From Shouchella miscanthi (lineage in GTDB: Bacteria; Bacillota; Bacilli; Bacillales; Bacillaceae_D): a stretch of DNA of 64,000 nucleotides. Shown piece by piece: positions 1-64,000 of the stretch (its first letter is position 1; each line of letters starts with the position of its first letter). Made by a program: the position numbers and the translations under genes. The stretch is from positions 620,001 through 684,000 of the forward strand of contig NZ_CP042163.1 in assembly GCF_007725405.1 (NCBI RefSeq), written 5' to 3'. The notes under the pieces are model-generated. The model searched no databases and was not told the origin of the DNA. It saw only the letters and a program-made list of their open reading frames with translations.

Positions 1-972
1 CTTATAAAGGAACCGAATAAGCTGATTTCAATTGATGCCAATCCTTATCAGAACTTTTTACTCGAACTTAAAATAGCAGCGATTCGGCATTTTAAAAGAG
101 AGGACTGTTTAGCGTTTTTTGGTATAACGGAAAGTGAGAACCGCAAAGAGATGTTTCAACAGTTAAAAGAAGATTTATCCGAACAAGCACAAACATTTTG
201 GGTTAGGCACATTGAAAAGATTGACACAGGATTTATTTACTTAGGTAAACATGAGATGTTCTACAAAAAGTATATGGGTTCATTTTTGTTTCGTTTTAGA
301 CGGAAACAATTCAAAGAATTATTGGAATGCGAGACGATTGAACAGCAAAGAGACTATTACGAAAAAAACTGGAATAATTTTTTATGGAAACGAGCGGTTA
401 AGCTGTTGAGTCAAAGAGTGTTCTTTGAAAAATTCTTAGGTGATCCAAGCTATTTTAATCAAGTCAAGAAAGACTTTTCCATAGGTGATTATTTATTGTC
501 GAGGTTTGAACATACCTTTAAACACCATTTGGTCAAAGACAATCACTTTCTTACCTTTCTATTTTGTGGGCAATATCTAAATGAGAAGGGTCTTCCTGTC
601 TATCTACTAGAAGAGAATTATGACATTATCAAACACAATCTTCATCGAGTCGAGATCGTTACTGACCGGATTGATCCTTATTTAGCATCCTTACCAGCGC
701 AATCGATTGATAAGTATTCACTTTCTGATATCTCTGGGTGGATTCCGTTAGAAGAGTTTCGCTCTATTCTTGAGGATGTGAAGCGGACGATGAGTAAGAG
801 CGGAAGGCTATGCTATCGTAATTTTCTAGCGAAGCGTACTCTTAGTGAGGTGAGTATTTCTGGACTACGGCAAGATCGTGCAATGATGAATGAATTAGAT
901 GCGGCGGATCGTGCGTTTGCTTTTAGTTTTGAAGTCGCACAAAAGGAGGACACTCATGAATCCGTATTATGA
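1..972 (+). CDS. BtaA-like (DUF3419) SAM aminocarboxypropyl transferase, 5' truncated
   Basis: The reading frame is open from base 1 to the TGA at 970-972, giving 323 residues, so the true start lies before the window. The visible N-terminus contains the segment ISIDANPYQNFLLELK, and later YDIIKHNLHRVEI, YLASLPAQSIDKYSLSDISGWIP and RLCYRNFLAKR. This pattern matches the DUF3419/BtaA family, which transfers the 3-amino-3-carboxypropyl group of S-adenosylmethionine; BtaA itself acts on diacylglycerol in betaine-lipid synthesis. The acceptor here is unknown. It overlaps the next gene by 17 bp, so the two are probably translationally coupled. The family call is by recognition; the substrate is not inferable. 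Confidence 0.72.
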   Translation, partial: LIKEPNKLISIDANPYQNFLLELKIAAIRHFKREDCLAFFGITESENRKEMFQQLKEDLSEQAQTFWVRHIEKIDTGFIYLGKHEMFYKKYMGSFLFRFRRKQFKELLECETIEQQRDYYEKNWNNFLWKRAVKLLSQRVFFEKFLGDPSYFNQVKKDFSIGDYLLSRFEHTFKHHLVKDNHFLTFLFCGQYLNEKGLPVYLLEENYDIIKHNLHRVEIVTDRIDPYLASLPAQSIDKYSLSDISGWIPLEEFRSILEDVKRTMSKSGRLCYRNFLAKRTLSEVSISGLRQDRAMMNELDAADRAFAFSFEVAQKEDTHESVL

Positions 973-2110
973 AGTTGAATGGTATGATGATGAAACAGAC
1001 ACTCGGGTTTTTATTGTAATTGATCAATTAATAGGTGGATTAGCTGCTGGAGGCATACGAATGAGTCCAACGGTAACAATGGAAGATATTCGTAGTCTTG
1101 CTCATTTGATGACGAAGAAAAACAGTGTGATGGGCATTCCACTTGGTGGTGCAAAGATAGGGATTGTTGGTGACCCGGAAGGTGTTGATAAAGAAGAGAA
1201 ATTAAAAGCATTTGGTCGCATGGCAGAATCTTTATTAAAAACAAAGCTTTTAATTGGAGAAGATATGGGAATATCCAGCCAAAACGTCAAATCAATCTAC
1301 GAATCCATTCAATTTAATCCAATTGAACTGGTTGCTCAAATAAGAAAACAACAAGGAATGCACATCCAGATGCCTGAAGGGAAAAGTATTGATGACTTAT
1401 TAAGTGAAGAGTTTATGGACTACCTTGCTGGCTTTGGTCTAATGGAGGCAATGGAAGAGGCTGCTCAACTGATAAATCTTGATCTGAACCAAGCTCAGGT
1501 CGGACTTCAAGGTTTTGGAACGGTGGGTAGTGGGATTGCGATGCTTTTGCTAGAGAAAGGGTCAACTATAACAGCGATTAGTGATGCCCATCGTTGTATG
1601 TACAGACAAACAGGTTTTTCTCTTGCTGAACTTCAAGTATTAAAAGAGCACGGAGGAGTCATACAGCCTGAGCTATTTAGAAATGTTAAGATCGTACCAT
1701 CTAGCGAGATCGTTGGATTACCTGTAGATATTTTTATACCTGCATCGATTTCAAATGCTATACACAGAGACAATGCAGGTAGTTTAAAGGCTAGCCTCAT
1801 TGTGGAAGCTGCGAATTTTCCAACAACGAATGAAGCAGAGCAAATTTTGTTGAAGATGCATAAGATGATCCTCCCTGATTTTGTTGTGAACGCCGGATCG
1901 GCGACAGGTTTTGGCTTACTAATAACAGGGCAAGCAGAGTATCAGGATGTCTTTCAAGCATGTGCTCAGCGAATTAGAGAAACAGTGAGAACAATTTTAA
2001 CAGAGAGTTTAAAGGGCGAAAAAACGCCGCGGGAGATCGCAGATGAAATGGCTTCTTACAACTTAAACGAAATGGTAACAAACGAGCAAGCTAAAGTGGA
2101 GACCAAATAA
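956..2110 (+). CDS. Glu/Leu/Phe/Val (ELFV) family NAD(P)-dependent dehydrogenase
   Basis: A 384-residue protein. The ATG at 956 is preferred over an upstream in-frame codon because AAAGGAGG lies just before it and it begins MNPYYEVEWYDD. The N-terminal half has the ELFV substrate-domain pattern, including GGIRMSP, the lysine-bearing MTKKNSVMGIPLGGAK and GEDMGIS. The C-terminal half has the Rossmann motif GFGTVGSG (about residue 184) and ends with NAGSATGFG. Family members oxidatively deaminate amino acids or run the reverse amination. It is shorter than a typical glutamate dehydrogenase (about 420 residues), so the amino-acid substrate is uncertain. It overlaps the BtaA-like gene and may act on the same metabolite pathway (inference). 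Confidence 0.8.
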   Translation: MNPYYEVEWYDDETDTRVFIVIDQLIGGLAAGGIRMSPTVTMEDIRSLAHLMTKKNSVMGIPLGGAKIGIVGDPEGVDKEEKLKAFGRMAESLLKTKLLIGEDMGISSQNVKSIYESIQFNPIELVAQIRKQQGMHIQMPEGKSIDDLLSEEFMDYLAGFGLMEAMEEAAQLINLDLNQAQVGLQGFGTVGSGIAMLLLEKGSTITAISDAHRCMYRQTGFSLAELQVLKEHGGVIQPELFRNVKIVPSSEIVGLPVDIFIPASISNAIHRDNAGSLKASLIVEAANFPTTNEAEQILLKMHKMILPDFVVNAGSATGFGLLITGQAEYQDVFQACAQRIRETVRTILTESLKGEKTPREIADEMASYNLNEMVTNEQAKVETK

Positions 2111-2144
2111 ATCATGTAAGGCATTTGTGTTTCGATAGGCATGA

Positions 2145-2171
2145 TTGACACCTGCTATCGATCATTATAAG
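2145..2171 (+). promoter_or_regulatory. candidate sigma-A promoter of the TetR gene
   Basis: TTGACA at 2145-2150 is followed 15 bp later by TATAAG at 2166-2171. The spacing is short of the ideal 17 bp. Its position immediately before a perfect palindrome and the TetR gene supports it. Confidence 0.4.
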
Positions 2172-2174
2172 CTT

Positions 2175-2190
2175 TTAGTTATATAACTAA
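2175..2190. promoter_or_regulatory. 16-bp perfect palindrome, probable TetR operator
   Basis: TTAGTTATATAACTAA is a perfect 16-bp inverted repeat, 22 bp before the TetR-family start codon and directly after the candidate -10. The position suits autorepression by the regulator encoded next. Both arms are AT-rich, but exact symmetry over 16 bp beside a TetR gene is meaningful. Confidence 0.6.
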
Positions 2191-2212
2191 CTTAATAATG
2201 AGGGGGATAAGC

Positions 2213-2809
2213 ATGGCTGAACCAAATGTGATTACGAAACAAGATTTAATTGAATCTGCGAAAACGTGTATCGTTGAAAATGGCGTCAATAAATTAACGC
2301 TTAAAGCAGTTGCGCAAGGAGCAGGAGTAACGCAAGGCACTGTTTATTATCATTTTAAAACGAAAGACCAGCTAATGGTTGAAGTCGTAAGTGATATGTG
2401 TCAAACGTCATGGAATCGTTTAGAAAAAATGAAAAAAAACTCGGACCAACAGGCGAAAGAATGGATTCAAACCGGTCTAAAATCTGCAACTGAGAGAAAT
2501 TCAAGCGATTCGTCCTACCACTCTTTATTTTCATCATTGGTCACAGCTAGTTTGCATAACGATAAGATACGTGAGCAAATCAGTGAACTACTAACCTATG
2601 AAAATCAAGTGTTACAAAAACAAATTGAAGCTGTAGTAGGTGAAAGGCTTTATGGTGTATCGGCAGAGACATGGAGTGTGTTAATGAACGCTTTAATTGA
2701 TGGTTTAGCCATTCAGTCTATGATGATTGAAGATTTCGACGCAGCAAAAGTGTTTAAAGGACTTGAAACACTCCTTCTAAAACAGATGGAAGACAATCAA
2801 ACATCCTAG
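2213..2809 (+). CDS. TetR/AcrR family transcriptional regulator
   Basis: A 198-residue protein with an N-terminal TetR DNA-binding domain: helix pattern DLIESAKTCIVENGVNKLTLKAVA, then GVTQGTVYYHFKTKDQLM as the recognition-helix region (about residues 38-55). The C-terminal ligand domain is divergent, as usual. The ATG at 2213 is chosen over ATG 2198 because AGGGGGAT sits between them at normal spacing. A perfect palindrome upstream is its likely operator. It precedes a small membrane protein and an acyl-CoA-dehydrogenase-like gene, which it may also control; FadR-like sensing of acyl-CoA is possible but unproven. Confidence 0.85.
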   Translation: MAEPNVITKQDLIESAKTCIVENGVNKLTLKAVAQGAGVTQGTVYYHFKTKDQLMVEVVSDMCQTSWNRLEKMKKNSDQQAKEWIQTGLKSATERNSSDSSYHSLFSSLVTASLHNDKIREQISELLTYENQVLQKQIEAVVGERLYGVSAETWSVLMNALIDGLAIQSMMIEDFDAAKVFKGLETLLLKQMEDNQTS

Positions 2810-2848
2810 TGATTAAAGAATAAAATGGTACACAGGAGGTGATGACGC

Positions 2849-3223
2849 TTGTTCTTTCTATTTTGGGGTTTCTTAGTATGGTTAGGGGCAACGGCTATCT
2901 TTCGATTTTTAGGCCAATTCTTCTTCATCCCGGATAATACCTTTTTTCTAGTGGCAGCGTATGTCATTGTTATTCCGTTAATTCTTGTTATTACGCTACC
3001 CCTTTATCGGTATAAAAAGCTGAACGCTTTTAATCAATTGAAAGCAGCAATCTTTATTGCGTTACCAGGAATGCTGTTCGATGTTATTGTGTTAATTTAT
3101 TTCGCAGAGTTTTTTGTGAATTTGGAGCCGGAAATGGACCGGTTTTTTGCATCGTGGTTATTATTGGCTTATTCTGTCATTTTGCTTACAGGATTGATCC
3201 CTAGTGGAAAACAACGTTCTTAA
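2849..3223 (+). CDS. four-helix membrane protein, DUF5367-like
   Basis: A 124-residue hydrophobic protein with a TTG start placed after CACAGGAGGTGATGACGC, an excellent ribosome binding site. There are four predicted membrane segments: about residues 3-20, 27-47, 65-84 and 98-116. The layout and lack of polar motifs resemble small DUF5367-type membrane proteins of Bacillus; function unknown. It sits between the TetR regulator and the acyl-CoA-dehydrogenase-like gene with short spacing (18 bp to the next start), so it is probably in the same transcript. Confidence 0.6.
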   Translation: MFFLFWGFLVWLGATAIFRFLGQFFFIPDNTFFLVAAYVIVIPLILVITLPLYRYKKLNAFNQLKAAIFIALPGMLFDVIVLIYFAEFFVNLEPEMDRFFASWLLLAYSVILLTGLIPSGKQRS

Positions 3224-3241
3224 AAATGAGGAGGGATTGGA

Positions 3242-4357
3242 ATGTCATTGTTTTTAGAAAAGGAACGACAAGTATTTCGTCAATATTTTCCAACGATTGA
3301 TGAAGCGTTTGGAAAAGATTCTTTGTGGGATCGTGAAAAGCATACAGACGAACTTCTTCAACAAGCGAAAGAATCAGGAATGACCGCATTAATGATTCCA
3401 AAAGAGTATGGTGGCAAAGGAGCGACGGCTCTGGATGCCATCTATATCCAACGTTGGATTGCGAGTAAATCTCCTTCTCTTGCTGTTTCGTTAATGATGC
3501 ACCAATTCTCAGTTGCGTCTCTAATTGAAGCTGCAACCATACAACCTAATTTACAAGAAGTCCTTAAACAAATCGCTGAAAACAATCTATTGTTAGCCTC
3601 TGCATTTGCAGAAGGGGTAGAGAACACCCTTTTTACACCAACTGTTCAAGCGAAGGGAGTAGATGGTGGCATCGTTGTAAATGGAACAAAAAAACCATGT
3701 ACGAATTCAAGGACAATGGATCTCTTAACGGCCAGTGTTGGTCTTCCAAACGGAGATTTGGCGGTTATTACCATACCTTCAAACACAGATGGTATTCATG
3801 TGAATGACTTTTGGGAACATTGGATTTTGAAAGGTACCCACACGGAAGAGGTAGTATTAAAAGATGTGTTTGTCCCTAACGCTTGCATCTATCGTGCTGG
3901 GCCACCTGAAAGTGTAGATTCGACTATTACAAACGGGTTACTCTGGTTCGAACTTTTTATGATTGCTACATATATAGGTGTTACATCAACCCTTGTTGAG
4001 AAAGTAAATAAGGCGAATCGTGTGCCTTTGGATCGATTGTTTGAGCTAATGGCTGAGCTGGAAGGCGCGATGACTTCGTTAGAAGGGATTGCCTTTAAGT
4101 TTGAGAGTAAGCAGTATGAAGAGTCTATTCTTCAGGAAACCCTTTTTGCTCGCCATGCAATCGACAAGACGTTGGAGCGACTTTCCACAAAAGCCGCAAA
4201 AATGCTTGGTGGCCTAAACTACCTAACGTCTAAAGAAACCTCTTATTTGTTGCTTGTCAATCAGTTAATTTCGTTCCATCCGCCTTCTAAAACGGAAACG
4301 CTACAGATGTTTGAACTGTATGCACGAGGAATTGAACAGGAAGTGACTGTTCAGTGA
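3242..4357 (+). CDS. acyl-CoA dehydrogenase-like flavoprotein
   Basis: A 371-residue protein with the acyl-CoA dehydrogenase order: N-terminal helical domain with MIPKEYGGKGATALDA, a middle beta domain with LLASAFAEGVENTLFTPTVQA and VNGTKKPCTNS, and a C-terminal helical bundle with KAAKMLGGLNYL. The RBS GAGGAGGGATTGG precedes the ATG. The usual catalytic glutamate region is not obvious, and the family's T-E-P-G-A-G motif is replaced by A-F-A-E-G, so it is a divergent member. It could act as a monooxygenase-like or carrier-bound acyl oxidase rather than in fatty-acid breakdown. A strong terminator follows, ending the block that starts with the TetR gene. Confidence 0.72.
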   Translation: MSLFLEKERQVFRQYFPTIDEAFGKDSLWDREKHTDELLQQAKESGMTALMIPKEYGGKGATALDAIYIQRWIASKSPSLAVSLMMHQFSVASLIEAATIQPNLQEVLKQIAENNLLLASAFAEGVENTLFTPTVQAKGVDGGIVVNGTKKPCTNSRTMDLLTASVGLPNGDLAVITIPSNTDGIHVNDFWEHWILKGTHTEEVVLKDVFVPNACIYRAGPPESVDSTITNGLLWFELFMIATYIGVTSTLVEKVNKANRVPLDRLFELMAELEGAMTSLEGIAFKFESKQYEESILQETLFARHAIDKTLERLSTKAAKMLGGLNYLTSKETSYLLLVNQLISFHPPSKTETLQMFELYARGIEQEVTVQ

Positions 4358-4375
4358 TAATAGAATGAATCCCTT

Positions 4376-4411
4376 GCTACTAGGATTTTACTCCTAGTAG
4401 CTTTTCTCTTT
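4376..4411 (+). terminator. intrinsic terminator after acyl-CoA dehydrogenase-like gene
   Basis: Perfect 10-bp stem GCTACTAGGA (4376-4385) / TCCTAGTAGC (4392-4401) with loop TTTTAC, followed by a T-rich tract. Confidence 0.88.
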
Positions 4412-4424
4412 ATAGGAAATCGAT

Positions 4425-4739
4425 CTAGGATACAACCTTTAAACTAATAATACACGCAATAATCCCACCTACTAACGCGAGCTTCTTCCAATTCTTTGGT
4501 TCGTTAAACAGAAACATCCCTAAAAGGACACTTCCAGATGCGCCTATTCCTGTCCAAATCCCGTAGCCAATGCTGATGGGGACCTCAACAAGAGAGAGGG
4601 ACAGAAATAAAAGACTAAGCCCCATAAAGAAAAAGAAAAAAAGAGTAGGCTTTAATTTGGTAAAGCCCTCTGTTAATTTAAGGTTAATGACGCCGCATAC
4701 CTCAAAGCAACCAGCTAAGACTAAAAACATCCAATACAT
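4425..4739 (-). CDS. small multidrug resistance (SMR) subunit, YkkD/EbrA-like
   Basis: A 104-residue four-helix protein of the SMR (EmrE/SugE) family. The conserved membrane glutamate is in AGCFEVCGV (residue 13), followed by the family motif GYGIWTGIGASGSVLLG and a final helix ending SLKVVS. It is the second gene of a pair: its ATG shares one base with the TAA of the upstream SMR gene, typical of heterodimeric pairs such as YkkCD or EbrAB. Export of cationic drugs or guanidinium is known for the family; the actual substrate is not inferable. No ykkC guanidine riboswitch is visible upstream. Confidence 0.87.
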   Translation of the reverse strand: MYWMFLVLAGCFEVCGVINLKLTEGFTKLKPTLFFFFFMGLSLLFLSLSLVEVPISIGYGIWTGIGASGSVLLGMFLFNEPKNWKKLALVGGIIACIISLKVVS

Positions 4740-5089
4740 TAGATTTTGCCTCCAGCTTGAGAGTCTTGCGGTTCGTCTTTTACTAATTTAAGACCAATAA
4801 TACATGTGATGAGTAGTACGACAATAATCACTTTCGGTAAGCTAACAGGATCACCTAATAATGCCATGCCAATTAGCGCTGTTCCAAACGCTCCAAGTCC
4901 GGTAAAAACGGCATAAGCAGTTGATACTGGCAACGTCTTTAAGGTTTTCGCAAAGCAAAAAAAGCTTAAAATAAACAAGATGACGGTTGGTATGACAAAT
5001 TCTATTTTGGTGAATCCATCTGAGTAATCAAGACCGAGTGCCCAACCTACTTCCAGTATCCCTCCGATGACTAAATACACCCAAGCCAT
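4739..5089 (-). CDS. small multidrug resistance (SMR) subunit, YkkC/SugE-like
   Basis: A 116-residue four-helix SMR protein. The key glutamate is in GGILEVGWALGL (residue 13) and the family motif is TAYAVFTGLGAFGTALIG. A 13-residue hydrophilic tail follows the last helix (ends SQAGGKI). The RBS AAGGAG lies 7 bp before the ATG. It forms a one-base-overlap pair with the downstream SMR gene and probably makes an antiparallel heterodimer. The 200-bp region upstream on this strand was searched by eye for guanidine-I riboswitch motifs without success. Confidence 0.87.
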   Translation of the reverse strand: MAWVYLVIGGILEVGWALGLDYSDGFTKIEFVIPTVILFILSFFCFAKTLKTLPVSTAYAVFTGLGAFGTALIGMALLGDPVSLPKVIIVVLLITCIIGLKLVKDEPQDSQAGGKI

Positions 5090-5267
5090 ATGAACGCTCC
5101 TTCACAACTCTATTTAAGAAAATGACGAATCAGAAACGAAGTCATTACAATTTTCCTAGGTCCTATTGAACCCGAAATTGATTTTATGACAATTAGTCAG
5201 TATGTGCAATAGAAAAATGATCCAGTATGTAATGATACCGATTACTTTGTGAACGTTTTGTTGCCAA

Positions 5268-5298
5268 TAAAAAAAGCTGTCTATTAGAATCAGACAGC
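5268..5298 (-). terminator. intrinsic terminator of the LytTR-ABC operon
   Basis: On the minus strand GCTGTCT (5298-5292) pairs with AGACAGC (5282-5276) and is followed by a run of seven T's (5275-5269). It lies immediately after the permease stop codon. Confidence 0.85.
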
Positions 5299-5301
5299 CT
5301 G

Positions 5302-5994
5302 TTAAAATTTATTTGTTTTCATTTTTTTCATGAACCACCACATAAACACCATTACGACAATGATCATCCAAAGGTAAGGGGTGAGTAAATAAGGCAGTAA
5401 GGTGTCGCTCGTTACGCCATAATACAAGTGATAATTGGGAAACACAGCAATCCATTGCATGTAACCTAATTGGTGATTCATAAGCAAGCCTTCGAGAAAC
5501 AAGTAAAACAAGGCAATAGGAGTACCATACAAGCTCACTTCAATGGTATTTTTTGCTTGTAACCCTATAAACGTTCCAGCAAGTAGCATGATGATAATAA
5601 TGGGAAAACTAAGAACAAGTAAGTTGAAGCTAATCGTTGGATCGAATCGATAGAAGAGTAAAAAGAGAAAAACAAGAACGGATGTAACGAGAAATGATAC
5701 AAACATTTTTATAATAAGGACATCTTTAATGGAAAAGCCAACTTGTTGCAAGCGTCTTAGCGTCCCTTGTTCTCTTTCTTCAACTACAAGATTTCCTTGC
5801 GTAAACATCGTTACCATAGCAAAGGTAAACCCGATCACAAAGGAAATCGGAAGTTCTTGTCGCGGGTACCATAAGAAAATAAGCGTAACGAGAAGGCAGA
5901 TGAAAAAGTTAAAGAGAACTTGCCCATTCCAACGTAAATCTAATAGATCTTTGTAAAATAACGCTTTTTTCTGTTCTTTTGTGAGTCTGTTCAT
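5302..5994 (-). CDS. ABC-2 type membrane permease
   Basis: A 230-residue integral membrane protein with about six hydrophobic segments (roughly residues 28-44, 49-66, 100-117, 126-146, 155-170 and 205-223) and the ABC-2 feature VVEEREQGTLRRLQQVGFS in the first cytosolic loop. It lacks the large extracytoplasmic loop of some family members. Its ATG overlaps the stop of the upstream ATPase-LytTR gene by 4 bp, so the two are coupled and should form one exporter or signalling unit. A strong terminator follows. Confidence 0.82.
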   Translation of the reverse strand: MNRLTKEQKKALFYKDLLDLRWNGQVLFNFFICLLVTLIFLWYPRQELPISFVIGFTFAMVTMFTQGNLVVEEREQGTLRRLQQVGFSIKDVLIIKMFVSFLVTSVLVFLFLLFYRFDPTISFNLLVLSFPIIIIMLLAGTFIGLQAKNTIEVSLYGTPIALFYLFLEGLLMNHQLGYMQWIAVFPNYHLYYGVTSDTLLPYLLTPYLWMIIVVMVFMWWFMKKMKTNKF

Positions 5995-6986
5995 AGTTGA
6001 ATCAACTCTTTCAACTTACTATAATTTCCTTTTGATAATGGAATCGTACTCTTGGACGTGTTATCTAGACTAAGACTATAGCTATTTTTACTCCACACGA
6101 TAATCTCCCTGACTCGTTGAAGATTAACTAAGTACGAGCGATGACACCTGAAAAACCCTAACGGTTGTAAGCGTTCCTCTAGCGCTTTAATGGTCGTTGA
6201 AGAAGAGAACTCCTCATGGTTAACAAATAAATACGTTTGCCCATCCCGTGCTTCAATATAATCAATTTCCATTGGATTAAAGAGCATAATTTTGTCGTCA
6301 ATCTTGGCACTTACTTTATTGAATTGGACTTGCATATCCGTGCTATCTGGAGAAGGTTTTTCCTCTAGTATTCCTGACTCTTCGTTATCTTGTTCCACTT
6401 CATGTAAGCCACGTTCATTGTACCGGTATACTTTGTTCCCTAATCGGATGGCATCTTCTAGCGTTGTGGTGAAGATAAGGATAGTGCCACCGTTTTCAGC
6501 TAAATGGGTAAGTAAGGTATGCAGTACTTGCTTTGATTGTAGATCAAGCATAAGCGAAGGATCTTCAAATAGATACACTTCGGCCTGTTGTATCAGAGCT
6601 GAAGCAAGTTGTAAGCGACATTTTTCGGAATGTGTCAGGAACTTTGTTTTTTTGTGTGCACATGTTTGCAGTTCACACATCGTTAAAATCGTGTTCAACT
6701 CAACGTCTTGTTGATACAATCTGCACCAAAATTTTACGGTTTCGATAACGGTTAACCGCCGATATAAGCCATCATCACGCTGAAAAAGATACACGTTGTG
6801 TTCAGGAAATGTTATCGTACCACTCTTTAGTTGTTTTGGATGATGAAATAGCTCAAATAGACGCTGAATGTACTCATTCTCGCTTTGAATAGCAAGGATA
6901 TCCCCTTTTTCAGCAGTGAGCGTCAAAGGGGGTAACTTTACGATGTTTCCTTCAATTTTTGTTACATTATTAAAAGAAAATGCCAT
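5991..6986 (-). CDS. degenerate ABC ATPase fused to a LytTR DNA-binding domain
   Basis: A 331-residue two-domain protein. Residues about 1-205 have the fold pattern of an ABC ATPase, with Walker-B-like AEVYLFEDPS, but the P-loop position reads LAIQSENEYIQRL instead of GxxGxGKS/T, and the signature is THSEKCRLQLASAL instead of LSGGQ. Residues about 230-331 are a LytTR domain: IEARDGQTYLF, FFRCHRSYLVNLQRV and IPLSKGNYSKLKEL. So the protein probably binds DNA directly and has lost, or never had, normal ATP hydrolysis. The downstream permease overlaps it by 4 bp. A role as transport-linked autoregulator is inference. Confidence 0.8.
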   Translation of the reverse strand: MAFSFNNVTKIEGNIVKLPPLTLTAEKGDILAIQSENEYIQRLFELFHHPKQLKSGTITFPEHNVYLFQRDDGLYRRLTVIETVKFWCRLYQQDVELNTILTMCELQTCAHKKTKFLTHSEKCRLQLASALIQQAEVYLFEDPSLMLDLQSKQVLHTLLTHLAENGGTILIFTTTLEDAIRLGNKVYRYNERGLHEVEQDNEESGILEEKPSPDSTDMQVQFNKVSAKIDDKIMLFNPMEIDYIEARDGQTYLFVNHEEFSSSTTIKALEERLQPLGFFRCHRSYLVNLQRVREIIVWSKNSYSLSLDNTSKSTIPLSKGNYSKLKELIQL

Positions 6987-7043
6987 GGTTGATTAAGGCT
7001 CCTTTGTCATCTTGTTCTTAGTGTATACGGTAGGGAGGGAAAT

Positions 7044-7259
7044 TCATAATGGTTTGTGCTTATCTCCGCTTCCTAACGTGATTGCAAGAATGACAATTCC
7101 TAAGATGCTTATAAAGCCAGCCGGAACGAACCATGAGGGAGAATCGTAGTTTGGCAGGAAAGGGACGGCTTTTGATAATGGATCATAAATGACTAAAAAA
7201 GGTAACACAGCTAAAAGAAACATGAGCAATGCTAAAAAAAGTTTAACCGATGCTTTCAA
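7044..7259 (-). CDS. small two-helix membrane protein, unknown function
   Basis: About 71 residues, starting MKASVKLFLALL if the TTG at 7259 is used. That start sits 10 bp after AAAGGA, whereas the TTG at 7268 is almost on top of it. There are two hydrophobic segments (about residues 5-25 and 45-62) separated by a short external loop rich in proline, and a basic C-terminus. I do not recognise a family. It lies alone between the ABC-LytTR operon and the Sm_multidrug_ex gene, on the same strand. Confidence 0.55.
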   Translation of the reverse strand: MKASVKLFLALLMFLLAVLPFLVIYDPLSKAVPFLPNYDSPSWFVPAGFISILGIVILAITLGSGDKHKPL

Positions 7260-7279
7260 GACGAACAAATCCTTTCGTT

Positions 7280-7768
7280 TTAAGAGAATGGATTCAAGTT
7301 CGGTACATATTCAAGGAGGTTTATGCCATAGTGGAACGCAATGCCTAAAGCAATGGACCATGTACCAATGGCGATTCCTTGCCATAGACTGACATATGAT
7401 TTTTCAGCTCCTGACGCAATGGAGATTGCTGCGCAAACATGATAACAAATGATCGGACCAGCAAAGGAAAGGCCGGCGACCCCATATTTATTGAAGATTC
7501 CTTGTGCCCGTGCATAGCGCTTTGTTGATTTCTTCCCATTCGATTTGCGGAACTTCGCAATGAGCCAGATAAAGATCATAACGGATAACCAGTTGGCGAT
7601 AGCCGCAATAAGAATGACGGGGATACTCGGAAAGCCAAAAAGAATACCGATTGGTACGGCCACATAGGATTCGAAAAAAGGAATAATTGAAATAACAAAT
7701 ACACTTAGATATTGTACCCACGTATCTGCCTCAATTAAGGTAATTAAAAGATTTTGGAAGGTTTCCAT
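7280..7768 (-). CDS. small multi-drug export family (PF06695-like) membrane protein
   Basis: About 162 residues. The ATG at 7768 is chosen because AGGAG lies 8 bp upstream; earlier in-frame GTG/ATG codons fall inside the RBS. It carries the COG2426-type pattern: IPFFESYVAVPIGILFGFP near the N-terminus, a basic cytosolic loop (KFRKSNGKKSTKRYAR), and GVAGLSFAGPIICYHVCAAISIASGA, with about four membrane segments. The family is annotated as putative small multidrug export, but its real substrate is unknown. Confidence 0.75.
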   Translation of the reverse strand: METFQNLLITLIEADTWVQYLSVFVISIIPFFESYVAVPIGILFGFPSIPVILIAAIANWLSVMIFIWLIAKFRKSNGKKSTKRYARAQGIFNKYGVAGLSFAGPIICYHVCAAISIASGAEKSYVSLWQGIAIGTWSIALGIAFHYGINLLEYVPNLNPFS

Positions 7769-8061
7769 GTTCATCACTCCTGTTTAATTTGTCTTCTCCA
7801 TCATATTGGCTGCTTGCTTTTACCGCATTCAAATACTGGTGAAAAGAGGCAGAATTCTGATGGAAGGAGAATAATCGGTGTGAATGGTACTTGGTAATGC
7901 GGTAAGGCTTGCTTTGGATGGATTCAAACTTACGTTTCTTCGTGAATGGAGTTGTAGGGTTGCTGAATGGAGACGGTGAATGTAATCATTTAGACAATCT
8001 CTTAAAGAAAAATTCTGATAAGTACTGTTTTTTTCTTTATACATGATTTATGATAATTATG
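7769..8061. other. intergenic region between divergent transcription units
   Basis: About 330 bp without a convincing gene. A 71-codon minus-strand frame (7829-8044) lacks a ribosome binding site and has a composition unlike a protein. The right end holds a possible -10 (TATGAT, 8049-8054) just before the TetR-type box that precedes the nucleoside operon. Nothing else was recognised. Confidence 0.5.
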
Positions 8062-8073
8062 TAGACTGGTCTA
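8062..8073. promoter_or_regulatory. LmrA/YxaF-like TetR operator before the nucleoside operon
   Basis: TAGACTGGTCTA is an interrupted palindrome (TAGAC-N2-GTCTA) in an AT-rich flank, 28 bp before the transporter ATG. It closely resembles the LmrA/YxaF boxes of Bacillus subtilis, and the second gene of this operon encodes an LmrA/YxaF-type TetR protein. Autoregulation of the whole operon is therefore likely. Confidence 0.65.
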
Positions 8074-8101
8074 ATTAAAAATAGGGGTGTGGGAGGGAAA
8101 C

Positions 8102-9325
8102 ATGGTCGAAGTATTATGGGGATTGGCTGGCTGTTTTACGATTATCGGCATACTGTTTTTACTATCAGAAAACAAAGCGAAAATTAACTTTTACACAGTA
8201 GGGGTTGGTTTTGCTCTTCAGATTTTATTAGGTTTCGCCGTTCTTCGCTGGGAGTTTGGTCGCGAGGCATTACTTGTTGTATCGGATTGGATTATAACGG
8301 TTATTGGCTACGGGAACGAAGGCTTGGCATTTGTGTTTGGCCCACTGGCTCAAGGGGGAGAGTTTGCCATCTTTGCGGTAACGGTTCTTGGCATGATCAT
8401 TTTCTTAACAGTTCTTATTAGTTTGCTTTATCATATTGGTGTTATGCAATGGGTCGTCCGAATTCTTGGTGGTGGTATTGCGAAGCTCATGCGTACATCC
8501 TATACAGAATCCGTTGCAGCAGCAGCAAATATGTTTTTAGGTAATACGCAAACGCCATTAACCATCAAACCCTATCTACATACGATGACACGCTCACAAG
8601 TATTTTCATTAATGGTTGGCTGTTTATCGTCTGTGTCAGGTGCTGTAATGATTGGTTTAAGCACAATGGGTATTCCGTTAAACTATCTGTTGACGGCTGC
8701 GGTCATGTCGGCTCCAACAGGTATTATGCTTGCTAAACTGATGGTTCCAGAAACAGAAGTGACACAAGAACGCTTTTCTGACATTGCCGCAAGTGTAGAT
8801 GAACGTAACAAAGACACGAATCTTCTTGATGTGATTCAAGAAAGTTCCAGAGACGGTCTTCAATATGCGATAAATGTTGGATTAATGCTAATCGCGTTTA
8901 TTAGCTTAATTGCGTTATTGAATGGATTCATTGGTGGTTTAGGTGGACTTGTGGGACTGGAAAACGTTACGCTAGAAAAGATGCTAGGGTTTGTATTCGC
9001 TCCAATTGCGTTTCTTATTGGCATACCATGGGGGGAAGCGGTGCAAGCGGGTAATTTAATTGCTCAGAAGTTATTAGTGAATGAATTTGTTGCATTTAGC
9101 AGTTTTTATTCATCAATGGATGCATTTTCGCCTAAATCCATTGCGATTCTCACGTTTGCCTTAAGTGGATTTGCGAACTTTGGCGCAGCTGGCAGCTTAA
9201 TTGGCATGCTTTCACGTATGGTTCCAGATCGGAAAAAAGAATTTCAAGGCATGTTTGGAAAAGCGTTGTTTGCAGCCACTTGTGCAAACCTCTTAAATGG
9301 CGCAGTGATTATGATTATATTATAA
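8102..9325 (+). CDS. concentrative nucleoside transporter (CNT/NupC family)
   Basis: A 407-residue polytopic protein. The ATG at 8102 is preferred over GTG 8087 because GGGAGGG lies directly before it. The CNT signature regions are present: GYGNEGLAFVFGPL, SVAAAANMFLGNTQTPL and FVAFSSFYSSMDAFSPKS, with the GFANFGAAGSLIGML segment near the C-terminus. CNT proteins import nucleosides with a sodium or proton gradient. Its operon partner is a purine nucleoside phosphorylase, so purine nucleosides are the likely cargo. A LmrA/YxaF-like operator lies in front. Confidence 0.92.
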   Translation: MVEVLWGLAGCFTIIGILFLLSENKAKINFYTVGVGFALQILLGFAVLRWEFGREALLVVSDWIITVIGYGNEGLAFVFGPLAQGGEFAIFAVTVLGMIIFLTVLISLLYHIGVMQWVVRILGGGIAKLMRTSYTESVAAAANMFLGNTQTPLTIKPYLHTMTRSQVFSLMVGCLSSVSGAVMIGLSTMGIPLNYLLTAAVMSAPTGIMLAKLMVPETEVTQERFSDIAASVDERNKDTNLLDVIQESSRDGLQYAINVGLMLIAFISLIALLNGFIGGLGGLVGLENVTLEKMLGFVFAPIAFLIGIPWGEAVQAGNLIAQKLLVNEFVAFSSFYSSMDAFSPKSIAILTFALSGFANFGAAGSLIGMLSRMVPDRKKEFQGMFGKALFAATCANLLNGAVIMIIL

Positions 9326-9362
9326 TTTTGTTAGCTGACAGAACAATAAGGGATTGGATAAG

Positions 9363-9914
9363 GTGTCTAAATCGACAAAAACAAATATGATTGAAACAAT
9401 GGCAAAGCTTTTGCAAAAGCAAGGGTATCATGGTACTGGACTAAATGAAGTCATTCAGGTGAGCGGCAGTCCAAAAGGCTCTATTTACCATCATTTCCCA
9501 GGCGGGAAAGAAGCATTAGCAGTGGCAGCAATCCAATGGACGCAGGAGCAAGTGCATACGTATTTAACGACGCAATTAGCAAAAGAAAAAACAGCCAATA
9601 CCGCTATTGCACAGCTCATTGAGGATAGTGCGAATCAATTTGATGAAGGTACATATTTTCGCGGTGTGCCGATGATTGCTCTAACCCTTGAAAACGCTTC
9701 ATCAAGTGAAGCGATACGGTTAGCTTGTAAAGAGGCATTTGAAGATTGGGAACGCCTCATTGCCGAAAAATTAATGGAGGATGGTCTTCATGAAGCAGAG
9801 GCACTGAGAACGGCATCAGTTATTCACTCCATGATGCAAGGTGCAGCCGCAGTCAGTTTTGCCAAGCAATCAAGTGAACCACTGCGATTAGTCGCAACTC
9901 ATATTTCTATTTAG
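9363..9914 (+). CDS. LmrA/YxaF-type TetR regulator
   Basis: A 183-residue TetR protein. A GTG at 9363 about 9 bp after AAGGGA is preferred over TTG 9354. The N-terminal pattern GYHGTGLNEVIQVSGSPKGSIYHHFPGGKEALA is characteristic of the LmrA/YxaF subgroup (shown here as separate motifs GYHGTGLNEV and PKGSIYHHFPGGKE). It lies between the transporter and phosphorylase genes, with 11 bp to the latter, so all three are co-transcribed. The matching TAGAC-N2-GTCTA box at 8062 suggests autorepression. In B. subtilis these regulators control lmrAB and yxaGH; control of nucleoside salvage would be a different job. Confidence 0.85.
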   Translation: MSKSTKTNMIETMAKLLQKQGYHGTGLNEVIQVSGSPKGSIYHHFPGGKEALAVAAIQWTQEQVHTYLTTQLAKEKTANTAIAQLIEDSANQFDEGTYFRGVPMIALTLENASSSEAIRLACKEAFEDWERLIAEKLMEDGLHEAEALRTASVIHSMMQGAAAVSFAKQSSEPLRLVATHISI

Positions 9915-9925
9915 GAGGAAGAAAC

Positions 9926-10744
9926 ATGAATCTAATTGAACAAATAAAAGAAGCAACAAGCTATATTCAATCAAAAACAAGTACGGTTCCAGAAGTAGGC
10001 ATTATCCTAGGCTCTGGGCTTGGTAACCTAGCAGATGATTTAACAAATGCGGTAGAAATCCCATATGAAGACATTCCACATTTCTCAAAATCAGCAGCCA
10101 TTGGCCACGCCAATAAGCTCGTTATTGGTGAATTAAATGGCAAGACGGTTGCGGCAATGAAAGGGCGCTATCATTATTATGAAGGCTACACTCTCGGTCA
10201 AGTTACCTTCCCGGTTCGTGTGATGAAGGCATTAGGGATACAGACAGTTATCATTACGAATGCGTGTGGCGCTGTTAACACATCCTTTAATCCAGGTGAA
10301 CTTATGTTGATTAACGACCACATTAATCTAGTAGGATCAAATCCGTTAATTGGTGAAAATGAGAATGAACTTGGACCACGTTTTCCGGACTTATCAGAAG
10401 TATATAGCGGGCGCCTTCGCAGTATTGCGAAAAAAGTTGCTGAAGAACAAGGCACAAAAGTAAATGAAGGCGTGTATAGTTGGTGGAGTGGGCCTGCTTA
10501 TGAAACCCCAGCAGAAATTCGCATGATTCGTACTCTAGGAGGAGACGCTGTTGGGATGTCGACTGTTCCTGAAGCGACGGTGGCTACTCACGCAGGTATG
10601 GAAGTGTTAGGGATTTCCTGTTTAACGAATATGGCTTGCGGAATTTTAGATGAGCCGCTAAGTCATGACGATGTAATCGTGGTTGCGGGTAAAGCGAACC
10701 AAGCGTTTACGTCGCTTGTTAAAGGCATTTTAAAAGAACTGTAA
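9926..10744 (+). CDS. pupG: purine nucleoside phosphorylase, trimeric type
   Basis: A 272-residue enzyme that splits inosine/guanosine and deoxy forms with phosphate into base and (deoxy)ribose-1-phosphate. Family motifs are visible in order: GIILGSGLGNLADDL (phosphate-binding region), MKGRYHYYEGY, IITNACGAVN, PAYETPAEIRM, GDAVGMSTVPEATVA and NMACGI. The length fits the trimeric PunA/PupG class rather than hexameric DeoD. The RBS AGGAGG lies 8 bp upstream. It is the last gene of the transporter-regulator-phosphorylase operon and is followed by a strong terminator. Confidence 0.95.
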   Translation: MNLIEQIKEATSYIQSKTSTVPEVGIILGSGLGNLADDLTNAVEIPYEDIPHFSKSAAIGHANKLVIGELNGKTVAAMKGRYHYYEGYTLGQVTFPVRVMKALGIQTVIITNACGAVNTSFNPGELMLINDHINLVGSNPLIGENENELGPRFPDLSEVYSGRLRSIAKKVAEEQGTKVNEGVYSWWSGPAYETPAEIRMIRTLGGDAVGMSTVPEATVATHAGMEVLGISCLTNMACGILDEPLSHDDVIVVAGKANQAFTSLVKGILKEL

Positions 10745-10753
10745 AGAAGAGGA

Positions 10754-10779
10754 AACCTGTCGATTGGACAGGTTTTTTT
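10754..10779 (+). terminator. intrinsic terminator of the nucleoside operon
   Basis: Perfect 8-bp stem AACCTGTC / GACAGGTT with loop GATTG and a seven-T run. It also sits at the 3' end of the convergent minus-strand gene and may serve both. Confidence 0.9.
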
Positions 10780-11023
10780 AATTGGTATGGTTGGAGTGCT
10801 TTTCTTTTCGAAGGTGTGAAAGTTCTTCTAAAATGTGCTCTTGGGTCTCTTTTATGGCGGTTAGATCTTGACGAAATTGTGCTTGCTCCGATTGATTCTG
10901 TTTAATCGTCTCTGCATGTTTCTTTCGCTGTGTGTTGATTTTTGGGATGAGAACAATAAGGAAAATAAGCGTGAGCAGTAAGGATACGAGCGGGATAAGT
11001 AGCATAATGAGGTTAATAGTCAT
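10778..11023 (-). CDS. small membrane-anchored coiled-coil protein
   Basis: An 81-residue protein starting MTINLIMLLIPLV. The ATG at 11023 is chosen because AAGGAGG lies 11 bp upstream; the GTG at 11050 lies before that site. One N-terminal membrane segment (about residues 3-26) is followed by a long charged helix (roughly residues 30-75) with coiled-coil character (HAETIKQNQSEQAQFRQDL, ETQEHILEELSHLR). No known family was recognised. It is convergent with the nucleoside operon and divergent from licT. Confidence 0.6.
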   Translation of the reverse strand: MTINLIMLLIPLVSLLLTLIFLIVLIPKINTQRKKHAETIKQNQSEQAQFRQDLTAIKETQEHILEELSHLRKEKHSNHTN

Positions 11024-11101
11024 CTTCTCCAAGACCTCCTTTTCTTTCACTTTAGCATAAAGATGGAAAGGTTTTCTATTAAAGGTTGTAACGAATACTA
11101 G

Positions 11102-11130
11102 TTGACATCGGTTACAAAAAGCAGTATGGT
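11102..11130 (+). promoter_or_regulatory. sigma-A promoter of the beta-glucoside operon
   Basis: TTGACA (11102-11107), 17-bp spacer, TATGGT (11125-11130), located 20 bp before the first RAT element. Consensus -35 and ideal spacing. Confidence 0.75.
11103..11116 (+). promoter_or_regulatory. cre box (CcpA site) overlapping the bgl promoter
   Basis: TGACATCGGTTACA matches the cre consensus TGWAANCGNTNWCA at 13 of 14 positions and overlaps the -35 element, the classical position for CcpA repression of a beta-glucoside operon. Confidence 0.65.
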
Positions 11131-11149
11131 GTAATCATAATACAATACG

Positions 11150-11179
11150 GGATTGTTACTGATTCGATCAGGCATTACC
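11150..11179 (+). promoter_or_regulatory. RAT antiterminator element 1 (LicT target)
   Basis: The 30-nt element begins GGATTGTTACTG and ends GATCAGGCATTACC, the RAT pattern bound by BglG/LicT proteins. Its 3' ACC falls in the stem of the following terminator, so the two structures exclude each other. Confidence 0.88.
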
Positions 11180-11238
11180 TATGTTAAGAGCACGCAAGCA
11201 TTTTTTGTGTTTCTTAAGATGGGATTTTTGTTGTTTTT
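11178..11238 (+). terminator. RAT-controlled terminator before licT
   Basis: CCTATGTTAAGA (11178-11189) pairs with TCTTAAGATGGG (11212-11223), with one G-T wobble and one mismatch, followed by ATTTTTGTTGTTTTT. It overlaps the last bases of RAT 1. Confidence 0.75.
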
Positions 11239-11258
11239 GGATAGGTGGAGGACGTAGT

Positions 11259-12101
11259 ATGAAATTCATAAAAGCATTCAATAACAATGTTGCATTGGTG
11301 AAAGATGATTCTGAGTTAGAGTGGATTATCATGGGAACAGGCGTCGGTTTTCAGAAAAGCAAGGGCGACCTCATTCCTGAGGAGGACATTCGTCGTAAAT
11401 TTGTTGCGGAACAATCTTCTACTCGAAAGCCTATTATGCAAGTGTTGAATGAAATTGATCCTAAAGTCCTCGACGTATCAGTAGAAATTATTAAAAATGC
11501 TGAATCCAGTTTAAAGGTTACATTTACGAACTCTATTTATTTAACCCTTGCCGATCATTTAAGTTTTGCAATCAAACGCTCAAATGAACGAATTGATTAT
11601 GCTGAAGCGAGCCGCTGGGAAGTGAAAAATCTCTATCCTAAGGAATATGAAGCAGCGAAGGAAGCCATTCGTCAAGTATTTGACAAGCTTGATGTGCTGT
11701 TACCGAAAAGCGAAGAGACGTTTCTAACCTATCATTTTGTGAATGGTCAGCAAGAAAACAAAACGAAAATGGAAGAAACATTAAAGATGACAGAGTTGAT
11801 TAATCGTGTGATTGAACTTGTTCAATACCATTTTCAGATTAAATTAGACGAGGATTCTTTGAACTATACAAGGTTTGTTACTCATCTACGCTATTTTTTA
11901 ATACGACAAATGAAGCAAGACGCACTTGAACAAGAGGAAGTGGATAAAACCCTTCTGGAGCTAGTGAAAACGAAGTATGAAAAAGCGTATCAGGCGGTTG
12001 AAAAGATAGCAAAACTACTGGAAACAAAATACGGTTGGACACTTTCATCCAATGAAAGGCTATATCTTACTTTACATGTTTGGCGTGTGACCAAACGTTA
12101 A
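11259..12101 (+). CDS. licT: LicT/BglG-family transcriptional antiterminator
   Basis: A 280-residue protein. The ATG at 11259 follows GGTGGAGGACG; the upstream extension lies inside the terminator and is not coding. The N-terminal RNA-binding CAT domain (about residues 1-57) has MKFIKAFNNNVALVKDD and IIMGTGVGFQKSKGD. Two PTS regulation domains follow (about 65-170 and 175-280) with conserved histidines, for example LADHLSFAIKR and TRFVTHLRYF. It should bind the RAT elements at 11150 and 12124 when beta-glucoside is present, with activity set by phosphorylation through HPr and the EII downstream. Confidence 0.93.
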   Translation: MKFIKAFNNNVALVKDDSELEWIIMGTGVGFQKSKGDLIPEEDIRRKFVAEQSSTRKPIMQVLNEIDPKVLDVSVEIIKNAESSLKVTFTNSIYLTLADHLSFAIKRSNERIDYAEASRWEVKNLYPKEYEAAKEAIRQVFDKLDVLLPKSEETFLTYHFVNGQQENKTKMEETLKMTELINRVIELVQYHFQIKLDEDSLNYTRFVTHLRYFLIRQMKQDALEQEEVDKTLLELVKTKYEKAYQAVEKIAKLLETKYGWTLSSNERLYLTLHVWRVTKR

Positions 12102-12123
12102 TTGAATAATGAAGAGTCATAGA

Positions 12124-12153
12124 GGATTGTTACTGATTTGATCAGGCATTACC
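12124..12153 (+). promoter_or_regulatory. RAT antiterminator element 2 (LicT target)
   Basis: Nearly identical to the first RAT (GGATTGTTACTGATTTG then ATCAGGCATTACC; one base differs). It lies between licT and the EII gene and overlaps the next terminator, so the PTS and glucosidase genes have a second, independent antitermination gate. Confidence 0.88.
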
Positions 12154-12192
12154 CAAACGGTACGGCATACGTCGACTGTTTGGGTATTTTTT
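12150..12192 (+). terminator. RAT-controlled terminator before the EII gene
   Basis: ACCCAAAC (12151-12158) / GTTTGGGT (12178-12185) followed by ATTTTTT. The left arm shares ACC with RAT 2. Confidence 0.88.
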
Positions 12193-12215
12193 ATGCTCAA
12201 AATAGGAGGAAAACA

Positions 12216-14111
12216 ATGACAAAGCATAAGGAACTAGCAGAAAAAGTCCTTAGTCATGTAGGCGGAGCAGGAAACGTTTATCAAGCATGGCATTGCGTTA
12301 CCCGTTTACGCTTTAATTTAACAAACAAAGACAACGTTGACATTGAAGCCATTAAACAAATAGATGGCGTATTAGGCGCTCAATTTTCAGGCGATCAGTT
12401 TCAAGTCATTATTGGAAACAAAGTGGCTGATGTTTACGCAGAGTTAGAACCACTAGTAGAAAATGAAGGTGGGGGAAAAAACGACCAAAAGAGTGGAAAG
12501 TCAGGCGTCATCTCGTCTGTTATGGACTTTATCTCTGGTGTGTTCACTCCTATTCTTCCGGCTTTAGCAGGCGCCGGTTTACTTAAAGGGTTTCTGGCTT
12601 TATTTGTAACCGTTGGCTGGATGACAAATACAGGTGATACGTATGCGGTTTTAAATGCGATTGGCGATAGTGTCTTTTATTTCCTGCCGTTTTTCCTAGC
12701 TGTTTCTACAGCTCGTAAAGTAAAGACAAATGAGTATCTTGCTTTAATTGTAGCTGGGACGATGATGTATCCAACATTTATTGATGCTGCTAATGGACTG
12801 ACGGATCAAACAAGTTTTACGTTGTTTAATCTTTCGTTCATTTCCATCCCTGTCTTAAGTTATGCATCGAGTGTTATTCCCATTATCTTATCTGTTCTAC
12901 TTTTAAAATATGTTTATAACGGCGTTAAAAAAGTAGTACCGTCTGTTATTTCATTAATGTTCTCGCCTTTACTTACATTCTTAATTGTTTTGCCTATAAC
13001 GTTATGGATTATTGGTCCACTTGGATCGAATTTAGGGGAAGGACTTTCAACTGTTTTTGTTTGGCTTTTTGATGTCGCAGGTCCTGTCGCAGGGTTGCTA
13101 CTAGGTGGTCTTATGCCGCTCGTTATCATGACGGGGATGCATTATGCGTTTGTTCCAATTGCGATTCAGAACATTAACTCCAGCGGAACCGATACATTTT
13201 TGCAACCTATGATGTTCATTAGCAATTTAGCTCAATCAGGGGCAGCTTTTGGTGTTGCAGTTCGATCGAGAAATAAAGCGTTAAAACAATTAGCTGCCTC
13301 TTCAGGTATTTCAGCGATGATCGGTATTACGGAACCAGCCATGTATGGAGTGAACATGAAGTTAAAGAAACCGTTTATTTATGCCATGCTTTCAAGTGGT
13401 GTACTTGGTGCCTTTGCAGGGTGGTATGGTTTTAAAGCCTTTGCTCTTGGTGGTTTAGTAGGTGTATTTTCGATTCCTGTTTTTGCAGATCCTAGTGGTG
13501 CGGTTGGCGCGATTGTCGTAGCGGTTCTTCTGTTTGTTCTTTCGCTTGTCATTCCGTTTGTGCTCGTATTGGTCTTAGGTTTTAAAGACATACCAGAAGA
13601 AAACGATTCAACGCCAGTAGTAGAAAATAAAAAGGAAATCGTTGCTTCAGGTAAAGAAAAAGCAATCAACTCCCCATTAAAAGGAGAATTAGTACCTTTA
13701 AAAGACTTATCTGATCCTACGTTTGCCCAGGAAATTATGGGAAAAGGCGTCGCGATTGAACCGACAGAAAATCGGATTATTGCTCCTATATCTGGAGAGG
13801 TCATGGTTCTTCCTGACTCTCAACATGCGATTGGGATTAAAGGAGACGAAGGCGAAGAAATTCTCATTCACATAGGAATTGATACCGTGTCCCTCAAAGG
13901 AGAGCACTTCGAAGCATTCGTACAAGTAGGGGATCGGATTGAGGTTGGGGAACCGCTCATAACGTTTGATCGTGAGGCCATCAAGGAAGCTGGATTTCAA
14001 ACGGTAACGATGATCATTGTAACGAATACACCAGATTATCTAGATGTCCTTCCTATGAACGAATCTGGTCTTATCTTTGAAGGGGAACAACTGTTAACCA
14101 TTATTCGCTAA
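12216..14111 (+). CDS. bglP: beta-glucoside PTS permease EIIBCA
   Basis: A 631-residue enzyme II that imports and phosphorylates beta-glucosides. ATG 12216 follows AGGAGG; earlier in-frame codons lie in the terminator. EIIB is at residues about 1-85 with phosphorylated Cys27 in WHCVTRLRF. EIIC is at about 105-450 with many membrane segments and the motifs PILPALAGAGLLKG and GITEPAMYGVN. A flexible linker precedes EIIA (about 485-631), which has His552 in EILIHIGIDTVSLKG. Order B-C-A matches BglP/BglF. It is gated by RAT 2 and followed by the cognate phospho-beta-glucosidase. Confidence 0.95.
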   Translation: MTKHKELAEKVLSHVGGAGNVYQAWHCVTRLRFNLTNKDNVDIEAIKQIDGVLGAQFSGDQFQVIIGNKVADVYAELEPLVENEGGGKNDQKSGKSGVISSVMDFISGVFTPILPALAGAGLLKGFLALFVTVGWMTNTGDTYAVLNAIGDSVFYFLPFFLAVSTARKVKTNEYLALIVAGTMMYPTFIDAANGLTDQTSFTLFNLSFISIPVLSYASSVIPIILSVLLLKYVYNGVKKVVPSVISLMFSPLLTFLIVLPITLWIIGPLGSNLGEGLSTVFVWLFDVAGPVAGLLLGGLMPLVIMTGMHYAFVPIAIQNINSSGTDTFLQPMMFISNLAQSGAAFGVAVRSRNKALKQLAASSGISAMIGITEPAMYGVNMKLKKPFIYAMLSSGVLGAFAGWYGFKAFALGGLVGVFSIPVFADPSGAVGAIVVAVLLFVLSLVIPFVLVLVLGFKDIPEENDSTPVVENKKEIVASGKEKAINSPLKGELVPLKDLSDPTFAQEIMGKGVAIEPTENRIIAPISGEVMVLPDSQHAIGIKGDEGEEILIHIGIDTVSLKGEHFEAFVQVGDRIEVGEPLITFDREAIKEAGFQTVTMIIVTNTPDYLDVLPMNESGLIFEGEQLLTIIR

Positions 14112-15641
<1,530 letters not shown>

Positions 15642-15650
15642 TAAAAGCGA

Positions 15651-15690
15651 AAAGGAGATAGAGGCTAATTAGCCCTTATCTCCTTTTTTT
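15651..15690 (+). terminator. intrinsic terminator of the beta-glucoside operon
   Basis: AAAGGAGATA / TATCTCCTTT stem, with an inner palindrome GGCTAATTAGCC extending the hairpin, followed by a T-run. Confidence 0.9.
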
Positions 15691-15724
15691 ATCATCGTGC
15701 AGATAGAGAACGGCTAACTGAATG

Positions 15725-15988
15725 CTAGAACGTCGAATGCCTCTCATTTGTTTGTACATAGATGGTTGCTAAATACTCAAGATAGTCATGTAAGGTGTCT
15801 TCGTTTTCGCTCATATTGGTCAAGATAGGGAATAATATCTCCATTTCCTCTTCAGAAGCCGTAATAATTTCATTTACAATGAAAGCTGTATCCATCATGT
15901 GAAGATCTTGATCAATAGAAAAGCGATAGCGCTTATGTATAGTAAGTTTTTCTGCAAATAATTGCTGTAACTGTGAAGGTAAACTCAT
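15725..15988 (-). CDS. small conserved-type protein under a Fur-family-like box, unknown function
   Basis: An 87-residue acidic, helical protein with no membrane segment and no cysteine. It begins MSLPSQLQQLFAEKL and contains ASEEEMEILFPILTNM. AAGGAGG lies 9 bp before the ATG. A consensus-like promoter and a perfect 21-bp palindrome sit directly upstream, so this short gene is tightly regulated, possibly by a metal-responsive Fur-family repressor. I do not recognise its family. It is monocistronic; convergent to the beta-glucoside operon. Confidence 0.68.
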   Translation of the reverse strand: MSLPSQLQQLFAEKLTIHKRYRFSIDQDLHMMDTAFIVNEIITASEEEMEILFPILTNMSENEDTLHDYLEYLATIYVQTNERHSTF

Positions 15989-16007
15989 AAAATGTATCCT
16001 CCTTTTT

Positions 16008-16028
16008 AAAACGTAATGATTACGTTTT
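16008..16028. promoter_or_regulatory. perfect 21-bp palindrome, Zur/Fur-family-like box
   Basis: AAAACGTAAT, a central G, then ATTACGTTTT: arms of 10 bp with no mismatch. The core CGTAAT-N-ATTACG equals the core of the Bacillus Zur box (TCGTAAT-N-ATTACGA) and has the 7-1-7 design of Fur-family sites. It begins 11 bp downstream of the -10, where a repressor would block initiation. Confidence 0.65.
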
Positions 16029-16038
16029 GTTAAGTAAT

Positions 16039-16067
16039 AGTATACAGAAATGTGCTGTAAGAAGCAA
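16039..16067 (-). promoter_or_regulatory. sigma-A promoter of the 87-residue gene
   Basis: On the minus strand: TTGCTT (16067-16062), 17-bp spacer, TATACT (16044-16039). Confidence 0.65.
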
Positions 16068-16086
16068 GTAGCCTACAAAAAACAAA

Positions 16087-16111
16087 AAACTGCCCCTAAA
16101 AGGACAGTTTT
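16087..16111 (-). terminator. intrinsic terminator after the amidohydrolase gene
   Basis: On the minus strand AAACTGTCC pairs with GGGGCAGTTT (one mismatch) and runs into a T-rich tract (TTTTTTGTTTTTTG). It lies six bases past the stop codon. Confidence 0.75.
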
Positions 16112-16116
16112 ACTTA

Positions 16117-17361
16117 TTAAATGGCAAGTGTATCTTTATAGGTGTTACCGTCTTTCATCACAAAAGTAATGTGTTCAGGGTTCTCCAAAATGTGTATGTC
16201 ATCAAGTGGATTACCGTTTACGATAATGACATCAGCCCATTTACCAGCCTCAATCGTACCTACTTTTTCTCCCCAGCCCATACATTCTGCAGCGGTTTTC
16301 GTTGACGCAACAATGGCTTCCATTGGCGACATGCCAATTTCACACATCAGACCAAGCTCTCGGAGATTAATGCCGTGTGGAAAAACACCTGCATCGGTAC
16401 CCATTGCGATTTTCACACCTGCTTTGTACGCTTTTTCAATGCTTTTCTTATGAATATCAATCACTTCTTTTGACTTTTCAATGGCATAAGGAGCCATCGT
16501 GTTTGATGTTTCTGCAGCTTCTAAGACGGCGAGAGGAGCAAGCAGGGTTGGGACGAGATAGGTACCATGTTCAAGCATAAGCTCCAAGGCTTCATCGTCA
16601 ATAAAAATGCCATGCTCGATGGAATGAATGCCGGCACGAACAGCGTTTTTAATCCCTTCTGCACCTTGACCGTGAGCCATTACTTTCACACCTTTACGAA
16701 ACGTTGCTTCTTCGACCATCACTTCAAGTTCTTCCTGAGAGAACTGAGTGAATTCTGGATGATCGGTAGGGCTTGACACGCCACCAGTCGCATGGACTTT
16801 CACAACATCAGCTCCGGCACGCAACATTTCACGAACGGTTTTGCGTACTTCTTCACGACCGTCACATTTTCCATCAGGCATGCCAGGATAAACAGGTGGT
16901 GTCGTATCAATTCCTGAAATGTTCCAACTATCGCCGTGGCCGCCTGTAATCGTAAGAGGGTTAATGCTTACTTGCATTCTAGGACCCGCTACTAACCCGT
17001 CTTCTACGGCTTTTTTTATACCTGCATCAGCAAAACCTGCGTCGCGAACAGAAGTAATTCCTGTCTGAATCGTCGTTTCTAGTCGCTTGGCTGCTTCAAA
17101 GAATCGATACGAGAAAGGTGTTAATAACGATTCTTGCACATTTTTAATTTCAAGTGCCATATGAACGTGAGTATCAATGAGTCCTGGAAGGAGGTATTGA
17201 CCACCTCCATCGATAATCGTTGCGTCTGAAGGAATGGTAATGGTTTGAGAAGTGCCTACCGCTTTAATGTGATTCTTCTCCACAAGCACAACTGCCTGTT
17301 CAATGGCGTCATTGCCTGTACCGTCAATCATTGTTACGTTTGTAATAGCTGTTATCGTCAT
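16117..17361 (-). CDS. metal-dependent amidohydrolase (imidazolonepropionase/Xaa-Pro dipeptidase-like)
   Basis: A 414-residue amidohydrolase-superfamily enzyme. The metal-binding and catalytic segments appear in order: LPGLIDTHVHM (first His pair), VVKVHATGGVSS (lysine that is usually carbamylated), VMAHGQGAEGI, SIEHGIFID and AMGTDAGVFPHG (catalytic Asp). The C-terminus GKWADVIIVNGNPLDDI is typical. Relatives hydrolyse cyclic amides or proline dipeptides; the substrate here is open. It is transcribed after the membrane transporter with 15 bp between them, so the transporter probably supplies its substrate. Confidence 0.85.
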   Translation of the reverse strand: MTITAITNVTMIDGTGNDAIEQAVVLVEKNHIKAVGTSQTITIPSDATIIDGGGQYLLPGLIDTHVHMALEIKNVQESLLTPFSYRFFEAAKRLETTIQTGITSVRDAGFADAGIKKAVEDGLVAGPRMQVSINPLTITGGHGDSWNISGIDTTPPVYPGMPDGKCDGREEVRKTVREMLRAGADVVKVHATGGVSSPTDHPEFTQFSQEELEVMVEEATFRKGVKVMAHGQGAEGIKNAVRAGIHSIEHGIFIDDEALELMLEHGTYLVPTLLAPLAVLEAAETSNTMAPYAIEKSKEVIDIHKKSIEKAYKAGVKIAMGTDAGVFPHGINLRELGLMCEIGMSPMEAIVASTKTAAECMGWGEKVGTIEAGKWADVIIVNGNPLDDIHILENPEHITFVMKDGNTYKDTLAI

Positions 17362-17376
17362 GTAAACCGTCTCCTT

Positions 17377-18537
17377 TTAAAGTGTTGATATTAAAATACT
17401 TGCGATTGCTACAGAGCCGACTGTTACGGAGGTAAAGCCACCAATTAACATTGGCGCCATTAGCTCATCCATAATTCGTTGACGTTCGGCCTCGGTTCGA
17501 CCTTCGCTACGACTAATCTCCTCAACGATGAGGTAATCTCCAGGGAAACCATAAAGGGCTGTAAGCACAACCGGAATCGATTTATTCGTATCCCATTTAA
17601 AAAGCTTTGCTCCGATAATGGCACCGAGCATGAGCCCAGCAATGCCGACAATCATAATAACCATAACCGGTAGTAGGGAAGCGACAATTTGATCCCAAGT
17701 GACACCGATGAGGGAATTAATGACAACGAATATTAACGCAATCATCGTGATACCTGAGCTATTTGCTTTTTCCATTGAACGTTCTGGTAAAAAGCGAAGG
17801 GCCGCTGCGGCTACACCGATAGCGAGTGCCCAAAGGCTGGCGTTAATACCTGTAAACTGTCCTAAAAAGACGGCAAGAGCACCACCTGCGAAAAGGAGAA
17901 AAATAATGACAAAATGGCTTTGCATCCATTCTTTTGGAAGCACATAGCTTTTTTCTTTTTCTGTTGAATCAGGCGCTAACCCTTGAGCAGCGTCTGCAGC
18001 GGTTTCATCCGCTCGAATTTTTTTCGCATAGCGAGCGAGAAAAATAGATGTTAACGGCATTCCAAAGAAATTTTGAATAGTAAAAACAGTAATAGGAATA
18101 GCAATAATGGCTGTTAAGCCAGCTTCTCTTAATCCATCTGCCGTTACAATATACGCAATGATTCCGCCTGTAATGGGACCGGCGCCTGCCACAGCCGTTG
18201 CATAGTCAAAAAGAAGCGTGACAATAACGATGACACCAATAACAGAAAAGGCTAAACCAATTAATGTAATCAATACAGCTTGATATTGTTTGAACATGGT
18301 TTTTAATGGAATCATTGTCCCTAAATGAACAATTAATACAGGTACAAGGACGCCGCCGACAGCAACGAATGTTGAGGCAGCAATGTACTCTTCAGGTAAG
18401 ATCCCCGTTTGTAACAAAGCGAACACTGTTGCGACAACCACAAGTAATGTTGGAATTCTTGCTCGAGATTTAATGGAAATGACCTCACCGATGGCAATGA
18501 TCGCGATGAATAAAAGTGCTAAATAAATAGGTTGCAA
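17377..18537 (-). CDS. polytopic secondary transporter, unassigned family
   Basis: About 386 residues, starting at TTG 18537 (MQPIYLALLFIAII) because GAGGAGG lies 7 bp upstream; the longer frame has no RBS. About ten hydrophobic segments, with a central cytosolic loop (EKEKSYVLPKEWMQS). Symmetric halves contain GAGPITGGIIAYIVTADGL and VVLTALYGFPGDYLIVEEISR, reminiscent of glutamate:sodium (GltS-like) exchangers. The family assignment is tentative. It is in one operon with the amidohydrolase and lies downstream of a PucR-type regulator gene. Confidence 0.65.
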   Translation of the reverse strand: MQPIYLALLFIAIIAIGEVISIKSRARIPTLLVVVATVFALLQTGILPEEYIAASTFVAVGGVLVPVLIVHLGTMIPLKTMFKQYQAVLITLIGLAFSVIGVIVIVTLLFDYATAVAGAGPITGGIIAYIVTADGLREAGLTAIIAIPITVFTIQNFFGMPLTSIFLARYAKKIRADETAADAAQGLAPDSTEKEKSYVLPKEWMQSHFVIIFLLFAGGALAVFLGQFTGINASLWALAIGVAAAALRFLPERSMEKANSSGITMIALIFVVINSLIGVTWDQIVASLLPVMVIMIVGIAGLMLGAIIGAKLFKWDTNKSIPVVLTALYGFPGDYLIVEEISRSEGRTEAERQRIMDELMAPMLIGGFTSVTVGSVAIASILISTL

Positions 18538-18608
18538 ACCGGTTCCTCCTCTGTCAAAGTCTTGCACTGCTCGTTGACAAAAGAGTCTGAACAAATGCTT
18601 ACATCTGA

Positions 18609-18642
18609 CTATAGTCTAAAAAGACAGACAATTCTATAGTCT
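18609..18642. repeat. 9-bp direct repeats, candidate PucR-type regulator site
   Basis: CTATAGTCT occurs at 18609-18617 and 18634-18642 (25 bp apart, centre to centre). The first copy is part of the palindrome GACTATAGTC. They lie between the regulator gene and the transporter start, where an activator of this operon would bind. Confidence 0.45.
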
Positions 18643-18662
18643 TATTCGACAAAATTCACGGC

Positions 18663-20441
18663 TTATTTTTGTCTTTTGTGGCTAAATGAATTTATTTCTA
18701 AATAGTTTGCGATTTTTAAAGCTAAATGGGTATTAAAGGCTTCTTCTACTGTAAACCCTTTTATTTTAAGGAGTTCATAGATTTTTTTTAACCGGTACTT
18801 TACGGTATTTACATGAACGTAAAGCACAAGGGCTGTTTCTTTTAACCGCTGACCTTGTTCCATATAGACAAAGAGAGTGTTGAGTAATTCACCTGATGAG
18901 TCATGTGTCATTAGTGTGCCTAGTTTATCAAAAACGTAGTCTGTTAGTTCTTCTTCGTTCATATTCAAAAATAAGCGGTAGGGGCCAAGTGAATCAAAGT
19001 CGACCAGTTCATTCGGACGTTGTTTACGCTGCAAATAGTGAATGACCCGAACGGCTTCCATATAGGATTCTTTTAGAGCTGTTGGCTTGGATACATGGCG
19101 ACCAAGACCTACATAACCAGATAGGTTCCACTTAGACTGTGTATAGGATAGCAATTCGTTCAAAAACGCTCTAATAGTTAAGGGCATGGTTGCGCTTGAA
19201 AACGTAAAAAGAAACGTCAAATCAAAATGGCGTTCGTAGACAATGGTGACATCGCTTAGTTTAGATTGTTCATAATACACTTTACGCATAAGCTGTTGCT
19301 TCATACGATTATACATCGGAACCGGTACACCTGAATGCTCTAACTGTAGCTTTCCAATCACATAACGCTGATGCGAACCTGTGGGAATGTGCATGAGCAA
19401 TTCTTGAGTCGGGGCTTCAGGTTCTGATGAATGAATAACCATTTCTAGCAGTCTTGCAGTATACATAAGATCGTCGACATCTTGTTTTTCTCGTTGGTGA
19501 AGCTCCATCACGAAAATAGGTAAAGCCTGTTCAATCGCTACTTGATCAAGTGGATTTAACATGGCTTCTTTACTTCCAATGATAATGAGAAGCCCAATTG
19601 GTTCTGTATCAATTTGAATTGGAAATGTGTACAGCGCTGTTTGATCGTTATCCATTGTCCATGTTTGTACACCTTGATGTTTTTCAATATAAAGTGATGT
19701 TAGCATGCTTTCTAAGAGAGTAGACGGAAGAGCAAATGGTGATCGTTCTGGATAACTAGACAATTCTTCAGCAAATTCGTTCACAACGACGACATGCTTT
19801 GATAGTAAATGAGCTAAAGCACCTGTAATGTCATTCAATCCTCCATAAGAAAGGGACACCCGAGAGAGTGCTTGGTGGATTTCTTGCGTTCGCTTATTTT
19901 GAGAATACAAGCGCGCATTCTCTACAGCAATAGATGCTTGCCGTGCAAACGTTTCTAATAGGTCGAGGTCGTTTGGCTCGAATGTATGCTTTCGTTCAAA
20001 GATATCAACCGTCAATACGCCAATACACGTCCCATCTGATAGATAGAGAGGGACAGAAAGAGCGCTAACTGGGTATGCTAACTCAGGCAAGGATTGTTCA
20101 TAATATAGGGCATTTTGAGTGCTTAAGTTGGCCATGCCTGTTTTAGTGTCGTGAAGATGAGAATAAATGTTGCCTCGTTTCTGTTGAAACGTTTTACCAC
20201 TCATGCCTTCCCCTGGCTTTAAGCGGACTTTTCCTAATGTTTCCATGTTGAAGCCGATTGCGCTCTCTGCATAAAGAACGTCTTGTTGTTCGTCATATAA
20301 AAATAAAACGCCAGCCGTTGAGCCATCAATGACATGTAAGGCTTCTTGTAAGAGTTGGCGTAAGACATCAGGCAATTCCCGGGTCGAGCTCAACACACGA
20401 ATGGAAGCCATTAAGCTCGTTAGTTGTCGATCTGTTTTCAT
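18663..20441 (-). CDS. GAF-domain transcriptional regulator, PucR/CdaR-type
   Basis: A 592-residue regulator. The ATG at 20441 has AAGGAG 7 bp upstream; the longer frame starts before that site. An N-terminal GAF domain (about residues 20-165) contains GVLFLYDEQQDVLYAESA, PGEGMSGKTFQQKRG and FARQASIAVENARLY. A central region of unknown role (about 170-350) and a CdaR-like middle section precede a C-terminal PucR HTH_30 helix-turn-helix (about 530-590): RLKETALVLYVHVNTVKYRLKKI. Such proteins sense metabolites and activate neighbouring catabolic genes. Its gene precedes the transporter and amidohydrolase, its likely targets. Confidence 0.85.
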   Translation of the reverse strand: MKTDRQLTSLMASIRVLSSTRELPDVLRQLLQEALHVIDGSTAGVLFLYDEQQDVLYAESAIGFNMETLGKVRLKPGEGMSGKTFQQKRGNIYSHLHDTKTGMANLSTQNALYYEQSLPELAYPVSALSVPLYLSDGTCIGVLTVDIFERKHTFEPNDLDLLETFARQASIAVENARLYSQNKRTQEIHQALSRVSLSYGGLNDITGALAHLLSKHVVVVNEFAEELSSYPERSPFALPSTLLESMLTSLYIEKHQGVQTWTMDNDQTALYTFPIQIDTEPIGLLIIIGSKEAMLNPLDQVAIEQALPIFVMELHQREKQDVDDLMYTARLLEMVIHSSEPEAPTQELLMHIPTGSHQRYVIGKLQLEHSGVPVPMYNRMKQQLMRKVYYEQSKLSDVTIVYERHFDLTFLFTFSSATMPLTIRAFLNELLSYTQSKWNLSGYVGLGRHVSKPTALKESYMEAVRVIHYLQRKQRPNELVDFDSLGPYRLFLNMNEEELTDYVFDKLGTLMTHDSSGELLNTLFVYMEQGQRLKETALVLYVHVNTVKYRLKKIYELLKIKGFTVEEAFNTHLALKIANYLEINSFSHKRQK

Positions 20442-20622
20442 AGAGCATCTCCTTACTTTTGTTCTGTTAAGCATAAGGGAAGGATGAGGGATTGGCTAGT
20501 GTTTTGGCGGAGAGTAATTGTTTCCAATATCTTAATTCGAGACTACTAGATCTTAAGGGAGCAGGAATATAGAAATGATGCGACCACGCTATACTAAATA
20601 GAACAATAAGAGGAGGGATGTC

Positions 20623-22419
20623 ATGAAACGCATTTTGAAAGCGTTTGCTTTTTTGGTTGTTTTTTTATTTGGAAGTTTGATTGTGACGGGTGCTCATGGA
20701 AAGACACATGAATTGCCATTATTCTATTATGAACAAACGATCATTGATCCAGATGATTTGGTGTACAATCCCACAGGAGAATATGATTTCCCGACAGTCA
20801 TTCGAGCTGAAGATTATTTTGACCAACCTCTTGGAACCTATTACATGTACTATGGACCTCATGATAGACCTGGTGGTATTGCGCTTGCTTATGCGGATTC
20901 TATCAAAGGTCCTTGGATGGAATACAGTGGGAATCCAATTATCGCAAGAGATTGGCAACCGCATTACAGTGTATCCCACGTTGCTTCAGCACATCCAATA
21001 TGGAATGAAGAAGAAGAGAAGTTATTTCTCTATTTCCATGGAGAAAATTCAGTGACACGCCTTGCTACATCAGAAGACGGCATTCATTTTGATTATGAGC
21101 AAGTGGTCATTCGCACGAGTGATTATACAGGAATTAATGAAGCCTCTTATGCGCGGGTGTTCGAGCATGAACTTGAAGGGAAAGACAATCGTTACGTCAT
21201 GACGTTAATGGGAAATAACAATGGCACGAGGAAAATCTATTTAGCGTGGTCGAAAGATGGCCGTGAATGGGAGACACAGCAGGAACCGCTAATCTCACCT
21301 CAACCGGGCCAAGGAGGGAATCTATCTGGTGCGTATTACTTTCCTTATAACGGCAATCATTACGTAACGGTTCATGGAGGATCCGGCAATCAATATGTAG
21401 TCGATGTTGGTGAAAATTTTGATCAAGAAATTCATTTAGGCGCTTATTATCAGCCGGCACAAAATGCTCCAGAGAACGGACGAGCGGCTTCTCGTTCGTA
21501 TATTTATTCGGAGAATGAGCTTTACATGATCTATGAAGCAGGACAACGCGGGTCAACAAAAATTGCGCTTGCTCGTGCCATATATGATGAAGAAGTACGA
21601 GACATGGCTAAAGCCACACTACGTTCCACGGATGTAGTTGTCACTATAGGTAGCGAAATTGAGTTCGAAATAATAGCCGAACGTTACGACGGATCCCTCA
21701 TTGATAAGCAGGAATTAGACGTTGAATTCACATCAAGTGATCCAACAATTGTGCGCATAGATCAAGGGAGGCTCTACTCAGGTTCAGAAGGATTTGCATC
21801 GGTTCAAGCCGAAGTGTATTACAAAGGAAAACGTCTTTCGACAAATTCCGTGTTATTTGAGGTTCGTGAAGGAGAGGTCTGGAATGTCATTGACGAATCC
21901 TTTGTCGATTACACGAGACGTTGGCAAGTTGCTAAGGGAAGCGCGGCTCAAGGAACCATTGAGCAAGGGGCTGGGTTCGTTGACATTCAAGAAGAGCGAA
22001 GAGGGAGCGGTTCTTTTCATTACCTCACACATAGCGGGTTTTACTTGCCTGATTTTCACTTTACCCTTGAAGCAGATCTCGCTGTTCTGGGACCAAGCCG
22101 AGGAAACGAGATGAGTATTAGACATGGCAACCAACAAAAATCAATTTTTATTCAGTATGATGGTGAGAGAGGGTGGATCCAAGACAGACTAAATCAGCCG
22201 ACTGTTTCAGTGGAAATGAATCCAACTGCTCAAGCACGGTACACGCTTGTTTCAACAGGAAGAACGACGTACGACGTGTATCGTGAGGGTGAGTTTTTAT
22301 TCCATTCGACATCGATCGCACAAACGGGTCAAGACCTGTTGAAAATTGGAGCGGATTCACAAGGTGATGCTGCCATGCGAGTAGAATCACTTAGAATGCA
22401 AACGAATCTTACTGAGTAA
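20623..22419 (+). CDS. secreted GH43-like beta-propeller protein with Ig-like and C-terminal lectin-like domains
   Basis: A 598-residue exported protein. The signal peptide is residues 1-26 (MKRILKAFAFLVVFLFG, cut near AHG-KTH). Residues about 30-330 form a five-bladed propeller of the GH32/43 type, with repeated blade motifs PTVIRAEDYF, IALAYADSIKGPWMEYSGNPI, RLATSEDGIHF and IYLAWSKDGREWE. Residues about 335-420 look like a Big_2/Ig-like domain (VVVTIGSEIEFEI, VEFTSSDPTIVRID). The last 170 residues resemble a concanavalin-type carbohydrate-binding domain. A role in cutting or binding an extracellular polysaccharide is inferred; it is followed by sensor, ABC importer and oxidoreductase genes that would use the product. 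Confidence 0.75.
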   Translation: MKRILKAFAFLVVFLFGSLIVTGAHGKTHELPLFYYEQTIIDPDDLVYNPTGEYDFPTVIRAEDYFDQPLGTYYMYYGPHDRPGGIALAYADSIKGPWMEYSGNPIIARDWQPHYSVSHVASAHPIWNEEEEKLFLYFHGENSVTRLATSEDGIHFDYEQVVIRTSDYTGINEASYARVFEHELEGKDNRYVMTLMGNNNGTRKIYLAWSKDGREWETQQEPLISPQPGQGGNLSGAYYFPYNGNHYVTVHGGSGNQYVVDVGENFDQEIHLGAYYQPAQNAPENGRAASRSYIYSENELYMIYEAGQRGSTKIALARAIYDEEVRDMAKATLRSTDVVVTIGSEIEFEIIAERYDGSLIDKQELDVEFTSSDPTIVRIDQGRLYSGSEGFASVQAEVYYKGKRLSTNSVLFEVREGEVWNVIDESFVDYTRRWQVAKGSAAQGTIEQGAGFVDIQEERRGSGSFHYLTHSGFYLPDFHFTLEADLAVLGPSRGNEMSIRHGNQQKSIFIQYDGERGWIQDRLNQPTVSVEMNPTAQARYTLVSTGRTTYDVYREGEFLFHSTSIAQTGQDLLKIGADSQGDAAMRVESLRMQTNLTE

Positions 22420-22427
22420 GCGAAATG

Positions 22428-22456
22428 GAACCTTCTGATCAAGAAGGTTCTTTTTC
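22428..22456 (+). terminator. intrinsic terminator after the GH43-like gene
   Basis: GAACCTTCT (22428-22436) / AGAAGGTTC (22442-22450) with loop GATCA and a five-T run. It may attenuate read-through into the response regulator gene 20 bp on. Confidence 0.88.
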
Positions 22457-22476
22457 TATAAAAGGGAGGGATGGAA

Positions 22477-23202
22477 GTGTATAAAGTTGTTATTGCAGAA
22501 GATGAGAAAATGATACGAAAAGGACTGGTAACAATTGTGAATCAGCTTGTTAGGGATTTTACCGTTATTGGTGAGGCCGATAATGGCGAGACGGCGCTCC
22601 ATTTGCTCGCTCATGATTGTCCTGATGTCTTGGTAACGGATATTCGAATGCCGAAACGAGATGGATTATCGTTAATGAAACAAGTCCGTGCTTATTTTCC
22701 ACAGGTGCGCATTATCGTTGTGAGTGGTCACGAAGAATTTTCGTACGCTCAGCAAGCTATTCAGCACGGGGTGAGTCGCTATTTATTAAAGCCGATTGAT
22801 CGAACAGAAGTGGTAGCTGCTTTCGATGAAATTAAAGCCGGATTAAGTGAGGTGGAAGAGAGCTATCACGAAGATCCGTTCATTCAGCAAGTGGATGACT
22901 ATATTAAAGCGCATATAGATCAAGACATTACGTTAACAGATGTAGCTAAGCTTGTGCACTTACATCCGACTTATTTCAGTCAATGGTTTAAAGACAAGAG
23001 TGGAAAGAACTTTTCTACGTATGTCACTGAAAGAAGGTTGAAACGGGCTGAGACGTTACTTCATCAAACCAACTTGCGCATTTACGAGATAGCGAGAATG
23101 TCAGGCTATCAAAGTCAGAAACATTTTATGAAGCTATTTAAGAAAGAAAAACAGTGTACACCGACGCAGTACAGGAAGAAAACGTTTATGCAACAAAAGT
23201 GA
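22477..23202 (+). CDS. YesN-type response regulator (receiver + AraC)
   Basis: A 241-residue regulator if the GTG at 22477 is used, giving MYKVVIAEDEKMIRKG, the standard YesN start; the ATG at 22471 is directly adjacent to the RBS AAAGGGAGGG and too close. The receiver domain (1-120) has Asp55 in VLVTDIRMPKRDG and Lys in YLLKPIDRTEV. The C-terminal AraC domain (about 140-238) has two HTH motifs: ITLTDVAKLVHLHPTYFSQWFK and IYEIARMSGYQSQKHFMKLFKKE. It pairs with the YesM-type kinase encoded next and probably activates the ABC importer operon. Confidence 0.92.
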   Translation: MYKVVIAEDEKMIRKGLVTIVNQLVRDFTVIGEADNGETALHLLAHDCPDVLVTDIRMPKRDGLSLMKQVRAYFPQVRIIVVSGHEEFSYAQQAIQHGVSRYLLKPIDRTEVVAAFDEIKAGLSEVEESYHEDPFIQQVDDYIKAHIDQDITLTDVAKLVHLHPTYFSQWFKDKSGKNFSTYVTERRLKRAETLLHQTNLRIYEIARMSGYQSQKHFMKLFKKEKQCTPTQYRKKTFMQQK

Positions 23203-23214
23203 GGTGGGAAAAGC

Positions 23215-24921
23215 ATGTCACTGAGACAGAAAATCATCGTGTTGTTTCTCGCTATTGTATTGGTGCCTTTAAATCTACTGGGAATGATTACCTATTCCTA
23301 TTTTTCGAAAACGTTGGAGGATCAAACGTACCATTACACGGTACAAGTGATTGATCAATTGAATCAGAACGTCAATGCATTTATTGATGAAATGCACCGA
23401 TTATCCCTTCTTCCTCTATACGATCGAGAAATTTTAACGATTTTAAAGAACCGAACCGAGGATTCTTATTCTTATTATCCACAAACGGAAGAACTTGAAC
23501 GCATGAGTTCGTTTCTATCTACCCTCTCCTATAATCGAAAAGAGCTTTCTGGGGTTCATATTATTGCAAGAGATGGAAGTTTGTTTAGCGATCTCGGTTC
23601 ACCTCGAACGGTACATCGTTTTAGTGATGAATCTAGCTTCTGGCATCAGAATATTCAACAAGGAGAAGGTGCTTCTTTGCTCGTGCCTGCTCACGAGCCA
23701 GCCTATATGGTTGGGAACGAAAAGACCGTTTTCTCAGTTGGCCGCTTACTCCGAGATCCAGATGGGTTCCGTCCCCTTGGCATGATTAAAGTCGATATCG
23801 AAATGAGCTATATTGAATCCCTGTTAACAGATGTGGATTTGTCAGAAGAAGCGTCTATCACAATGGTTGATCGTCATGGACAGCTCATTTATGAAACTGG
23901 AAAAGCCATTACGCCTATTTTAAAGAAAGTAGACAAAGAGGGACAACCCCTTGTTGAACGTGAACGAGTGACGGCTGATGGCGTAAATTATTTACCGGTG
24001 CTCCGGCAATCGAGTGGAGAGGTTCAGACGATTGTGCTGTTACCAGAAAATGAAATTGTCGGTGCCTCCCAGTCACTCCGAATCGTCACCATTGGATTAA
24101 TGGTAGCGGTGTCAGGGGTCATCCTTTTATTAGCGCGAGTCGCTGAGCGTTCATTAACCAAGCCAATCTTTGAGCTACGCCAAATGATGGAAAAGGCTGA
24201 AAAAGGAGAATTTCAGCACCGTATGACGCCTTCTTCGAAAGACGAGCTGGGTCAACTTGCTCTTAGCTATAATCATATGATGGAGCAGATTAACGAGCTG
24301 ATTGCAAAAGTGTATCAAACCGAAATACGTGAAAAAGATGCCGAAATAAAAGCACTGCAAACGCAAATGAACCCCCACTTTATTTACAATACATTAGAAC
24401 ATATAAATATGATTGCGATTACAAAACATGAATACGAACTTTCCGATATGGTCGCTTCTCTCGGACGCCTTATCCGCTACAGCATCGATCAGAAAACCCG
24501 GTTTGTTCCTTTGCGAGATGAACTGTTATTCGTTAAAGCGTATATAGCCATTCAAGAAAAACGATTAGAAGGAAAAGTAACGTTTGATATCTCCATACCA
24601 GAGAAGATGTTGACGCTCTTCATCCCAAAATTGATTCTTCAACCGTTGCTTGAAAATGCCATCGTGCATGGACATCAACATGGTGAAATAAAAGGAAGAA
24701 TTGGAGTAAAGGGGTGGCAAGATCACACGTTTTCTTACTTGGAAGTGAGAGATCAAGGGCAAGGAATGAAGCAGTCCATGAGTATTGGAACTGGAAACCG
24801 TGTGGCGCTTAACAATATCGCAGAGCGACTTGCGCTGCTTTTAGGAGAACAAGCTGTGCTGACCATTAAGAGCGAGGAAGGAATAGGGATGTCCGTCACA
24901 ATCACTTTACCAAAGACCTGA
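23215..24921 (+). CDS. YesM-type sensor histidine kinase
   Basis: A 568-residue membrane kinase. The first membrane segment is about residues 7-27, an extracytoplasmic Cache-like sensor domain spans about 30-285, the second membrane segment about 287-307, then HAMP (about 308-360). The His_kinase domain carries His388 in QMNPHFIYNTLEHINMI, and the HATPase_c domain (about 475-568) has LILQPLLENAIVHG and GQGM. GAGGTGGG precedes the ATG. It most likely senses a sugar or an associated binding protein and phosphorylates the upstream YesN-type regulator. Confidence 0.92.
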   Translation: MSLRQKIIVLFLAIVLVPLNLLGMITYSYFSKTLEDQTYHYTVQVIDQLNQNVNAFIDEMHRLSLLPLYDREILTILKNRTEDSYSYYPQTEELERMSSFLSTLSYNRKELSGVHIIARDGSLFSDLGSPRTVHRFSDESSFWHQNIQQGEGASLLVPAHEPAYMVGNEKTVFSVGRLLRDPDGFRPLGMIKVDIEMSYIESLLTDVDLSEEASITMVDRHGQLIYETGKAITPILKKVDKEGQPLVERERVTADGVNYLPVLRQSSGEVQTIVLLPENEIVGASQSLRIVTIGLMVAVSGVILLLARVAERSLTKPIFELRQMMEKAEKGEFQHRMTPSSKDELGQLALSYNHMMEQINELIAKVYQTEIREKDAEIKALQTQMNPHFIYNTLEHINMIAITKHEYELSDMVASLGRLIRYSIDQKTRFVPLRDELLFVKAYIAIQEKRLEGKVTFDISIPEKMLTLFIPKLILQPLLENAIVHGHQHGEIKGRIGVKGWQDHTFSYLEVRDQGQGMKQSMSIGTGNRVALNNIAERLALLLGEQAVLTIKSEEGIGMSVTITLPKT

Positions 24922-24960
24922 ATAAAAGATACCAAATCAAAAACGAGCACCCTCCCGAAT

Positions 24961-24974
24961 TGTAAGCGCTTTAT
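24961..24974 (+). promoter_or_regulatory. candidate cre box before the sugar ABC genes
   Basis: TGTAAGCGCTTTAT matches TGWAANCGNTNWCA at 12 of 14 positions and lies 38 bp before the solute-binding-protein start, consistent with CcpA control. Confidence 0.5.
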
Positions 24975-25011
24975 TTAAACTGAGAATAAGAACAAAAAAG
25001 GGGGATCTAAG

Positions 25012-26277
25012 ATGAAAAGATGGGGTGTTAGCGCGGGATTTTTGCTTATTGTGGCAGGCTGTTCTTCCTCTGGTGGGTCGGCGACAAATGATGGAGAAGA
25101 ACAAATTGAATTGACCTTTTCAACATGGGGCAATGAAAACCACATTGCCGTTTATGAAGAATTATTAGAGGCCTATTACGTCGATCATCCAAATGTAAAC
25201 GTTACGATTCAAACAACACCATTTCCAGATTACCAGCAAAATATGACGGTATTAGCGGCTGGACAAGAACTTCCAGACATCGGCTGGGCGGCTGAACGGA
25301 TGGTGCCACAATTTATCGAGAATAACATTCTTGCAGACATTGGGGTTCTTCGACAAGATGAATCATTTAACTTCGATGATATCTTGCCAGGCACGATTAC
25401 CCAGTACGAAGTGGACGACGCCCTCTATGGTGTGCCGTTTTCTAGTCCACCTCATATCATTTATTACAATAAAACCCTGTTTGAAGAAAAAGGTTTAGAC
25501 ACACCACAAGAACTTGAAAGTCGAGGAGACTGGACGTGGGAGGCTTTTGAAGAAGCCGCAGCTGTTATTGCCGAAGATGAAGGTGTTTACGGTGCCAATT
25601 TCTTTCGGGCTTGGGAAACGTGGGAAAACCTACTTGCTCATACGCGAGCTGAGGGAGGCGACCTTTTTAACGAAGAGACAACCGAGTTTACGTGGAACAG
25701 TGATGCTGGTATTTCGACATTAGCGATGCTCGATCGAATGATGTTTGAAGATCGCTCTCATCCACGCGCAGGCGATCAGGTTGCATTTGAAGCTGGTAAT
25801 GTAGGGATGTTCTTTGATGTCTATAGCTATGTATCAACGGCTAGAGGCATTGACGCATTTGAGTGGGATATTGCGCCAGTTCCCCTTGGCTCAGCAGGAC
25901 GCGCGCCCATTCTTGGTCAGGCAGGTTATGTGATGTTTGAAGGAACCGAGTATCCAGAAGAAGCGCTTGATCTCATTCGCTACTTTGCGAGTGAGACTGG
26001 AATGGAAGCAACCTCTACTTATTTTGCACCACCACGCGCATCGGTACTTGAATCGGATGCATTTATTGAACAACCTGGTAATCCTCCTCGGGAAAGCATG
26101 GAATCAACGATCTTAAGCTTAAGCGAGGAAGCACGTGTCTTACCGATTCACCCTGAATGGCAAAACATCGACAATCACATTCTACAAGGGTTTGACCGGT
26201 TATTTGGGCAGACTGCGGAACCAGCCGACATTCTTGAAAAGATGGAAGCGAGTATTAATCCGCTGGTGCAAGAGTGA
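25012..26277 (+). CDS. sugar ABC transporter solute-binding lipoprotein (CUT1)
   Basis: A 421-residue family-1 extracellular solute-binding protein. Lipoprotein signal MKRWGVSAGFLLIVAGCSSS with lipobox V-A-G-C (Cys17). The mature part has the family-1 features TFSTWGNENHIAVYEELLEAY, YGVPFSSPPHIIYYNKTLFEE, and GNVGMFFDVYSYVS. Two permease genes follow immediately, but no ATPase gene; as in other Bacillus CUT1 systems, a shared MsmX-type ATPase elsewhere is expected. Oligosaccharide released by the GH43-like protein is a reasonable but unproven ligand. Confidence 0.92.
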   Translation: MKRWGVSAGFLLIVAGCSSSGGSATNDGEEQIELTFSTWGNENHIAVYEELLEAYYVDHPNVNVTIQTTPFPDYQQNMTVLAAGQELPDIGWAAERMVPQFIENNILADIGVLRQDESFNFDDILPGTITQYEVDDALYGVPFSSPPHIIYYNKTLFEEKGLDTPQELESRGDWTWEAFEEAAAVIAEDEGVYGANFFRAWETWENLLAHTRAEGGDLFNEETTEFTWNSDAGISTLAMLDRMMFEDRSHPRAGDQVAFEAGNVGMFFDVYSYVSTARGIDAFEWDIAPVPLGSAGRAPILGQAGYVMFEGTEYPEEALDLIRYFASETGMEATSTYFAPPRASVLESDAFIEQPGNPPRESMESTILSLSEEARVLPIHPEWQNIDNHILQGFDRLFGQTAEPADILEKMEASINPLVQE

Positions 26278-26296
26278 GCTGCGGAGGGATTAAGAA

Positions 26297-27220
26297 ATGA
26301 ATGTAGATACGCAACCTGAACAAAACCAAACAAAACGGCGGAAGCCATTTTTCAAACAAGATACCCTCGCAGGCTGGTTGTTTCTTAGTCCGATGCTCAT
26401 CGGGTTCACTGTTTTTATGTTCGTGCCAATCGGCTTTGCCTTTTATATGAGCTTTACAGACTGGCCGTTGCTTGGTCAGTCGGAGTTCATTGGAACGGCG
26501 AATTATCGAGCTATTGTCCAAGACCCAGAATTCCAACAAGTGATGGGCAATACGATTTTGTTTACTGCCGGGCTTGTGCCTTTTAATATTTTTCTTGCTC
26601 TTGGATTGGCACTGCTACTGCGCCATCCGCTACCACTGATGGGCATGTTCCGAACGATTGTCTTTGTACCGGTAGTCACAACACTTGTTGTATGGGCGAT
26701 TGTCTGGCGCTATATGTTTGCGACTGATTACGGATTTATTAACTCCATCCTTGGTTGGGTTGGAATTGAACCACAAGCGTGGCTCTATAGTAAGGACTTG
26801 GCGATGCCAGCAGTTATCGTCACAAGTGTGTTGAAAAATGTAGGACTAAACATGGTCCTGTTTTTAGCTGCATTACAGATGGTCCCAAGAAATCTATATG
26901 AAGCGGCAAGAATTGATGGAGCTGGAAGCTGGCGTCAATTTCGCAACATTACGCTTCCCATTATTTCCCCAACCGTGTTTTTAGCAACTATTATTACAAT
27001 CATTGGGGCGATGAAAATCTTCGCCCAAATCTTTGTGATGACACGTGGAGGTCCGGAAAGTAGCACGAAAGTGATCGTCTACTATATTTGGGAAAAAGCG
27101 TTTCGGTTATTTGATATGGGCTACGCTTCGGCAGCTGCATTTATCCTATTCTTTCTTATCTTTGCATTCACATTGATTCAATGGTGGCTACGAAAAAGGT
27201 GGGTTTACAATGAAGATTAA
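26297..27220 (+). CDS. CUT1 sugar ABC permease, MalF-type
   Basis: A 307-residue permease with about six membrane segments after a charged N-terminal tail (QNQTKRRKPFFKQ). The EAA loop that contacts the ATPase is EAARIDGAGSWRQFRNITLPII (quoted in part: EAARIDGAG and RNITLPIISP). GGAGGG precedes the ATG. It overlaps the next permease gene by 11 bp, so both are made together and form the heterodimeric channel for the lipoprotein encoded upstream. Confidence 0.93.
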   Translation: MNVDTQPEQNQTKRRKPFFKQDTLAGWLFLSPMLIGFTVFMFVPIGFAFYMSFTDWPLLGQSEFIGTANYRAIVQDPEFQQVMGNTILFTAGLVPFNIFLALGLALLLRHPLPLMGMFRTIVFVPVVTTLVVWAIVWRYMFATDYGFINSILGWVGIEPQAWLYSKDLAMPAVIVTSVLKNVGLNMVLFLAALQMVPRNLYEAARIDGAGSWRQFRNITLPIISPTVFLATIITIIGAMKIFAQIFVMTRGGPESSTKVIVYYIWEKAFRLFDMGYASAAAFILFFLIFAFTLIQWWLRKRWVYNED

Positions 27221-28043
27221 TTCCATGTCCACAGGTATTCGTTACATGCTCTTAACGATTATCTCAGCAATTATGCTGCTTCCCTTTATTTGGATGGTGA
27301 CGACGTCATTAAAAGATCCAAATCAAATCTTTTCACTGCCACCAACGTTCATTCCAAACCCAATCCAGTGGGACAGCTATGTCAATGTGTTAACTAGTAC
27401 GTATTTTTTGAGACAAATGTTCAACAGCATCTACATTGGTGCCGCCGTCACCATTGGGACCGTGTTCCTTGCCTCTCTAGCAGGCTATGCGTTTGCTCGG
27501 ATCCCTTTTAAGGGAAGAAATCTTGTTTTTCTCGCATTTTTAAGTGTGATGATGATCCCCGGCGAAGTCACGATTATTCCGCTTTTTCTGTTTATGAGAG
27601 AACTAGGGTGGATTGATACACATTGGCCGTTAATCATCATTCCAATCTTTGGTGCTGGTGGAGCATTTGGCATTTTTGTGATGCGACAATTTTTTAAGCA
27701 AGTTCCTGCTGAATTAGAAGATGCAGCCCGAATAGATGGCTGTTCTCGCTTTCGAATTTTCTTGCAGATTATGCTACCGCTATCAAAACCGGCATTAGCA
27801 ACGGTCACCATTTTTACCTTTTTAACGAACTGGAACGAGTTTTTGGAGCCTTTAATTTTTATTAACTCAAGGGAGTTAATGACCTTGCCGCTCGCGCTCT
27901 CCTTATTTACAGATGAAGCAGGAACCGATTGGAGCTCGCTCATGAGCGCATCTGTTCTAGCGACGTTGCCTGTGCTAGTCATCTTTTTTTTCGCACAGAA
28001 GCAATTCATCGAGAGCTTAGCTATGTCTGGTTCAAAAGAATAA
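27210..28043 (+). CDS. CUT1 sugar ABC permease, MalG-type
   Basis: A 277-residue permease with six membrane segments. The EAA loop is ELEDAARIDGCSRFRIFLQIMLP. The N-terminal part has MLPFIWMVTTSLKDPNQIF, typical of MalG-like subunits. The start overlaps the preceding permease gene. It is followed after 20 bp by the FAD oxidoreductase gene with a good RBS (GGAGG). Confidence 0.93.
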   Translation: MKINSMSTGIRYMLLTIISAIMLLPFIWMVTTSLKDPNQIFSLPPTFIPNPIQWDSYVNVLTSTYFLRQMFNSIYIGAAVTIGTVFLASLAGYAFARIPFKGRNLVFLAFLSVMMIPGEVTIIPLFLFMRELGWIDTHWPLIIIPIFGAGGAFGIFVMRQFFKQVPAELEDAARIDGCSRFRIFLQIMLPLSKPALATVTIFTFLTNWNEFLEPLIFINSRELMTLPLALSLFTDEAGTDWSSLMSASVLATLPVLVIFFFAQKQFIESLAMSGSKE

Positions 28044-28063
28044 GAAAAACGGAGGTCCTATAA

Positions 28064-29428
28064 ATGAGACAGATCACAGAAGTAGAAAAACAAGTGCGCG
28101 TACGAGGAGAGGCAGACGTTGTTGTATGTGGAGGAGGTCCTGCAGGAATTGGTGCTGCTTTAAGTGCTGCACGTAACGGTGCCAAAACGATTTTACTTGA
28201 ATCCCACGGTTTTCTTGGCGGCATGGGAACAGCGGGGATGGTGACATCTTTCGCATATGGCTATCATGACAAAGAGCGCTTTATTACCGGTGGCATCTTT
28301 CAAGAAATTCGACAAAAGCTCTATGATAGAGGTGGTCTCATCATGACCGATCGCAAAGGCTGGGAGCCCTTTAATGCAGAGCAATACAAAATACTTGCCT
28401 TTGAGCTCCTCGCCGAAGCAGGTGTCGAGCTTCTTTGCCACACGACGATTGTTGATACGATTACGAAAGACGGCACCATCGAAGCGATTCTCATTGAAAG
28501 CAAGGCAGGTAGGGAGGCGCTGCTGGCGACTCATGTTATTGATGCAACAGGTGATGGAGACGTGGCGGAACGAGCCGGGGCGACCTGCAAGATTGGTAGA
28601 GATAAAGACGGAGGTACCCAGCCCTCCTCCCTCATGTACGTGCTCGGCAACGTTGATACAGCCGCTCTCGGCCATAAGCTTGACGAAGAAGGACGCCGTG
28701 GTTATTGGAAAACCGATGATGGCTATCACTATTTAAATGCAACAGGCTTCGCACGGGAAATTGAACAAGCCAAGCGAGATGGCTTTCTAACGAAAGTAAA
28801 CCGAGATCATGTCGCGGCCATCTTTACCGTTCCATGGATGGACAACGTTGTCGGCATTAACTTTGGCCGAATTCAAGGAAAAAATGCCCTCGATCCGCGT
28901 GATCTGACAGATGCGGAAGTGCTCGGACGGGAACAAGTGCTAGACGGAATCGCTTTTCTAAAAGAATATGTCCCGGGCTTCGAGCGAGCAGAACTTCTAC
29001 AAACGGCGCCACAAGTGGGTATACGTGAAACGAGGCGCGTCATCGGAGACTACGTTATGACACAAGAAGATATTGTCGACTTAAAGCAGTTCGACGACTG
29101 CATCGCGCAATCTTGTTATATGATTGACATTCACTCACCAGACTCAGCTACAACCGAAATCTACAAATTACCGAAAGGAACCCACTACGACATCCCCTAT
29201 CGCTCACTCCTACCAAAGGGACTGAACAACCTTCTTGTTGCCGGCCGCTGCATCTCAGCGACTCACGAAGCCCTCGGCTCTTTCCGGGTTCAAGCAATCT
29301 GCCTCGCAATCGGTGAAGCTGCTGGAGCCGCCGCCGCTCTTGCTGTAAAAGAATCTTGCTCTCCACGAGAGATTAACGTGAAGCAGTTGCAAGACACGCT
29401 CGTTGGACAAGGTGCGATATTGAGTTAA
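28064..29428 (+). CDS. FAD-dependent oxidoreductase (FAD_oxidored, PF12831-like)
   Basis: A 454-residue flavoprotein. The N-terminal dinucleotide-binding motif is ADVVVCGGGPAGIGAALSAA (about residues 17-36), followed by LLESHGFLGGMGTAGMV. Typical family segments are VIDATGDGDVAERAGA and the C-terminal GRCISATHEALGSFRVQ. Family members oxidise or reduce sugar-related or other small substrates, and many sit in polysaccharide-utilisation operons like this one. GC content is visibly higher than in its neighbours toward the 3' end. It is the last gene of the operon and is followed by a terminator. Confidence 0.87.
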   Translation: MRQITEVEKQVRVRGEADVVVCGGGPAGIGAALSAARNGAKTILLESHGFLGGMGTAGMVTSFAYGYHDKERFITGGIFQEIRQKLYDRGGLIMTDRKGWEPFNAEQYKILAFELLAEAGVELLCHTTIVDTITKDGTIEAILIESKAGREALLATHVIDATGDGDVAERAGATCKIGRDKDGGTQPSSLMYVLGNVDTAALGHKLDEEGRRGYWKTDDGYHYLNATGFAREIEQAKRDGFLTKVNRDHVAAIFTVPWMDNVVGINFGRIQGKNALDPRDLTDAEVLGREQVLDGIAFLKEYVPGFERAELLQTAPQVGIRETRRVIGDYVMTQEDIVDLKQFDDCIAQSCYMIDIHSPDSATTEIYKLPKGTHYDIPYRSLLPKGLNNLLVAGRCISATHEALGSFRVQAICLAIGEAAGAAAALAVKESCSPREINVKQLQDTLVGQGAILS

Positions 29429-29460
29429 TGGAGGAGCCCCCTGCGCTGGGGAAGTTCTGA

Positions 29461-29508
29461 AAAAAAAGGGAACCCTTTATATACTATAGGGGGGTTCTTT
29501 TTTTTTTG
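29461..29508. terminator. terminator after the sugar operon
   Basis: An A-run and GGGAACCC pair with GGGGGTTC and a ten-T run across an AT-rich loop. The A-run/T-run symmetry means it could work in both directions. Confidence 0.82.
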
Positions 29509-29677
29509 TGTACACTTTTTACTATAGTCTGTAGGGAACAAATAATCTAGTAAACGTAATTTGACTTTAATAGACAGTTTCTTTATGTTCCTATAAAATG
29601 GAAAAGGAAAAAGTGAATGGTAGCTATTGAAGGAACATTGCAAAAACCATAAGTAGAAAAGGAGGGTCGTTTTTACT

Positions 29678-30067
29678 GTGGCTGACTTGACGAAAATTCT
29701 TAATTTGCAAACGAAACTTGGCACGATGCGCACACAGCTCGGAAATACAGAAGATAAGATTGAGCGGTTAAAAAAAGCAAAAAATGCCCTAAGCACTGAA
29801 CAAGAAATGCTCCATAACCATAAAGCGAGAATGAACGAGCCAGAGATTGATGGCAACGCTTGGCGCGGCAATGCAGCATCCGAGCATGAGGATATTCGAA
29901 GTGAGTTGCACGCATCGTACGTAGCTGCGCAGGATCGTGCTGAGGGAATGCTTAGCTCTATCGAATCAGAAATTTCCAATCTGCAAGGTGAGGCGTCTAG
30001 GTGCTTAACCTCTATACTAACAATGGAAACGTCTTTGCAAACATTGCGGAACCGTCTATCAACGTAA
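29678..30067 (+). CDS. YwqH-like (DUF5082) T7SS toxin-partner protein
   Basis: A 129-residue, largely alpha-helical protein with long coiled-coil stretches (LQTKLGTMRTQLGNTEDKI, GMLSSIESEISNLQGEA) and the W-x-G-like NAWRGNAASEHEDI in the middle. Size, order and position before a DUF5344-like gene and an LXG gene match YwqH of B. subtilis (DUF5082). Such small helical proteins bind the LXG N-terminus and assist export by the type VII (Esx/Yuk) system. GAAAAGGAGG precedes a GTG start. Confidence 0.85.
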   Translation: MADLTKILNLQTKLGTMRTQLGNTEDKIERLKKAKNALSTEQEMLHNHKARMNEPEIDGNAWRGNAASEHEDIRSELHASYVAAQDRAEGMLSSIESEISNLQGEASRCLTSILTMETSLQTLRNRLST

Positions 30068-30086
30068 ATTGAGAGGTGATCCCCTT

Positions 30087-30350
30087 ATGCCAGAAATTAA
30101 AGTGAATGAAGAAGAAGTACTAAGCGTATTAAGTGAAGCAGGTGAAAAAGCAAGTTTCATAGTTTCAGATAGTGAACCGGCGATTGAGACATCATCAATG
30201 GCCTTTCTTTCAAAATTGGCCGAGTTCGAAAGTGGATACGCTACTCAACTCAAGGCGTTTTTAGATGTGTTCAAAAGCGTGCAACAAGAAAGTGAGGAGC
30301 TTGTTAAAACATACGGAGAAGTCGATCGCTCACTCGCAAGCCATAGATAA
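30087..30350 (+). CDS. YwqI-like (DUF5344) T7SS toxin-partner protein
   Basis: An 87-residue helical protein starting MPEIKVNEEEVLSVLSEA. The ATG at 30087 follows GAGAGGTGAT at proper spacing; a TTG at 30069 is upstream of that RBS. Its size and its place between the DUF5082-like and LXG genes match YwqI (DUF5344), a WXG100-like partner of LXG toxins. It ends 23 bp before the LXG start. Confidence 0.83.
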   Translation: MPEIKVNEEEVLSVLSEAGEKASFIVSDSEPAIETSSMAFLSKLAEFESGYATQLKAFLDVFKSVQQESEELVKTYGEVDRSLASHR

Positions 30351-30373
30351 TGATAGGAAAGGATGCCGAACGA

Positions 30374-32410
30374 ATGAAAGTTCTTGATGTACAAGAAGTG
30401 ATGGATGCGATTGACAAAATCAAAATTTCCAAGCAACAGGATTCTGACAACATTGAAAGCTTGCGAGCGAGCATCCAGAAGATTGAACAACTAGAGACCT
30501 TGCAAGGCAAAGGCGGAGAGGCGTTAAAAGACCATTTTAGGAGGCTTCATTTACCTGTTCTCGAAGCGTTTCATTTACTCATTCGTCAATACATGGAACA
30601 ATTAGATAGAGTAAAATCGAACTTACTAGGCTTTGAATCAAGCTCGGCCATCGTTAGGGAGGAGTTTCTTTCTGGTGAGCTAAAAAACGGGCTCGATCGC
30701 ATCGCCACAACGGCAACAGAGGATGCCAACGAAATTGAATCAATCCGCACATCCATCAGTGATATTCTCCCGCTTACGCCTTTTTCAATGGAAGAGGTCT
30801 TAAGACAGGTAGACCGTGGCAAAGACCACGCAAAAGAAACGATTGAGACATTACACGCCCTCGACGAACAAAATGAAGCATTGCTAGCCCAAGCTGAAAG
30901 CACGCTCCGAGAAGTAACGAACGTCGTCTCTCAAGTCGCAAACTGGTCGAGCGGCGGGGCAATTCTATCAGCAGGAACGCTTGCCGAAGTCGATTCGAAT
31001 GTAGAGGCTTTATACGCGAACCTCGTTACCGAAGCGATCCAGATGACGCCACCAGATCCATTTGACCTGACAGGACATGAAAGCGTGATGTACCAGACCG
31101 CGTTACCACTTGAGTTCCTCTACACGGGTGCCTATGCCAACATCCCAGGTGGACTCAAGGCAATGAGTTGGTATTACATGAATCGGTTCCCAGTTAGTGC
31201 GATGATGAATGACGAACAAGCGATTCAGGCATGCGTGGCGCCCCCAATTGAGCAAGATGTGGATGAAGGCGGGGGATGGTTGAATGCAACGTTCAACTTT
31301 TTTAAAGGTGTAGGAAGCGGAGCTGTAAATGCGGTAGGGGATGCAGTCGAAGGTGTTGTTAATCTCGTAACAGACCCGATAGGCGTGTACAATGACACGG
31401 TCGAATTTATTGGTGCGATTGTGGATGATCCTGCGTTGGTAGGGGAAATCGCAACTGAACTATGGCACGCATTTGAGGACGATGTGATTAATGGAGATGC
31501 TCAAAGTAGAGGCGAGTGGACTGGCTATGCTCTGGGCCTTATTGGTACAGCGGTTGTCGGCGATAAAGGAGTCTCGAAAATAGCGAATGCAAGTCGGGTT
31601 GGCACGGCGGGCCGACTTGGCGGCGTGCCGGGCTATGGGACGCAGCATCAACTTGGGTTGAGTTTGAGGACAACGCAAGGAATGGATCACTTTAGAATCG
31701 GGACGAGCACTGGTCCAGCTCTAGCATTAGTTGGAAATGGGAACAGGGTGATGCCACCATATAATACGTTAAATACCGCGCAGATCCGGTCAGATGTTGG
31801 GGATATGAGTCAAACAAATGTCAAAAGAGTTGAAAGCCCTACAGGAGCGACGGAAACGCAAAGAGCAGGTTCTGGAGGTCAAACGAGTACGAGCAGCGGT
31901 ACCAACCGGGCAAATCAAACGCAAGATGCGACCACCATTAACCCTACGGATAAGGCTAAAATTGATGAGTGGAAGTTTCGTCCTTCGGACGATAAATATT
32001 TGTCGAACAAAAAGACATTTGATAATCCTCAATATTATAATCAAGAAACAGGTGATATTAATTGGCCGCCTAATAACGGATTTGATGGGGACGTAGTGAG
32101 AACGGAGTTAAAGCCGGGGCAAGTAATTGATCGTTATGGAGAGCCTGGGGGGAATTTTCTTTCTCCAGATGGGACGCCTTACGAACAAAGAGCGTTGGCG
32201 TTGCATAGTGACGATGCTAAGTATTATCAATATAGAGTTTTAGAAGCATTTGAAGTTGACAGCGGTAAGATTGCGCCATGGTTTGACCGGCCTGGTGGAG
32301 GGATACAATATCATACTGCAAATTCGAGGATTTATAATTCAAATGGTGAGCTTATAAAACCGACTGTAAAGGATTTATTGGACAACGATTATATAATAGA
32401 GATTAAATAA
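30374..32410 (+). CDS. LXG polymorphic toxin with TNT-type NAD-glycohydrolase C-terminus
   Basis: A 678-residue T7SS effector. The ATG at 30374 (MKVLDVQEVMDAIDKIK, the usual LXG start) follows GGAAAGGATG. The LXG delivery domain covers about residues 1-200. A pre-toxin region follows with LNATFNFFKGVGSGAVNAVGD and a linker containing GPALALVGNGNRVMPPYNT and IRSDVGDMSQ. The C-terminal ~145 residues form a TNT-like domain: VIDRYGEPGGNFLSPDGTPYEQRAL, KIAPWFDRPGGGIQYH. TNT toxins destroy NAD+. The next gene is the likely immunity protein. The linker resembles the repeat-encoded linker of the two orphan toxin fragments downstream. Confidence 0.9.
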   Translation: MKVLDVQEVMDAIDKIKISKQQDSDNIESLRASIQKIEQLETLQGKGGEALKDHFRRLHLPVLEAFHLLIRQYMEQLDRVKSNLLGFESSSAIVREEFLSGELKNGLDRIATTATEDANEIESIRTSISDILPLTPFSMEEVLRQVDRGKDHAKETIETLHALDEQNEALLAQAESTLREVTNVVSQVANWSSGGAILSAGTLAEVDSNVEALYANLVTEAIQMTPPDPFDLTGHESVMYQTALPLEFLYTGAYANIPGGLKAMSWYYMNRFPVSAMMNDEQAIQACVAPPIEQDVDEGGGWLNATFNFFKGVGSGAVNAVGDAVEGVVNLVTDPIGVYNDTVEFIGAIVDDPALVGEIATELWHAFEDDVINGDAQSRGEWTGYALGLIGTAVVGDKGVSKIANASRVGTAGRLGGVPGYGTQHQLGLSLRTTQGMDHFRIGTSTGPALALVGNGNRVMPPYNTLNTAQIRSDVGDMSQTNVKRVESPTGATETQRAGSGGQTSTSSGTNRANQTQDATTINPTDKAKIDEWKFRPSDDKYLSNKKTFDNPQYYNQETGDINWPPNNGFDGDVVRTELKPGQVIDRYGEPGGNFLSPDGTPYEQRALALHSDDAKYYQYRVLEAFEVDSGKIAPWFDRPGGGIQYHTANSRIYNSNGELIKPTVKDLLDNDYIIEIK

Positions 32411-32425
32411 TAGAGGTGGAATAAT

Positions 32426-33043
32426 ATGACTTTCTCAATCAAACAAGCTCAGGAAATATTAGAAAAAGAAAATTTTCCTGTTATTGCGACTACAAATGGA
32501 GTGAGAGAAAATAGTCATCCATTTGATAATTATTATCAATTAATAAAAACGGACAAGGGTTGGGAGTACAGTTTGTTCATGCAAGAAAAAACAAATTCAC
32601 CAGAAAAGGCGGATTTGAAAGAGTTTCAAAATGAATCCGATGGAGCGATGTATTTTCTTCTAAAACAGTTATCGAATGGTTATAGCAGAACATACATTGA
32701 TTCATATCGTGGAGACCTACCTGACAACCTTTCTATTAATGATCTTATAAAAGGTCTACAAAAAGTAGGCGTTTCGGCTAGGAAGTTCGTGTATGGGAAG
32801 AAAGAGCTCAATGGTACATTTATTCAGCTTGAAAAAGTAGATGACGAGCATTGCTCATTTTCTCTCTATGTAGATGGAGTGAAAACGAAATCATCAATTC
32901 CATTAAGTAATAGGAGAGGCTTAGGAATTACCTTTAGAAAAGTGATTTTATTGTATTTCTTTGAAACAAAAGTAGAACCTATCCTTAAAAGAGAACACAT
33001 TACTTATGGAACAGATGAATTAGTTACATTTGTATTTAATTAA
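32426..33043 (+). CDS. probable immunity protein for the TNT-type toxin
   Basis: A 205-residue soluble, acidic/mixed protein starting MTFSIKQAQEILEKENF, 15 bp after the toxin stop, with AGAGGTGG as RBS. No membrane segment or signal peptide. I do not recognise a named immunity family, though the size and cytosolic nature fit inhibitors of TNT NADases. The role is inferred from position only. AT-rich, like other toxin-tip and immunity genes of this locus. Confidence 0.7.
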   Translation: MTFSIKQAQEILEKENFPVIATTNGVRENSHPFDNYYQLIKTDKGWEYSLFMQEKTNSPEKADLKEFQNESDGAMYFLLKQLSNGYSRTYIDSYRGDLPDNLSINDLIKGLQKVGVSARKFVYGKKELNGTFIQLEKVDDEHCSFSLYVDGVKTKSSIPLSNRRGLGITFRKVILLYFFETKVEPILKREHITYGTDELVTFVFN

Positions 33044-33045
33044 AT

Positions 33046-33077
33046 AACGGCCGTAGCTTAATTAAGCTGCGGCTGTT
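33046..33077 (+). terminator. hairpin after the immunity gene
   Basis: AACGGCCGTAGCTTAA pairs with TTAAGCTGCGGCTGTT over 16 bp with two G-T wobbles and almost no loop. Only a weak T-rich tail (TTCTAT) follows, so terminator function is likely but not certain. Confidence 0.6.
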
Positions 33078-33238
33078 CTATACGGTTAGTAAGATATAAC
33101 AGAAAAGTATAATAAAATCTCTAAATAAATCGTTTCTCAAAATGAATTGGGACAATATATGATCAAAGGCGATGTCCATACCTTCGATTAAGTGTTATCC
33201 GCTTTTCCTATTAAGTAATGTAAAAAAAGGAGTTGAGT

Positions 33239-33581
33239 TTGAAAGTGGAAAATTTAAACATCAAAGAAATATATTTCTTGGTAGATGAGTATTTTGGTCA
33301 TAAGTTAACACATAGATCTTTAAATGTAGACGAAAATGAACTGCAAATTTTTTGTAGATTCTTTTGTATTTGAGTTTAGCATTGATGACCGATACGGAGT
33401 TTTTGGTGCAGGCTTGAAATTATTGGAAGAGAAATTATTGTTAATTGTGTTTGGAGAATCATTAGCTATTAACAATGACAAAGAATCAATCATTTGTACA
33501 TTCAAAAAAGCAGACAAGTACTGTAGACTAAGGCTACCAGAGAAATTCCTTACAGCTTACGATGAAGCATACAGGATTTAA
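33239..33581 (+). pseudogene. frameshifted immunity-like gene
   Basis: A gene starts at TTG 33239 or GTG 33245 after AAAAAAAGGAG (MENLNIKEIYFLVDEYFG) and stops early in frame at about 33374. The following frame continues the same kind of protein (VDSFVFEFSIDDRYGVFGAG ... FLTAYDEAYRI) to 33581. Removing one T from the run of six at 33348-33353 joins the parts into about 113 residues (ELQIF-VDSFVF). It is small, soluble and placed in the toxin locus, so an orphan immunity protein is likely; no family is recognised. Homopolymer slippage, true decay or a sequencing error would all look the same. Confidence 0.65.
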
Positions 33582-33615
33582 TAGTTCTCTGATCAAAAAA
33601 AATAAATCTTATATG

Positions 33616-33646
33616 CGTGGGCAGTTGTGCAACTGCCCACGTTTTT
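33616..33646 (+). terminator. strong terminator within the toxin-cassette tail
   Basis: Perfect 11-bp stem CGTGGGCAGTT / AACTGCCCACG, loop GTGC, then five T's. It separates the frameshifted immunity-like gene from the first orphan toxin cassette. Confidence 0.9.
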
Positions 33647-33680
33647 CAAATTTCATTAAGGCTATTATTAGTTATAAAAC

Positions 33681-34430
33681 AGAGTAACACGCGAACCAGA
33701 GGAGTACAAGCACTCAACACCTATGCAAAAAACATGAAAATGAGCGCTACAATAGCCACTGGCCAAGCGAGCCTTGCCGTAAAAGGCGCCACTGGCCAAG
33801 TGAAAAACAGCCTTGCCCGGGGAATGGACAATCTTCAAACCAACCTCAATGGTAGTTCGCCTGCTCTTGCGCCAGCCGGAGGCACAGGGATCGTGTGCCA
33901 TATAATGCGATGGATTCGCGAAGGATTCAACAAGATGTTGGCGCGGTAAAGCAGGAGCAGTTAAGGAAGATTGAGGTAGGGAGTGGGGTTAAACCTAAAC
34001 TCAAAGGATCGTTAATTAGAGAGTATATTCGGGATATAGAAGGAAGAACTGGTAGAAAACTTGATAAATTGCAGGTTGAAAATTTAAAAGATGCTCTAAG
34101 AAAAAAGATTACACACCTCTTACAAAAGAGCAAACAAGGGTCCATAGACGAGAGTTTAATAAAGTAAAGGACAAACTTGTTAGTGAATGGGAGTTAAACA
34201 CTGGTCAAAAGTGGCCAACATATACTGAAGATATTTTTTCAGAGAAGACTGGTTTATTGGTAAGAAATAAAGGTGATAAGTATGATGCTCATCATATCAT
34301 TGAAAATAATTACGCCGTAGATCATATGTGGTGGAATGTACACCCAGCCAAGTTTCCAAATGAGCATCAGGCGGGAATTCATGGATCTGGTTCACCTGCC
34401 AGGGAGTTATTTAGAGGAGGGAAATTATGA
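33681..34430 (+). pseudogene. orphan LXG toxin fragment with HNH-type nuclease tip, frameshifted twice
   Basis: A 5'-truncated toxin remnant in three frames. Part one (to about 33895) encodes TRGVQALNTYAKNMKMSA and NGSSPALAPAGGTG. Part two (about 33895-34106) encodes VPYNAMDSRRIQQDVGAV and IEVGSGVKPKLKGSL. Part three (34107-34430) encodes YDAHHIIENNYAVDHMWWN, VHPAKFPNEHQAGIHG and ARELFRGGKL, an HNH/AHH-type nuclease tip. The first shift reflects one base missing relative to the repeat copy at 35109 (GGATCG versus GGAACCG). The second lies at the A6 run 34101-34106. No LXG domain precedes it. Its TGA overlaps the SUKH immunity start by 3 bp, showing the original toxin-immunity coupling. Confidence 0.72.
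33833..33992 (+). repeat. 160-bp toxin-linker repeat, copy 1
   Basis: Begins CTTCAAACCAACCTCAATGG and ends GAGTGGGGTTAA. It matches copy 2 (35109-35269) except for about seven substitutions and a one-base deletion. It encodes the pre-toxin linker ...LQTNLNGSxPALAPAGG...YNAxDSRRIQQDVG... that also exists, more divergent, in the intact LXG toxin. Both copies are followed at once by unrelated toxin tips. Confidence 0.9.
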
Positions 34431-34858
34431 AATACGAATTCTTAAAAGCGAATAAAAACAATCAATTCTATCCATTAGACGAAACTGTTATTAAACAAGC
34501 AGAAAATGATTTGGGCATCACATTCCCAAAGGAGTTAAGAGAATTTTATATGGAGCTAGGTTATGGATTTTTAAAGGGAGACAGTGGAAATATAAATCGT
34601 CTGATGGATCCATTGTCAGTTCGAGACTTTAGGTTAAAACAAAATGATTTTGAATATTTTCCTGACATAGATCTTTATGATGACCTTGTTGATGAGTACG
34701 TTTTTTTTGAAGTAAATGAAACAGTTCTATTCACAATAAAACGATTAGATGATGGGAACCCTATATTTTACGATGAAATCTTAATTGCAAATTCTCTAGA
34801 GGAATTTTTAATACAATTTTCTAAAGATGATTCGTATTACATGGAATTTGTTGACTAG
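34427..34858 (+). CDS. SMI1/KNR4 (SUKH) family immunity protein
   Basis: A 143-residue cytosolic protein with the SUKH hallmarks: VIKQAENDLGITFPKELREFYMELGYG near the N-terminus, SGNINRLMDP, and LFTIKRLDDGNPIFYDE later. SUKH proteins neutralise nuclease and other polymorphic toxins. Its ATG overlaps the stop of the HNH-type toxin fragment (ATGA) and GAGGAGG lies before it. The gene is intact although the partnered toxin is broken, as expected if immunity against siblings or neighbours is still useful. Confidence 0.85.
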   Translation: MKYEFLKANKNNQFYPLDETVIKQAENDLGITFPKELREFYMELGYGFLKGDSGNINRLMDPLSVRDFRLKQNDFEYFPDIDLYDDLVDEYVFFEVNETVLFTIKRLDDGNPIFYDEILIANSLEEFLIQFSKDDSYYMEFVD

Positions 34859-35048
34859 AATGAATTAAACCGTTTTAGTTTTATTGAGAAGGCTATATTG
34901 ATGCAAAAGTAGCCTTAATAGGGTGAAAAGTAGAATTTAATTGCTTTTCATGGAAGATGCCTGTGATGAATAAACTCAAACATCGTATAGATTACTAAGC
35001 ATTATGGTGTTTTTGAATCGTTTTAATGGAAAATGAAAATAAACTAAG

Positions 35049-35076
35049 AGTCATAGTTCCTTAAGGGGCTATGACT
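35049..35076 (+). terminator. hairpin before the second orphan cassette
   Basis: AGTCATAGTTCC / GGGGCTATGACT with loop TTAA (two G-T wobbles) and a short T-rich tail (TCTTAAATTACTTT). The surrounding 34859-35108 stretch holds no gene. Confidence 0.6.
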
Positions 35077-35108
35077 TCTTAAATTACTTTCGCCCGAGTA
35101 TATACAAC

Positions 35109-35269
35109 CTTCAAACCAACCTCAATGGCAGTACGCCTGCTCTTGCGCCAGCCGGAGGCGCAGGGAACCGTGTGCCATATAATGCGAAGGATTCGCGAAG
35201 GATTCAACAAGATGTTGGCGCGGTAAAGCAGGAGCAGTTAAGGAAGATTGAGGTAGGGAGTGGGGTTAA
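35109..35269 (+). repeat. 160-bp toxin-linker repeat, copy 2
   Basis: Second copy of the repeat at 33833, here with an intact frame (LQTNLNGSTPALAPAGG then AGNRVPYNAKDSRRIQQDVG). It marks the abrupt left edge of the second orphan toxin cassette; nothing toxin-like precedes it. Confidence 0.9.
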
Positions 35270-35733
35270 TCACTATACGAGGGTCGATGGAAAGAAAGCG
35301 TTAAGACCGAATGTAAGTTATTTTAATGAATATGGATACAGGTACACGACTGATTCACTAGGAAGAATTGGCAAGGTAGATGCCAACTTACAGGTGGGAT
35401 TAGCAAATCGAAATAGTTATGCACAAAGAAAAGCCGGCGGACCTGATAGACTCCCTGATGACGATGGTGGACATCTAATTGCTAGCATTTTTAAAGGGTC
35501 TGGTGATATAGATAATTTAGTACCGATGAACGCAAACCCCAATAGAGGTGAGTGGAGAAAACTTGAAAAAATTATGGATGGAACATTTACAAAGAGGGGA
35601 TGAGGTGAGGGTAAGTATAACGCCAATCTACAATAACGAATCATTGAGACCGGGTAGTTTTAATATAAGATATAAAATTGGAAATGACTCATGGTTTGAT
35701 GAACGCTTTAATAATGTATCTGGAGGGAAGTAA
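35109..35733 (+). pseudogene. orphan LXG toxin fragment with DNA/RNA endonuclease tip, frameshifted
   Basis: It starts abruptly within the shared linker repeat and runs into a non-specific endonuclease domain of the Endonuclea_NS_2 type: LANRNSYAQRKAGGPDRLPD, DDGGHLIASIFKGSGDIDNL, VPMNANPNRGEWRKLEKI. The frame then breaks near 35574, and the next frame supplies WMEHLQRGDEVRVSITPIYN, NESLRPGSFNIRYKIG and FNNVSGGK up to 35733. One extra base (an A) explains the break. This nuclease fold is the tip of YeeF/YobL-type LXG toxins. It is not translatable as a full effector because the LXG domain is missing. Confidence 0.8.
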
Positions 35734-35735
35734 GG

Positions 35736-35858
35736 ATGAATAATGAACGATTAAATCAGTTATATGGAGAAATTGCTCAGATTGTGGCAGAAACAATTCC
35801 AGAAAAGTGGGAAAAATTTTATCTGTACGGGGAAGTTTTAGAAGCCAAACACGCATAA
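35736..35858 (+). pseudogene. truncated YezG-like immunity gene (5' stub)
   Basis: Forty residues: MNNERLNQLYGEIAQIVAET then IPEKWEKFYLYGEVLEAKHA and a stop. This is the N-terminus of the YezG/DUF600 immunity family (IxxxIPxxWxxxxLYGEV), whose members are normally about 150 residues. YezG inhibits the nuclease tip of YeeF, the very type of tip encoded just upstream. The stub ends directly at a terminator and the conjugation module, so a deletion or element boundary may lie here. Confidence 0.72.
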
Positions 35859-35861
35859 GGG

Positions 35862-35884
35862 GAGGCTCTACGGAGCCTCTTTTA
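35862..35884 (+). terminator. terminator between toxin tail and conjugation module
   Basis: GAGGCTC / GAGCCTC stem with four-base loop and TTTTATT tail; marks the boundary between the two regions. Confidence 0.82.
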
Positions 35885-35903
35885 TTATGAAAGGAGTGAG
35901 GGA

Positions 35904-36206
35904 ATGAGCAAATATGTTATTCCAAATGACATCAAAACGGAATTAAAAATGTATAAAGAAATCTATATGTTCGACTTTTGGATGGCACTCGCAACAGTGG
36001 GCGTTTCCTGGGGACTGGCGCGGTTCATTGAACCAGGTTTTAAGATACCGTTTTACCTCTTTATGACGGTTGTAATTATCACGTTATTATGTCGACCGCG
36101 ATCAAACCCTAAAAAGCGAATGTATCAAGCGATGTCTTACGCGCTGAATCGATCGAGACAGACCTATCAATCCGTAGATGAACCACGGAAGCGAGAGGAG
36201 AGCTAA
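35904..36206 (+). CDS. DUF5592/VirB3-like conjugation membrane protein
   Basis: A 100-residue protein with two adjacent membrane segments (about residues 22-42 and 47-64) and a basic tail (CRPRSNPKKRMYQAMSYALNR). GAAAGGAGTGAGGGA precedes the ATG. Size, topology and position in front of TrsD-like and VirB4 genes match DUF5592/VirB3-type subunits of Gram-positive type IV secretion systems. It is the first recognisable gene of the conjugation block. Confidence 0.75.
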   Translation: MSKYVIPNDIKTELKMYKEIYMFDFWMALATVGVSWGLARFIEPGFKIPFYLFMTVVIITLLCRPRSNPKKRMYQAMSYALNRSRQTYQSVDEPRKREES

Positions 36207-36207
36207 T

Positions 36208-36879
36208 ATGTTTGATGAAAAACAAATGAAGTCAAAACGGCCAAAATGGTTCCAAAAGAAAAGAAACCAGGAACAAGCCGTTTGGTTCGATGAATCCAGC
36301 AAAGGAACGCGCGAGTGGAACAAACGATTTGGAGCGACAAAAGAGAAAAAAGTAAAACATAAAATTGAGCCTTCAATTCGAGATATATTGCCGATTATTG
36401 ACTACACAGACGGTGTATATAAGCTGCGCGACAACGGCGGTTATCTTGATATATTTCAAGTGACAAGTAAGGATTTATACGCTCAGAACGAACAAGACAC
36501 GGACTTGGATGTGTATACGTTTGATAAGCTCATACGATCGAACAGTGAGGATATGAAGATTGTTGGCTTAACGTACCCCGTAGATACGGGAGGACAACAA
36601 GGGCATTTGATTCGCAAACGTGATAAAGCGACGGACCCGATACAGATTCAGTTTTTACAACAAAAGATCGACGAGCTGGCGTATCTACAAGAAAACCGAA
36701 CGAATAAAGAGTTTTTCTTATTCATCTTTGGCGAAACACGCCAAATCCTCCAGGAGCGCGTGAAAGTGGCCAAAAACATTACAAGTGTTAGTTTTCCCTT
36801 AGAGGAATTGACCAAGAGTAAGCGCGACAATCTTTTATATAAGCTCGGTAATCAAAATTCTAAACTAGCCATGAGGTGA
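36208..36879 (+). CDS. TrsD-like conjugation protein (TraC/TrsD N-terminal type)
   Basis: A 223-residue soluble protein, ATG at 36208 after GAGAGGAGAGC. Basic N-terminus (KRPKWFQKKRNQE), then KIEPSIRDILPIIDYTDGVYKLR and GYLDIFQVTSKDLYAQNEQD. The latter resembles the N-terminal part of VirB4-family proteins, split off as a separate gene in pGO1/pSK41-type transfer regions (TrsD). It lies 4 bp before the VirB4 gene and should work with it at the membrane. Confidence 0.7.
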   Translation: MFDEKQMKSKRPKWFQKKRNQEQAVWFDESSKGTREWNKRFGATKEKKVKHKIEPSIRDILPIIDYTDGVYKLRDNGGYLDIFQVTSKDLYAQNEQDTDLDVYTFDKLIRSNSEDMKIVGLTYPVDTGGQQGHLIRKRDKATDPIQIQFLQQKIDELAYLQENRTNKEFFLFIFGETRQILQERVKVAKNITSVSFPLEELTKSKRDNLLYKLGNQNSKLAMR

Positions 36880-36883
36880 TGAT

Positions 36884-38839
36884 ATGAGTCTTTTACAAGA
36901 ACACAATAATACAATGACACAATCACACAATGATACAAAGAAAAAAGGAAAGAAAAATCAACTTAATCAGTCATTATTAGCGGCTGTACAACCAGCTGGT
37001 GGCGTGAAGTTTGAAGAATCATATCTTAAAAAGGGCGATGGATACGAAGCGTGCTTACATGTCTATAAGTATCCCAAGCGCGCGAATGACTTTTGGCTCG
37101 CTCCATTGTTTGATTTAGAAAACTGCATTACTACGCTTGATTTTGCCAGGGAAGATACGTTTGAGATTCGCGAAGCGATGAACAAATCAATGGCCGAACA
37201 AAACGCCCGGTACATTCAAGAGACGGATAATATCAATAAGATGGAGGCCCGCGATGCGTACGACGAGTTAGCGAGTGTCTATAACTCTATTCGTGACGGT
37301 GGGGATGTGATCAAGAGTATTACGCTTAGAATGTACGTGCATGGACGTACACTCGTTGATTTAGAGCAAAATCTAGCTGAAACGCTTAAGACCTTAGAGA
37401 ACTTAGACTTTCGCGCTACGGTGTTACTCAATGAACAAGAGTATGAATGGAAAGCCCTGTTTCAAGGCTATAGTACACAACTGAAAGAGTACAACAAACG
37501 ACAAGGTAAGCAACTCCCATCCAGTGTGTTGGCGGGTAGCTTGCCTTTTTATTTTACCCAACTTCATGACCCGCACGGGTCTTACTTTGGTCAAACGAAT
37601 ACTAACGGCTACGTGATTTTAGACATTTTTCATAAGGATAAAAAGCGACTATCGTATAACGGTGTTGTAATCGGAAGTATGGGAAGCGGGAAATCAACAC
37701 TGCTCAAAAAAATTGCTTCTGATCGCGCCGATCGAGGCGATGTTATACGTGGATTTGACGTGACCGGCGAGTTTCGTCCGATGGTGGAACGTAGAGGCGG
37801 AAAAGTAATCAGCTTAGACGGGTCAAGCGGAAGTATTAACCCGATGCACGTCTACAAAACGGACGAAGATCAAGAAACATGCTTCACACAGCATCTATCA
37901 AAGATGGCGAACTTTTACTGCTTTATCGCGCCGGATGCCAACGACAAAGAGATCAAGGAATTTGAGAATATCACGAATACCCTTTATGTCGAGTGGGGGT
38001 TATGGGCGGATGATCGAAGCGAAGAAACGCCAGTCATTACCGATCGACCCAATGATGCGTACCCGCTTTTACAAGATCTATTAGAGCGTGTGAAGAGAGA
38101 ATTGTACACGGATGTGGAGGCAAAACAAGTCGATGAAACGTTGAGTTCTAATCGTCAAGATCGTCTAGAAAGTATCATGTTAATTCTTCAAAACACGGTA
38201 CGCAATTATGGCCGTTTGTTTAACCAGTATACGTCATTGGATAACTTCCAGGCGCAACAGATGGTCTACTTTGAAATCAAGAGTTTGGCGCAAATGAAAA
38301 CGAATATCTTCCAAGCGCAGCTCTTTAATGTGATCAATCTTCTGTGGGACGAACTGCTGCAGAAAGGCCTTCCTCAATATGAAGCCTTTAACCGAGGCGA
38401 ACTGTCAGTAGAGGATGTTATGTATTACTTGATTGAGATTGATGAAGCTCATGCGATCGTCAATACCAATGAAGAATCCCAGGAAGCGTTGAAAATGCTA
38501 ATTAACTTCGCGCGGCAAGCTCGTAAGTATTTTGGTGGCATTATCTTCGCCTCTCATACGATTCGAGATTTCGTGCCGGAAGGCTCGTCGCTCTCTTCAA
38601 TTACAGCGATTAAAACGTTGTTCAATCTTTGCTCATATAAATTTCTCATGAAACAGGACAGTGAGAACGTCCAGCAGCTGCGAACGGTCTTTAGTGGTGG
38701 ATTATCCGATCATGAAGTACATTCAATTCCGCTTCTTGAAACAGGAGATACAATCTTGACGATTGCGGGAGCGGGCAATATTCGCTTCTCCATTGAATGT
38801 TCGCCGGAGGAGCTGGCCCTATACGGAGGAGGGTTGTAA
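36884..38839 (+). CDS. virB4: VirB4/TrsE-type conjugation ATPase
   Basis: A 651-residue ATPase that powers the type IV secretion channel. Walker A is GVVIGSMGSGKSTLLKKIA (about residues 260-278); Walker B is YYLIEIDEAHAIV (Asp520). The section IKTLFNLCSYKFLMKQDSENV is typical of VirB4/TraE C-termini. The N-terminal 230 residues are the membrane-interaction part. GAGGTGATG precedes the ATG. Together with the TrsD-like gene it marks this block as a true transfer region. Confidence 0.93.
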   Translation: MSLLQEHNNTMTQSHNDTKKKGKKNQLNQSLLAAVQPAGGVKFEESYLKKGDGYEACLHVYKYPKRANDFWLAPLFDLENCITTLDFAREDTFEIREAMNKSMAEQNARYIQETDNINKMEARDAYDELASVYNSIRDGGDVIKSITLRMYVHGRTLVDLEQNLAETLKTLENLDFRATVLLNEQEYEWKALFQGYSTQLKEYNKRQGKQLPSSVLAGSLPFYFTQLHDPHGSYFGQTNTNGYVILDIFHKDKKRLSYNGVVIGSMGSGKSTLLKKIASDRADRGDVIRGFDVTGEFRPMVERRGGKVISLDGSSGSINPMHVYKTDEDQETCFTQHLSKMANFYCFIAPDANDKEIKEFENITNTLYVEWGLWADDRSEETPVITDRPNDAYPLLQDLLERVKRELYTDVEAKQVDETLSSNRQDRLESIMLILQNTVRNYGRLFNQYTSLDNFQAQQMVYFEIKSLAQMKTNIFQAQLFNVINLLWDELLQKGLPQYEAFNRGELSVEDVMYYLIEIDEAHAIVNTNEESQEALKMLINFARQARKYFGGIIFASHTIRDFVPEGSSLSSITAIKTLFNLCSYKFLMKQDSENVQQLRTVFSGGLSDHEVHSIPLLETGDTILTIAGAGNIRFSIECSPEELALYGGGL

Positions 38840-39919
38840 GTGTGGCTTTTAACACTCATACCACCCAAGTGGTGGGCGGTCATTATTGGGTTAGTCTTGG
38901 CTTGTTTGTTCCTTATAGGTGCGACAAGTTTTTTCTTCTTTTCGGCCTTACAAGATGATCAGAACGAAAGTGAATTGGTCAGTGAAGAGGGCGGTCATGA
39001 TGGGATAGCGCAAGTCAGCGCAGAGCTTGAAGAGTTACGTCCCATCTTCGAGAAATACGCCGAAGAACACGATATGGAGGACCATATTGATGTGTTAATG
39101 GCCATGGCGATGCAAGAAAGTGGGGGACGGTTAGAGGACGTTATGCAGTCTAGCGAGTCGCTTGGCCTCCCCGTCAATTCACTCAACCAGGAAGAGTCGA
39201 TTGAGCAAGGTGTGAAGTATTTTAAGGAAGTGTTAGGCCAAGCCAATGGCGATGTGAAGCTCGCACTTCAAAGTTATAACTTTGGTTCGGGCTTCATTAA
39301 TTACGCCAATGAACATAACGGAGGCGCGTACTCAAAGGACATCGCGATCGACTTTTCGCGCATGATGTATAACAAACTAAGTCATACAGGAGCCTTTTCA
39401 TGTATTCGACCGGAGAGTGAATCAACAGGCGCGTGTTACGGAGACATTGGCTATGTCGATGCGATTTTTTCGTACCTATCAACCCATAATATGGGTGGTG
39501 GTACTGGCGACGGAGATATGGTGTTTCCGGTCGACGGAGAAGTACGAAAAACGTCTGACTTTGGTTATCGTACCGACCCTTTTGATGAAGAACAAATCGT
39601 GTATCACAAGGGAACGGATTATGCGTGTACGGAGCATATCACGCCGATTTTATCCATTGCCGATGGACAGGTAACGAACGTCGAAGTCCAAAGCGGCTAC
39701 GGGAATATCGTCATTATTGATCATGGAGATTACTATAGCGCGTACGCTCATTTATCATCCTTTGATGTCTCACCAGGTGACAGCGTATCCGCTGGAGATA
39801 AAGTGGCCACATGTGGGAATACAGGGACCTCAACTGGAGCACATTTGCATTTAGAAGTGCGTCAAAGTCAGTACGGAGATTTTGTGGACCCGGTTGAATT
39901 TATGGGAATCGCGTCTTAA
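38840..39919 (+). CDS. membrane-anchored lysozyme-like / M23 endopeptidase (conjugation wall hydrolase)
   Basis: A 359-residue bifunctional cell-wall enzyme. One N-terminal membrane segment (about residues 10-35); a lysozyme-like/SLT domain (about 65-170) with AMAMQESGGRLEDVMQSSES (catalytic Glu about residue 92), ALQSYNFGSGFINYA; and an M23 peptidase domain (about 230-355) with HKGTDYACTEH (His256, Asp260), GNIVIIDHGDYYSAYAHLSS and AHLHLEVR. Like CwlT/TraG-type proteins it opens the peptidoglycan for the transfer channel. Start GTG directly after the virB4 stop. Confidence 0.92.
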   Translation: MWLLTLIPPKWWAVIIGLVLACLFLIGATSFFFFSALQDDQNESELVSEEGGHDGIAQVSAELEELRPIFEKYAEEHDMEDHIDVLMAMAMQESGGRLEDVMQSSESLGLPVNSLNQEESIEQGVKYFKEVLGQANGDVKLALQSYNFGSGFINYANEHNGGAYSKDIAIDFSRMMYNKLSHTGAFSCIRPESESTGACYGDIGYVDAIFSYLSTHNMGGGTGDGDMVFPVDGEVRKTSDFGYRTDPFDEEQIVYHKGTDYACTEHITPILSIADGQVTNVEVQSGYGNIVIIDHGDYYSAYAHLSSFDVSPGDSVSAGDKVATCGNTGTSTGAHLHLEVRQSQYGDFVDPVEFMGIAS

Positions 39920-39933
39920 GAAAGGAGAGAAAA

Positions 39934-40518
39934 ATGGATAAACGGTATCTCATTTTTGGGAGTGGACTGGTGGTATTAGCTGGAGTCACGGTCCTTAATT
40001 TGTGGGCGATGAATCAAACGAATGACCCCGTTGATGTGGCTCCACTTCAAGAGCAAGTACGAGAATTAAACGAAGATAACGCGCTCCTAACGGAGCGGAT
40101 GGAACGAATGGAACCGGAGCAAATTGCAGCTGAACGTGAAGCGATTACGAACGTCGCTTATGACTTTATTCAGTTAGCCTACAATCGAGATTTTGACAGG
40201 TATGAGGAAGAGAGTGCAGAGGGGCGAACCATCATGAATGATGAATTATATCAACGCTTTTTCCCCGCCGATCAAATCGAAGCCAATGAATATATTGAAA
40301 CCGATGTAACGATGAACCACTTGTATTTAGAAGATAAAGAACCGACTTCCGATGTGTTATATGCGGTAGCCGACTTTCACCATATCATCGATGATACCGA
40401 GATTGATCGCCAGGAAGAGCGCGACGTTCTGATCTCTATTACCATCGAACAGATCGAAGAAAATGAATGGATTGTCACGGATTTAGAGACGATTCAATCC
40501 GAGGTTTCAGAGTCATAG
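39934..40518 (+). CDS. VirB8/NTF2-like conjugation protein
   Basis: A 194-residue protein with an N-terminal membrane segment (about residues 5-25), a short coiled coil (LQEQVRELNEDNALLTERM) and a C-terminal domain (about 70-190) with the alpha+beta look of NTF2-like/VirB8 folds (IQLAYNRDFDRYEEES, LYAVADFHHIID, EENEWIVTDLETI). AAAGGAGAG precedes the ATG. VirB8-like scaffolds occupy this place in Gram-positive transfer operons; similarity is structural, not sequence-certain. Confidence 0.65.
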   Translation: MDKRYLIFGSGLVVLAGVTVLNLWAMNQTNDPVDVAPLQEQVRELNEDNALLTERMERMEPEQIAAEREAITNVAYDFIQLAYNRDFDRYEEESAEGRTIMNDELYQRFFPADQIEANEYIETDVTMNHLYLEDKEPTSDVLYAVADFHHIIDDTEIDRQEERDVLISITIEQIEENEWIVTDLETIQSEVSES

Positions 40519-40533
40519 AGAGGAGGAAACTCA

Positions 40534-41421
40534 ATGAAATCACTTAAGAAACTCATGCAACAAAAGCTACGAACCAGCCGGAATAAATCCCTTGTTTATA
40601 TCGTCGTCTTAGGCTTTTTCGTTCTTGGTTTCTCCGTTTTTATGTCCTCTAGGTTATGGGCTGGAGGGGAACACGAAGTGGTCGAAACGCCACACCAAAC
40701 AGCGATCTCACTAAGCAATACAGGCGATGTGTACGTTGAAGAATGGGTCTATAATCCGACGACTCGTAAGGCATATCTGACTTTACAAACCGATGGGATG
40801 CGAGCGGAAGAATCACTTTCATTTGTCCCCCAGGAAGCAGCTAATCCACGGTAAATGTTGCCTCATAACGTGGTCTATGAATCACGTCATGGCTTGGTGC
40901 TAGAGATTGAAAACTTAAGTTCTGAATGGGACATTTTGGCGGTTGGTTTGGTCGTGAACCGTCCAACTTACTCAACGATCGATGATGAAAACGAGGACGA
41001 AGAATCAACACAAAAAAGTCCTTTGGATGATGTCGTTTATTTCTTACAAACTGATCAGCGCGTCGTTGAAACAGACCCGACGATGGAGATTAAAAGTGAT
41101 GAAGAATACGCCGTTTCTTTCGTTCAATTTGAAATCGACCAAGCCGAACGAGACGTAGAAGCGGAAGAGAATCAGAGACAAAAAGCACAAGAACATCGCG
41201 ACAGACTGTATCGTACATTGACTGAATTAGAAAGTGATCAAGAGTATCAAACGGCCGAAGAGAACGAGGACACACAGGTTGAAATTGATCGAATCAAAGG
41301 TGACATCCGAACAATCGATGATACGATTTACGATCACAATATAGCGATTCAAAATCATGAAGCAAAGATCGAAAATCTTCAAGAAAAGAAACAAGAAACA
41401 GCCGTTTCTTCAACAGAATAG
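40534..41421 (+). pseudogene. conjugation-operon membrane protein split by an in-frame TAA
   Basis: Two same-frame pieces: 106 residues from ATG 40534 (GAGAGGAGG upstream) up to TAA 40852-40854, then 188 residues restarting with ATG at 40855. Together they read as one protein: membrane segment at about 21-43, a beta-rich external domain (TGDVYVEEWVYNPTTRKAYL ... stop ... VVYESRHGLVLEIENLSSEW), then a long coiled coil rich in Glu (FEIDQAERDVEAEENQRQKA). There is no RBS before the second ATG, and the domain is cut mid-way. A single substitution (for example AAA to TAA) explains it. Reinitiation at the adjacent ATG could still yield a soluble half. Confidence 0.72.
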
Positions 41422-41515
41422 GGTACACACACTGAACACGTAGGGTACACAAGGTAAGCACATTCGGAAGATTTATTCCAGCTTTTATAAAAAAAAGGGT
41501 ACACACACTGAACAC
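41421..41515 (+). repeat. iteron-like 19-bp repeats before the relaxase genes
   Basis: GGGTACACACACTGAACAC occurs exactly at 41421-41439 and 41497-41515, with a related copy GGGTACACAAGGTAAGCAC at 41443-41461. They lie between the transfer operon and the relaxosome genes and may bind the RHH protein or a relaxosome factor. Confidence 0.7.
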
Positions 41516-41545
41516 ACTTGACGATTTTCTTGTACCCACAGTTTT

Positions 41546-41600
41546 GTTAGGCTCTGCCTAACTTCCCACGCAATGTGGGAACAAAAACCCCTTATGCTCT
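41546..41600 (+). other. candidate origin of transfer (oriT)
   Basis: Two tandem hairpins stand next to each other: GTTAGGC-TCT-GCCTAAC (41546-41562) and TTCCCAC-GCAAT-GTGGGAA (41563-41581), followed by a short A/C-rich stretch (ACAAAAACCCCTTATGCTC) that could contain nic. They sit just upstream of the RHH and relaxase genes and beside the iteron-like repeats, the expected place for oriT. The nic site is not assigned. Confidence 0.6.
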
Positions 41601-41648
41601 TCACTCAATCTTGCTTTTTTCAGCACTAATCACTAGGAGGTTCAACGA

Positions 41649-41909
41649 ATGGAGATACGAGTACGAAAGATGGATGCGGCCGCTGTCAGTAAAATTGATC
41701 AACTCGCAAAGGAAATAGGGGTCTCGCGTGAAGAGTTTTTACGCCGTCAATTGAACACGATGGCGTTCCATCACTTTAATCAAGACAAGGAAACGAAGTA
41801 CAACGAGATCATTCAACAGAACATGTTAATCATGGAACATTGTATTGAAGTGATGCAACAGTATCACGAAACCATTCAAGAGTTGATGGGTACTCATGAG
41901 CGTAACTGA
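41649..41909 (+). CDS. ribbon-helix-helix relaxosome accessory protein
   Basis: An 86-residue protein. The N-terminal RHH pattern is MEIRVRKMDAAAVSKIDQLA then GVSREEFLRRQL (about residues 1-40), followed by a long helix (YNEIIQQNMLIMEHCIEVMQQYHETI). CTAGGAGG precedes the ATG. It overlaps the relaxase gene by 14 bp. MobC-like RHH proteins bind oriT and help the relaxase, so the hairpins and repeats just upstream are its likely target. Confidence 0.78.
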   Translation: MEIRVRKMDAAAVSKIDQLAKEIGVSREEFLRRQLNTMAFHHFNQDKETKYNEIIQQNMLIMEHCIEVMQQYHETIQELMGTHERN

Positions 41910-43074
41910 ACAGGCTCCGGGGGTCGTACTCAAATCACGATTCACGACAGCCGATTCACGATCGTTCCAGAACTACGTGGACTATGTTGATCGTGAAGTC
42001 GCCACGATGAAACAAGATGGCGCAAACAAAATGTTTTCACTCTACCAGGACTATATGAGCGACCAGGAAAAAACATCATCTTTGTTCACGAAAGAGAGTG
42101 ATCACCTATCAAAAGCCGATAAGGGAAAAATGAAATCGCTGTTTGAACAGGCGCAATCGAATGGGAGTGTTATGTGGCAAGACGTGATCAGTTTTAACAA
42201 TGATTGGTTAGCCGAGAAAGGCATCTATAATCCCAAGACAGGTTCACTGAATGAAGAGAAGTTAAAGGACGTAGTAAGAAAATCCATGCACAATATGCAA
42301 GAGAAAGAAGGGCTTTCCGGTAGCGCGGTTTGGTCGGGAGCGATTCACTACAATACAGACAACATTCACATTCATTTGGCGATGGTCGAACCGAACCCGA
42401 CACGTGAACGAGGCAAGCGCAAACCACTCACCTTAGACAAGATGAAATCAACCGTCGTGAATGAAATATCGAATCGGCAGCCACACCAGGAACGCATCAA
42501 TGACATGATCAGAAAACACATGGTTCATGGCAAACAAAAGAACTCGACATTGAGGTTTCGCAACCGTGAGTTAAAGGAAGGATTCTTACAAGTGATGAAG
42601 CAATTGCCCGCTGATAAGCGACAATGGCAATACGGGTATTCCACGTTAAACCCGGTGAAGAAACAGCTTGATCAATTGACGACGGATTATTTGAAAAAGT
42701 ATCACGGGCAAGACCTTCAATCGTTGAACAAGATGCTTGATAAAGAGGTCCTAGAAATCAAAAAAGCGTATGGAGCTGGACCAAAAGATTCCTTTCGGTT
42801 TGATCGCTATAAACAGACCAAACTTGATGATCTGTATAAGCGAATGGGGAATGGCTTCTTAACCGAAATGAAAGAGTTTGCGAAGGACCAAGAACACATG
42901 AAGAAGCTCGCTTATCGATCAGATAAATGGCAAACGGCGTATGAAAATTCACGCACCTATCAATCACTACGACAAGCCTCTTATCACATGGGGCGTGATT
43001 ATGAGGACTGGAAGGAACAGCGAGCGTACGAACAACTACAACGCGACATTGATCAATCAAAAGAAAGGGAGTAA
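41896..43074 (+). CDS. MobL/MobP-type relaxase
   Basis: A 392-residue relaxase that should nick oriT and pilot the DNA strand. N-terminal features: GVVLKSRFTTADSRSFQNYVDYVDRE with candidate catalytic tyrosines at about residues 29-33, and the metal-binding HUH-like segment SGAIHYNTDNIHIHLAMVEP (about 148-170). Later RKPLTLDKMKSTVVNEISNR is typical of the MobL/MobP2 relaxases of Firmicutes. There is no helicase or primase domain. It overlaps the RHH gene by 14 bp, so the two are coupled. Confidence 0.88.
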   Translation: MSVTEQAPGVVLKSRFTTADSRSFQNYVDYVDREVATMKQDGANKMFSLYQDYMSDQEKTSSLFTKESDHLSKADKGKMKSLFEQAQSNGSVMWQDVISFNNDWLAEKGIYNPKTGSLNEEKLKDVVRKSMHNMQEKEGLSGSAVWSGAIHYNTDNIHIHLAMVEPNPTRERGKRKPLTLDKMKSTVVNEISNRQPHQERINDMIRKHMVHGKQKNSTLRFRNRELKEGFLQVMKQLPADKRQWQYGYSTLNPVKKQLDQLTTDYLKKYHGQDLQSLNKMLDKEVLEIKKAYGAGPKDSFRFDRYKQTKLDDLYKRMGNGFLTEMKEFAKDQEHMKKLAYRSDKWQTAYENSRTYQSLRQASYHMGRDYEDWKEQRAYEQLQRDIDQSKERE

Positions 43075-43078
43075 TCAA

Positions 43079-43528
43079 ATGGCCACACGACAACGACGCA
43101 ATTTGAAATTAACGGAAGAGTGCAGCGAGTATGTTGATCAGTTAATGGAGGATAACCACTTTCAATACCCATTCCAAGCGATTGAAAAGATTGTGTTAGA
43201 GCATAAAGAAATGAAAGAAAAAGAATGGAATCTTGAATATGTTTCGCGAGTGTTTGGGGAAACAATGAACGACTTCTTTAAAGAAGAATTGAGTCGTATA
43301 CGTATGGCGGCTAACCATGCAGATAAGGTGTCGCAGATCAATTTGGAAGTGTTAAACACAATGATGTTATCTCAACGAGAACTAAAAAGTGTAGATGTAT
43401 GTTATGTAACAGATAAAGACAATGGACTCTTTCAAGCACCAACCGTTAAGTACGCAAAGGAAGCGGTCGAAGAACGCATATCCACGAAGCGTCAGAAGCG
43501 CATTGACGCACAGAAAGGAGCCGATTAA
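43079..43528 (+). CDS. relaxosome-associated helical protein, unknown function
   Basis: A 149-residue, mostly helical protein starting MATRQRRNLKLTEECSEYVD. ATG 43079 follows AAAGGGAG at good spacing and comes 5 bp after the relaxase stop. The start resembles an RHH or relaxosome accessory N-terminus (LKLTEECSEYVDQLMED), and the middle is a long amphipathic helix (VFGETMNDFFKEELSRIRM). No family named. Position suggests a role in DNA transfer. Confidence 0.65.
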   Translation: MATRQRRNLKLTEECSEYVDQLMEDNHFQYPFQAIEKIVLEHKEMKEKEWNLEYVSRVFGETMNDFFKEELSRIRMAANHADKVSQINLEVLNTMMLSQRELKSVDVCYVTDKDNGLFQAPTVKYAKEAVEERISTKRQKRIDAQKGAD

Positions 43529-43942
43529 ATGACACTCATTACTCATGGGGTTGAAGAGATTAATGAGGAACTGCGCTTCATTAAATCACACAGTGGTTTT
43601 CCTTATGTGTTTATTCATCCAGGAAGTAATGTGGGGTTAGAGGAGGGGCAAACGGTTCCTGTTTTAAGTGTTTCATCCGATAGTTTGTTAGTTCAAAATG
43701 GAGAGAAGAAAGACCACACGAACGCGTTTGATTATGCCTATGGTGAACTACTAAACCCTCACCAATTTGTAGCGGGTGTGTGTTCGTTCTTGCCTGGTCC
43801 TGGACCGTATCATATTGGAGAATGTCTCGCTTGCAACAAAGAAAATCAACCACTCGAAACACCAGGTCAAGTGTGCGCGACTCACTGCACACCGTTACGA
43901 GATATGAACGCGTATGGTTCCGTGAAGAATAAGAGATTGTAA
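43529..43942 (+). CDS. conserved-type protein with C-terminal cysteine cluster
   Basis: A 137-residue protein that starts directly after the previous stop codon with AAAGGAG upstream. The N-terminus is alpha/beta (LITHGVEEINEELRFIKSHS). The C-terminus has GECLACNKE and VCATHCTPL, with four cysteines and a histidine that could hold a zinc ion. No family recognised. It is inside the transfer operon, where small zinc proteins are common but unassigned. Confidence 0.6.
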   Translation: MTLITHGVEEINEELRFIKSHSGFPYVFIHPGSNVGLEEGQTVPVLSVSSDSLLVQNGEKKDHTNAFDYAYGELLNPHQFVAGVCSFLPGPGPYHIGECLACNKENQPLETPGQVCATHCTPLRDMNAYGSVKNKRL

Positions 43943-44001
43943 ACGCGTCAACGTGCTATACTTCCTTTAAATAGAAATAAGATAGAAGGGAGACTGATTT
44001 C

Positions 44002-44295
44002 ATGGACTATGTAATACCAATTCTTTTAGCGGTCTTACTTGTTGGAAGCGTTACTGTTGTTGTTTGGACGCTTAGAGAGAAAAATACAGAGTTTGTTGTG
44101 AATTTAATACCTATTTTCATTTTAGAGTTAGTTGCGGCTGGGTTTATTTTTTACGGTTTAATTGTTCAGAATGATATTAGAAATCCATTTGCGGTACTTG
44201 GAATAAGTATGATTTTGTTAGCGTTCTTTCCTTTACTGATTATCGTTAAATCACTCAATAAAAGGTCGAATAGTAACGAGAGAGATTTCAATTGA
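44002..44295 (+). CDS. three-helix membrane protein
   Basis: A 97-residue hydrophobic protein with segments at about 3-23, 32-54 and 65-84, a short basic C-terminus, and AGAAGGGAG before the ATG. No family recognised. It may be cargo or a transfer accessory; it has its own terminator directly at the stop codon. Confidence 0.6.
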   Translation: MDYVIPILLAVLLVGSVTVVVWTLREKNTEFVVNLIPIFILELVAAGFIFYGLIVQNDIRNPFAVLGISMILLAFFPLLIIVKSLNKRSNSNERDFN

Positions 44296-44308
44296 AATCT
44301 CTCTTTAT
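44279..44308 (+). terminator. intrinsic terminator overlapping the stop codon
   Basis: A 26-bp perfect palindrome (44279-44304, arms AGAGAGATTTCAA / TTGAAATCTCTCT) followed by T's; the TGA of the upstream gene lies within it. Confidence 0.82.
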
Positions 44309-44332
44309 TATTCCATAAAGGAGGTGACATAC

Positions 44333-44614
44333 ATGAGTTTATTCTTCGGAGAAGATATGGAAGTGGGGATTGTTCAATCCGTCTATCAAGACGAAACGAA
44401 AAACAGTATTGTACTCATGGTCAGAGAAGAAGAGTACACGTTATTTCTATCAGATGAAGAGTTTCGTAAACTACAAATTCATTTTCAAAATCAAGAAAAC
44501 CTCGTCATTCCTATTAATATGAAAACAAAAGAATTGTTCCTAGATACCGACCAAACGGAACTAGAGGAAGCCCTAGAGGAGCTTGTCGAGGCAGCCGATC
44601 GAGGAGGCGAATGA
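44333..44614 (+). CDS. small acidic transfer-region protein
   Basis: A 93-residue, acidic, soluble protein starting MSLFFGEDMEVGIVQSVYQD. ATG 44333 is chosen because AAAGGAGGTGA lies before it; GTG 44324 is inside that site. A beta-rich first half and a glutamate-rich C-terminal helix (TELEEALEELVEAAD). No family recognised. It ends 4 bp before the ArdC-like gene start, so both are co-translated. Confidence 0.6.
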   Translation: MSLFFGEDMEVGIVQSVYQDETKNSIVLMVREEEYTLFLSDEEFRKLQIHFQNQENLVIPINMKTKELFLDTDQTELEEALEELVEAADRGGE

Positions 44615-44618
44615 ACAC

Positions 44619-46544
44619 ATGGCCAAGTATAAAAAGAAAACAGTAGAAGAAAGAAAACAAGAGATTGAACAGATCACAAGTGGGATGCAAGATCGAATCG
44701 ACTCCTACTTTCATACACCGGACCAGGTGAAAGACTATCTGTCCTTTATGGGGAAATTTCATCAATACTCGTTGCGAAACTCGGTGTTGATCGACAACCA
44801 GTTTCCTGGAGCCGAAGCGGTTGGGTCGTTTAAGTTTTGGAAAGATAAAGGCTTTCCCGTCAATAAAGGAGAGAAAGGGTTAAAAATCCTTGTCCCGAAT
44901 CGATTGGAGAAAGAATTTAAGGACGAAGAGGACCAATGGAAAGGCTTAAAAAAAGCGACCGCTACACAAAAACAGAAGATAGACAAAGGCGACCTTCCAA
45001 CACGTGAGGGTCGCCTTTACTTTTCCATCGGATCGGTGTTTGATGTGTCGCAGACGAGTGCCGCAGCGAAAGACTTGCCACACATCTTCCCCAATCGGTG
45101 GCTAGAAGGCAGCGTTCCCAATATGAATTCGTTGCAGCGTGGCATGGAGGACGTGGCCAAGGAAAATGGCATCAAGATCATTCCACCTAAAGAGGAGCTT
45201 GGAGCAGCTAAAGGAGTCAGTTACACACTGACGAACGAAGTGGCCTTGAACCCACGGAACTCGGATAAACAAAACGTGAAAACATTGCTTCATGAGTTGA
45301 CTCATGCGAAGCTTCACACGAAAGAAACCCATCACAAATACACCGCACCGGAGAAAGAGTTTCAAGCCGAAATGACGGCGTACACGGTAGCCAAAAAGTT
45401 TGGAATTGATACAAGCGATTACTCATTGAATTACCTTCATAGCTGGACCAGTGGCCGCAAGATGGAGGATAAGGAACAGCTTTTAAAGGAAGTGCACGAA
45501 ACGGCGCATAGCTTCATTGATACGATTGAAAAACGATTAATGAGTGATCGAGAGAAGGAGCAAGGCCAGGAGAAACAACAACCCGCCCAGGAGGGCGTGT
45601 ATTACGATGCTTTTCCGCACCAGTTGAACGAGAACACCCAACCTCAACCAACGAAAGGGAGCGATCAGATGAACACGAACCAACTAGAAGCCATGAGAAT
45701 GTACGCGTTTGAACGAGTGAAGGCGGTTCACGACCCACGCGATTTAGACCAGGATTATAAACAAGCGACTTCTACTAAGGACACAGAGAAAGAGGCCACA
45801 TTCCGCCTGGAGTCAAAAGTGAAAAGTCGTCCCGATTTCGAGTTGGTTCATGATAAAGAAACCAACCAGTTGACGGCGTATCAAGTCAACGAGCGAGACG
45901 ATTCAAGAACGCGGTTAAATCGGAAACCTGTTTCCATGGATTACATTTCAAGTAAGCATGAGCGAGGTACATTTGAGTTACAACAACTAACCCCATTGAA
46001 AGAAGAGCCAGTCAAAGAGAAAGCCGAACCGACCCAGGAGAAACAAGACCCGTCCTTATCCAAAGAGGACTATAAAGAGTCGTACAAAGACCAGGTGGCC
46101 GCAGCTGTCACGCCAGCCGGAGAAAAGCCGCTAGAACAAGAAACCGACCAACGCGAAGAGTACAAAGCCTTATTTAAAACGAATGTCTTAAACGTGTTGG
46201 AAGGAAAGAAGCCGGAGGCTAAAGAGGCCAAAGAGCCGGAAAGGGAACATGGCGAGCGCACCAATCCATTCCCGGCGGTATCGAAGGAGCAGCGTCAACA
46301 AATGAAGGACTTTGAAGCGTCTCATTCGTACCATGACGTGTACAAGTTGCGCAAAGAAGCCTTATCCGAGATTAAAGAGATGGATTTGTCACCAAAGGCA
46401 GCGGAGAACTTGAAAAAGCTCGAAGCGCAGCTTGATAAGGAGTATAAGCAAGACAAGAAAAAAGACCCGAATGAGAAAGGATTTTTTAAGTTCCGAGGCA
46501 TGGGTCGTTCAGAGTCCAATGAACAAGAGTTAGAACGAGCGTAA
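44619..46544 (+). CDS. ArdC-like ssDNA-binding / metallopeptidase protein
   Basis: A 641-residue protein. The N-terminal ArdC-type ssDNA-binding domain (about residues 10-135) has FMGKFHQYSLRNSVLIDNQF and FPVNKGEKGLKILVP. A zinc metallopeptidase domain (about 160-300) has the active site TLLHELTHAKLH with a downstream Glu in EFQAEMTAYTVAKKFG. A long charged, Glu/Lys/Pro-rich tail follows. ArdC proteins protect incoming plasmid DNA from restriction and travel with it. The start ATG 44619 has GAGGAGG upstream. Confidence 0.85.
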   Translation: MAKYKKKTVEERKQEIEQITSGMQDRIDSYFHTPDQVKDYLSFMGKFHQYSLRNSVLIDNQFPGAEAVGSFKFWKDKGFPVNKGEKGLKILVPNRLEKEFKDEEDQWKGLKKATATQKQKIDKGDLPTREGRLYFSIGSVFDVSQTSAAAKDLPHIFPNRWLEGSVPNMNSLQRGMEDVAKENGIKIIPPKEELGAAKGVSYTLTNEVALNPRNSDKQNVKTLLHELTHAKLHTKETHHKYTAPEKEFQAEMTAYTVAKKFGIDTSDYSLNYLHSWTSGRKMEDKEQLLKEVHETAHSFIDTIEKRLMSDREKEQGQEKQQPAQEGVYYDAFPHQLNENTQPQPTKGSDQMNTNQLEAMRMYAFERVKAVHDPRDLDQDYKQATSTKDTEKEATFRLESKVKSRPDFELVHDKETNQLTAYQVNERDDSRTRLNRKPVSMDYISSKHERGTFELQQLTPLKEEPVKEKAEPTQEKQDPSLSKEDYKESYKDQVAAAVTPAGEKPLEQETDQREEYKALFKTNVLNVLEGKKPEAKEAKEPEREHGERTNPFPAVSKEQRQQMKDFEASHSYHDVYKLRKEALSEIKEMDLSPKAAENLKKLEAQLDKEYKQDKKKDPNEKGFFKFRGMGRSESNEQELERA

Positions 46545-46547
46545 CAA

Positions 46548-46586
46548 TGAAAGACCCCCTTCCCCATTTAGGAAGGGGGTCTTTCA
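46548..46586 (+). terminator. very strong terminator after the ArdC-like gene
   Basis: Perfect 16-bp stem (46548-46563 with 46571-46586; arms TGAAAGACCCCCTTCC and its complement). The following T's are few but the stem is exceptional; it can also act in the reverse direction. Confidence 0.82.
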
Positions 46587-46616
46587 TACATCAAATCACA
46601 TGAGAGGATGATGAAC

Positions 46617-48770
46617 ATGAAAACGGTCATTTTAGCGGAGAAACCAAGCCAGGCGCGTGTGTATGCGGAGGCCTTTCAGAAAACGAGTAATAAGGGGAAA
46701 TATATTGAAGTCCAGGACACGGAGCTCTTCCCAAATCAAACGGTGGTCTTAACGTGGGCGATTGGCCATCTTCTTCAACCGCAGCCACCAAGTGGCTATA
46801 AAGAAGAATGGGAAAAGTGGTCCCTAGATCAATTGCCGATGTTTCCGGAATCGTTCGTGTTAGAAGTGGCACCGGATAAGAAAGATCAGTACCAGGTTGT
46901 TGAGCGCGAACTAAAAGCCGCTGATCATATCATCATCGCGACGGACATCGACAGGGAGGGTGAAAACATCGCCCGCAGCATCATCCATAAAGCGGGCTGC
47001 ATGACCAAAAAAATCTCACGCTTATGGATTAATTCCCTGGAGGCGGAGGAAGTACAGCGAGGCTTTTTAAACCTTCAACCCGGCGAACAATCAGAACGTT
47101 TATATACGGAAGCACAGACGCGTCAGATCAGCGATTGGTTAGTCGGCATGAACGCCTCTCGCTTATACAGTTTGAGCCTACAACAACGCAGCGGGAAGGG
47201 TGATCGTTATTCCGTCGGTCGCGTACAGTCGAGCCTTCTCATGTTGATTTATCAACGTCAATTAGAAGTGGAGTCGTTTCAATCGAAGCCGTTCTTTGAT
47301 GTGAAAGCGGAGATTCAGACCAAGAATGGTTCGTTTGAAGCGAAAGTCCATGATCGTTTTGAGACGAATGAGGAAGCCAAGAAGCTGCTTACTTCTCATG
47401 GTGTCACAGCTGATCAAAAACAAAAAGGAGCTATTGACCGTGTTCAACGCGACATGAAAGAACAGAAAGCACCGAAGCTCTTTTCCCTTTCGGGCCTTCA
47501 ATCAGCGATGGGGAAACGGTACGGCTACTCACCGGACAAAGTGAAACAAATCACGCAATCGCTTTATGATCAGAAGGTTTTATCGTATCCACGAACAGGT
47601 TGCGAGTACATTACGAAAAATGAATTGAGCTACTTAAAGGCGCAGCGTTTCGCGTATCAAGAATTACTGAACGTCGTCGTCGACGTGGCGCATCCGGAAG
47701 GGCAAAAACGCCATGTGAACGGTGAGAAGGTCCAGGAACACTATGCCATTGTGCCAACGAAAACGATTCCAACGGATGCGCAGCGGGCGAAATGGAGTGA
47801 GGAAGAATGGATTGTGTACCAGGAAGTAGTGGCCACAACCCTTACGACGTTTGCGCCACCTTATGAGTATGAAGAAACGAGTGTGGAGGCTTCTATCAAC
47901 AGGCTTTCCTTCTCTGCATCGGGAAAGGTACCAAAAAAGGAAGGCTGGAAAGAGCTGTTTTCCTTCCGGACATCGCTTGACTCCAAACGAGAAGAATCCG
48001 CGGAGCAAGAACCAAAGCTACCTCCTCTCCAGGAAGGGGAAAACGCGAATGTGAAGCCATTCATCCATGAAGGGAAAACGAAGCCGCCTCGTTTGTACAC
48101 GGAAAGTCAGTTGATTAATGTGATGAAAACATGCGGGAAAGCCGTTGACGATGAAGAACTGACGGGGATTTTAAATGACATTGAAGGCATTGGAACAGAA
48201 GCCACACGCGACGAAACGATTAAGAAGATCAAAAAGGGTCGGTACATTGAGATTAAGAGTAAAAAGGTCCATATCACGGCGAAAGGTCGGGTCTTGTGTG
48301 CAGCGGTTAAAGGGTCCTTACTCGGTAGTCCGGATATGACGGCCAAGTGGGAACAATACCTGGCCAAAATCGGAGAAGGAACAGGAAGCCAAGACACGTT
48401 CCTGGCGAACATTCGCAAATTTATTCGTCATGAGATTAAAGAAGGTAGCTCACGGGTTGTGGGTGACACGCTGGTTGGCCAATATCTTCAAACGATTGAA
48501 CAAGAGACGTATGTCGGCAAATGCCCGTCGTGCCAGGATGGAAAAATGGTTGATCGTAAGACGTTCTATGGATGCGATCAATACAAAAATGGCTGCAAGC
48601 AGACGTTGCCAAAAACGATCTTTGAAAAGAAGTTGACGCAGAACCAAATTCAAACGATTTTATCTGGCCAAACGACCGGAAAGCTCAAAGGCTTTAAAAG
48701 CAAGCAAGGCAAGTCATTCCATGCCAAATTGACGTTAGAAAATAACCGCATTAAGCCTGTATTTAACTAA
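46617..48770 (+). CDS. topB: DNA topoisomerase III (TopB type)
   Basis: A 717-residue type IA topoisomerase. The Toprim domain starts MKTVILAEKPSQARVYAEAF and holds ATDIDREGENIARSII. The catalytic tyrosine is Tyr324 in LSYPRTGCEYIT. The C-terminus has a four-cysteine zinc ribbon: CPSCQDGKM ... GCDQYKNGCKQTLP, about residues 638-670. Many Gram-positive conjugative elements carry such a topoisomerase to resolve DNA during transfer. Start at ATG 46617 is preferred because GAGAGGATG lies before it; two earlier ATGs (46608, 46611) overlap the RBS. Confidence 0.93.
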   Translation: MKTVILAEKPSQARVYAEAFQKTSNKGKYIEVQDTELFPNQTVVLTWAIGHLLQPQPPSGYKEEWEKWSLDQLPMFPESFVLEVAPDKKDQYQVVERELKAADHIIIATDIDREGENIARSIIHKAGCMTKKISRLWINSLEAEEVQRGFLNLQPGEQSERLYTEAQTRQISDWLVGMNASRLYSLSLQQRSGKGDRYSVGRVQSSLLMLIYQRQLEVESFQSKPFFDVKAEIQTKNGSFEAKVHDRFETNEEAKKLLTSHGVTADQKQKGAIDRVQRDMKEQKAPKLFSLSGLQSAMGKRYGYSPDKVKQITQSLYDQKVLSYPRTGCEYITKNELSYLKAQRFAYQELLNVVVDVAHPEGQKRHVNGEKVQEHYAIVPTKTIPTDAQRAKWSEEEWIVYQEVVATTLTTFAPPYEYEETSVEASINRLSFSASGKVPKKEGWKELFSFRTSLDSKREESAEQEPKLPPLQEGENANVKPFIHEGKTKPPRLYTESQLINVMKTCGKAVDDEELTGILNDIEGIGTEATRDETIKKIKKGRYIEIKSKKVHITAKGRVLCAAVKGSLLGSPDMTAKWEQYLAKIGEGTGSQDTFLANIRKFIRHEIKEGSSRVVGDTLVGQYLQTIEQETYVGKCPSCQDGKMVDRKTFYGCDQYKNGCKQTLPKTIFEKKLTQNQIQTILSGQTTGKLKGFKSKQGKSFHAKLTLENNRIKPVFN

Positions 48771-48791
48771 TGACAAGGGAGGTGGAGCTGC

Positions 48792-49766
48792 ATGGCCAAG
48801 CGTGCTGGTGCAGACCAAATTATGGAGGCTCGAAACGTTGATTTAATCGACTATTTGGAGAGTAAAGGGGAAACGTTCACGAAAGAGGGGAACTATTACC
48901 GCCATACCGAACATGATTCGTTGTTGATTCGTGACAATATGTATGCCTGGAACTCCCGTGGCGAAAAGGGTCACGGAGCGATCGATTTTGCGATGATGTA
49001 TTACAATATGAGTTTTCCGCAAGCCGTCATGGACTTAACAAATGGAGACTACCGATCTGTAGAGAAACAAACACAACAAGAAAAGGTAGAACCCTATAAG
49101 TATCCAAAGCATTACGAAGTAGACTCGGCCAAAGAGCTGAAATCCTACTTGATGGAAGAGCGAAAGATTCACCCGAAAGTTGTCCAATGGGCGTTGAAAA
49201 ACGAATACATTGTCCAGGACCAAAAGAAAAACATCGTCTTTCCCTGGAAGAACGAAAAAGGAGAGATTGTTGGAGCCAATCGTCAAGGAACCGTCGACAT
49301 GGGAAATGGTCGTCGGTTTAAAGGCGTTGATAAGCATAGCCAGCAACCAGGAGGCTTTCACTTTGATGTCGGAAAGCCGGAGAAACTGATCGTGTTCGAG
49401 GACGCGATCGATGCGCTTAGTTACTACTCGATTAAACAAAAGGATGTTCAGAACGCGCGCCTAGTGAGTATGAGTGGGGTCAAACCGGATGTCATTACGC
49501 AGCAAGTCAAACAAATGGTAGCCGAAGGCCACCAGGTGAAACAGGTTGTGCTTGCGGTAGATAACGATAAGGGCGGTAATGAGTTCGTTGAGACGATTAC
49601 AAGTAAAATGCGGCCGAGCGATAAGCTAGTCAAAGACGATGCGGCTAAAGAACAGTTCTTCCAGGTGGAGCAGCCAACTAAGAAGGATTGGAACGAGGAT
49701 TTAAAAGCCAAAGTGAAAAAGCAAACGGCCCATAAGGAAAAAGAGGCCGAGTATGAGCATCCATAA
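48792..49766 (+). CDS. DUF3991/Toprim-domain protein (primase-like)
   Basis: A 324-residue protein with an N-terminal CHC2-like fold lacking the cysteines (YYRHTEHDSLLIRDNMYAWN), a DUF3991 middle part (MEERKIHPKVVQWALKNEYI) and a C-terminal Toprim domain (about 195-285) with LIVFEDAIDALSY and VVLAVDNDKGG. Such proteins are found in mobile elements of Firmicutes and are thought to act in DNA replication or priming of the transferred strand. GAGGTGG precedes the ATG. It is the last intact gene of the block. Confidence 0.88.
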   Translation: MAKRAGADQIMEARNVDLIDYLESKGETFTKEGNYYRHTEHDSLLIRDNMYAWNSRGEKGHGAIDFAMMYYNMSFPQAVMDLTNGDYRSVEKQTQQEKVEPYKYPKHYEVDSAKELKSYLMEERKIHPKVVQWALKNEYIVQDQKKNIVFPWKNEKGEIVGANRQGTVDMGNGRRFKGVDKHSQQPGGFHFDVGKPEKLIVFEDAIDALSYYSIKQKDVQNARLVSMSGVKPDVITQQVKQMVAEGHQVKQVVLAVDNDKGGNEFVETITSKMRPSDKLVKDDAAKEQFFQVEQPTKKDWNEDLKAKVKKQTAHKEKEAEYEHP

Positions 49767-49798
49767 AACAGTAGGCTACACAATGGTGAAAGTACCAT

Positions 49799-49829
49799 AA
49801 AGGGGAATGGTTCTATACTGTTTCCCTTT
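49799..49829. terminator. hairpin between convergent genes
   Basis: AAAGGGGAA / TTTCCCTTT (one G-T wobble) lies between the DUF3991 gene and the reverse-strand SH3-like gene. There is no clear T-run on either side. Confidence 0.42.
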
Positions 49830-50206
49830 AATGTTCGTAATGTGTTTGATTGATAAGTTGGAGATTCTCTTTTGGAACCCAACCTTCTTCGTGGTTGTTC
49901 ATTCTCTTTACCCATAACCAACCGTTTAGTTCTCTATGCTCTAGGACGTATTCGCCAAATCGAACGTTTAGTTCTTTAACAATATAGTCCTCTAGTAGAA
50001 TACCTTTTTCACCATTTATTCTAATGATTTGTTTTGGAACCCAGCCTGAAATTAAGTTACTTGTTTGACAAAATATCCAGTTTGTCCATTTTGAATTTTA
50101 TCATAGAGGGTTCCAACTATAATTTGATCACCTTTTTTTAAAGTAATCGGGTTTGGATAATCGCTTTTGCGAGGCTTAATCACTTCGTATAAATTTGTTG
50201 ATTTCA
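49828..50206 (-). pseudogene. frameshifted SH3-like repeat protein
   Basis: On the minus strand ATG 50206 (GAAAGGTG upstream) starts MKSTNLYEVIKPRKSDYPNP and continues VGTLYDKIQNGQT, then hits a stop about 20 codons before the second part. The next frame continues NWIFCQTSNLISGWVPKQI, RFGEYVLEHRELNGWLWVKR and EEGWVPKENLQLINQT to TAA 49828. The two GWVPK-x boxes mark two SH3-like domains of about 60 residues. A one-base shift near 50085-50095 splits the gene. An intact version would be about 125 residues, cytosolic (no signal peptide). Confidence 0.68.
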
Positions 50207-50368
50207 TAAATCGAGCACCTTTCGTTAGGGGTTATTTTCATTTATTGGAAGTATATCATTCGGAAGATATATTTGTACTCGTAATCAAAATTTCACAATA
50301 GAAAACATTTCAGAAGGGAAAAAGATGCCGAGCATGAACGCTAATCATAGACTATAGAAGGCGGTAGG

Positions 50369-51027
50369 ATGGTGTTAGAGAGCTTGTTTAGAGTGATTAT
50401 GTGGGTGTTTTTCCTTTGGGTGGGGTGGAAGCTGGCCAAGTTCCTCTTTCGCACCATCCGTCGCCGTCGTATCCTCAAACGTATAAGTAAATCGGGGACA
50501 CGGGACATTGATAAAATGGACGGTTTTCAATTTGAGTTTTACCTGGTTGCGTTGTTTAAAATGCTTGGGTATCGTCCGGCTGAAACGCAGCAAAGTCATG
50601 ATTATGGAGCCGATTTGGTGTTAAAAGGACGAAACAAGATCGTCATTCAAGCCAAACGCTACAAATTTAAGAATCGGGTAATCGGGTAGGGATTGATGCC
50701 GTTCAGCAAGTCTACGCGGCCCAAGCGTATTATAAGTCGCAAGAATCCTGGGTGATTACCAACAGTCGCTATACCTCCGGAGCCAAAAACTTGGCCAAAG
50801 CGTGTGGGGTGAAGCTGCTTGATCGGGTCGAGTTACAAGAGTTTATCAATAAGGTGAATCCGGAAGTGAAAGCGGCCGACGTGTATCACCACGTCCAGCC
50901 GGATGTGCGTGTTTGCCCGGAATGTGGCCAAGCGTTAGTCGTTCGTCATAGCCGAGACAAAGGGAGTCGATTTTTTGGGTGTACATCGTTTCCTCAATGC
51001 CATCATACGGAGCACATCAACGCATAA
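50369..51027 (+). pseudogene. Mrr-type restriction endonuclease-like gene broken by an 8-bp duplication
   Basis: Part one (50369-50689) has a membrane segment (about 5-25), a basic stretch and the start of an Mrr_cat domain: MDGFQFEFYLVALFKMLGY, SHDYGADLVLKG and IVIQAKRYKFKNRV. The frame is lost at a tandem duplication AATCGGGT (50672-50679 and 50680-50687). Removing one copy restores KNRVGIDAVQQVYAAQAYY, then ITNSRYTSGAKNLAKACGV, LDRVELQEFI and a topoisomerase-type zinc ribbon with CPECGQAL and FFGCTSFPQC up to 51027. The repaired protein is about 216 residues. Membrane-linked Mrr-like proteins cut DNA; role on this element unknown. Confidence 0.83.
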
Positions 51028-51055
51028 CACCCCTTGAATGAGCGTCAAGGGGTGT
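51027..51055 (+). terminator. hairpin at the end of the mobile region
   Basis: Perfect 11-bp stem ACACCCCTTGA / TCAAGGGGTGT with a seven-base loop, touching the stop codon of the Mrr-like gene. No T-run. Confidence 0.6.
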
Positions 51056-51691
51056 GTAGAGTAAAAGTAAGAGGAAACACGAAACGCATGTATTAATGTA
51101 TCGCATGCATTATGTTTCAATTAGGTATAGCGAAGTGCACATTCGTGTAGAAATGGGTCTGAAAATTCCCTGATATAGTATAAGGTATTGTTTATGGTCA
51201 TGATTCAATTGCGGAGCATTATAAAATGAGTGAAGAGCAATAAAAAGTAAGAGCTATTAAAGCAAATAACCAAGACGGTTAAGCTATTTGAAAAAGTGAA
51301 TCAGAAACCTAAATTAGAAGTAAACGCAAAATGTTAGTTTTCAACAGATTAATCAGCTCATAATATTCACAAGTAATATTCCATAATATTGAGCTAACTA
51401 TTATTATTTTTAAAAATAAACCCTCGCATGATTTAGCCCGATGAAACTTTTAGAGTTTCATCAAGTCCTGAGTGTGACCATATCGAACCATGTAGAAATC
51501 TATGTCAAGGGAGAGAAGGTCATCATAAAAAATATTCTCTTTCTAGCCAATAATACACGTGAAATATGCGTTGATTACTTAAAATTCGCTCATAGAAAGG
51601 TTGTACCCAGTCTCCTGTGGGTGCTAAAAAAATAGAACAGTATTTAAGGTAAAGAAGAGATCATAATTATCTTTCTGTATATTCATGTGTG

Positions 51692-51738
51692 TTAAGAAGA
51701 GTCGAATTCCTTGAATATAGGAATTCGGCTCTTCTTAA
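51692..51738. other. long 20-bp stem hairpin
   Basis: Arms TTAAGAAGAGTCGAATTCCT (51692-51711) and its complement (51719-51738, one G-T wobble), loop TGAATAT. On either strand it ends in an AT-rich tail. It may be a bidirectional terminator of the upstream region or a remnant of a mobile element end. Confidence 0.75.
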
Positions 51739-51969
51739 ATATATTTTGCAGAGTTTAGAGATCGGAAAAAATTTGAAATACATTTTATAACAAGCCACCC
51801 TGATGGTATCCAACTTTACTTTGGTCACAATGTATCCATATTTTTACCTGAAATAGATTAGTACATTTGTAAGATGAGAACGATATGACCAGCATATAAA
51901 TCGGCATTATTATTCTTTATTCACCAATTAAAACAGATAAAAAAAGCATAATTAGTAAAAAAATATGAC

Positions 51970-51978
51970 TGCTATAAT
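51970..51978 (+). promoter_or_regulatory. extended -10 promoter of the PKS cluster
   Basis: TGCTATAAT is a perfect extended -10 element, 131 bp before the first PKS-cluster gene. No good -35 is seen, which an extended -10 tolerates. The long leader between it and the ATG is AT-rich. Confidence 0.5.
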
Positions 51979-52109
51979 AGGTATAAACTACTAACTTGAA
52001 TTATTTTGTAAAAAAAGAAGGAAAAATGACCGTTTAATATAATATAGTATTATAAGATAAATATGGAAATGAAATAAATTGTAATTTCTGAATAAAAAGG
52101 GGTGAGTAA

Positions 52110-54362
52110 ATGGAAGCCTATATGTTTCCAGGTCAAGGTTCTCAAAAAAAAGGTATGGGAGAAGAATTATTTACAGAGTACGCTGATTATGTCCGAGTAT
52201 CAAATGAAATTCTTGGTTATTCGATCGAAGATCTTTGTCTAAATGATGAAGAAAGTAGGTTACAACTTACACAATATACCCAGCCAGCTTTATACATTGT
52301 AAATGCACTTACCTATTTTAAATACTGTCAAGAAAATGAGGAACCAGATTATCTTATAGGTCATAGCCTGGGAGAGTATAATGCTCTATTAGCAGCCGAT
52401 GTTTTTAATTTCGAAACAGGTTTGAAATTAGTAAAAAAACGTGGTGAGTTAATGTCAAGAGTAACAGGTGGAGGAATGGCAGCGGTTGTAGGAATGTCCC
52501 ATTCTAAAATTAAGACTATTCTTGAAGATCATGAATTAACGTCAATAGATGTTGCAAACATAAATACCCCTAGTCAAATTGTTCTTGCCGGACCAAGAGA
52601 AGATTTACTTCAAGCCCAAACAATATTTGAGAACTCTGGTTCGAAGCTGTTTTTGTCCTTGAAGGTGAGTGGGCCTTTTCATTCTAGGTATATGGAAAAA
52701 GTACAAGGTAATTACAAAGAATATGTAGATAATTTTCTATTTAACGAACCTCGTATTCCGATTATATCAAATGTAGATGCACTCCCTTATGCGGAAAAAA
52801 ACATCAAGAGTAACCTAGTTGAACAATTAGTAAGTTCAGTAAAATGGGATCAGACTGTCCAATATTTAATGGAAAAAGGAGTCTCAGAATTTAAAGAAAT
52901 AGGGCCAGGTAGCGTATTAACTGGTTTAGTTACAAAAATTAAATCTGAAAAACCTGAAAGAGTTCATCAACTAAAAGAAAAACAAATAGCCATTTCTGAT
53001 CAAGTGTCTACTAAGCAAAGTCCTGTAAAAAAAAGAGTTTTGATGGGCGACCAAAAATTCTGTGAAGACTATAATGTAGTCTATCCGTATGTAGCTGGTT
53101 CAATGCAAAAAGGTATCTCATCTCCTCAACTAGTATCGAGGATGTCTCAGAATGGTTTTTTATCTTTCTTAGGTACAGCATCATTAAAAATTAATGAAAT
53201 TGAAGATATTATTTTAGATACTAAACGATTACTTCGAGATGGACAGAGTTTCGGCTGCAATTTATCAGCTAATTTACATAATCCACAAAAAGAAAATGAA
53301 ATTATTGAAATATTCCTTAAATATAATATTAACTCAATAGAAGCGTCGGGATTTTGGGCAATTAGCTCCTCATTAATAAAGTTTCGCGCTAAAGGGTTAC
53401 ATCGTTCTGAAAGTGGAAAAGTAATTGCTAAAAATAAGATTCTCGTTAAGTTATCTAGGTGTGAAACAGCTGTGGAGTTTATGAGTGAGATTCCTCAGTC
53501 TTTAATTGATCCTTTACTTAAAAAAGGAGAAATTACATTTGATGAGGCAAAAATGCTTGAGGAGGTTCCCATTGTCGATGATATTTGTGTAATGGGAGAT
53601 AGTGGGGGTGAGTCCAGTCTAGCTAACTTATCACTTCTTTTACCTACTATTGTTAAGTTAAGAAATGAAGCCTCAAAGGAAAATATATTCGACAGACGAA
53701 TAAGAATTGGAGCAGGAGGAGGAATTGGGACCCCTGAGGCAGCCTCAATTGCTTTTATACTAGGAGCAGATTTTGTTTTAACTGGTTCTATTAATCAATG
53801 TACAGTTGAAGCTAAGACGAGCGATTTGGTGAAAGACATTCTTCAGAATATTGACTTACATGATCTGAGCTATGTTCCTAGCGCGAATGACTTAGAAGTA
53901 AGAGGTCAAACACAAGTAGTTAAAAAAGGAATGTTTTTCCCAGCTAGAGCCAACAAACTGCATGATTTATTGAAGCAGTACAAAAAAGTTTCAGAAATCG
54001 ACTTTAAAACTAAGGAATTGATAGAAGAAAGATATTTAAATGAAAAGATCATAAATATTATACAAACCAATGAACACCAATCTTCTAGTAGTAGAAGAAC
54101 TCCGAAAAGCCAAATACAGGAGGTTTTGAAATTCTATCTGAAAAATACTGTTCAATTAGCCATAAAAGGCGAGGCTTCTCAAAAAGTTAATTTTAATATT
54201 TATTGCGGTCCAGCCCTGGGTGCTTTTAATAGATGGATAAAAGGAACAGAGTTGGAGAATTGGAGAAATAGAAATATAGATGTTATAGCTAAAAAATTAA
54301 TAACTGAAACAGAAAAAATATTAGAGGAAAGAAGTCCATTATTAGAGACAATTCAAAGGTGA
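52110..54362 (+). CDS. trans-acting acyltransferase / enoylreductase didomain protein (PksE-like)
   Basis: A 750-residue protein serving a trans-AT polyketide synthase. The AT domain (about residues 1-285) has FPGQGSQKKGMG, active-site Ser86 in GHSLGEYNALLA, and LKVSGPFHSRYM, which predicts malonyl-CoA use. The ER domain (about 310-690) is of the PfaD/nitronate-monooxygenase flavin type: VAGSMQKGISSPQLV, CVMGDSGGES, GAGGGIGTPEAASIAF, ADFVLTGSINQCTVEA. AT-ER fusions of this size occur in bacillaene-type clusters (PksE). The AT loads the AT-less modules of the downstream megasynthase; the ER can reduce enoyl intermediates in trans. Confidence 0.95.
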   Translation: MEAYMFPGQGSQKKGMGEELFTEYADYVRVSNEILGYSIEDLCLNDEESRLQLTQYTQPALYIVNALTYFKYCQENEEPDYLIGHSLGEYNALLAADVFNFETGLKLVKKRGELMSRVTGGGMAAVVGMSHSKIKTILEDHELTSIDVANINTPSQIVLAGPREDLLQAQTIFENSGSKLFLSLKVSGPFHSRYMEKVQGNYKEYVDNFLFNEPRIPIISNVDALPYAEKNIKSNLVEQLVSSVKWDQTVQYLMEKGVSEFKEIGPGSVLTGLVTKIKSEKPERVHQLKEKQIAISDQVSTKQSPVKKRVLMGDQKFCEDYNVVYPYVAGSMQKGISSPQLVSRMSQNGFLSFLGTASLKINEIEDIILDTKRLLRDGQSFGCNLSANLHNPQKENEIIEIFLKYNINSIEASGFWAISSSLIKFRAKGLHRSESGKVIAKNKILVKLSRCETAVEFMSEIPQSLIDPLLKKGEITFDEAKMLEEVPIVDDICVMGDSGGESSLANLSLLLPTIVKLRNEASKENIFDRRIRIGAGGGIGTPEAASIAFILGADFVLTGSINQCTVEAKTSDLVKDILQNIDLHDLSYVPSANDLEVRGQTQVVKKGMFFPARANKLHDLLKQYKKVSEIDFKTKELIEERYLNEKIINIIQTNEHQSSSSRRTPKSQIQEVLKFYLKNTVQLAIKGEASQKVNFNIYCGPALGAFNRWIKGTELENWRNRNIDVIAKKLITETEKILEERSPLLETIQR

Positions 54363-54366
54363 AATA

Positions 54367-55032
54367 ATGACAAAGATGACTATTAATTTAACAGATACTT
54401 TGTATAACTATATACTAGAACACTCAAGTCAAGAGCCGTACATTGTAAAAAAGCTAAGAGAAGAGACAGCAAAATTACCTATGGCAGCAATGCAAACTCC
54501 TTCAGAGGAAACGCAGTTTCTCGCACTGCTAATTAAACTGATGGGTGCCTCAAAAATATTAGAAATTGGTACTTTTACAGGGTATAGTACTCTATGGTTT
54601 GCTTTGACTATACCAGAACATGGGATTGTCACTGCCTGTGATGTTGATGAAGAATGGACTTCAATTGGAAAAGAATATTGGAAGGAAGCAGGGGTATCAC
54701 ACAAAATTGATCTCAACATTGCTCCTGCACTAGAAACAATGAACTCTCTTATAAGTAATCATAAGTCTAATTATTATGATTTAATTTTTATAGATGCAGA
54801 TAAAGAAAATTATTTAAACTACTATGAAAATGCACTACTTCTAATAAGACCTGGAGGGATAATTGTGATTGACAATGTGCTTTGGGGTGGTAGTGTAGTT
54901 GACCCCTTAAATCAATCACGGGATGTAAAAGCAATTAGAGAACTAAATAAGAAGATTATGAATGATGATAGAGTTAGCATTAGTCTCCTTCCTATTGGAG
55001 ATGGAGTAACATTTGTTCTACCAAAAAAATAA
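54367..55032 (+). CDS. class I SAM O-methyltransferase (catechol/caffeoyl-CoA family 3)
   Basis: A 221-residue methyltransferase of the family-3 type. SAM-binding motif I is ILEIGTFTGYSTL (about residues 59-71), followed by VTACDVDEEW and the metal/catalytic segments LIFIDADKENYLNYYE and IVIDNVLWGGSVVDP. It has no signal peptide. It starts 4 bp after the AT-ER stop codon. The family methylates hydroxyl groups, usually vicinal diols on aromatic rings, with a divalent metal; here it should tailor the polyketide or its starter. An aromatic starter would fit the non-amino-acid A-domain, but that is speculation. Confidence 0.9.
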   Translation: MTKMTINLTDTLYNYILEHSSQEPYIVKKLREETAKLPMAAMQTPSEETQFLALLIKLMGASKILEIGTFTGYSTLWFALTIPEHGIVTACDVDEEWTSIGKEYWKEAGVSHKIDLNIAPALETMNSLISNHKSNYYDLIFIDADKENYLNYYENALLLIRPGGIIVIDNVLWGGSVVDPLNQSRDVKAIRELNKKIMNDDRVSISLLPIGDGVTFVLPKK

Positions 55033-55059
55033 AAATATGATTTGTGAGGAGAAATAATT

Positions 55060-55482
55060 ATGAATTTTCCGTATGAAAGACTAATTTTTAAGAATGAAAA
55101 CAAACCACTCTCATCTATTCCATTCCACAAGGACGTCCCATGTATTGAAAGATTCTTCTCAGACGAATTTCCTTTTCACTTAGCAATACATCATATAACA
55201 AATGCAAATGGATTAGATGAAGACTATACTAACCCCCATATCCATGACGATCTGGATGAAATAAATATTATCGTAGGAAAAGAGAATGAGCTTGAGTATA
55301 AAATCCAATTAGGTGAGGAAGAATTTGATGTTTCATCAAATTCTACGATATGGATTCCAGCAGGTGTTAAACATTCAGCAAATGTAATAAAAGGTGACGG
55401 TTATTTCATAGCTATTAGGATGGATGCAACACGATTTAATAAAGAATACATGCAAACACAATTCAATATGAATTTTGCATAA
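55060..55482 (+). CDS. cupin-fold protein
   Basis: A 140-residue single-domain cupin. Motif 1 is around PHIHDDLDEINIIVGKENELE (His, Asp, Glu in usual places); motif 2 is IWIPAGVKHSANV. These could hold a metal ion. GTGAGGAG precedes the ATG. It lies between the methyltransferase and the megasynthase, so it is probably a tailoring or chaperone-like enzyme of the cluster (oxygenase, isomerase or cyclase). No closer family can be given. Confidence 0.82.
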   Translation: MNFPYERLIFKNENKPLSSIPFHKDVPCIERFFSDEFPFHLAIHHITNANGLDEDYTNPHIHDDLDEINIIVGKENELEYKIQLGEEEFDVSSNSTIWIPAGVKHSANVIKGDGYFIAIRMDATRFNKEYMQTQFNMNFA

Positions 55483-55508
55483 CAAGAGCTAATGAAAGGA
55501 GGGGGAAA

Positions 55509-58500
55509 ATGGATTCTAGACATAAAGATCTTATTTCTCGGCTAAGAGAAAGAGGGACAAACTTATTTCTGGAAAATGGGAATATTACATTTGAAGGAGA
55601 ATTAACAGCGGAGGAAGAGTATTGGGTAAGGAACTTTTCTGAAGAAATTATTGGAGTATTGATTCAAGAAGGAAAAGAATTTTGGGCCACTTGTTTTTCT
55701 GATTCATCGTTAAACTGTGATCTCCCGACCTTTTTAAATAAAAGAAAGAGTGATAGCCCTTCTAATTCTTCTTACAGTTTTAAACTTACTACAAGTGAGC
55801 TTAAAGACCTAAAAAATTTAGATGAAAAAGGTACTTGGAGCTATCCTACTATGTTTTTAACAGCTTGGAGTGTACTACTTTCACGCTATACTTCTCAAGA
55901 GAAAATAAACTTTGTTACGGATGTACCTTCTAGGCATTCTGAAGGTGGCGCTGGTAAACCTATTAATATTAAGGTAACGAAGGAAACATCTTTCTTAGAT
56001 ATAAATGAAGCATTATTATATATTGATATCCTCTATAAAAAGAATTATTTTCCCGGTGTTGATTGGCTCGAAAATCAGATGCCTGAAGAATACGCCTCTA
56101 AATTTAATGTTTCCTTTTCATATTTAAATAACGAAGAAAATAATAACTATAACTCTGATTCAGTAGAGCCTCCTTTAGATTTATCTCTTCAAGTAATTAA
56201 ACATTCCAAAGGGTTAAAGCTTAAACTTTTATCAAAATATGAATATTTTAAAAAGAAAGACCTTGAAAGAATGAGCAGGCATTTCAGGAATATTCTGATG
56301 GAATTAATTTTAGATGATAAAGCGAGAGTCGTGAACTGTTCCATGATGTCTAGTAAAGAGAAAAGAAACTTAGCGCATTACCATGGTGAAAAAAGAGGCT
56401 ATCAGATCGAGAAGAATATAGTAAGTTTATTTGAAGAAACAGTTGAAAAAAATCCAAACAAGCTTGCTGTCATTACTGATGAGGATAAGGTAGATTATGA
56501 CACATTAAATAGCATGTCTAATTACATAGGGGAGCAATTGATTGAATGTGGAGTAAAAGAAGGCTCCTCTGTTGGTGTTTATGTTGATAGATCAATACAT
56601 ACTTATATTGCGATGTTAGGAATTCTTAAGATAGGAGGCGTTTATGTCCCTTTAGATGCTTCATATCCAGCGGAATACATCACACAAATAACTGAAGATT
56701 TAAACATAAAGCAATTTATTAGTAAAGAGAAACTTTTGAAGTTTCTTCCTAAACAAGATGGAAAGATCATACTTGTTGATAATATTGAAAAAAATAATCT
56801 AACACACAAAAAAGGTAATCTAGGTGTGAAATTAAACAGTCATAATCCGGCTGTTATTATGTATACGTCAGGTTCAACTGGTATTCCAAAAGGTGTAATA
56901 CATAAGCAAGTACAACTCCTAAATCGCTTAAATTGGATGTGGGAAAATTATCCTTTTAATGAGGATGATGTGATGTGTCAGCGTACAGCCTTAAATTTTA
57001 TGCCCTCCATGTGGGAATTATTAGGTGGACTCCTTCAGGGGATACCAACCGTTATTATCCCTGATAAGATAGTAGCTGATCCTAATAGGCTATTGGAATT
57101 TATAAGCGAGTATAAAATTACTTATATGATGACTGTTCCATCATTATTAAAAATGATGTATCAATCTAATTTGGATACCAAACAATTCCTATCATCTATA
57201 CGTCTATGTATCACTGCGGGAGAACCCCTAACGAGTGATATATTTAATAAATTCCGAGACAAATTCCCTAACGCTATATTACTAAATGATTTTGGTTCAA
57301 CAGAAACTAATGGAGTTCTATATTACGATTCAAAAGGGCAATCAAATTCATCTACATTACCACACTTTAAAACAATCGCTAATACAGAAATATATTTGTT
57401 AGATAAGTATCTAAATCAAGTTCCTGTGGGTGTTTTAGGTGATATATACATTAGCGGAGCTCCTTTAGCCTTAGGATATGTCAACAACATCAATCTCAAC
57501 AAGCAAAGCTTTCTCACTGTTCCACAAATATCAGCAGAGAAGACACTCTATCGTTTAGGAGATAGAGCAAGGTTTCTAGATGATGGTACGATTCAATTAT
57601 TCGGAAGAATGGACCACCAAGTCAAAATTAGAGGTAAGCGTGTTGAAATAGGCCATATCGAAACTACTATAAATAAGCATAATAAGGTAATAGAGAGTGC
57701 AGTGGTGGCTAAAAAAACAAAAAACAGCAGTAACCAATTGTACGCATATGTAGTTAGCAAACAAGAAGTAAGTGAAAACGAATTAGAAGAGTTTTTAATG
57801 AAATTACTTCCTGATTACATGATTCCTTTTAAAATTGAGATAATTGATTCCATACCAAAAAAACCAAATGGAAAGAAAAATCTGACAGAACTAATTAATC
57901 GAAGTAGTTCATTAACAAGCACTACGCATAATAAAAATACAATTTTAGAAAGCTTAAAGGGAATTACATCAAGGGTTTTAGAAGTAGATATTAATTCAGT
58001 TAATACTACAAAGAAGCTTTATGCAGTTGGATTTGATTCAGTTTCAATAGTTGATTTATCTAATCAAATTACTAAAAAAATGAAGATTTTAATAGAAGTA
58101 ACGGAACTATACGACTGTAATAACTTGGAGGAGCTAGCCAACCTTATTGTTGAGAAAGAAAACAATACGTATCAAATTGATAAAGACATAAGAAAAACTG
58201 ATTCATCTTCTAAAGAAATGAAGGAAGTAATAGTAAATCATAAACCGGAAAATCTAAAAATACATAAAGTGGATAACCACTTTGAAACTATTTCACAACA
58301 TAGCCTTACTGCAAATAAGGTCATAAATTGTGCTGCTTTGATATTAGAAATTGAAAGTAAAAGTATAAACATTAACAAGAAGATATATGAAGTTGGATTT
58401 GATTCGGTTTCTATTGTAGAGTTTGCAAGAAAACTAAGCGATATGTTTAATATACAAGTTACTACAACAGATCTTTTCAATACGCCTACGTTACTCGATG

Positions 58501-61500
58501 TTATCCAACTGTTAGAGAAAGAAAGTCAAGTTTCAGTGTTAAAAGAAAAAGAAGAATTTGTTGTAAAAGTTAAAACTGAAAATAATATGTCAAAAACTGA
58601 AAATAATAGCGGAATTCCTTCAATATTAAAAAAACATGCAGCTGATATATTACAATTTGAATTGTCAGATATAGATGATGATCTAAGTTTTGAAGATTTA
58701 GAATTTACACCAACAGACTTAACTAAGTACATCAAAGCTATAAGCCATAACAATAATTGGTCTATATCTTTTACTGACATAATTGAACACAACTCTATTG
58801 GTTCACTTGCTAAATATCTAGAAGACAAACAAACGAACATTCTTGGATTTATTGACCAGAAGAAAGACGATGTCAATGAGTTCCATTCGAAAGATAAAGA
58901 GTCAGTTTCAAAAAAGAATGATAATGGTGTTGAATTAAATAACAGAGAAATCGCTATTATCGGTTTTTCAGGTAAATTTCCAAATGCATTAGATATAAAT
59001 GAGTACTGGAAAAATTTAACCGAGGGAAACAATGCTATATGCGAGGTACCAGAAAACAGGTGGAGGATAGAGGATTACTTTGACTCAAACCCTCAATCGC
59101 CTAATAAAAGCTATAGTAAATGGGGCGGATTTATTCCAAATGTTGATAAATTTGATGCTCAGTTTTTTGATATATCCAAACATGAGGCTAAATTAATGGA
59201 TCCCCAGCAACGCCTTTGTTTAGAAGAAGCATTCAAGTCTTTAGAACATGCAGGATATTCAGATCGTTCTCTATATTCTCGAAATATAGGAACCTATGTA
59301 GGCATAAGGAAAGGTGATTACTCAACAAGATTAATAAGAAGTGGTATTGAGAATAGTTCATTTAATCTAACTGGAAATGACTCAGCGATACTTTCAGCTC
59401 GATTAGCATATATCTTAAACCTAAAAGGCCCAACTTTAGCAATTGATACCGCCTGTTCTTCATCGCTTGTCGCTATTCATTTAGCCTGCCAGAGTATCTT
59501 AAATGGGGAAGTAGAAATGGCAATTGCTGGTGGAGCTCATATAATGAGCTCATCAGATCTACATGTAACATCTAGTAAAATGGGTATGCTTTCTCCCAAA
59601 GGTCTATGTAAAACATTTGATGATGAAGCTGATGGATTTGTTCCAGGAGAAGCAGTAGGATTTGTAGTGATCAAAGAGCTACAAAGAGCTATTACTGATG
59701 GAGATTATATTCATGCCGTAATTAAGGGCTCTGGAATAAACCAAGATGGTACCACAAATGGTATTACGGCACCAAGTGTAGATTCCCAGTCAGAACTTAT
59801 TAGTACAACTCTTGAAAAAATCAAGGTAGATCCAGAGACTATTACTATGGTGGAAGCGCATGGTACAGGGACTAAACTAGGTGATCCCATTGAAGTTAAG
59901 GCTTTAACGGAAGCTTTTAAGAGATCTACTAAAAAAGTCCAATATAGCGCTATTGGTTCTGTGAAAACTAACATTGGACATGCAGTGGCCGGTGCTGGAA
60001 TAGCTAGTTTGCTAAAAGTGATTATGTCACTCAAACATCAGCAAATTCCTAAAACATTGAATTTTACAAATGGAAACGAACATATTAATTTCAAAGAAAG
60101 TCCATTTTATGTAAATACTCTTACCGAGAACTGGAGAACTGACGCTCATCTGAGAAGAGCAAGTGTTAGTTCCTTCGGTTTTAGTGGGACAAATTGCTTC
60201 ATGGTAGTTGAAGAGGCATTGAAAGCTCATGTAGGGAATAAACATCAAGATCCGTATTATTTAATTACTCTTTCTGCAAAAAATGAAACTTCATTGAAAC
60301 AAAAAGTAAAAGATTTATATCAATGGACTAAAAAAGATGGACATTTGTATGAGATGGGAGACATTTCATATACATTAATTAACGGCAGGAGTTTCTACCA
60401 ATATCGTATTTCATTTATTGTGTCTAATATAAGTGAATTAGAGAAGTCGTTATTACAAATTATGAATGATAGTTATGAGGAAATTAATTATGCAAAATGT
60501 AATGGTGATCATAATTCATTTAAAGAAGAGCATGAAAGTATAGTTAGGATTTTTGAGAGTGTAAAACACCAAAAATATTCCTCTACAGAAGAGTTTAAAT
60601 TATTACTATCCTCATTATCGAGGGAATTTGTGGAAGATAATGATTTACAGTGGGACAATTTATTTGAAAGGCGCTTTTGGAAAACTATACCATTGCCGGT
60701 TTATTCATTCTTAGAAGAATATTTTTGGATTGAAGAACCAGAGAAAGAAGAGATTCTTAGCTATAAGGAAATAAAAAAAGAGGTACAAGACAAACGTTCG
60801 TTTGTTACAACTATCAATAGTACTGATGTATGCGTTAAAGAACATAAAATATCGAACAAAAAAATTGTACCAGCAGCAATGTATATAGAATTTATCAGAA
60901 ATTGTATAGAACATTACTATAAAATAAATACATTTAGAATAGAAAATTTTGTTTGGTTGAGACCAATTGAAGTTCAGAGTCAAGTAGAGGTTATAGTTGA
61001 ACTGACGCCAAAAAATCAACATTGTTCGTCTTTCATTATTAAAGTTGGCAATGAAAGTCATGCTTCAGGAATAGTCTTCATGGAGAGTATTAAAAGATCA
61101 AGTATTGATTTAAATAGCCTTTTATTAACGGATTCAAATACAAAAATTGATAAATTGTCTTGTTACAGGAAGTTTGATGAGAGAGGTATTAATTATGGTA
61201 GTTCATTTCAACTGATAGATTCTTTATCGATTGGTGAAGATTATATTATTGGTAAGCTAGCTTCTAAAGATATTGGTTCTAACGCAACTTTTCTAATTGA
61301 CTCAGTTTTTCAGACTGCAATAGGACACAGTTTTAATCATTTTGATCCATATCCTTATATGCCTTATACCATAGAAAAAATTAAGATTACTGAAGACTTT
61401 CGTTCAGGGGTTAAGGTTTTAGTACACAAAGTAGATAGTAAGGAAAAGTCAAAAATGAGAAAGTACAATATTTCTCTTTTAAACAATGAGAATAATGTTG

Positions 61501-64000
61501 TCATGGAATTTAAGGGATTTACTCAGAGAGAATATAAAGTGGAACCACATACGTCGTCTCAGCAAATGGTTAAATTATATAACCCCAAATGGGAAATTTC
61601 TGAATTGAATTATACTGAATTATATTCAGGTAATACACTTCTTATTGATGTTGACAATATATTAACAGGTTTACAAGATAACCACTCAAGCTCTAATAAA
61701 GTAGTTCTAGTAAAGCCTGGAAAAGCCTATAAGCAAGTTGGCCAAAATGAGTTCATTGTAGACTTGAACAATAAAGAAGAACTTAGAAACTTATTAAAGA
61801 AGACTGGTTTTGTAAAAATAGAAAGCATAGTGTACTTAAGTAAAACATCAATTCAATCTAAATATAATTCAAGATCAATTCTCGATTTGTTTACAGGAAT
61901 TCAAGGATTATTAGAAATTGGCTATCAACGGAAGATCAAATTTTTATACACCTATGTAAATATTTCGACAATACCGCAACCCCAACATGAAGCTGTTTCA
62001 GGATTCTTAAGAGTGTTGGAGAGAGAATATAGTGGATTAAAAGGGAAAGTTATAGAGATTAGACATAACGATGTTCTGAAAACTGAAAATGTGCTGTTTG
62101 ACATTATTAATCAAGAGCTATCTAACTATGATTCTTCTCATGACATCATATATCAAAAACAAAACAGATTAGTTAAAAGGTACGAAGAGTCAAGTTTAAA
62201 AAGATATAATTCGGAGTACTTAAATACCGAATTAATAAAACAAGGAGTCTATATAATTGCTGGTGGGACTGGTGGATTAGGAGAGATTTTCGCGCAATAT
62301 TTATCCAGAAAAATGGAAGCTAAGATAGTACTAGTTGGTCGGAGACCATACGATAATAGTGTTGCACTAGCAGTTGAAAAGATTCAATCTGGTGGAGGAG
62401 AGGCTATATATTATCAATGTGATATTTCTAATCGACAACAAGTAGCAAATCTAATTAACTTCACCAAAAATCGCTTCAATAAAGGCATTAGTGGTATTTT
62501 TCAATCTGTTGGAGTTATAAAGGATAGTCTTTTTAGAAATAAAGTTCCAAACGAAATCGATAAAGTGCTTAAACCAAAGATTGAGGGAACTCTTTATTTA
62601 GATGAGTTAACTAAAGATGAGGACATAAAGTGTTTTGTTCTATTTTCTTCTATCTCTCCTATAATGGGGAACATTGGACAAAGTGATTATGCTTATGCCA
62701 ATAGTTTTTTAGATGCTTTCGCTCACAAAAGAGAGCTTATGAGAAAACAAGGGAATCGTTCTGGAAAGACAATATCATTAAATTGGCCTTTCTGGAAAGA
62801 TGGTGGCATGGGAATCGATAGCAATAAAAAGGATAGCATGGAAAGAGAATTTGGACTATATGATTTAGAAAGTATAGAGGGTATTGAAGCATTTGAAATT
62901 GCTATGGGGCTAGAACATCCTCAACTTATTGTGATAAAAGGTGAAGTAAATAACTTAGATATTTTTTTAATGGACAAAGAAGTCGAAAATCCAGTTACGA
63001 ATATACAGACTAACATATTAGAAATAGAACACGTGCAGAAGGACCTAATCACTTTAGCGCAACAAATCCTTACTTCTAATGAAGTAATAGATGTAAAAAC
63101 AGACTTGACTGAGTATGGGTTGAATTCAATTACCATAACAGAGTTCAGTGGATTAGTTAGCAATTTCTATGGAGTTCAAATTCCTCCATCGGTATTTTTC
63201 GAGTACACTTCGTTAAATTCCATATCAGAGTATTTGTGCGAACAGCATTCTGGAGTGATCCAAAAACGTTATCATGGAAAGCCAACTGAAAACATTAAAC
63301 ATTTCTATTCGCCGGAGCTTATTAGATCAAATGAAGATGAAACTGGGTTAGAAAGTCTTAATGATGAGTCCACAAATACTTCAGCATCTATAGAGACAAC
63401 AGATATTGCGATTGTGGGAATAAGTGCGAAATTCCCTGGTGCAAATACCTTAGAAGATTTTTGGAACAATTTAATGTCGGGTAAGTCAGCCATTACTGAA
63501 ATTCCTGCTGAAAGAGGAGATTGGAAACATAGTTATAAGGATCTCGAAGAAGCAGATAAGAATCCAGTAAATATGGGGGGAGTCATATCAGATATAGATA
63601 AATTTGATCCTTTATTCTTTAATATTTCACCTAATGAAGCAAAACTTATGGACCCGCAGCAGCGAATTTTATTACAAGAAACATGGAGGGCGTTAGAGGA
63701 TTACGGTCAAAAGCCTTCAAGACTATCAGGTGAAGATGTGGGAGTATTCATTGGAGCCTTTACAAGCGATTATAACGACTTACTTATTAAAGAAGGTATT
63801 AATGAAGGTCATAGTGTTGCGGGTAACGATCATTCTATTTTAGCTAATAGAATTTCTTACTCATTTAACTTCAAAGGTCCTAGTGAGGCAATCGATACGG
63901 CATGCTCAAGTTCGTTGGTAGGTCTACATCGTGCTATACAATCATTAAAATTTGGCGAGTGTAAATTGGCTATAGTAGGAGGAGTTAACGCATTACTTTC
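55509..64000 (+). CDS. hybrid NRPS / trans-AT PKS megasynthase, 3' truncated by the window
   Basis: The frame is open from ATG 55509 (AAAGGAGGGGG upstream) to the last base, about 2830 residues, with no stop; the gene continues outside. Domain order by residue: 1-62 TubC-type docking (LISRLRERGTNLFLENGNIT); about 90-290 condensation-like remnant without HHxxxDG; about 300-790 adenylation (MYTSGSTGIPKG, LLNDFGSTETNG, RLGDRARFLDDG, KPNGKKN); PCP with Ser844 (GFDSVS); PCP with Ser966 (GFDSVS); a third carrier-like domain with Pro1068 where Ser belongs; KS about 1145-1575 (Cys1316, His1451, His1491); no AT; DH with His1779 and Asp1931; KR with GGTGGLG about 2252 and Tyr2394; ACP with Ser2540 (GLNS); second KS from about 2632 with Cys2799. 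The AT is supplied in trans by the PksE-like protein. AT-rich coding unlike the upstream chromosome suggests acquisition by transfer. Confidence 0.95.
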   Translation, partial: MDSRHKDLISRLRERGTNLFLENGNITFEGELTAEEEYWVRNFSEEIIGVLIQEGKEFWATCFSDSSLNCDLPTFLNKRKSDSPSNSSYSFKLTTSELKDLKNLDEKGTWSYPTMFLTAWSVLLSRYTSQEKINFVTDVPSRHSEGGAGKPINIKVTKETSFLDINEALLYIDILYKKNYFPGVDWLENQMPEEYASKFNVSFSYLNNEENNNYNSDSVEPPLDLSLQVIKHSKGLKLKLLSKYEYFKKKDLERMSRHFRNILMELILDDKARVVNCSMMSSKEKRNLAHYHGEKRGYQIEKNIVSLFEETVEKNPNKLAVITDEDKVDYDTLNSMSNYIGEQLIECGVKEGSSVGVYVDRSIHTYIAMLGILKIGGVYVPLDASYPAEYITQITEDLNIKQFISKEKLLKFLPKQDGKIILVDNIEKNNLTHKKGNLGVKLNSHNPAVIMYTSGSTGIPKGVIHKQVQLLNRLNWMWENYPFNEDDVMCQRTALNFMPSMWELLGGLLQGIPTVIIPDKIVADPNRLLEFISEYKITYMMTVPSLLKMMYQSNLDTKQFLSSIRLCITAGEPLTSDIFNKFRDKFPNAILLNDFGSTETNGVLYYDSKGQSNSSTLPHFKTIANTEIYLLDKYLNQVPVGVLGDIYISGAPLALGYVNNINLNKQSFLTVPQISAEKTLYRLGDRARFLDDGTIQLFGRMDHQVKIRGKRVEIGHIETTINKHNKVIESAVVAKKTKNSSNQLYAYVVSKQEVSENELEEFLMKLLPDYMIPFKIEIIDSIPKKPNGKKNLTELINRSSSLTSTTHNKNTILESLKGITSRVLEVDINSVNTTKKLYAVGFDSVSIVDLSNQITKKMKILIEVTELYDCNNLEELANLIVEKENNTYQIDKDIRKTDSSSKEMKEVIVNHKPENLKIHKVDNHFETISQHSLTANKVINCAALILEIESKSININKKIYEVGFDSVSIVEFARKLSDMFNIQVTTTDLFNTPTLLDVIQLLEKESQVSVLKEKEEFVVKVKTENNMSKTENNSGIPSILKKHAADILQFELSDIDDDLSFEDLEFTPTDLTKYIKAISHNNNWSISFTDIIEHNSIGSLAKYLEDKQTNILGFIDQKKDDVNEFHSKDKESVSKKNDNGVELNNREIAIIGFSGKFPNALDINEYWKNLTEGNNAICEVPENRWRIEDYFDSNPQSPNKSYSKWGGFIPNVDKFDAQFFDISKHEAKLMDPQQRLCLEEAFKSLEHAGYSDRSLYSRNIGTYVGIRKGDYSTRLIRSGIENSSFNLTGNDSAILSARLAYILNLKGPTLAIDTACSSSLVAIHLACQSILNGEVEMAIAGGAHIMSSSDLHVTSSKMGMLSPKGLCKTFDDEADGFVPGEAVGFVVIKELQRAITDGDYIHAVIKGSGINQDGTTNGITAPSVDSQSELISTTLEKIKVDPETITMVEAHGTGTKLGDPIEVKALTEAFKRSTKKVQYSAIGSVKTNIGHAVAGAGIASLLKVIMSLKHQQIPKTLNFTNGNEHINFKESPFYVNTLTENWRTDAHLRRASVSSFGFSGTNCFMVVEEALKAHVGNKHQDPYYLITLSAKNETSLKQKVKDLYQWTKKDGHLYEMGDISYTLINGRSFYQYRISFIVSNISELEKSLLQIMNDSYEEINYAKCNGDHNSFKEEHESIVRIFESVKHQKYSSTEEFKLLLSSLSREFVEDNDLQWDNLFERRFWKTIPLPVYSFLEEYFWIEEPEKEEILSYKEIKKEVQDKRSFVTTINSTDVCVKEHKISNKKIVPAAMYIEFIRNCIEHYYKINTFRIENFVWLRPIEVQSQVEVIVELTPKNQHCSSFIIKVGNESHASGIVFMESIKRSSIDLNSLLLTDSNTKIDKLSCYRKFDERGINYGSSFQLIDSLSIGEDYIIGKLASKDIGSNATFLIDSVFQTAIGHSFNHFDPYPYMPYTIEKIKITEDFRSGVKVLVHKVDSKEKSKMRKYNISLLNNENNVVMEFKGFTQREYKVEPHTSSQQMVKLYNPKWEISELNYTELYSGNTLLIDVDNILTGLQDNHSSSNKVVLVKPGKAYKQVGQNEFIVDLNNKEELRNLLKKTGFVKIESIVYLSKTSIQSKYNSRSILDLFTGIQGLLEIGYQRKIKFLYTYVNISTIPQPQHEAVSGFLRVLEREYSGLKGKVIEIRHNDVLKTENVLFDIINQELSNYDSSHDIIYQKQNRLVKRYEESSLKRYNSEYLNTELIKQGVYIIAGGTGGLGEIFAQYLSRKMEAKIVLVGRRPYDNSVALAVEKIQSGGGEAIYYQCDISNRQQVANLINFTKNRFNKGISGIFQSVGVIKDSLFRNKVPNEIDKVLKPKIEGTLYLDELTKDEDIKCFVLFSSISPIMGNIGQSDYAYANSFLDAFAHKRELMRKQGNRSGKTISLNWPFWKDGGMGIDSNKKDSMEREFGLYDLESIEGIEAFEIAMGLEHPQLIVIKGEVNNLDIFLMDKEVENPVTNIQTNILEIEHVQKDLITLAQQILTSNEVIDVKTDLTEYGLNSITITEFSGLVSNFYGVQIPPSVFFEYTSLNSISEYLCEQHSGVIQKRYHGKPTENIKHFYSPELIRSNEDETGLESLNDESTNTSASIETTDIAIVGISAKFPGANTLEDFWNNLMSGKSAITEIPAERGDWKHSYKDLEEADKNPVNMGGVISDIDKFDPLFFNISPNEAKLMDPQQRILLQETWRALEDYGQKPSRLSGEDVGVFIGAFTSDYNDLLIKEGINEGHSVAGNDHSILANRISYSFNFKGPSEAIDTACSSSLVGLHRAIQSLKFGECKLAIVGGVNALL

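Follow-up and report, generated by a model that had tools for sequence, protein, structure and literature searches.

A predicted siphonazole-type trans-AT PKS/NRPS gene cluster on a genomic island of Shouchella miscanthi and its counterpart in Lysinibacillus alkalisoli

Introduction

Siphonazole, as described in the literature, carries two oxazoles on a two-carbon tether and a terminal 2,4-pentadienylamine and arises by a mixed PKS/NRPS path (PMC4902038), has been made via an (oxazolyl)methyl ketone and a 5-methyloxazole (PMC2996175), and bears an E two-carbon unit attached to its aryl ring (PMC12271995). To a review of 2010, the siphonazoles were the first natural substances, and up to then the sole ones, in which oxazoles sit on a two-carbon tether (PMC2996175). 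The compound type is known from the gliding predatory bacterium Herpetosiphon sp. B060 (strain given in PMC9687252), whose genus is placed in the Chloroflexi (PMC3368417), and the title of Mir Mohseni et al. 2016 (Angew. Chem. 55:13611; cited in PMC8222398) speaks of a mosaic-like cluster and decarboxylative off-loading. Among the literature naming siphonazole, no title pointed to a producer in the Bacillota, and a search on trans-AT, oxazole, Bacillus and heterocyclization gave, judged by title, nothing beyond one software paper.

Two described systems bear on chain release: the sulfotransferase-thioesterase decarboxylative termination of curacin and haliamide (PMC6274090), and the Cys thioesterase ObiF, which forms a beta-lactone (PMC6668435). 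We found no account joining thioesterase, beta-lactone, decarboxylation, terminal alkene and polyketide.

Here we analyse a gene cluster that begins in a stretch of 64,000 nucleotides (the window, bases 620001-684000 of the 4.25-Mb single-contig genome; contig base minus 620000 gives the window coordinate). Its genes probably form a complete trans-AT PKS/NRPS assembly line whose product is of the siphonazole type, each chemical step being predicted from the gene set, the domain order, active-site letters and conservation across genera.

Results

The gene cluster spans 52 kb and comprises 11 genes, including four megasynthases, all on the + strand, beginning at window position 52110 and ending at contig base 724142, so that about 40 kb lies past the window end, where the sequence was also examined. 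It opens with an AT-ER didomain protein (52110..54362), a trans-acting malonyl transferase joined to a PfaD-type enoyl reductase, which matched Acyl_transf_1 of Pfam and the FabD and PfaD-family models above cut-offs. This gene is followed by a family-3 O-methyltransferase (54367..55032; Methyltransf_3, 251 bits), a small cupin with an intact HxH(x4)E motif (55060..55482) and the megasynthases PKS1 (contig 675509-685636; window part 55509..64000, the gene ending 1.6 kb past the window), PKS2 (contig 685658-698761), PKS3 (contig 698822-707188) and PKS4 (contig 707118-720917, with the start probably at a Met 39 bases on). Behind them lie genes for a SAP/DUF6434 protein (contig 721051-721656), a DNA polymerase IV (contig 721666-722733), a type II thioesterase (contig 722751-723461) and a phosphopantetheinyl transferase (contig 723462-724142). 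The original prediction, made within the window, had read the AT-ER protein, the methyltransferase, the cupin and an AT-less megasynthase as the start of a cluster. All of these are present where it had placed them, in open frames on the + strand, and the cluster continues intact past 64 kb; a check for stop codons or missing domains downstream, the signs of a dead remnant, found all four megasynthase frames open (3375, 4367, 2788 and about 4599 residues).

The domain order was derived mostly from Pfam scans of 25 megasynthase pieces, complemented by motifs. Most KS cores, PKS2 residues 931-1379, PKS3 residues 1-1369 and PKS4 residues 501-979 lie outside these pieces; the A domains of PKS2 and PKS4 were read from motifs and alignment, for PKS2 also from a solved-structure search, and the Cy-Cy-A part of PKS3 from its near identity to PKS2, which extends over most of the length of residues 1-1369. 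PKS1 consists of a partial C, A1 (56430..57878), PCP, PCP, a serine-less carrier, KS1 (58950..60218; catalytic Cys-His-His intact), DH (60783..61538), KR (62244..62801), ACP (63045..63236), KS2 (window part 63405..64000; Cys-His-His with an unusual HGTAS) and ACP. The DH has HxxxN in place of HxxxG and thus no Gly of HxxxGxxxxP, and the third carrier has, by eye, Thr at the serine attachment position. The partial C (its C-terminal part), A, KS, DH, KR, ACP and KS predicted for this protein were all matched. A docking region and three carriers had been proposed as well; the three carriers were found, the third being the serine-less one, whereas the docking match (TubC_N) remained below cut-off.

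No acyltransferase match was obtained for the elongation modules in the 25 pieces scanned, the AT-ER protein lies in the cluster, RhiE-like and CurL-like KS linkers were found in the scanned pieces, and three of the eight KS in the cluster have A, Q and A in place of the first catalytic His (KS0). These data support the proposal of a trans-AT system, in which an AT-less NRPS/PKS line is accompanied by an AT-ER protein. The catalytic letters of all eight KS are identical in their L. alkalisoli counterparts.

PKS2 is organized as Cy-Cy-A(Thr)-PCP-PCP-Ox-Ox-KS0-ACP-KS-ACP-KS0-ACP and PKS3 as Cy-Cy-A(Thr)-PCP-Ox-Ox-KS0-ACP, the domains named Cy being taken as such from their motifs. A2 and A3 share the code DFWNIGMVH, as do their L. 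alkalisoli copies, and we take this to be a Thr code; two predicted threonine-to-methyloxazole modules (Cy, A-Thr, PCP, Ox) are present. Cy-Cy-A-PCP-Ox-Ox, occurring twice and followed by a Gly tail, sets the module order apart from those of bacillaene, difficidin and macrolactin, as had been anticipated. The Ox lobe pairs of PKS2 and PKS3 are 33% identical. In searches of solved structures with PKS2, the first nitroreductase-like Ox lobe matched the thiazole oxidase BmdC of the bacillamide system, and A2 matched BmdB among many others. In bacillamide biosynthesis by BmdB/BmdC, the thiazole derives from Cys and the oxidase is a separate protein, whereas the lines described here would use Thr, with tandem Cy domains and with tandem Ox lobes inside the PKS.

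A KS tree was built from 27 rows, two of which (PKS4_KS3 and La4_KS3) were spurious, being a KR motif, and were ignored. The KS that follow an oxazole unit cluster together, including one from Paenibacillus dendrobii, and PKS1-KS2 is sister to PKS2-KS3, a KS0, with support of 99/97, both preceding a Cy module. The three His-less KS sit where the siphonazole route needs no extension, and the KS0-KS-KS0 series of PKS2, as judged by active-site letters, implies one elongation between the oxazoles.

PKS4 carries the tail C-A(Gly)-PCP-KS-DH-KR-ACP-KS-(unmatched DH-like stretch)-KR-ACP-TE, at which decarboxylative release is predicted. Its A4 code, DILQLGVIW, presumably a Gly code, is the same in the L. 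alkalisoli copy, and its last KR is, by eye, without the usual Asn. The TE is an Abhydrolase_1 domain with no match to the Thioesterase family. Because its motif is GSCFGG in the window's cluster and in L. alkalisoli (GSCFGS in G501, a third relative described below), Cys is the likely nucleophile; an AlphaFold model of the TE (two sequences) had a mean pLDDT of 41.5 and was unusable. The four pieces of PKS4 that follow the last KS gave no sulfotransferase match at E 0.01. Like the curacin and haliamide termination, this end would bring together a beta-hydroxy end and a TE to yield a terminal alkene, but it has no matched sulfotransferase and its nucleophile is probably Cys. With ObiF it would share a Cys nucleophile and a beta-hydroxy acyl chain, whereas its TE matches Abhydrolase_1 and not the Thioesterase family. 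We hypothesize that the TE forms a beta-lactone that loses CO2. An intact cluster of the predicted type would offer a sulfotransferase-free terminal diene for study.

As for the starter, the A1 code by aligned positions is MPWMIADG, to which, to our knowledge, no known code corresponds. Its Asp235 position is occupied by Met; the absence of this Asp suits any acid lacking an alpha-amino group. The O-methyltransferase belongs to a family that includes catechol and caffeoyl-CoA methyltransferases. At E 0.001 the cupin has no match among Pfam and NCBIfam families; a relaxed limit brought up AraC_binding, below its cut-off, and a search of solved structures gave a single hit at E 0.23. It is rare, with no homologue in the 59 other genomes of 60 relatives or in the 396 other genomes of 397 from the order. 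A 68% identical relative, which matches Cupin_2 below cut-off, was found in one plasmid record, from Priestia megaterium H2, beside genes for a LigB-family extradiol dioxygenase, an Amidohydro_2 protein, a hydroxymuconic-semialdehyde-type dehydrogenase, a 4-oxalocrotonate tautomerase and a decarboxylase-type protein. Within this meta-cleavage group the tautomerase alone passes its NCBIfam cut-off, and the Pfam names pass theirs; we take the group to resemble a protocatechuate 2,3-cleavage operon. No aromatic-acid synthesis gene was recognised within the cluster. An aryl-vinyl start would draw on an A1 without Asp235, a KS-DH-KR series and a catechol-type methyltransferase family, all found here, and an extra KS-ACP precedes the Cy module. 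The methyltransferase family, the cupin context and an HpaB gene in G501 point indirectly to an aromatic acid as the A1 starter.

A contig scan with two short patterns yielded 30 candidate stretches, of which three were confirmed; Lysinibacillus alkalisoli supplied two and P. dendrobii the third, and Herpetosiphon was not represented. The P. dendrobii locus was rejected as a homologue, since it belongs to another trans-AT line and has a single Ox region. L. alkalisoli CGMCC 1.15760, a member of the Bacillota, has all 11 genes over four contigs, PKS2 and PKS3 in pieces, with the same gene order within contigs and with the joins between contigs inferred. Identities are 69% for the AT-ER protein, 86% for the O-methyltransferase, 82% for the cupin, 62% for PKS1, 69/64% for PKS2, 68/65% for PKS3, 68% for PKS4, 78% for the SAP protein, 79-80% for the polymerase, 77% for the type II thioesterase and 62% for the phosphopantetheinyl transferase. 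The KS, A and TE letters are the same in both clusters, whereas the flanking genes differ. No title in the literature naming L. alkalisoli concerned metabolites. If intact siphonazole-type clusters are present in Lysinibacillus and in Shouchella miscanthi, both become new hosts in which this chemistry can be pursued.

The oxidase query matched two of 397 genomes of the order, the window's host and G310 (one Ox lobe only, 33%), and the TE query two of 398 genomes of the class, the window's host and G501 (42%), which has a divergent relative of the cluster. The pieces recovered from G501 comprise a KR-ACP-TE end, DH-KR and ACP-KS (53% to PKS4), and a partial C-A-PCP-KS-ACP followed by the start of a Cy, with an A1 code of MPWTIGDT. 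Directly after the Cys-TE megasynthase of G501 lies an HpaB-family (4-hydroxyphenylacetate 3-hydroxylase) gene, matched above cut-off. As the first module of G501 has no DH or KR, its product would differ.

PKS2 bases 379-3959 (contig 686036-689616) and the corresponding part of PKS3 (contig 699173-702753), which cover Cy-Cy-A, differ at 2 of 3,581 positions, while the identity of the two genes outside this block is 0.60 in the last 150-base bin before it and 0.52 in the first bin after it. In L. alkalisoli a single contig of 3.0 kb holds the block; both PKS genes are interrupted next to it, and on each side 66 bases are common to the broken ends. These contig breaks fit a collapsed near-identical repeat, although no broken PKS contig was found to have an end that overlaps exactly with the repeat contig. 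The L. alkalisoli block is 75% identical to the window's in DNA and 77% in protein, and its left edge lies later, the two N-terminal pieces being 77% alike over 768 bases. Since block sequences and edges differ between the genera, each lineage has probably homogenised its own pair, which would make the two blocks a natural experiment in module copying. The G+C content of the block is 0.415 against 0.31-0.34 in other measured parts of the window's cluster, and in L. alkalisoli 0.444 against 0.31-0.37 in most other parts; a non-homogenised 549-base stretch just before the L. alkalisoli block has 0.404. Either biased conversion or a foreign donor could account for the G+C content of the block.

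Alignment to G315, the sole same-species genome searched, reaches window position 31588; two short stretches, 33682-33989 and 35106-35266, also align, and the match is taken up again from contig base 735117. Between these matches lies an island of about 80 kb that bears the cluster and is missing from G315. It is flanked by repeats of about 170 bases, the left one (35104..35269) being toxin-cassette sequence with a further copy at 33815-33986, and the right one lying at contig base 735112, 51 kb past the window. Because the repeats lie in an array beside a polymorphic toxin gene, they are not proven attachment sites. The island carries genes for a MobL relaxase (41896..43074, + strand), an ArdC-like protein, a topoisomerase and a peptidoglycan hydrolase; no integrase was recognised among the island genes examined. 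In plasmid searches, three records matched the island, over at most 1% of the query, and 52110-64000 had no megablast match in 72,556 plasmid records.

Discussion

Read in order, the line predicts a starter acid, a vinyl unit, a methyloxazole, CO-CH2, a second methyloxazole, Gly, a second vinyl unit and a beta-hydroxy acid, and loss of CO2 and water from this chain would give the siphonazole backbone, from an aryl-vinyl group to a Gly-derived pentadienyl amide. Compared by product, the predicted units match those of the Herpetosiphon compound one by one, and both paths are mixed PKS/NRPS; the producer there is a member of the Chloroflexi, whereas L. alkalisoli belongs to the Bacillota. Assignment to the siphonazole type rests on this colinearity. 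The original prediction had suggested that the product may be new; with a siphonazole backbone predicted, the scaffold is probably not.

In the proposed route, A1 would load an aromatic acid (hydroxybenzoate), on whose ring the O-methyltransferase, and perhaps the cupin, would act, or which they would supply. KS1-DH-KR would add one malonyl unit to form the aryl-vinyl group, and the KS-ACP at the end of PKS1 would hand the chain to PKS2, where Cy-Cy-A-PCP2-Ox-Ox would convert threonine to a 5-methyloxazole. The first KS0 of PKS2 would hand the chain on, the middle KS would add the sole malonyl unit between the rings (oxazole-CO-CH2), and the second KS0 would pass the chain to PKS3 for the second threonine oxazole. 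The KS0 of PKS3 would then deliver it to PKS4, which would add glycine, one malonyl unit through KS-DH-KR and a last malonyl unit reduced to the beta-hydroxy stage, before the Cys thioesterase released the chain with loss of CO2 and water as the 2,4-pentadienyl amide.

Some features sit less easily with siphonazole as the product. The AT-ER protein includes an enoyl reductase for which this product has no use; PKS1-KS2 keeps Cys-His-His, the PKS1 DH is without its Gly and the last KR without its Asn; the explanation of decarboxylation that serves for curacin and haliamide would call for a sulfotransferase, and none was matched; and G501 is without DH and KR in its first module.

The state of PKS1-KS2 allows another reading, in which this KS elongates and one more acetate is built in (aryl-CH=CH-CO-CH2-oxazole...), giving a homologue of siphonazole. 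Its Cys, His and His are retained in both genera, and since G501 has an intact KS just before its Cy module (in the partial C-A-PCP-KS-ACP), the family could plausibly include lines with a keto-methylene ahead of the first oxazole. The sister relation of KS2 to the KS0 at the equivalent place before the second Cy module (99/97), together with its odd HGTAS motif, speaks against elongation, and we regard the homologue as rather unlikely. A non-aromatic starter is a still weaker candidate. If A1 loaded an alpha-keto or alpha-hydroxy acid, the product would be a non-aryl bis-methyloxazole pentadienyl amide, and the missing Asp235 would suit such acids as well, since they have no alpha-amino group. 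PMC5238615 describes an A domain that activates a keto acid and has Gly as its first code residue. The evidence for a ring, namely the catechol-type methyltransferase family, the cupin context and the HpaB gene of G501, makes this improbable. Least probable is that the cluster is a dead or silent remnant with no product, left on a mobile island. It is missing from the sole same-species genome searched, both in the alignment and with oxidase and cupin queries, and the island bears transposase and mobilisation genes; nevertheless, all four megasynthase frames are open, the KS catalytic letters agree with those of L. alkalisoli, and there the genes are 62-86% identical with their order kept. A dead remnant was rejected on these grounds, and a complete line for a siphonazole-type metabolite is the reading we prefer.

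The SAP and polymerase IV genes occupy the same place in the same order inside the cluster in both genera, with 78-80% identity, above that of the megasynthases. The cluster polymerase is 80% identical to the copy in the L. alkalisoli cluster and 47% to one of two further Y-family genes in the window's genome. Whether the two genes are hitchhikers with no role in the pathway seems to us an almost even question, tilting slightly towards no. The SAP gene is not tied to this pathway, since 15 of 99 other relatives searched also have a homologue of it, and siphonazoles have no antimicrobial activity according to PMC4902038 and PMC2996175, while PMC6210107 says the opposite. Against hitchhiking stand the shared place, order and identity just described, and also a SAP homologue near the Cys-TE gene of G501, where the polymerase was not seen and the contig ends after the type II thioesterase. 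Moreover, among the ten SAP loci returned, the window's has an adjoining polymerase, whereas none of the nine examined elsewhere has one within 1.5 kb.

Our guess is a role of the SAP protein and polymerase IV in self-protection. We found no account in the literature of self-resistance by a translesion polymerase (DinB) in a biosynthetic gene cluster. A wider conjecture, in our view quite unlikely as a whole, is that a siphonazole-type compound stresses the DNA of its producer and that SAP-DUF6434 and polymerase IV form a tolerance cassette, with sulfotransferase-free off-loading through a Cys-TE beta-lactone that loses CO2 and with oxazole modules kept alike in each lineage by repeated Cy-Cy-A gene conversion. 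An intact cluster of the predicted type would make it possible to ask by experiment why metabolite genes are accompanied by a translesion polymerase.

Near-identical Cy-Cy-A blocks and linker inserts in the megasynthases

Beyond the window, the predicted siphonazole-type cluster contains a pair of Cy-Cy-A blocks, located at contig bases 686036-689616 and 699173-702753, which differ from each other at only 2 of 3,581 bases and are both higher in G+C than their surroundings. A similar block pattern was found in Lysinibacillus alkalisoli, but with its own sequence. Two related KS domains in the megasynthases PKS2 and PKS4 are each followed by a linker with an insert (around residues 3230-3330 and 3160-3240, respectively). 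The PKS4 insert, also present in L. alkalisoli, bears a weak likeness to a serine-less carrier, with a match below the cut-off. The biosynthetic gene row of two genera also includes SAP/DUF6434 and DNA polymerase IV genes, found here past the window at contig bases 721051-722733.

Gene content of the island

The gene at window 30350-32410 encodes an LXG polymorphic toxin whose C-terminal domain is of the TNT type; repeated cassette pieces form an array behind it, and there the ~80-kb island holding the cluster begins. Genes for a MobL relaxase, an ArdC-like protein, a topoisomerase, a Toprim protein and a lysozyme-M23 protein lie at window 35270-52000; judged by gene content, this set probably represents a mobilisable or conjugative element, in which no integrase was recognised among the genes examined. 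Past the window, the island also carries two genes (contig bases 726782-730178) that match the PADLOC models TmtA and bSEFIR and may serve in defence.

Other biosynthetic loci

In genome G501, which carries a divergent relative of the cluster, genes for an HpaB-family hydroxylase and a MATE pump (locus L071, 1954-4985) come after a megasynthase that bears the same Cys thioesterase. Paenibacillus dendrobii harbors a large trans-AT PKS/NRPS locus (L013 and L023-L026) that differs from the window's cluster and has one oxidase region. An additional A-domain match on the window's own contig (G000:C1:584419-585606), ~35 kb upstream of the window start, belongs to an open frame that encodes 1016 residues.
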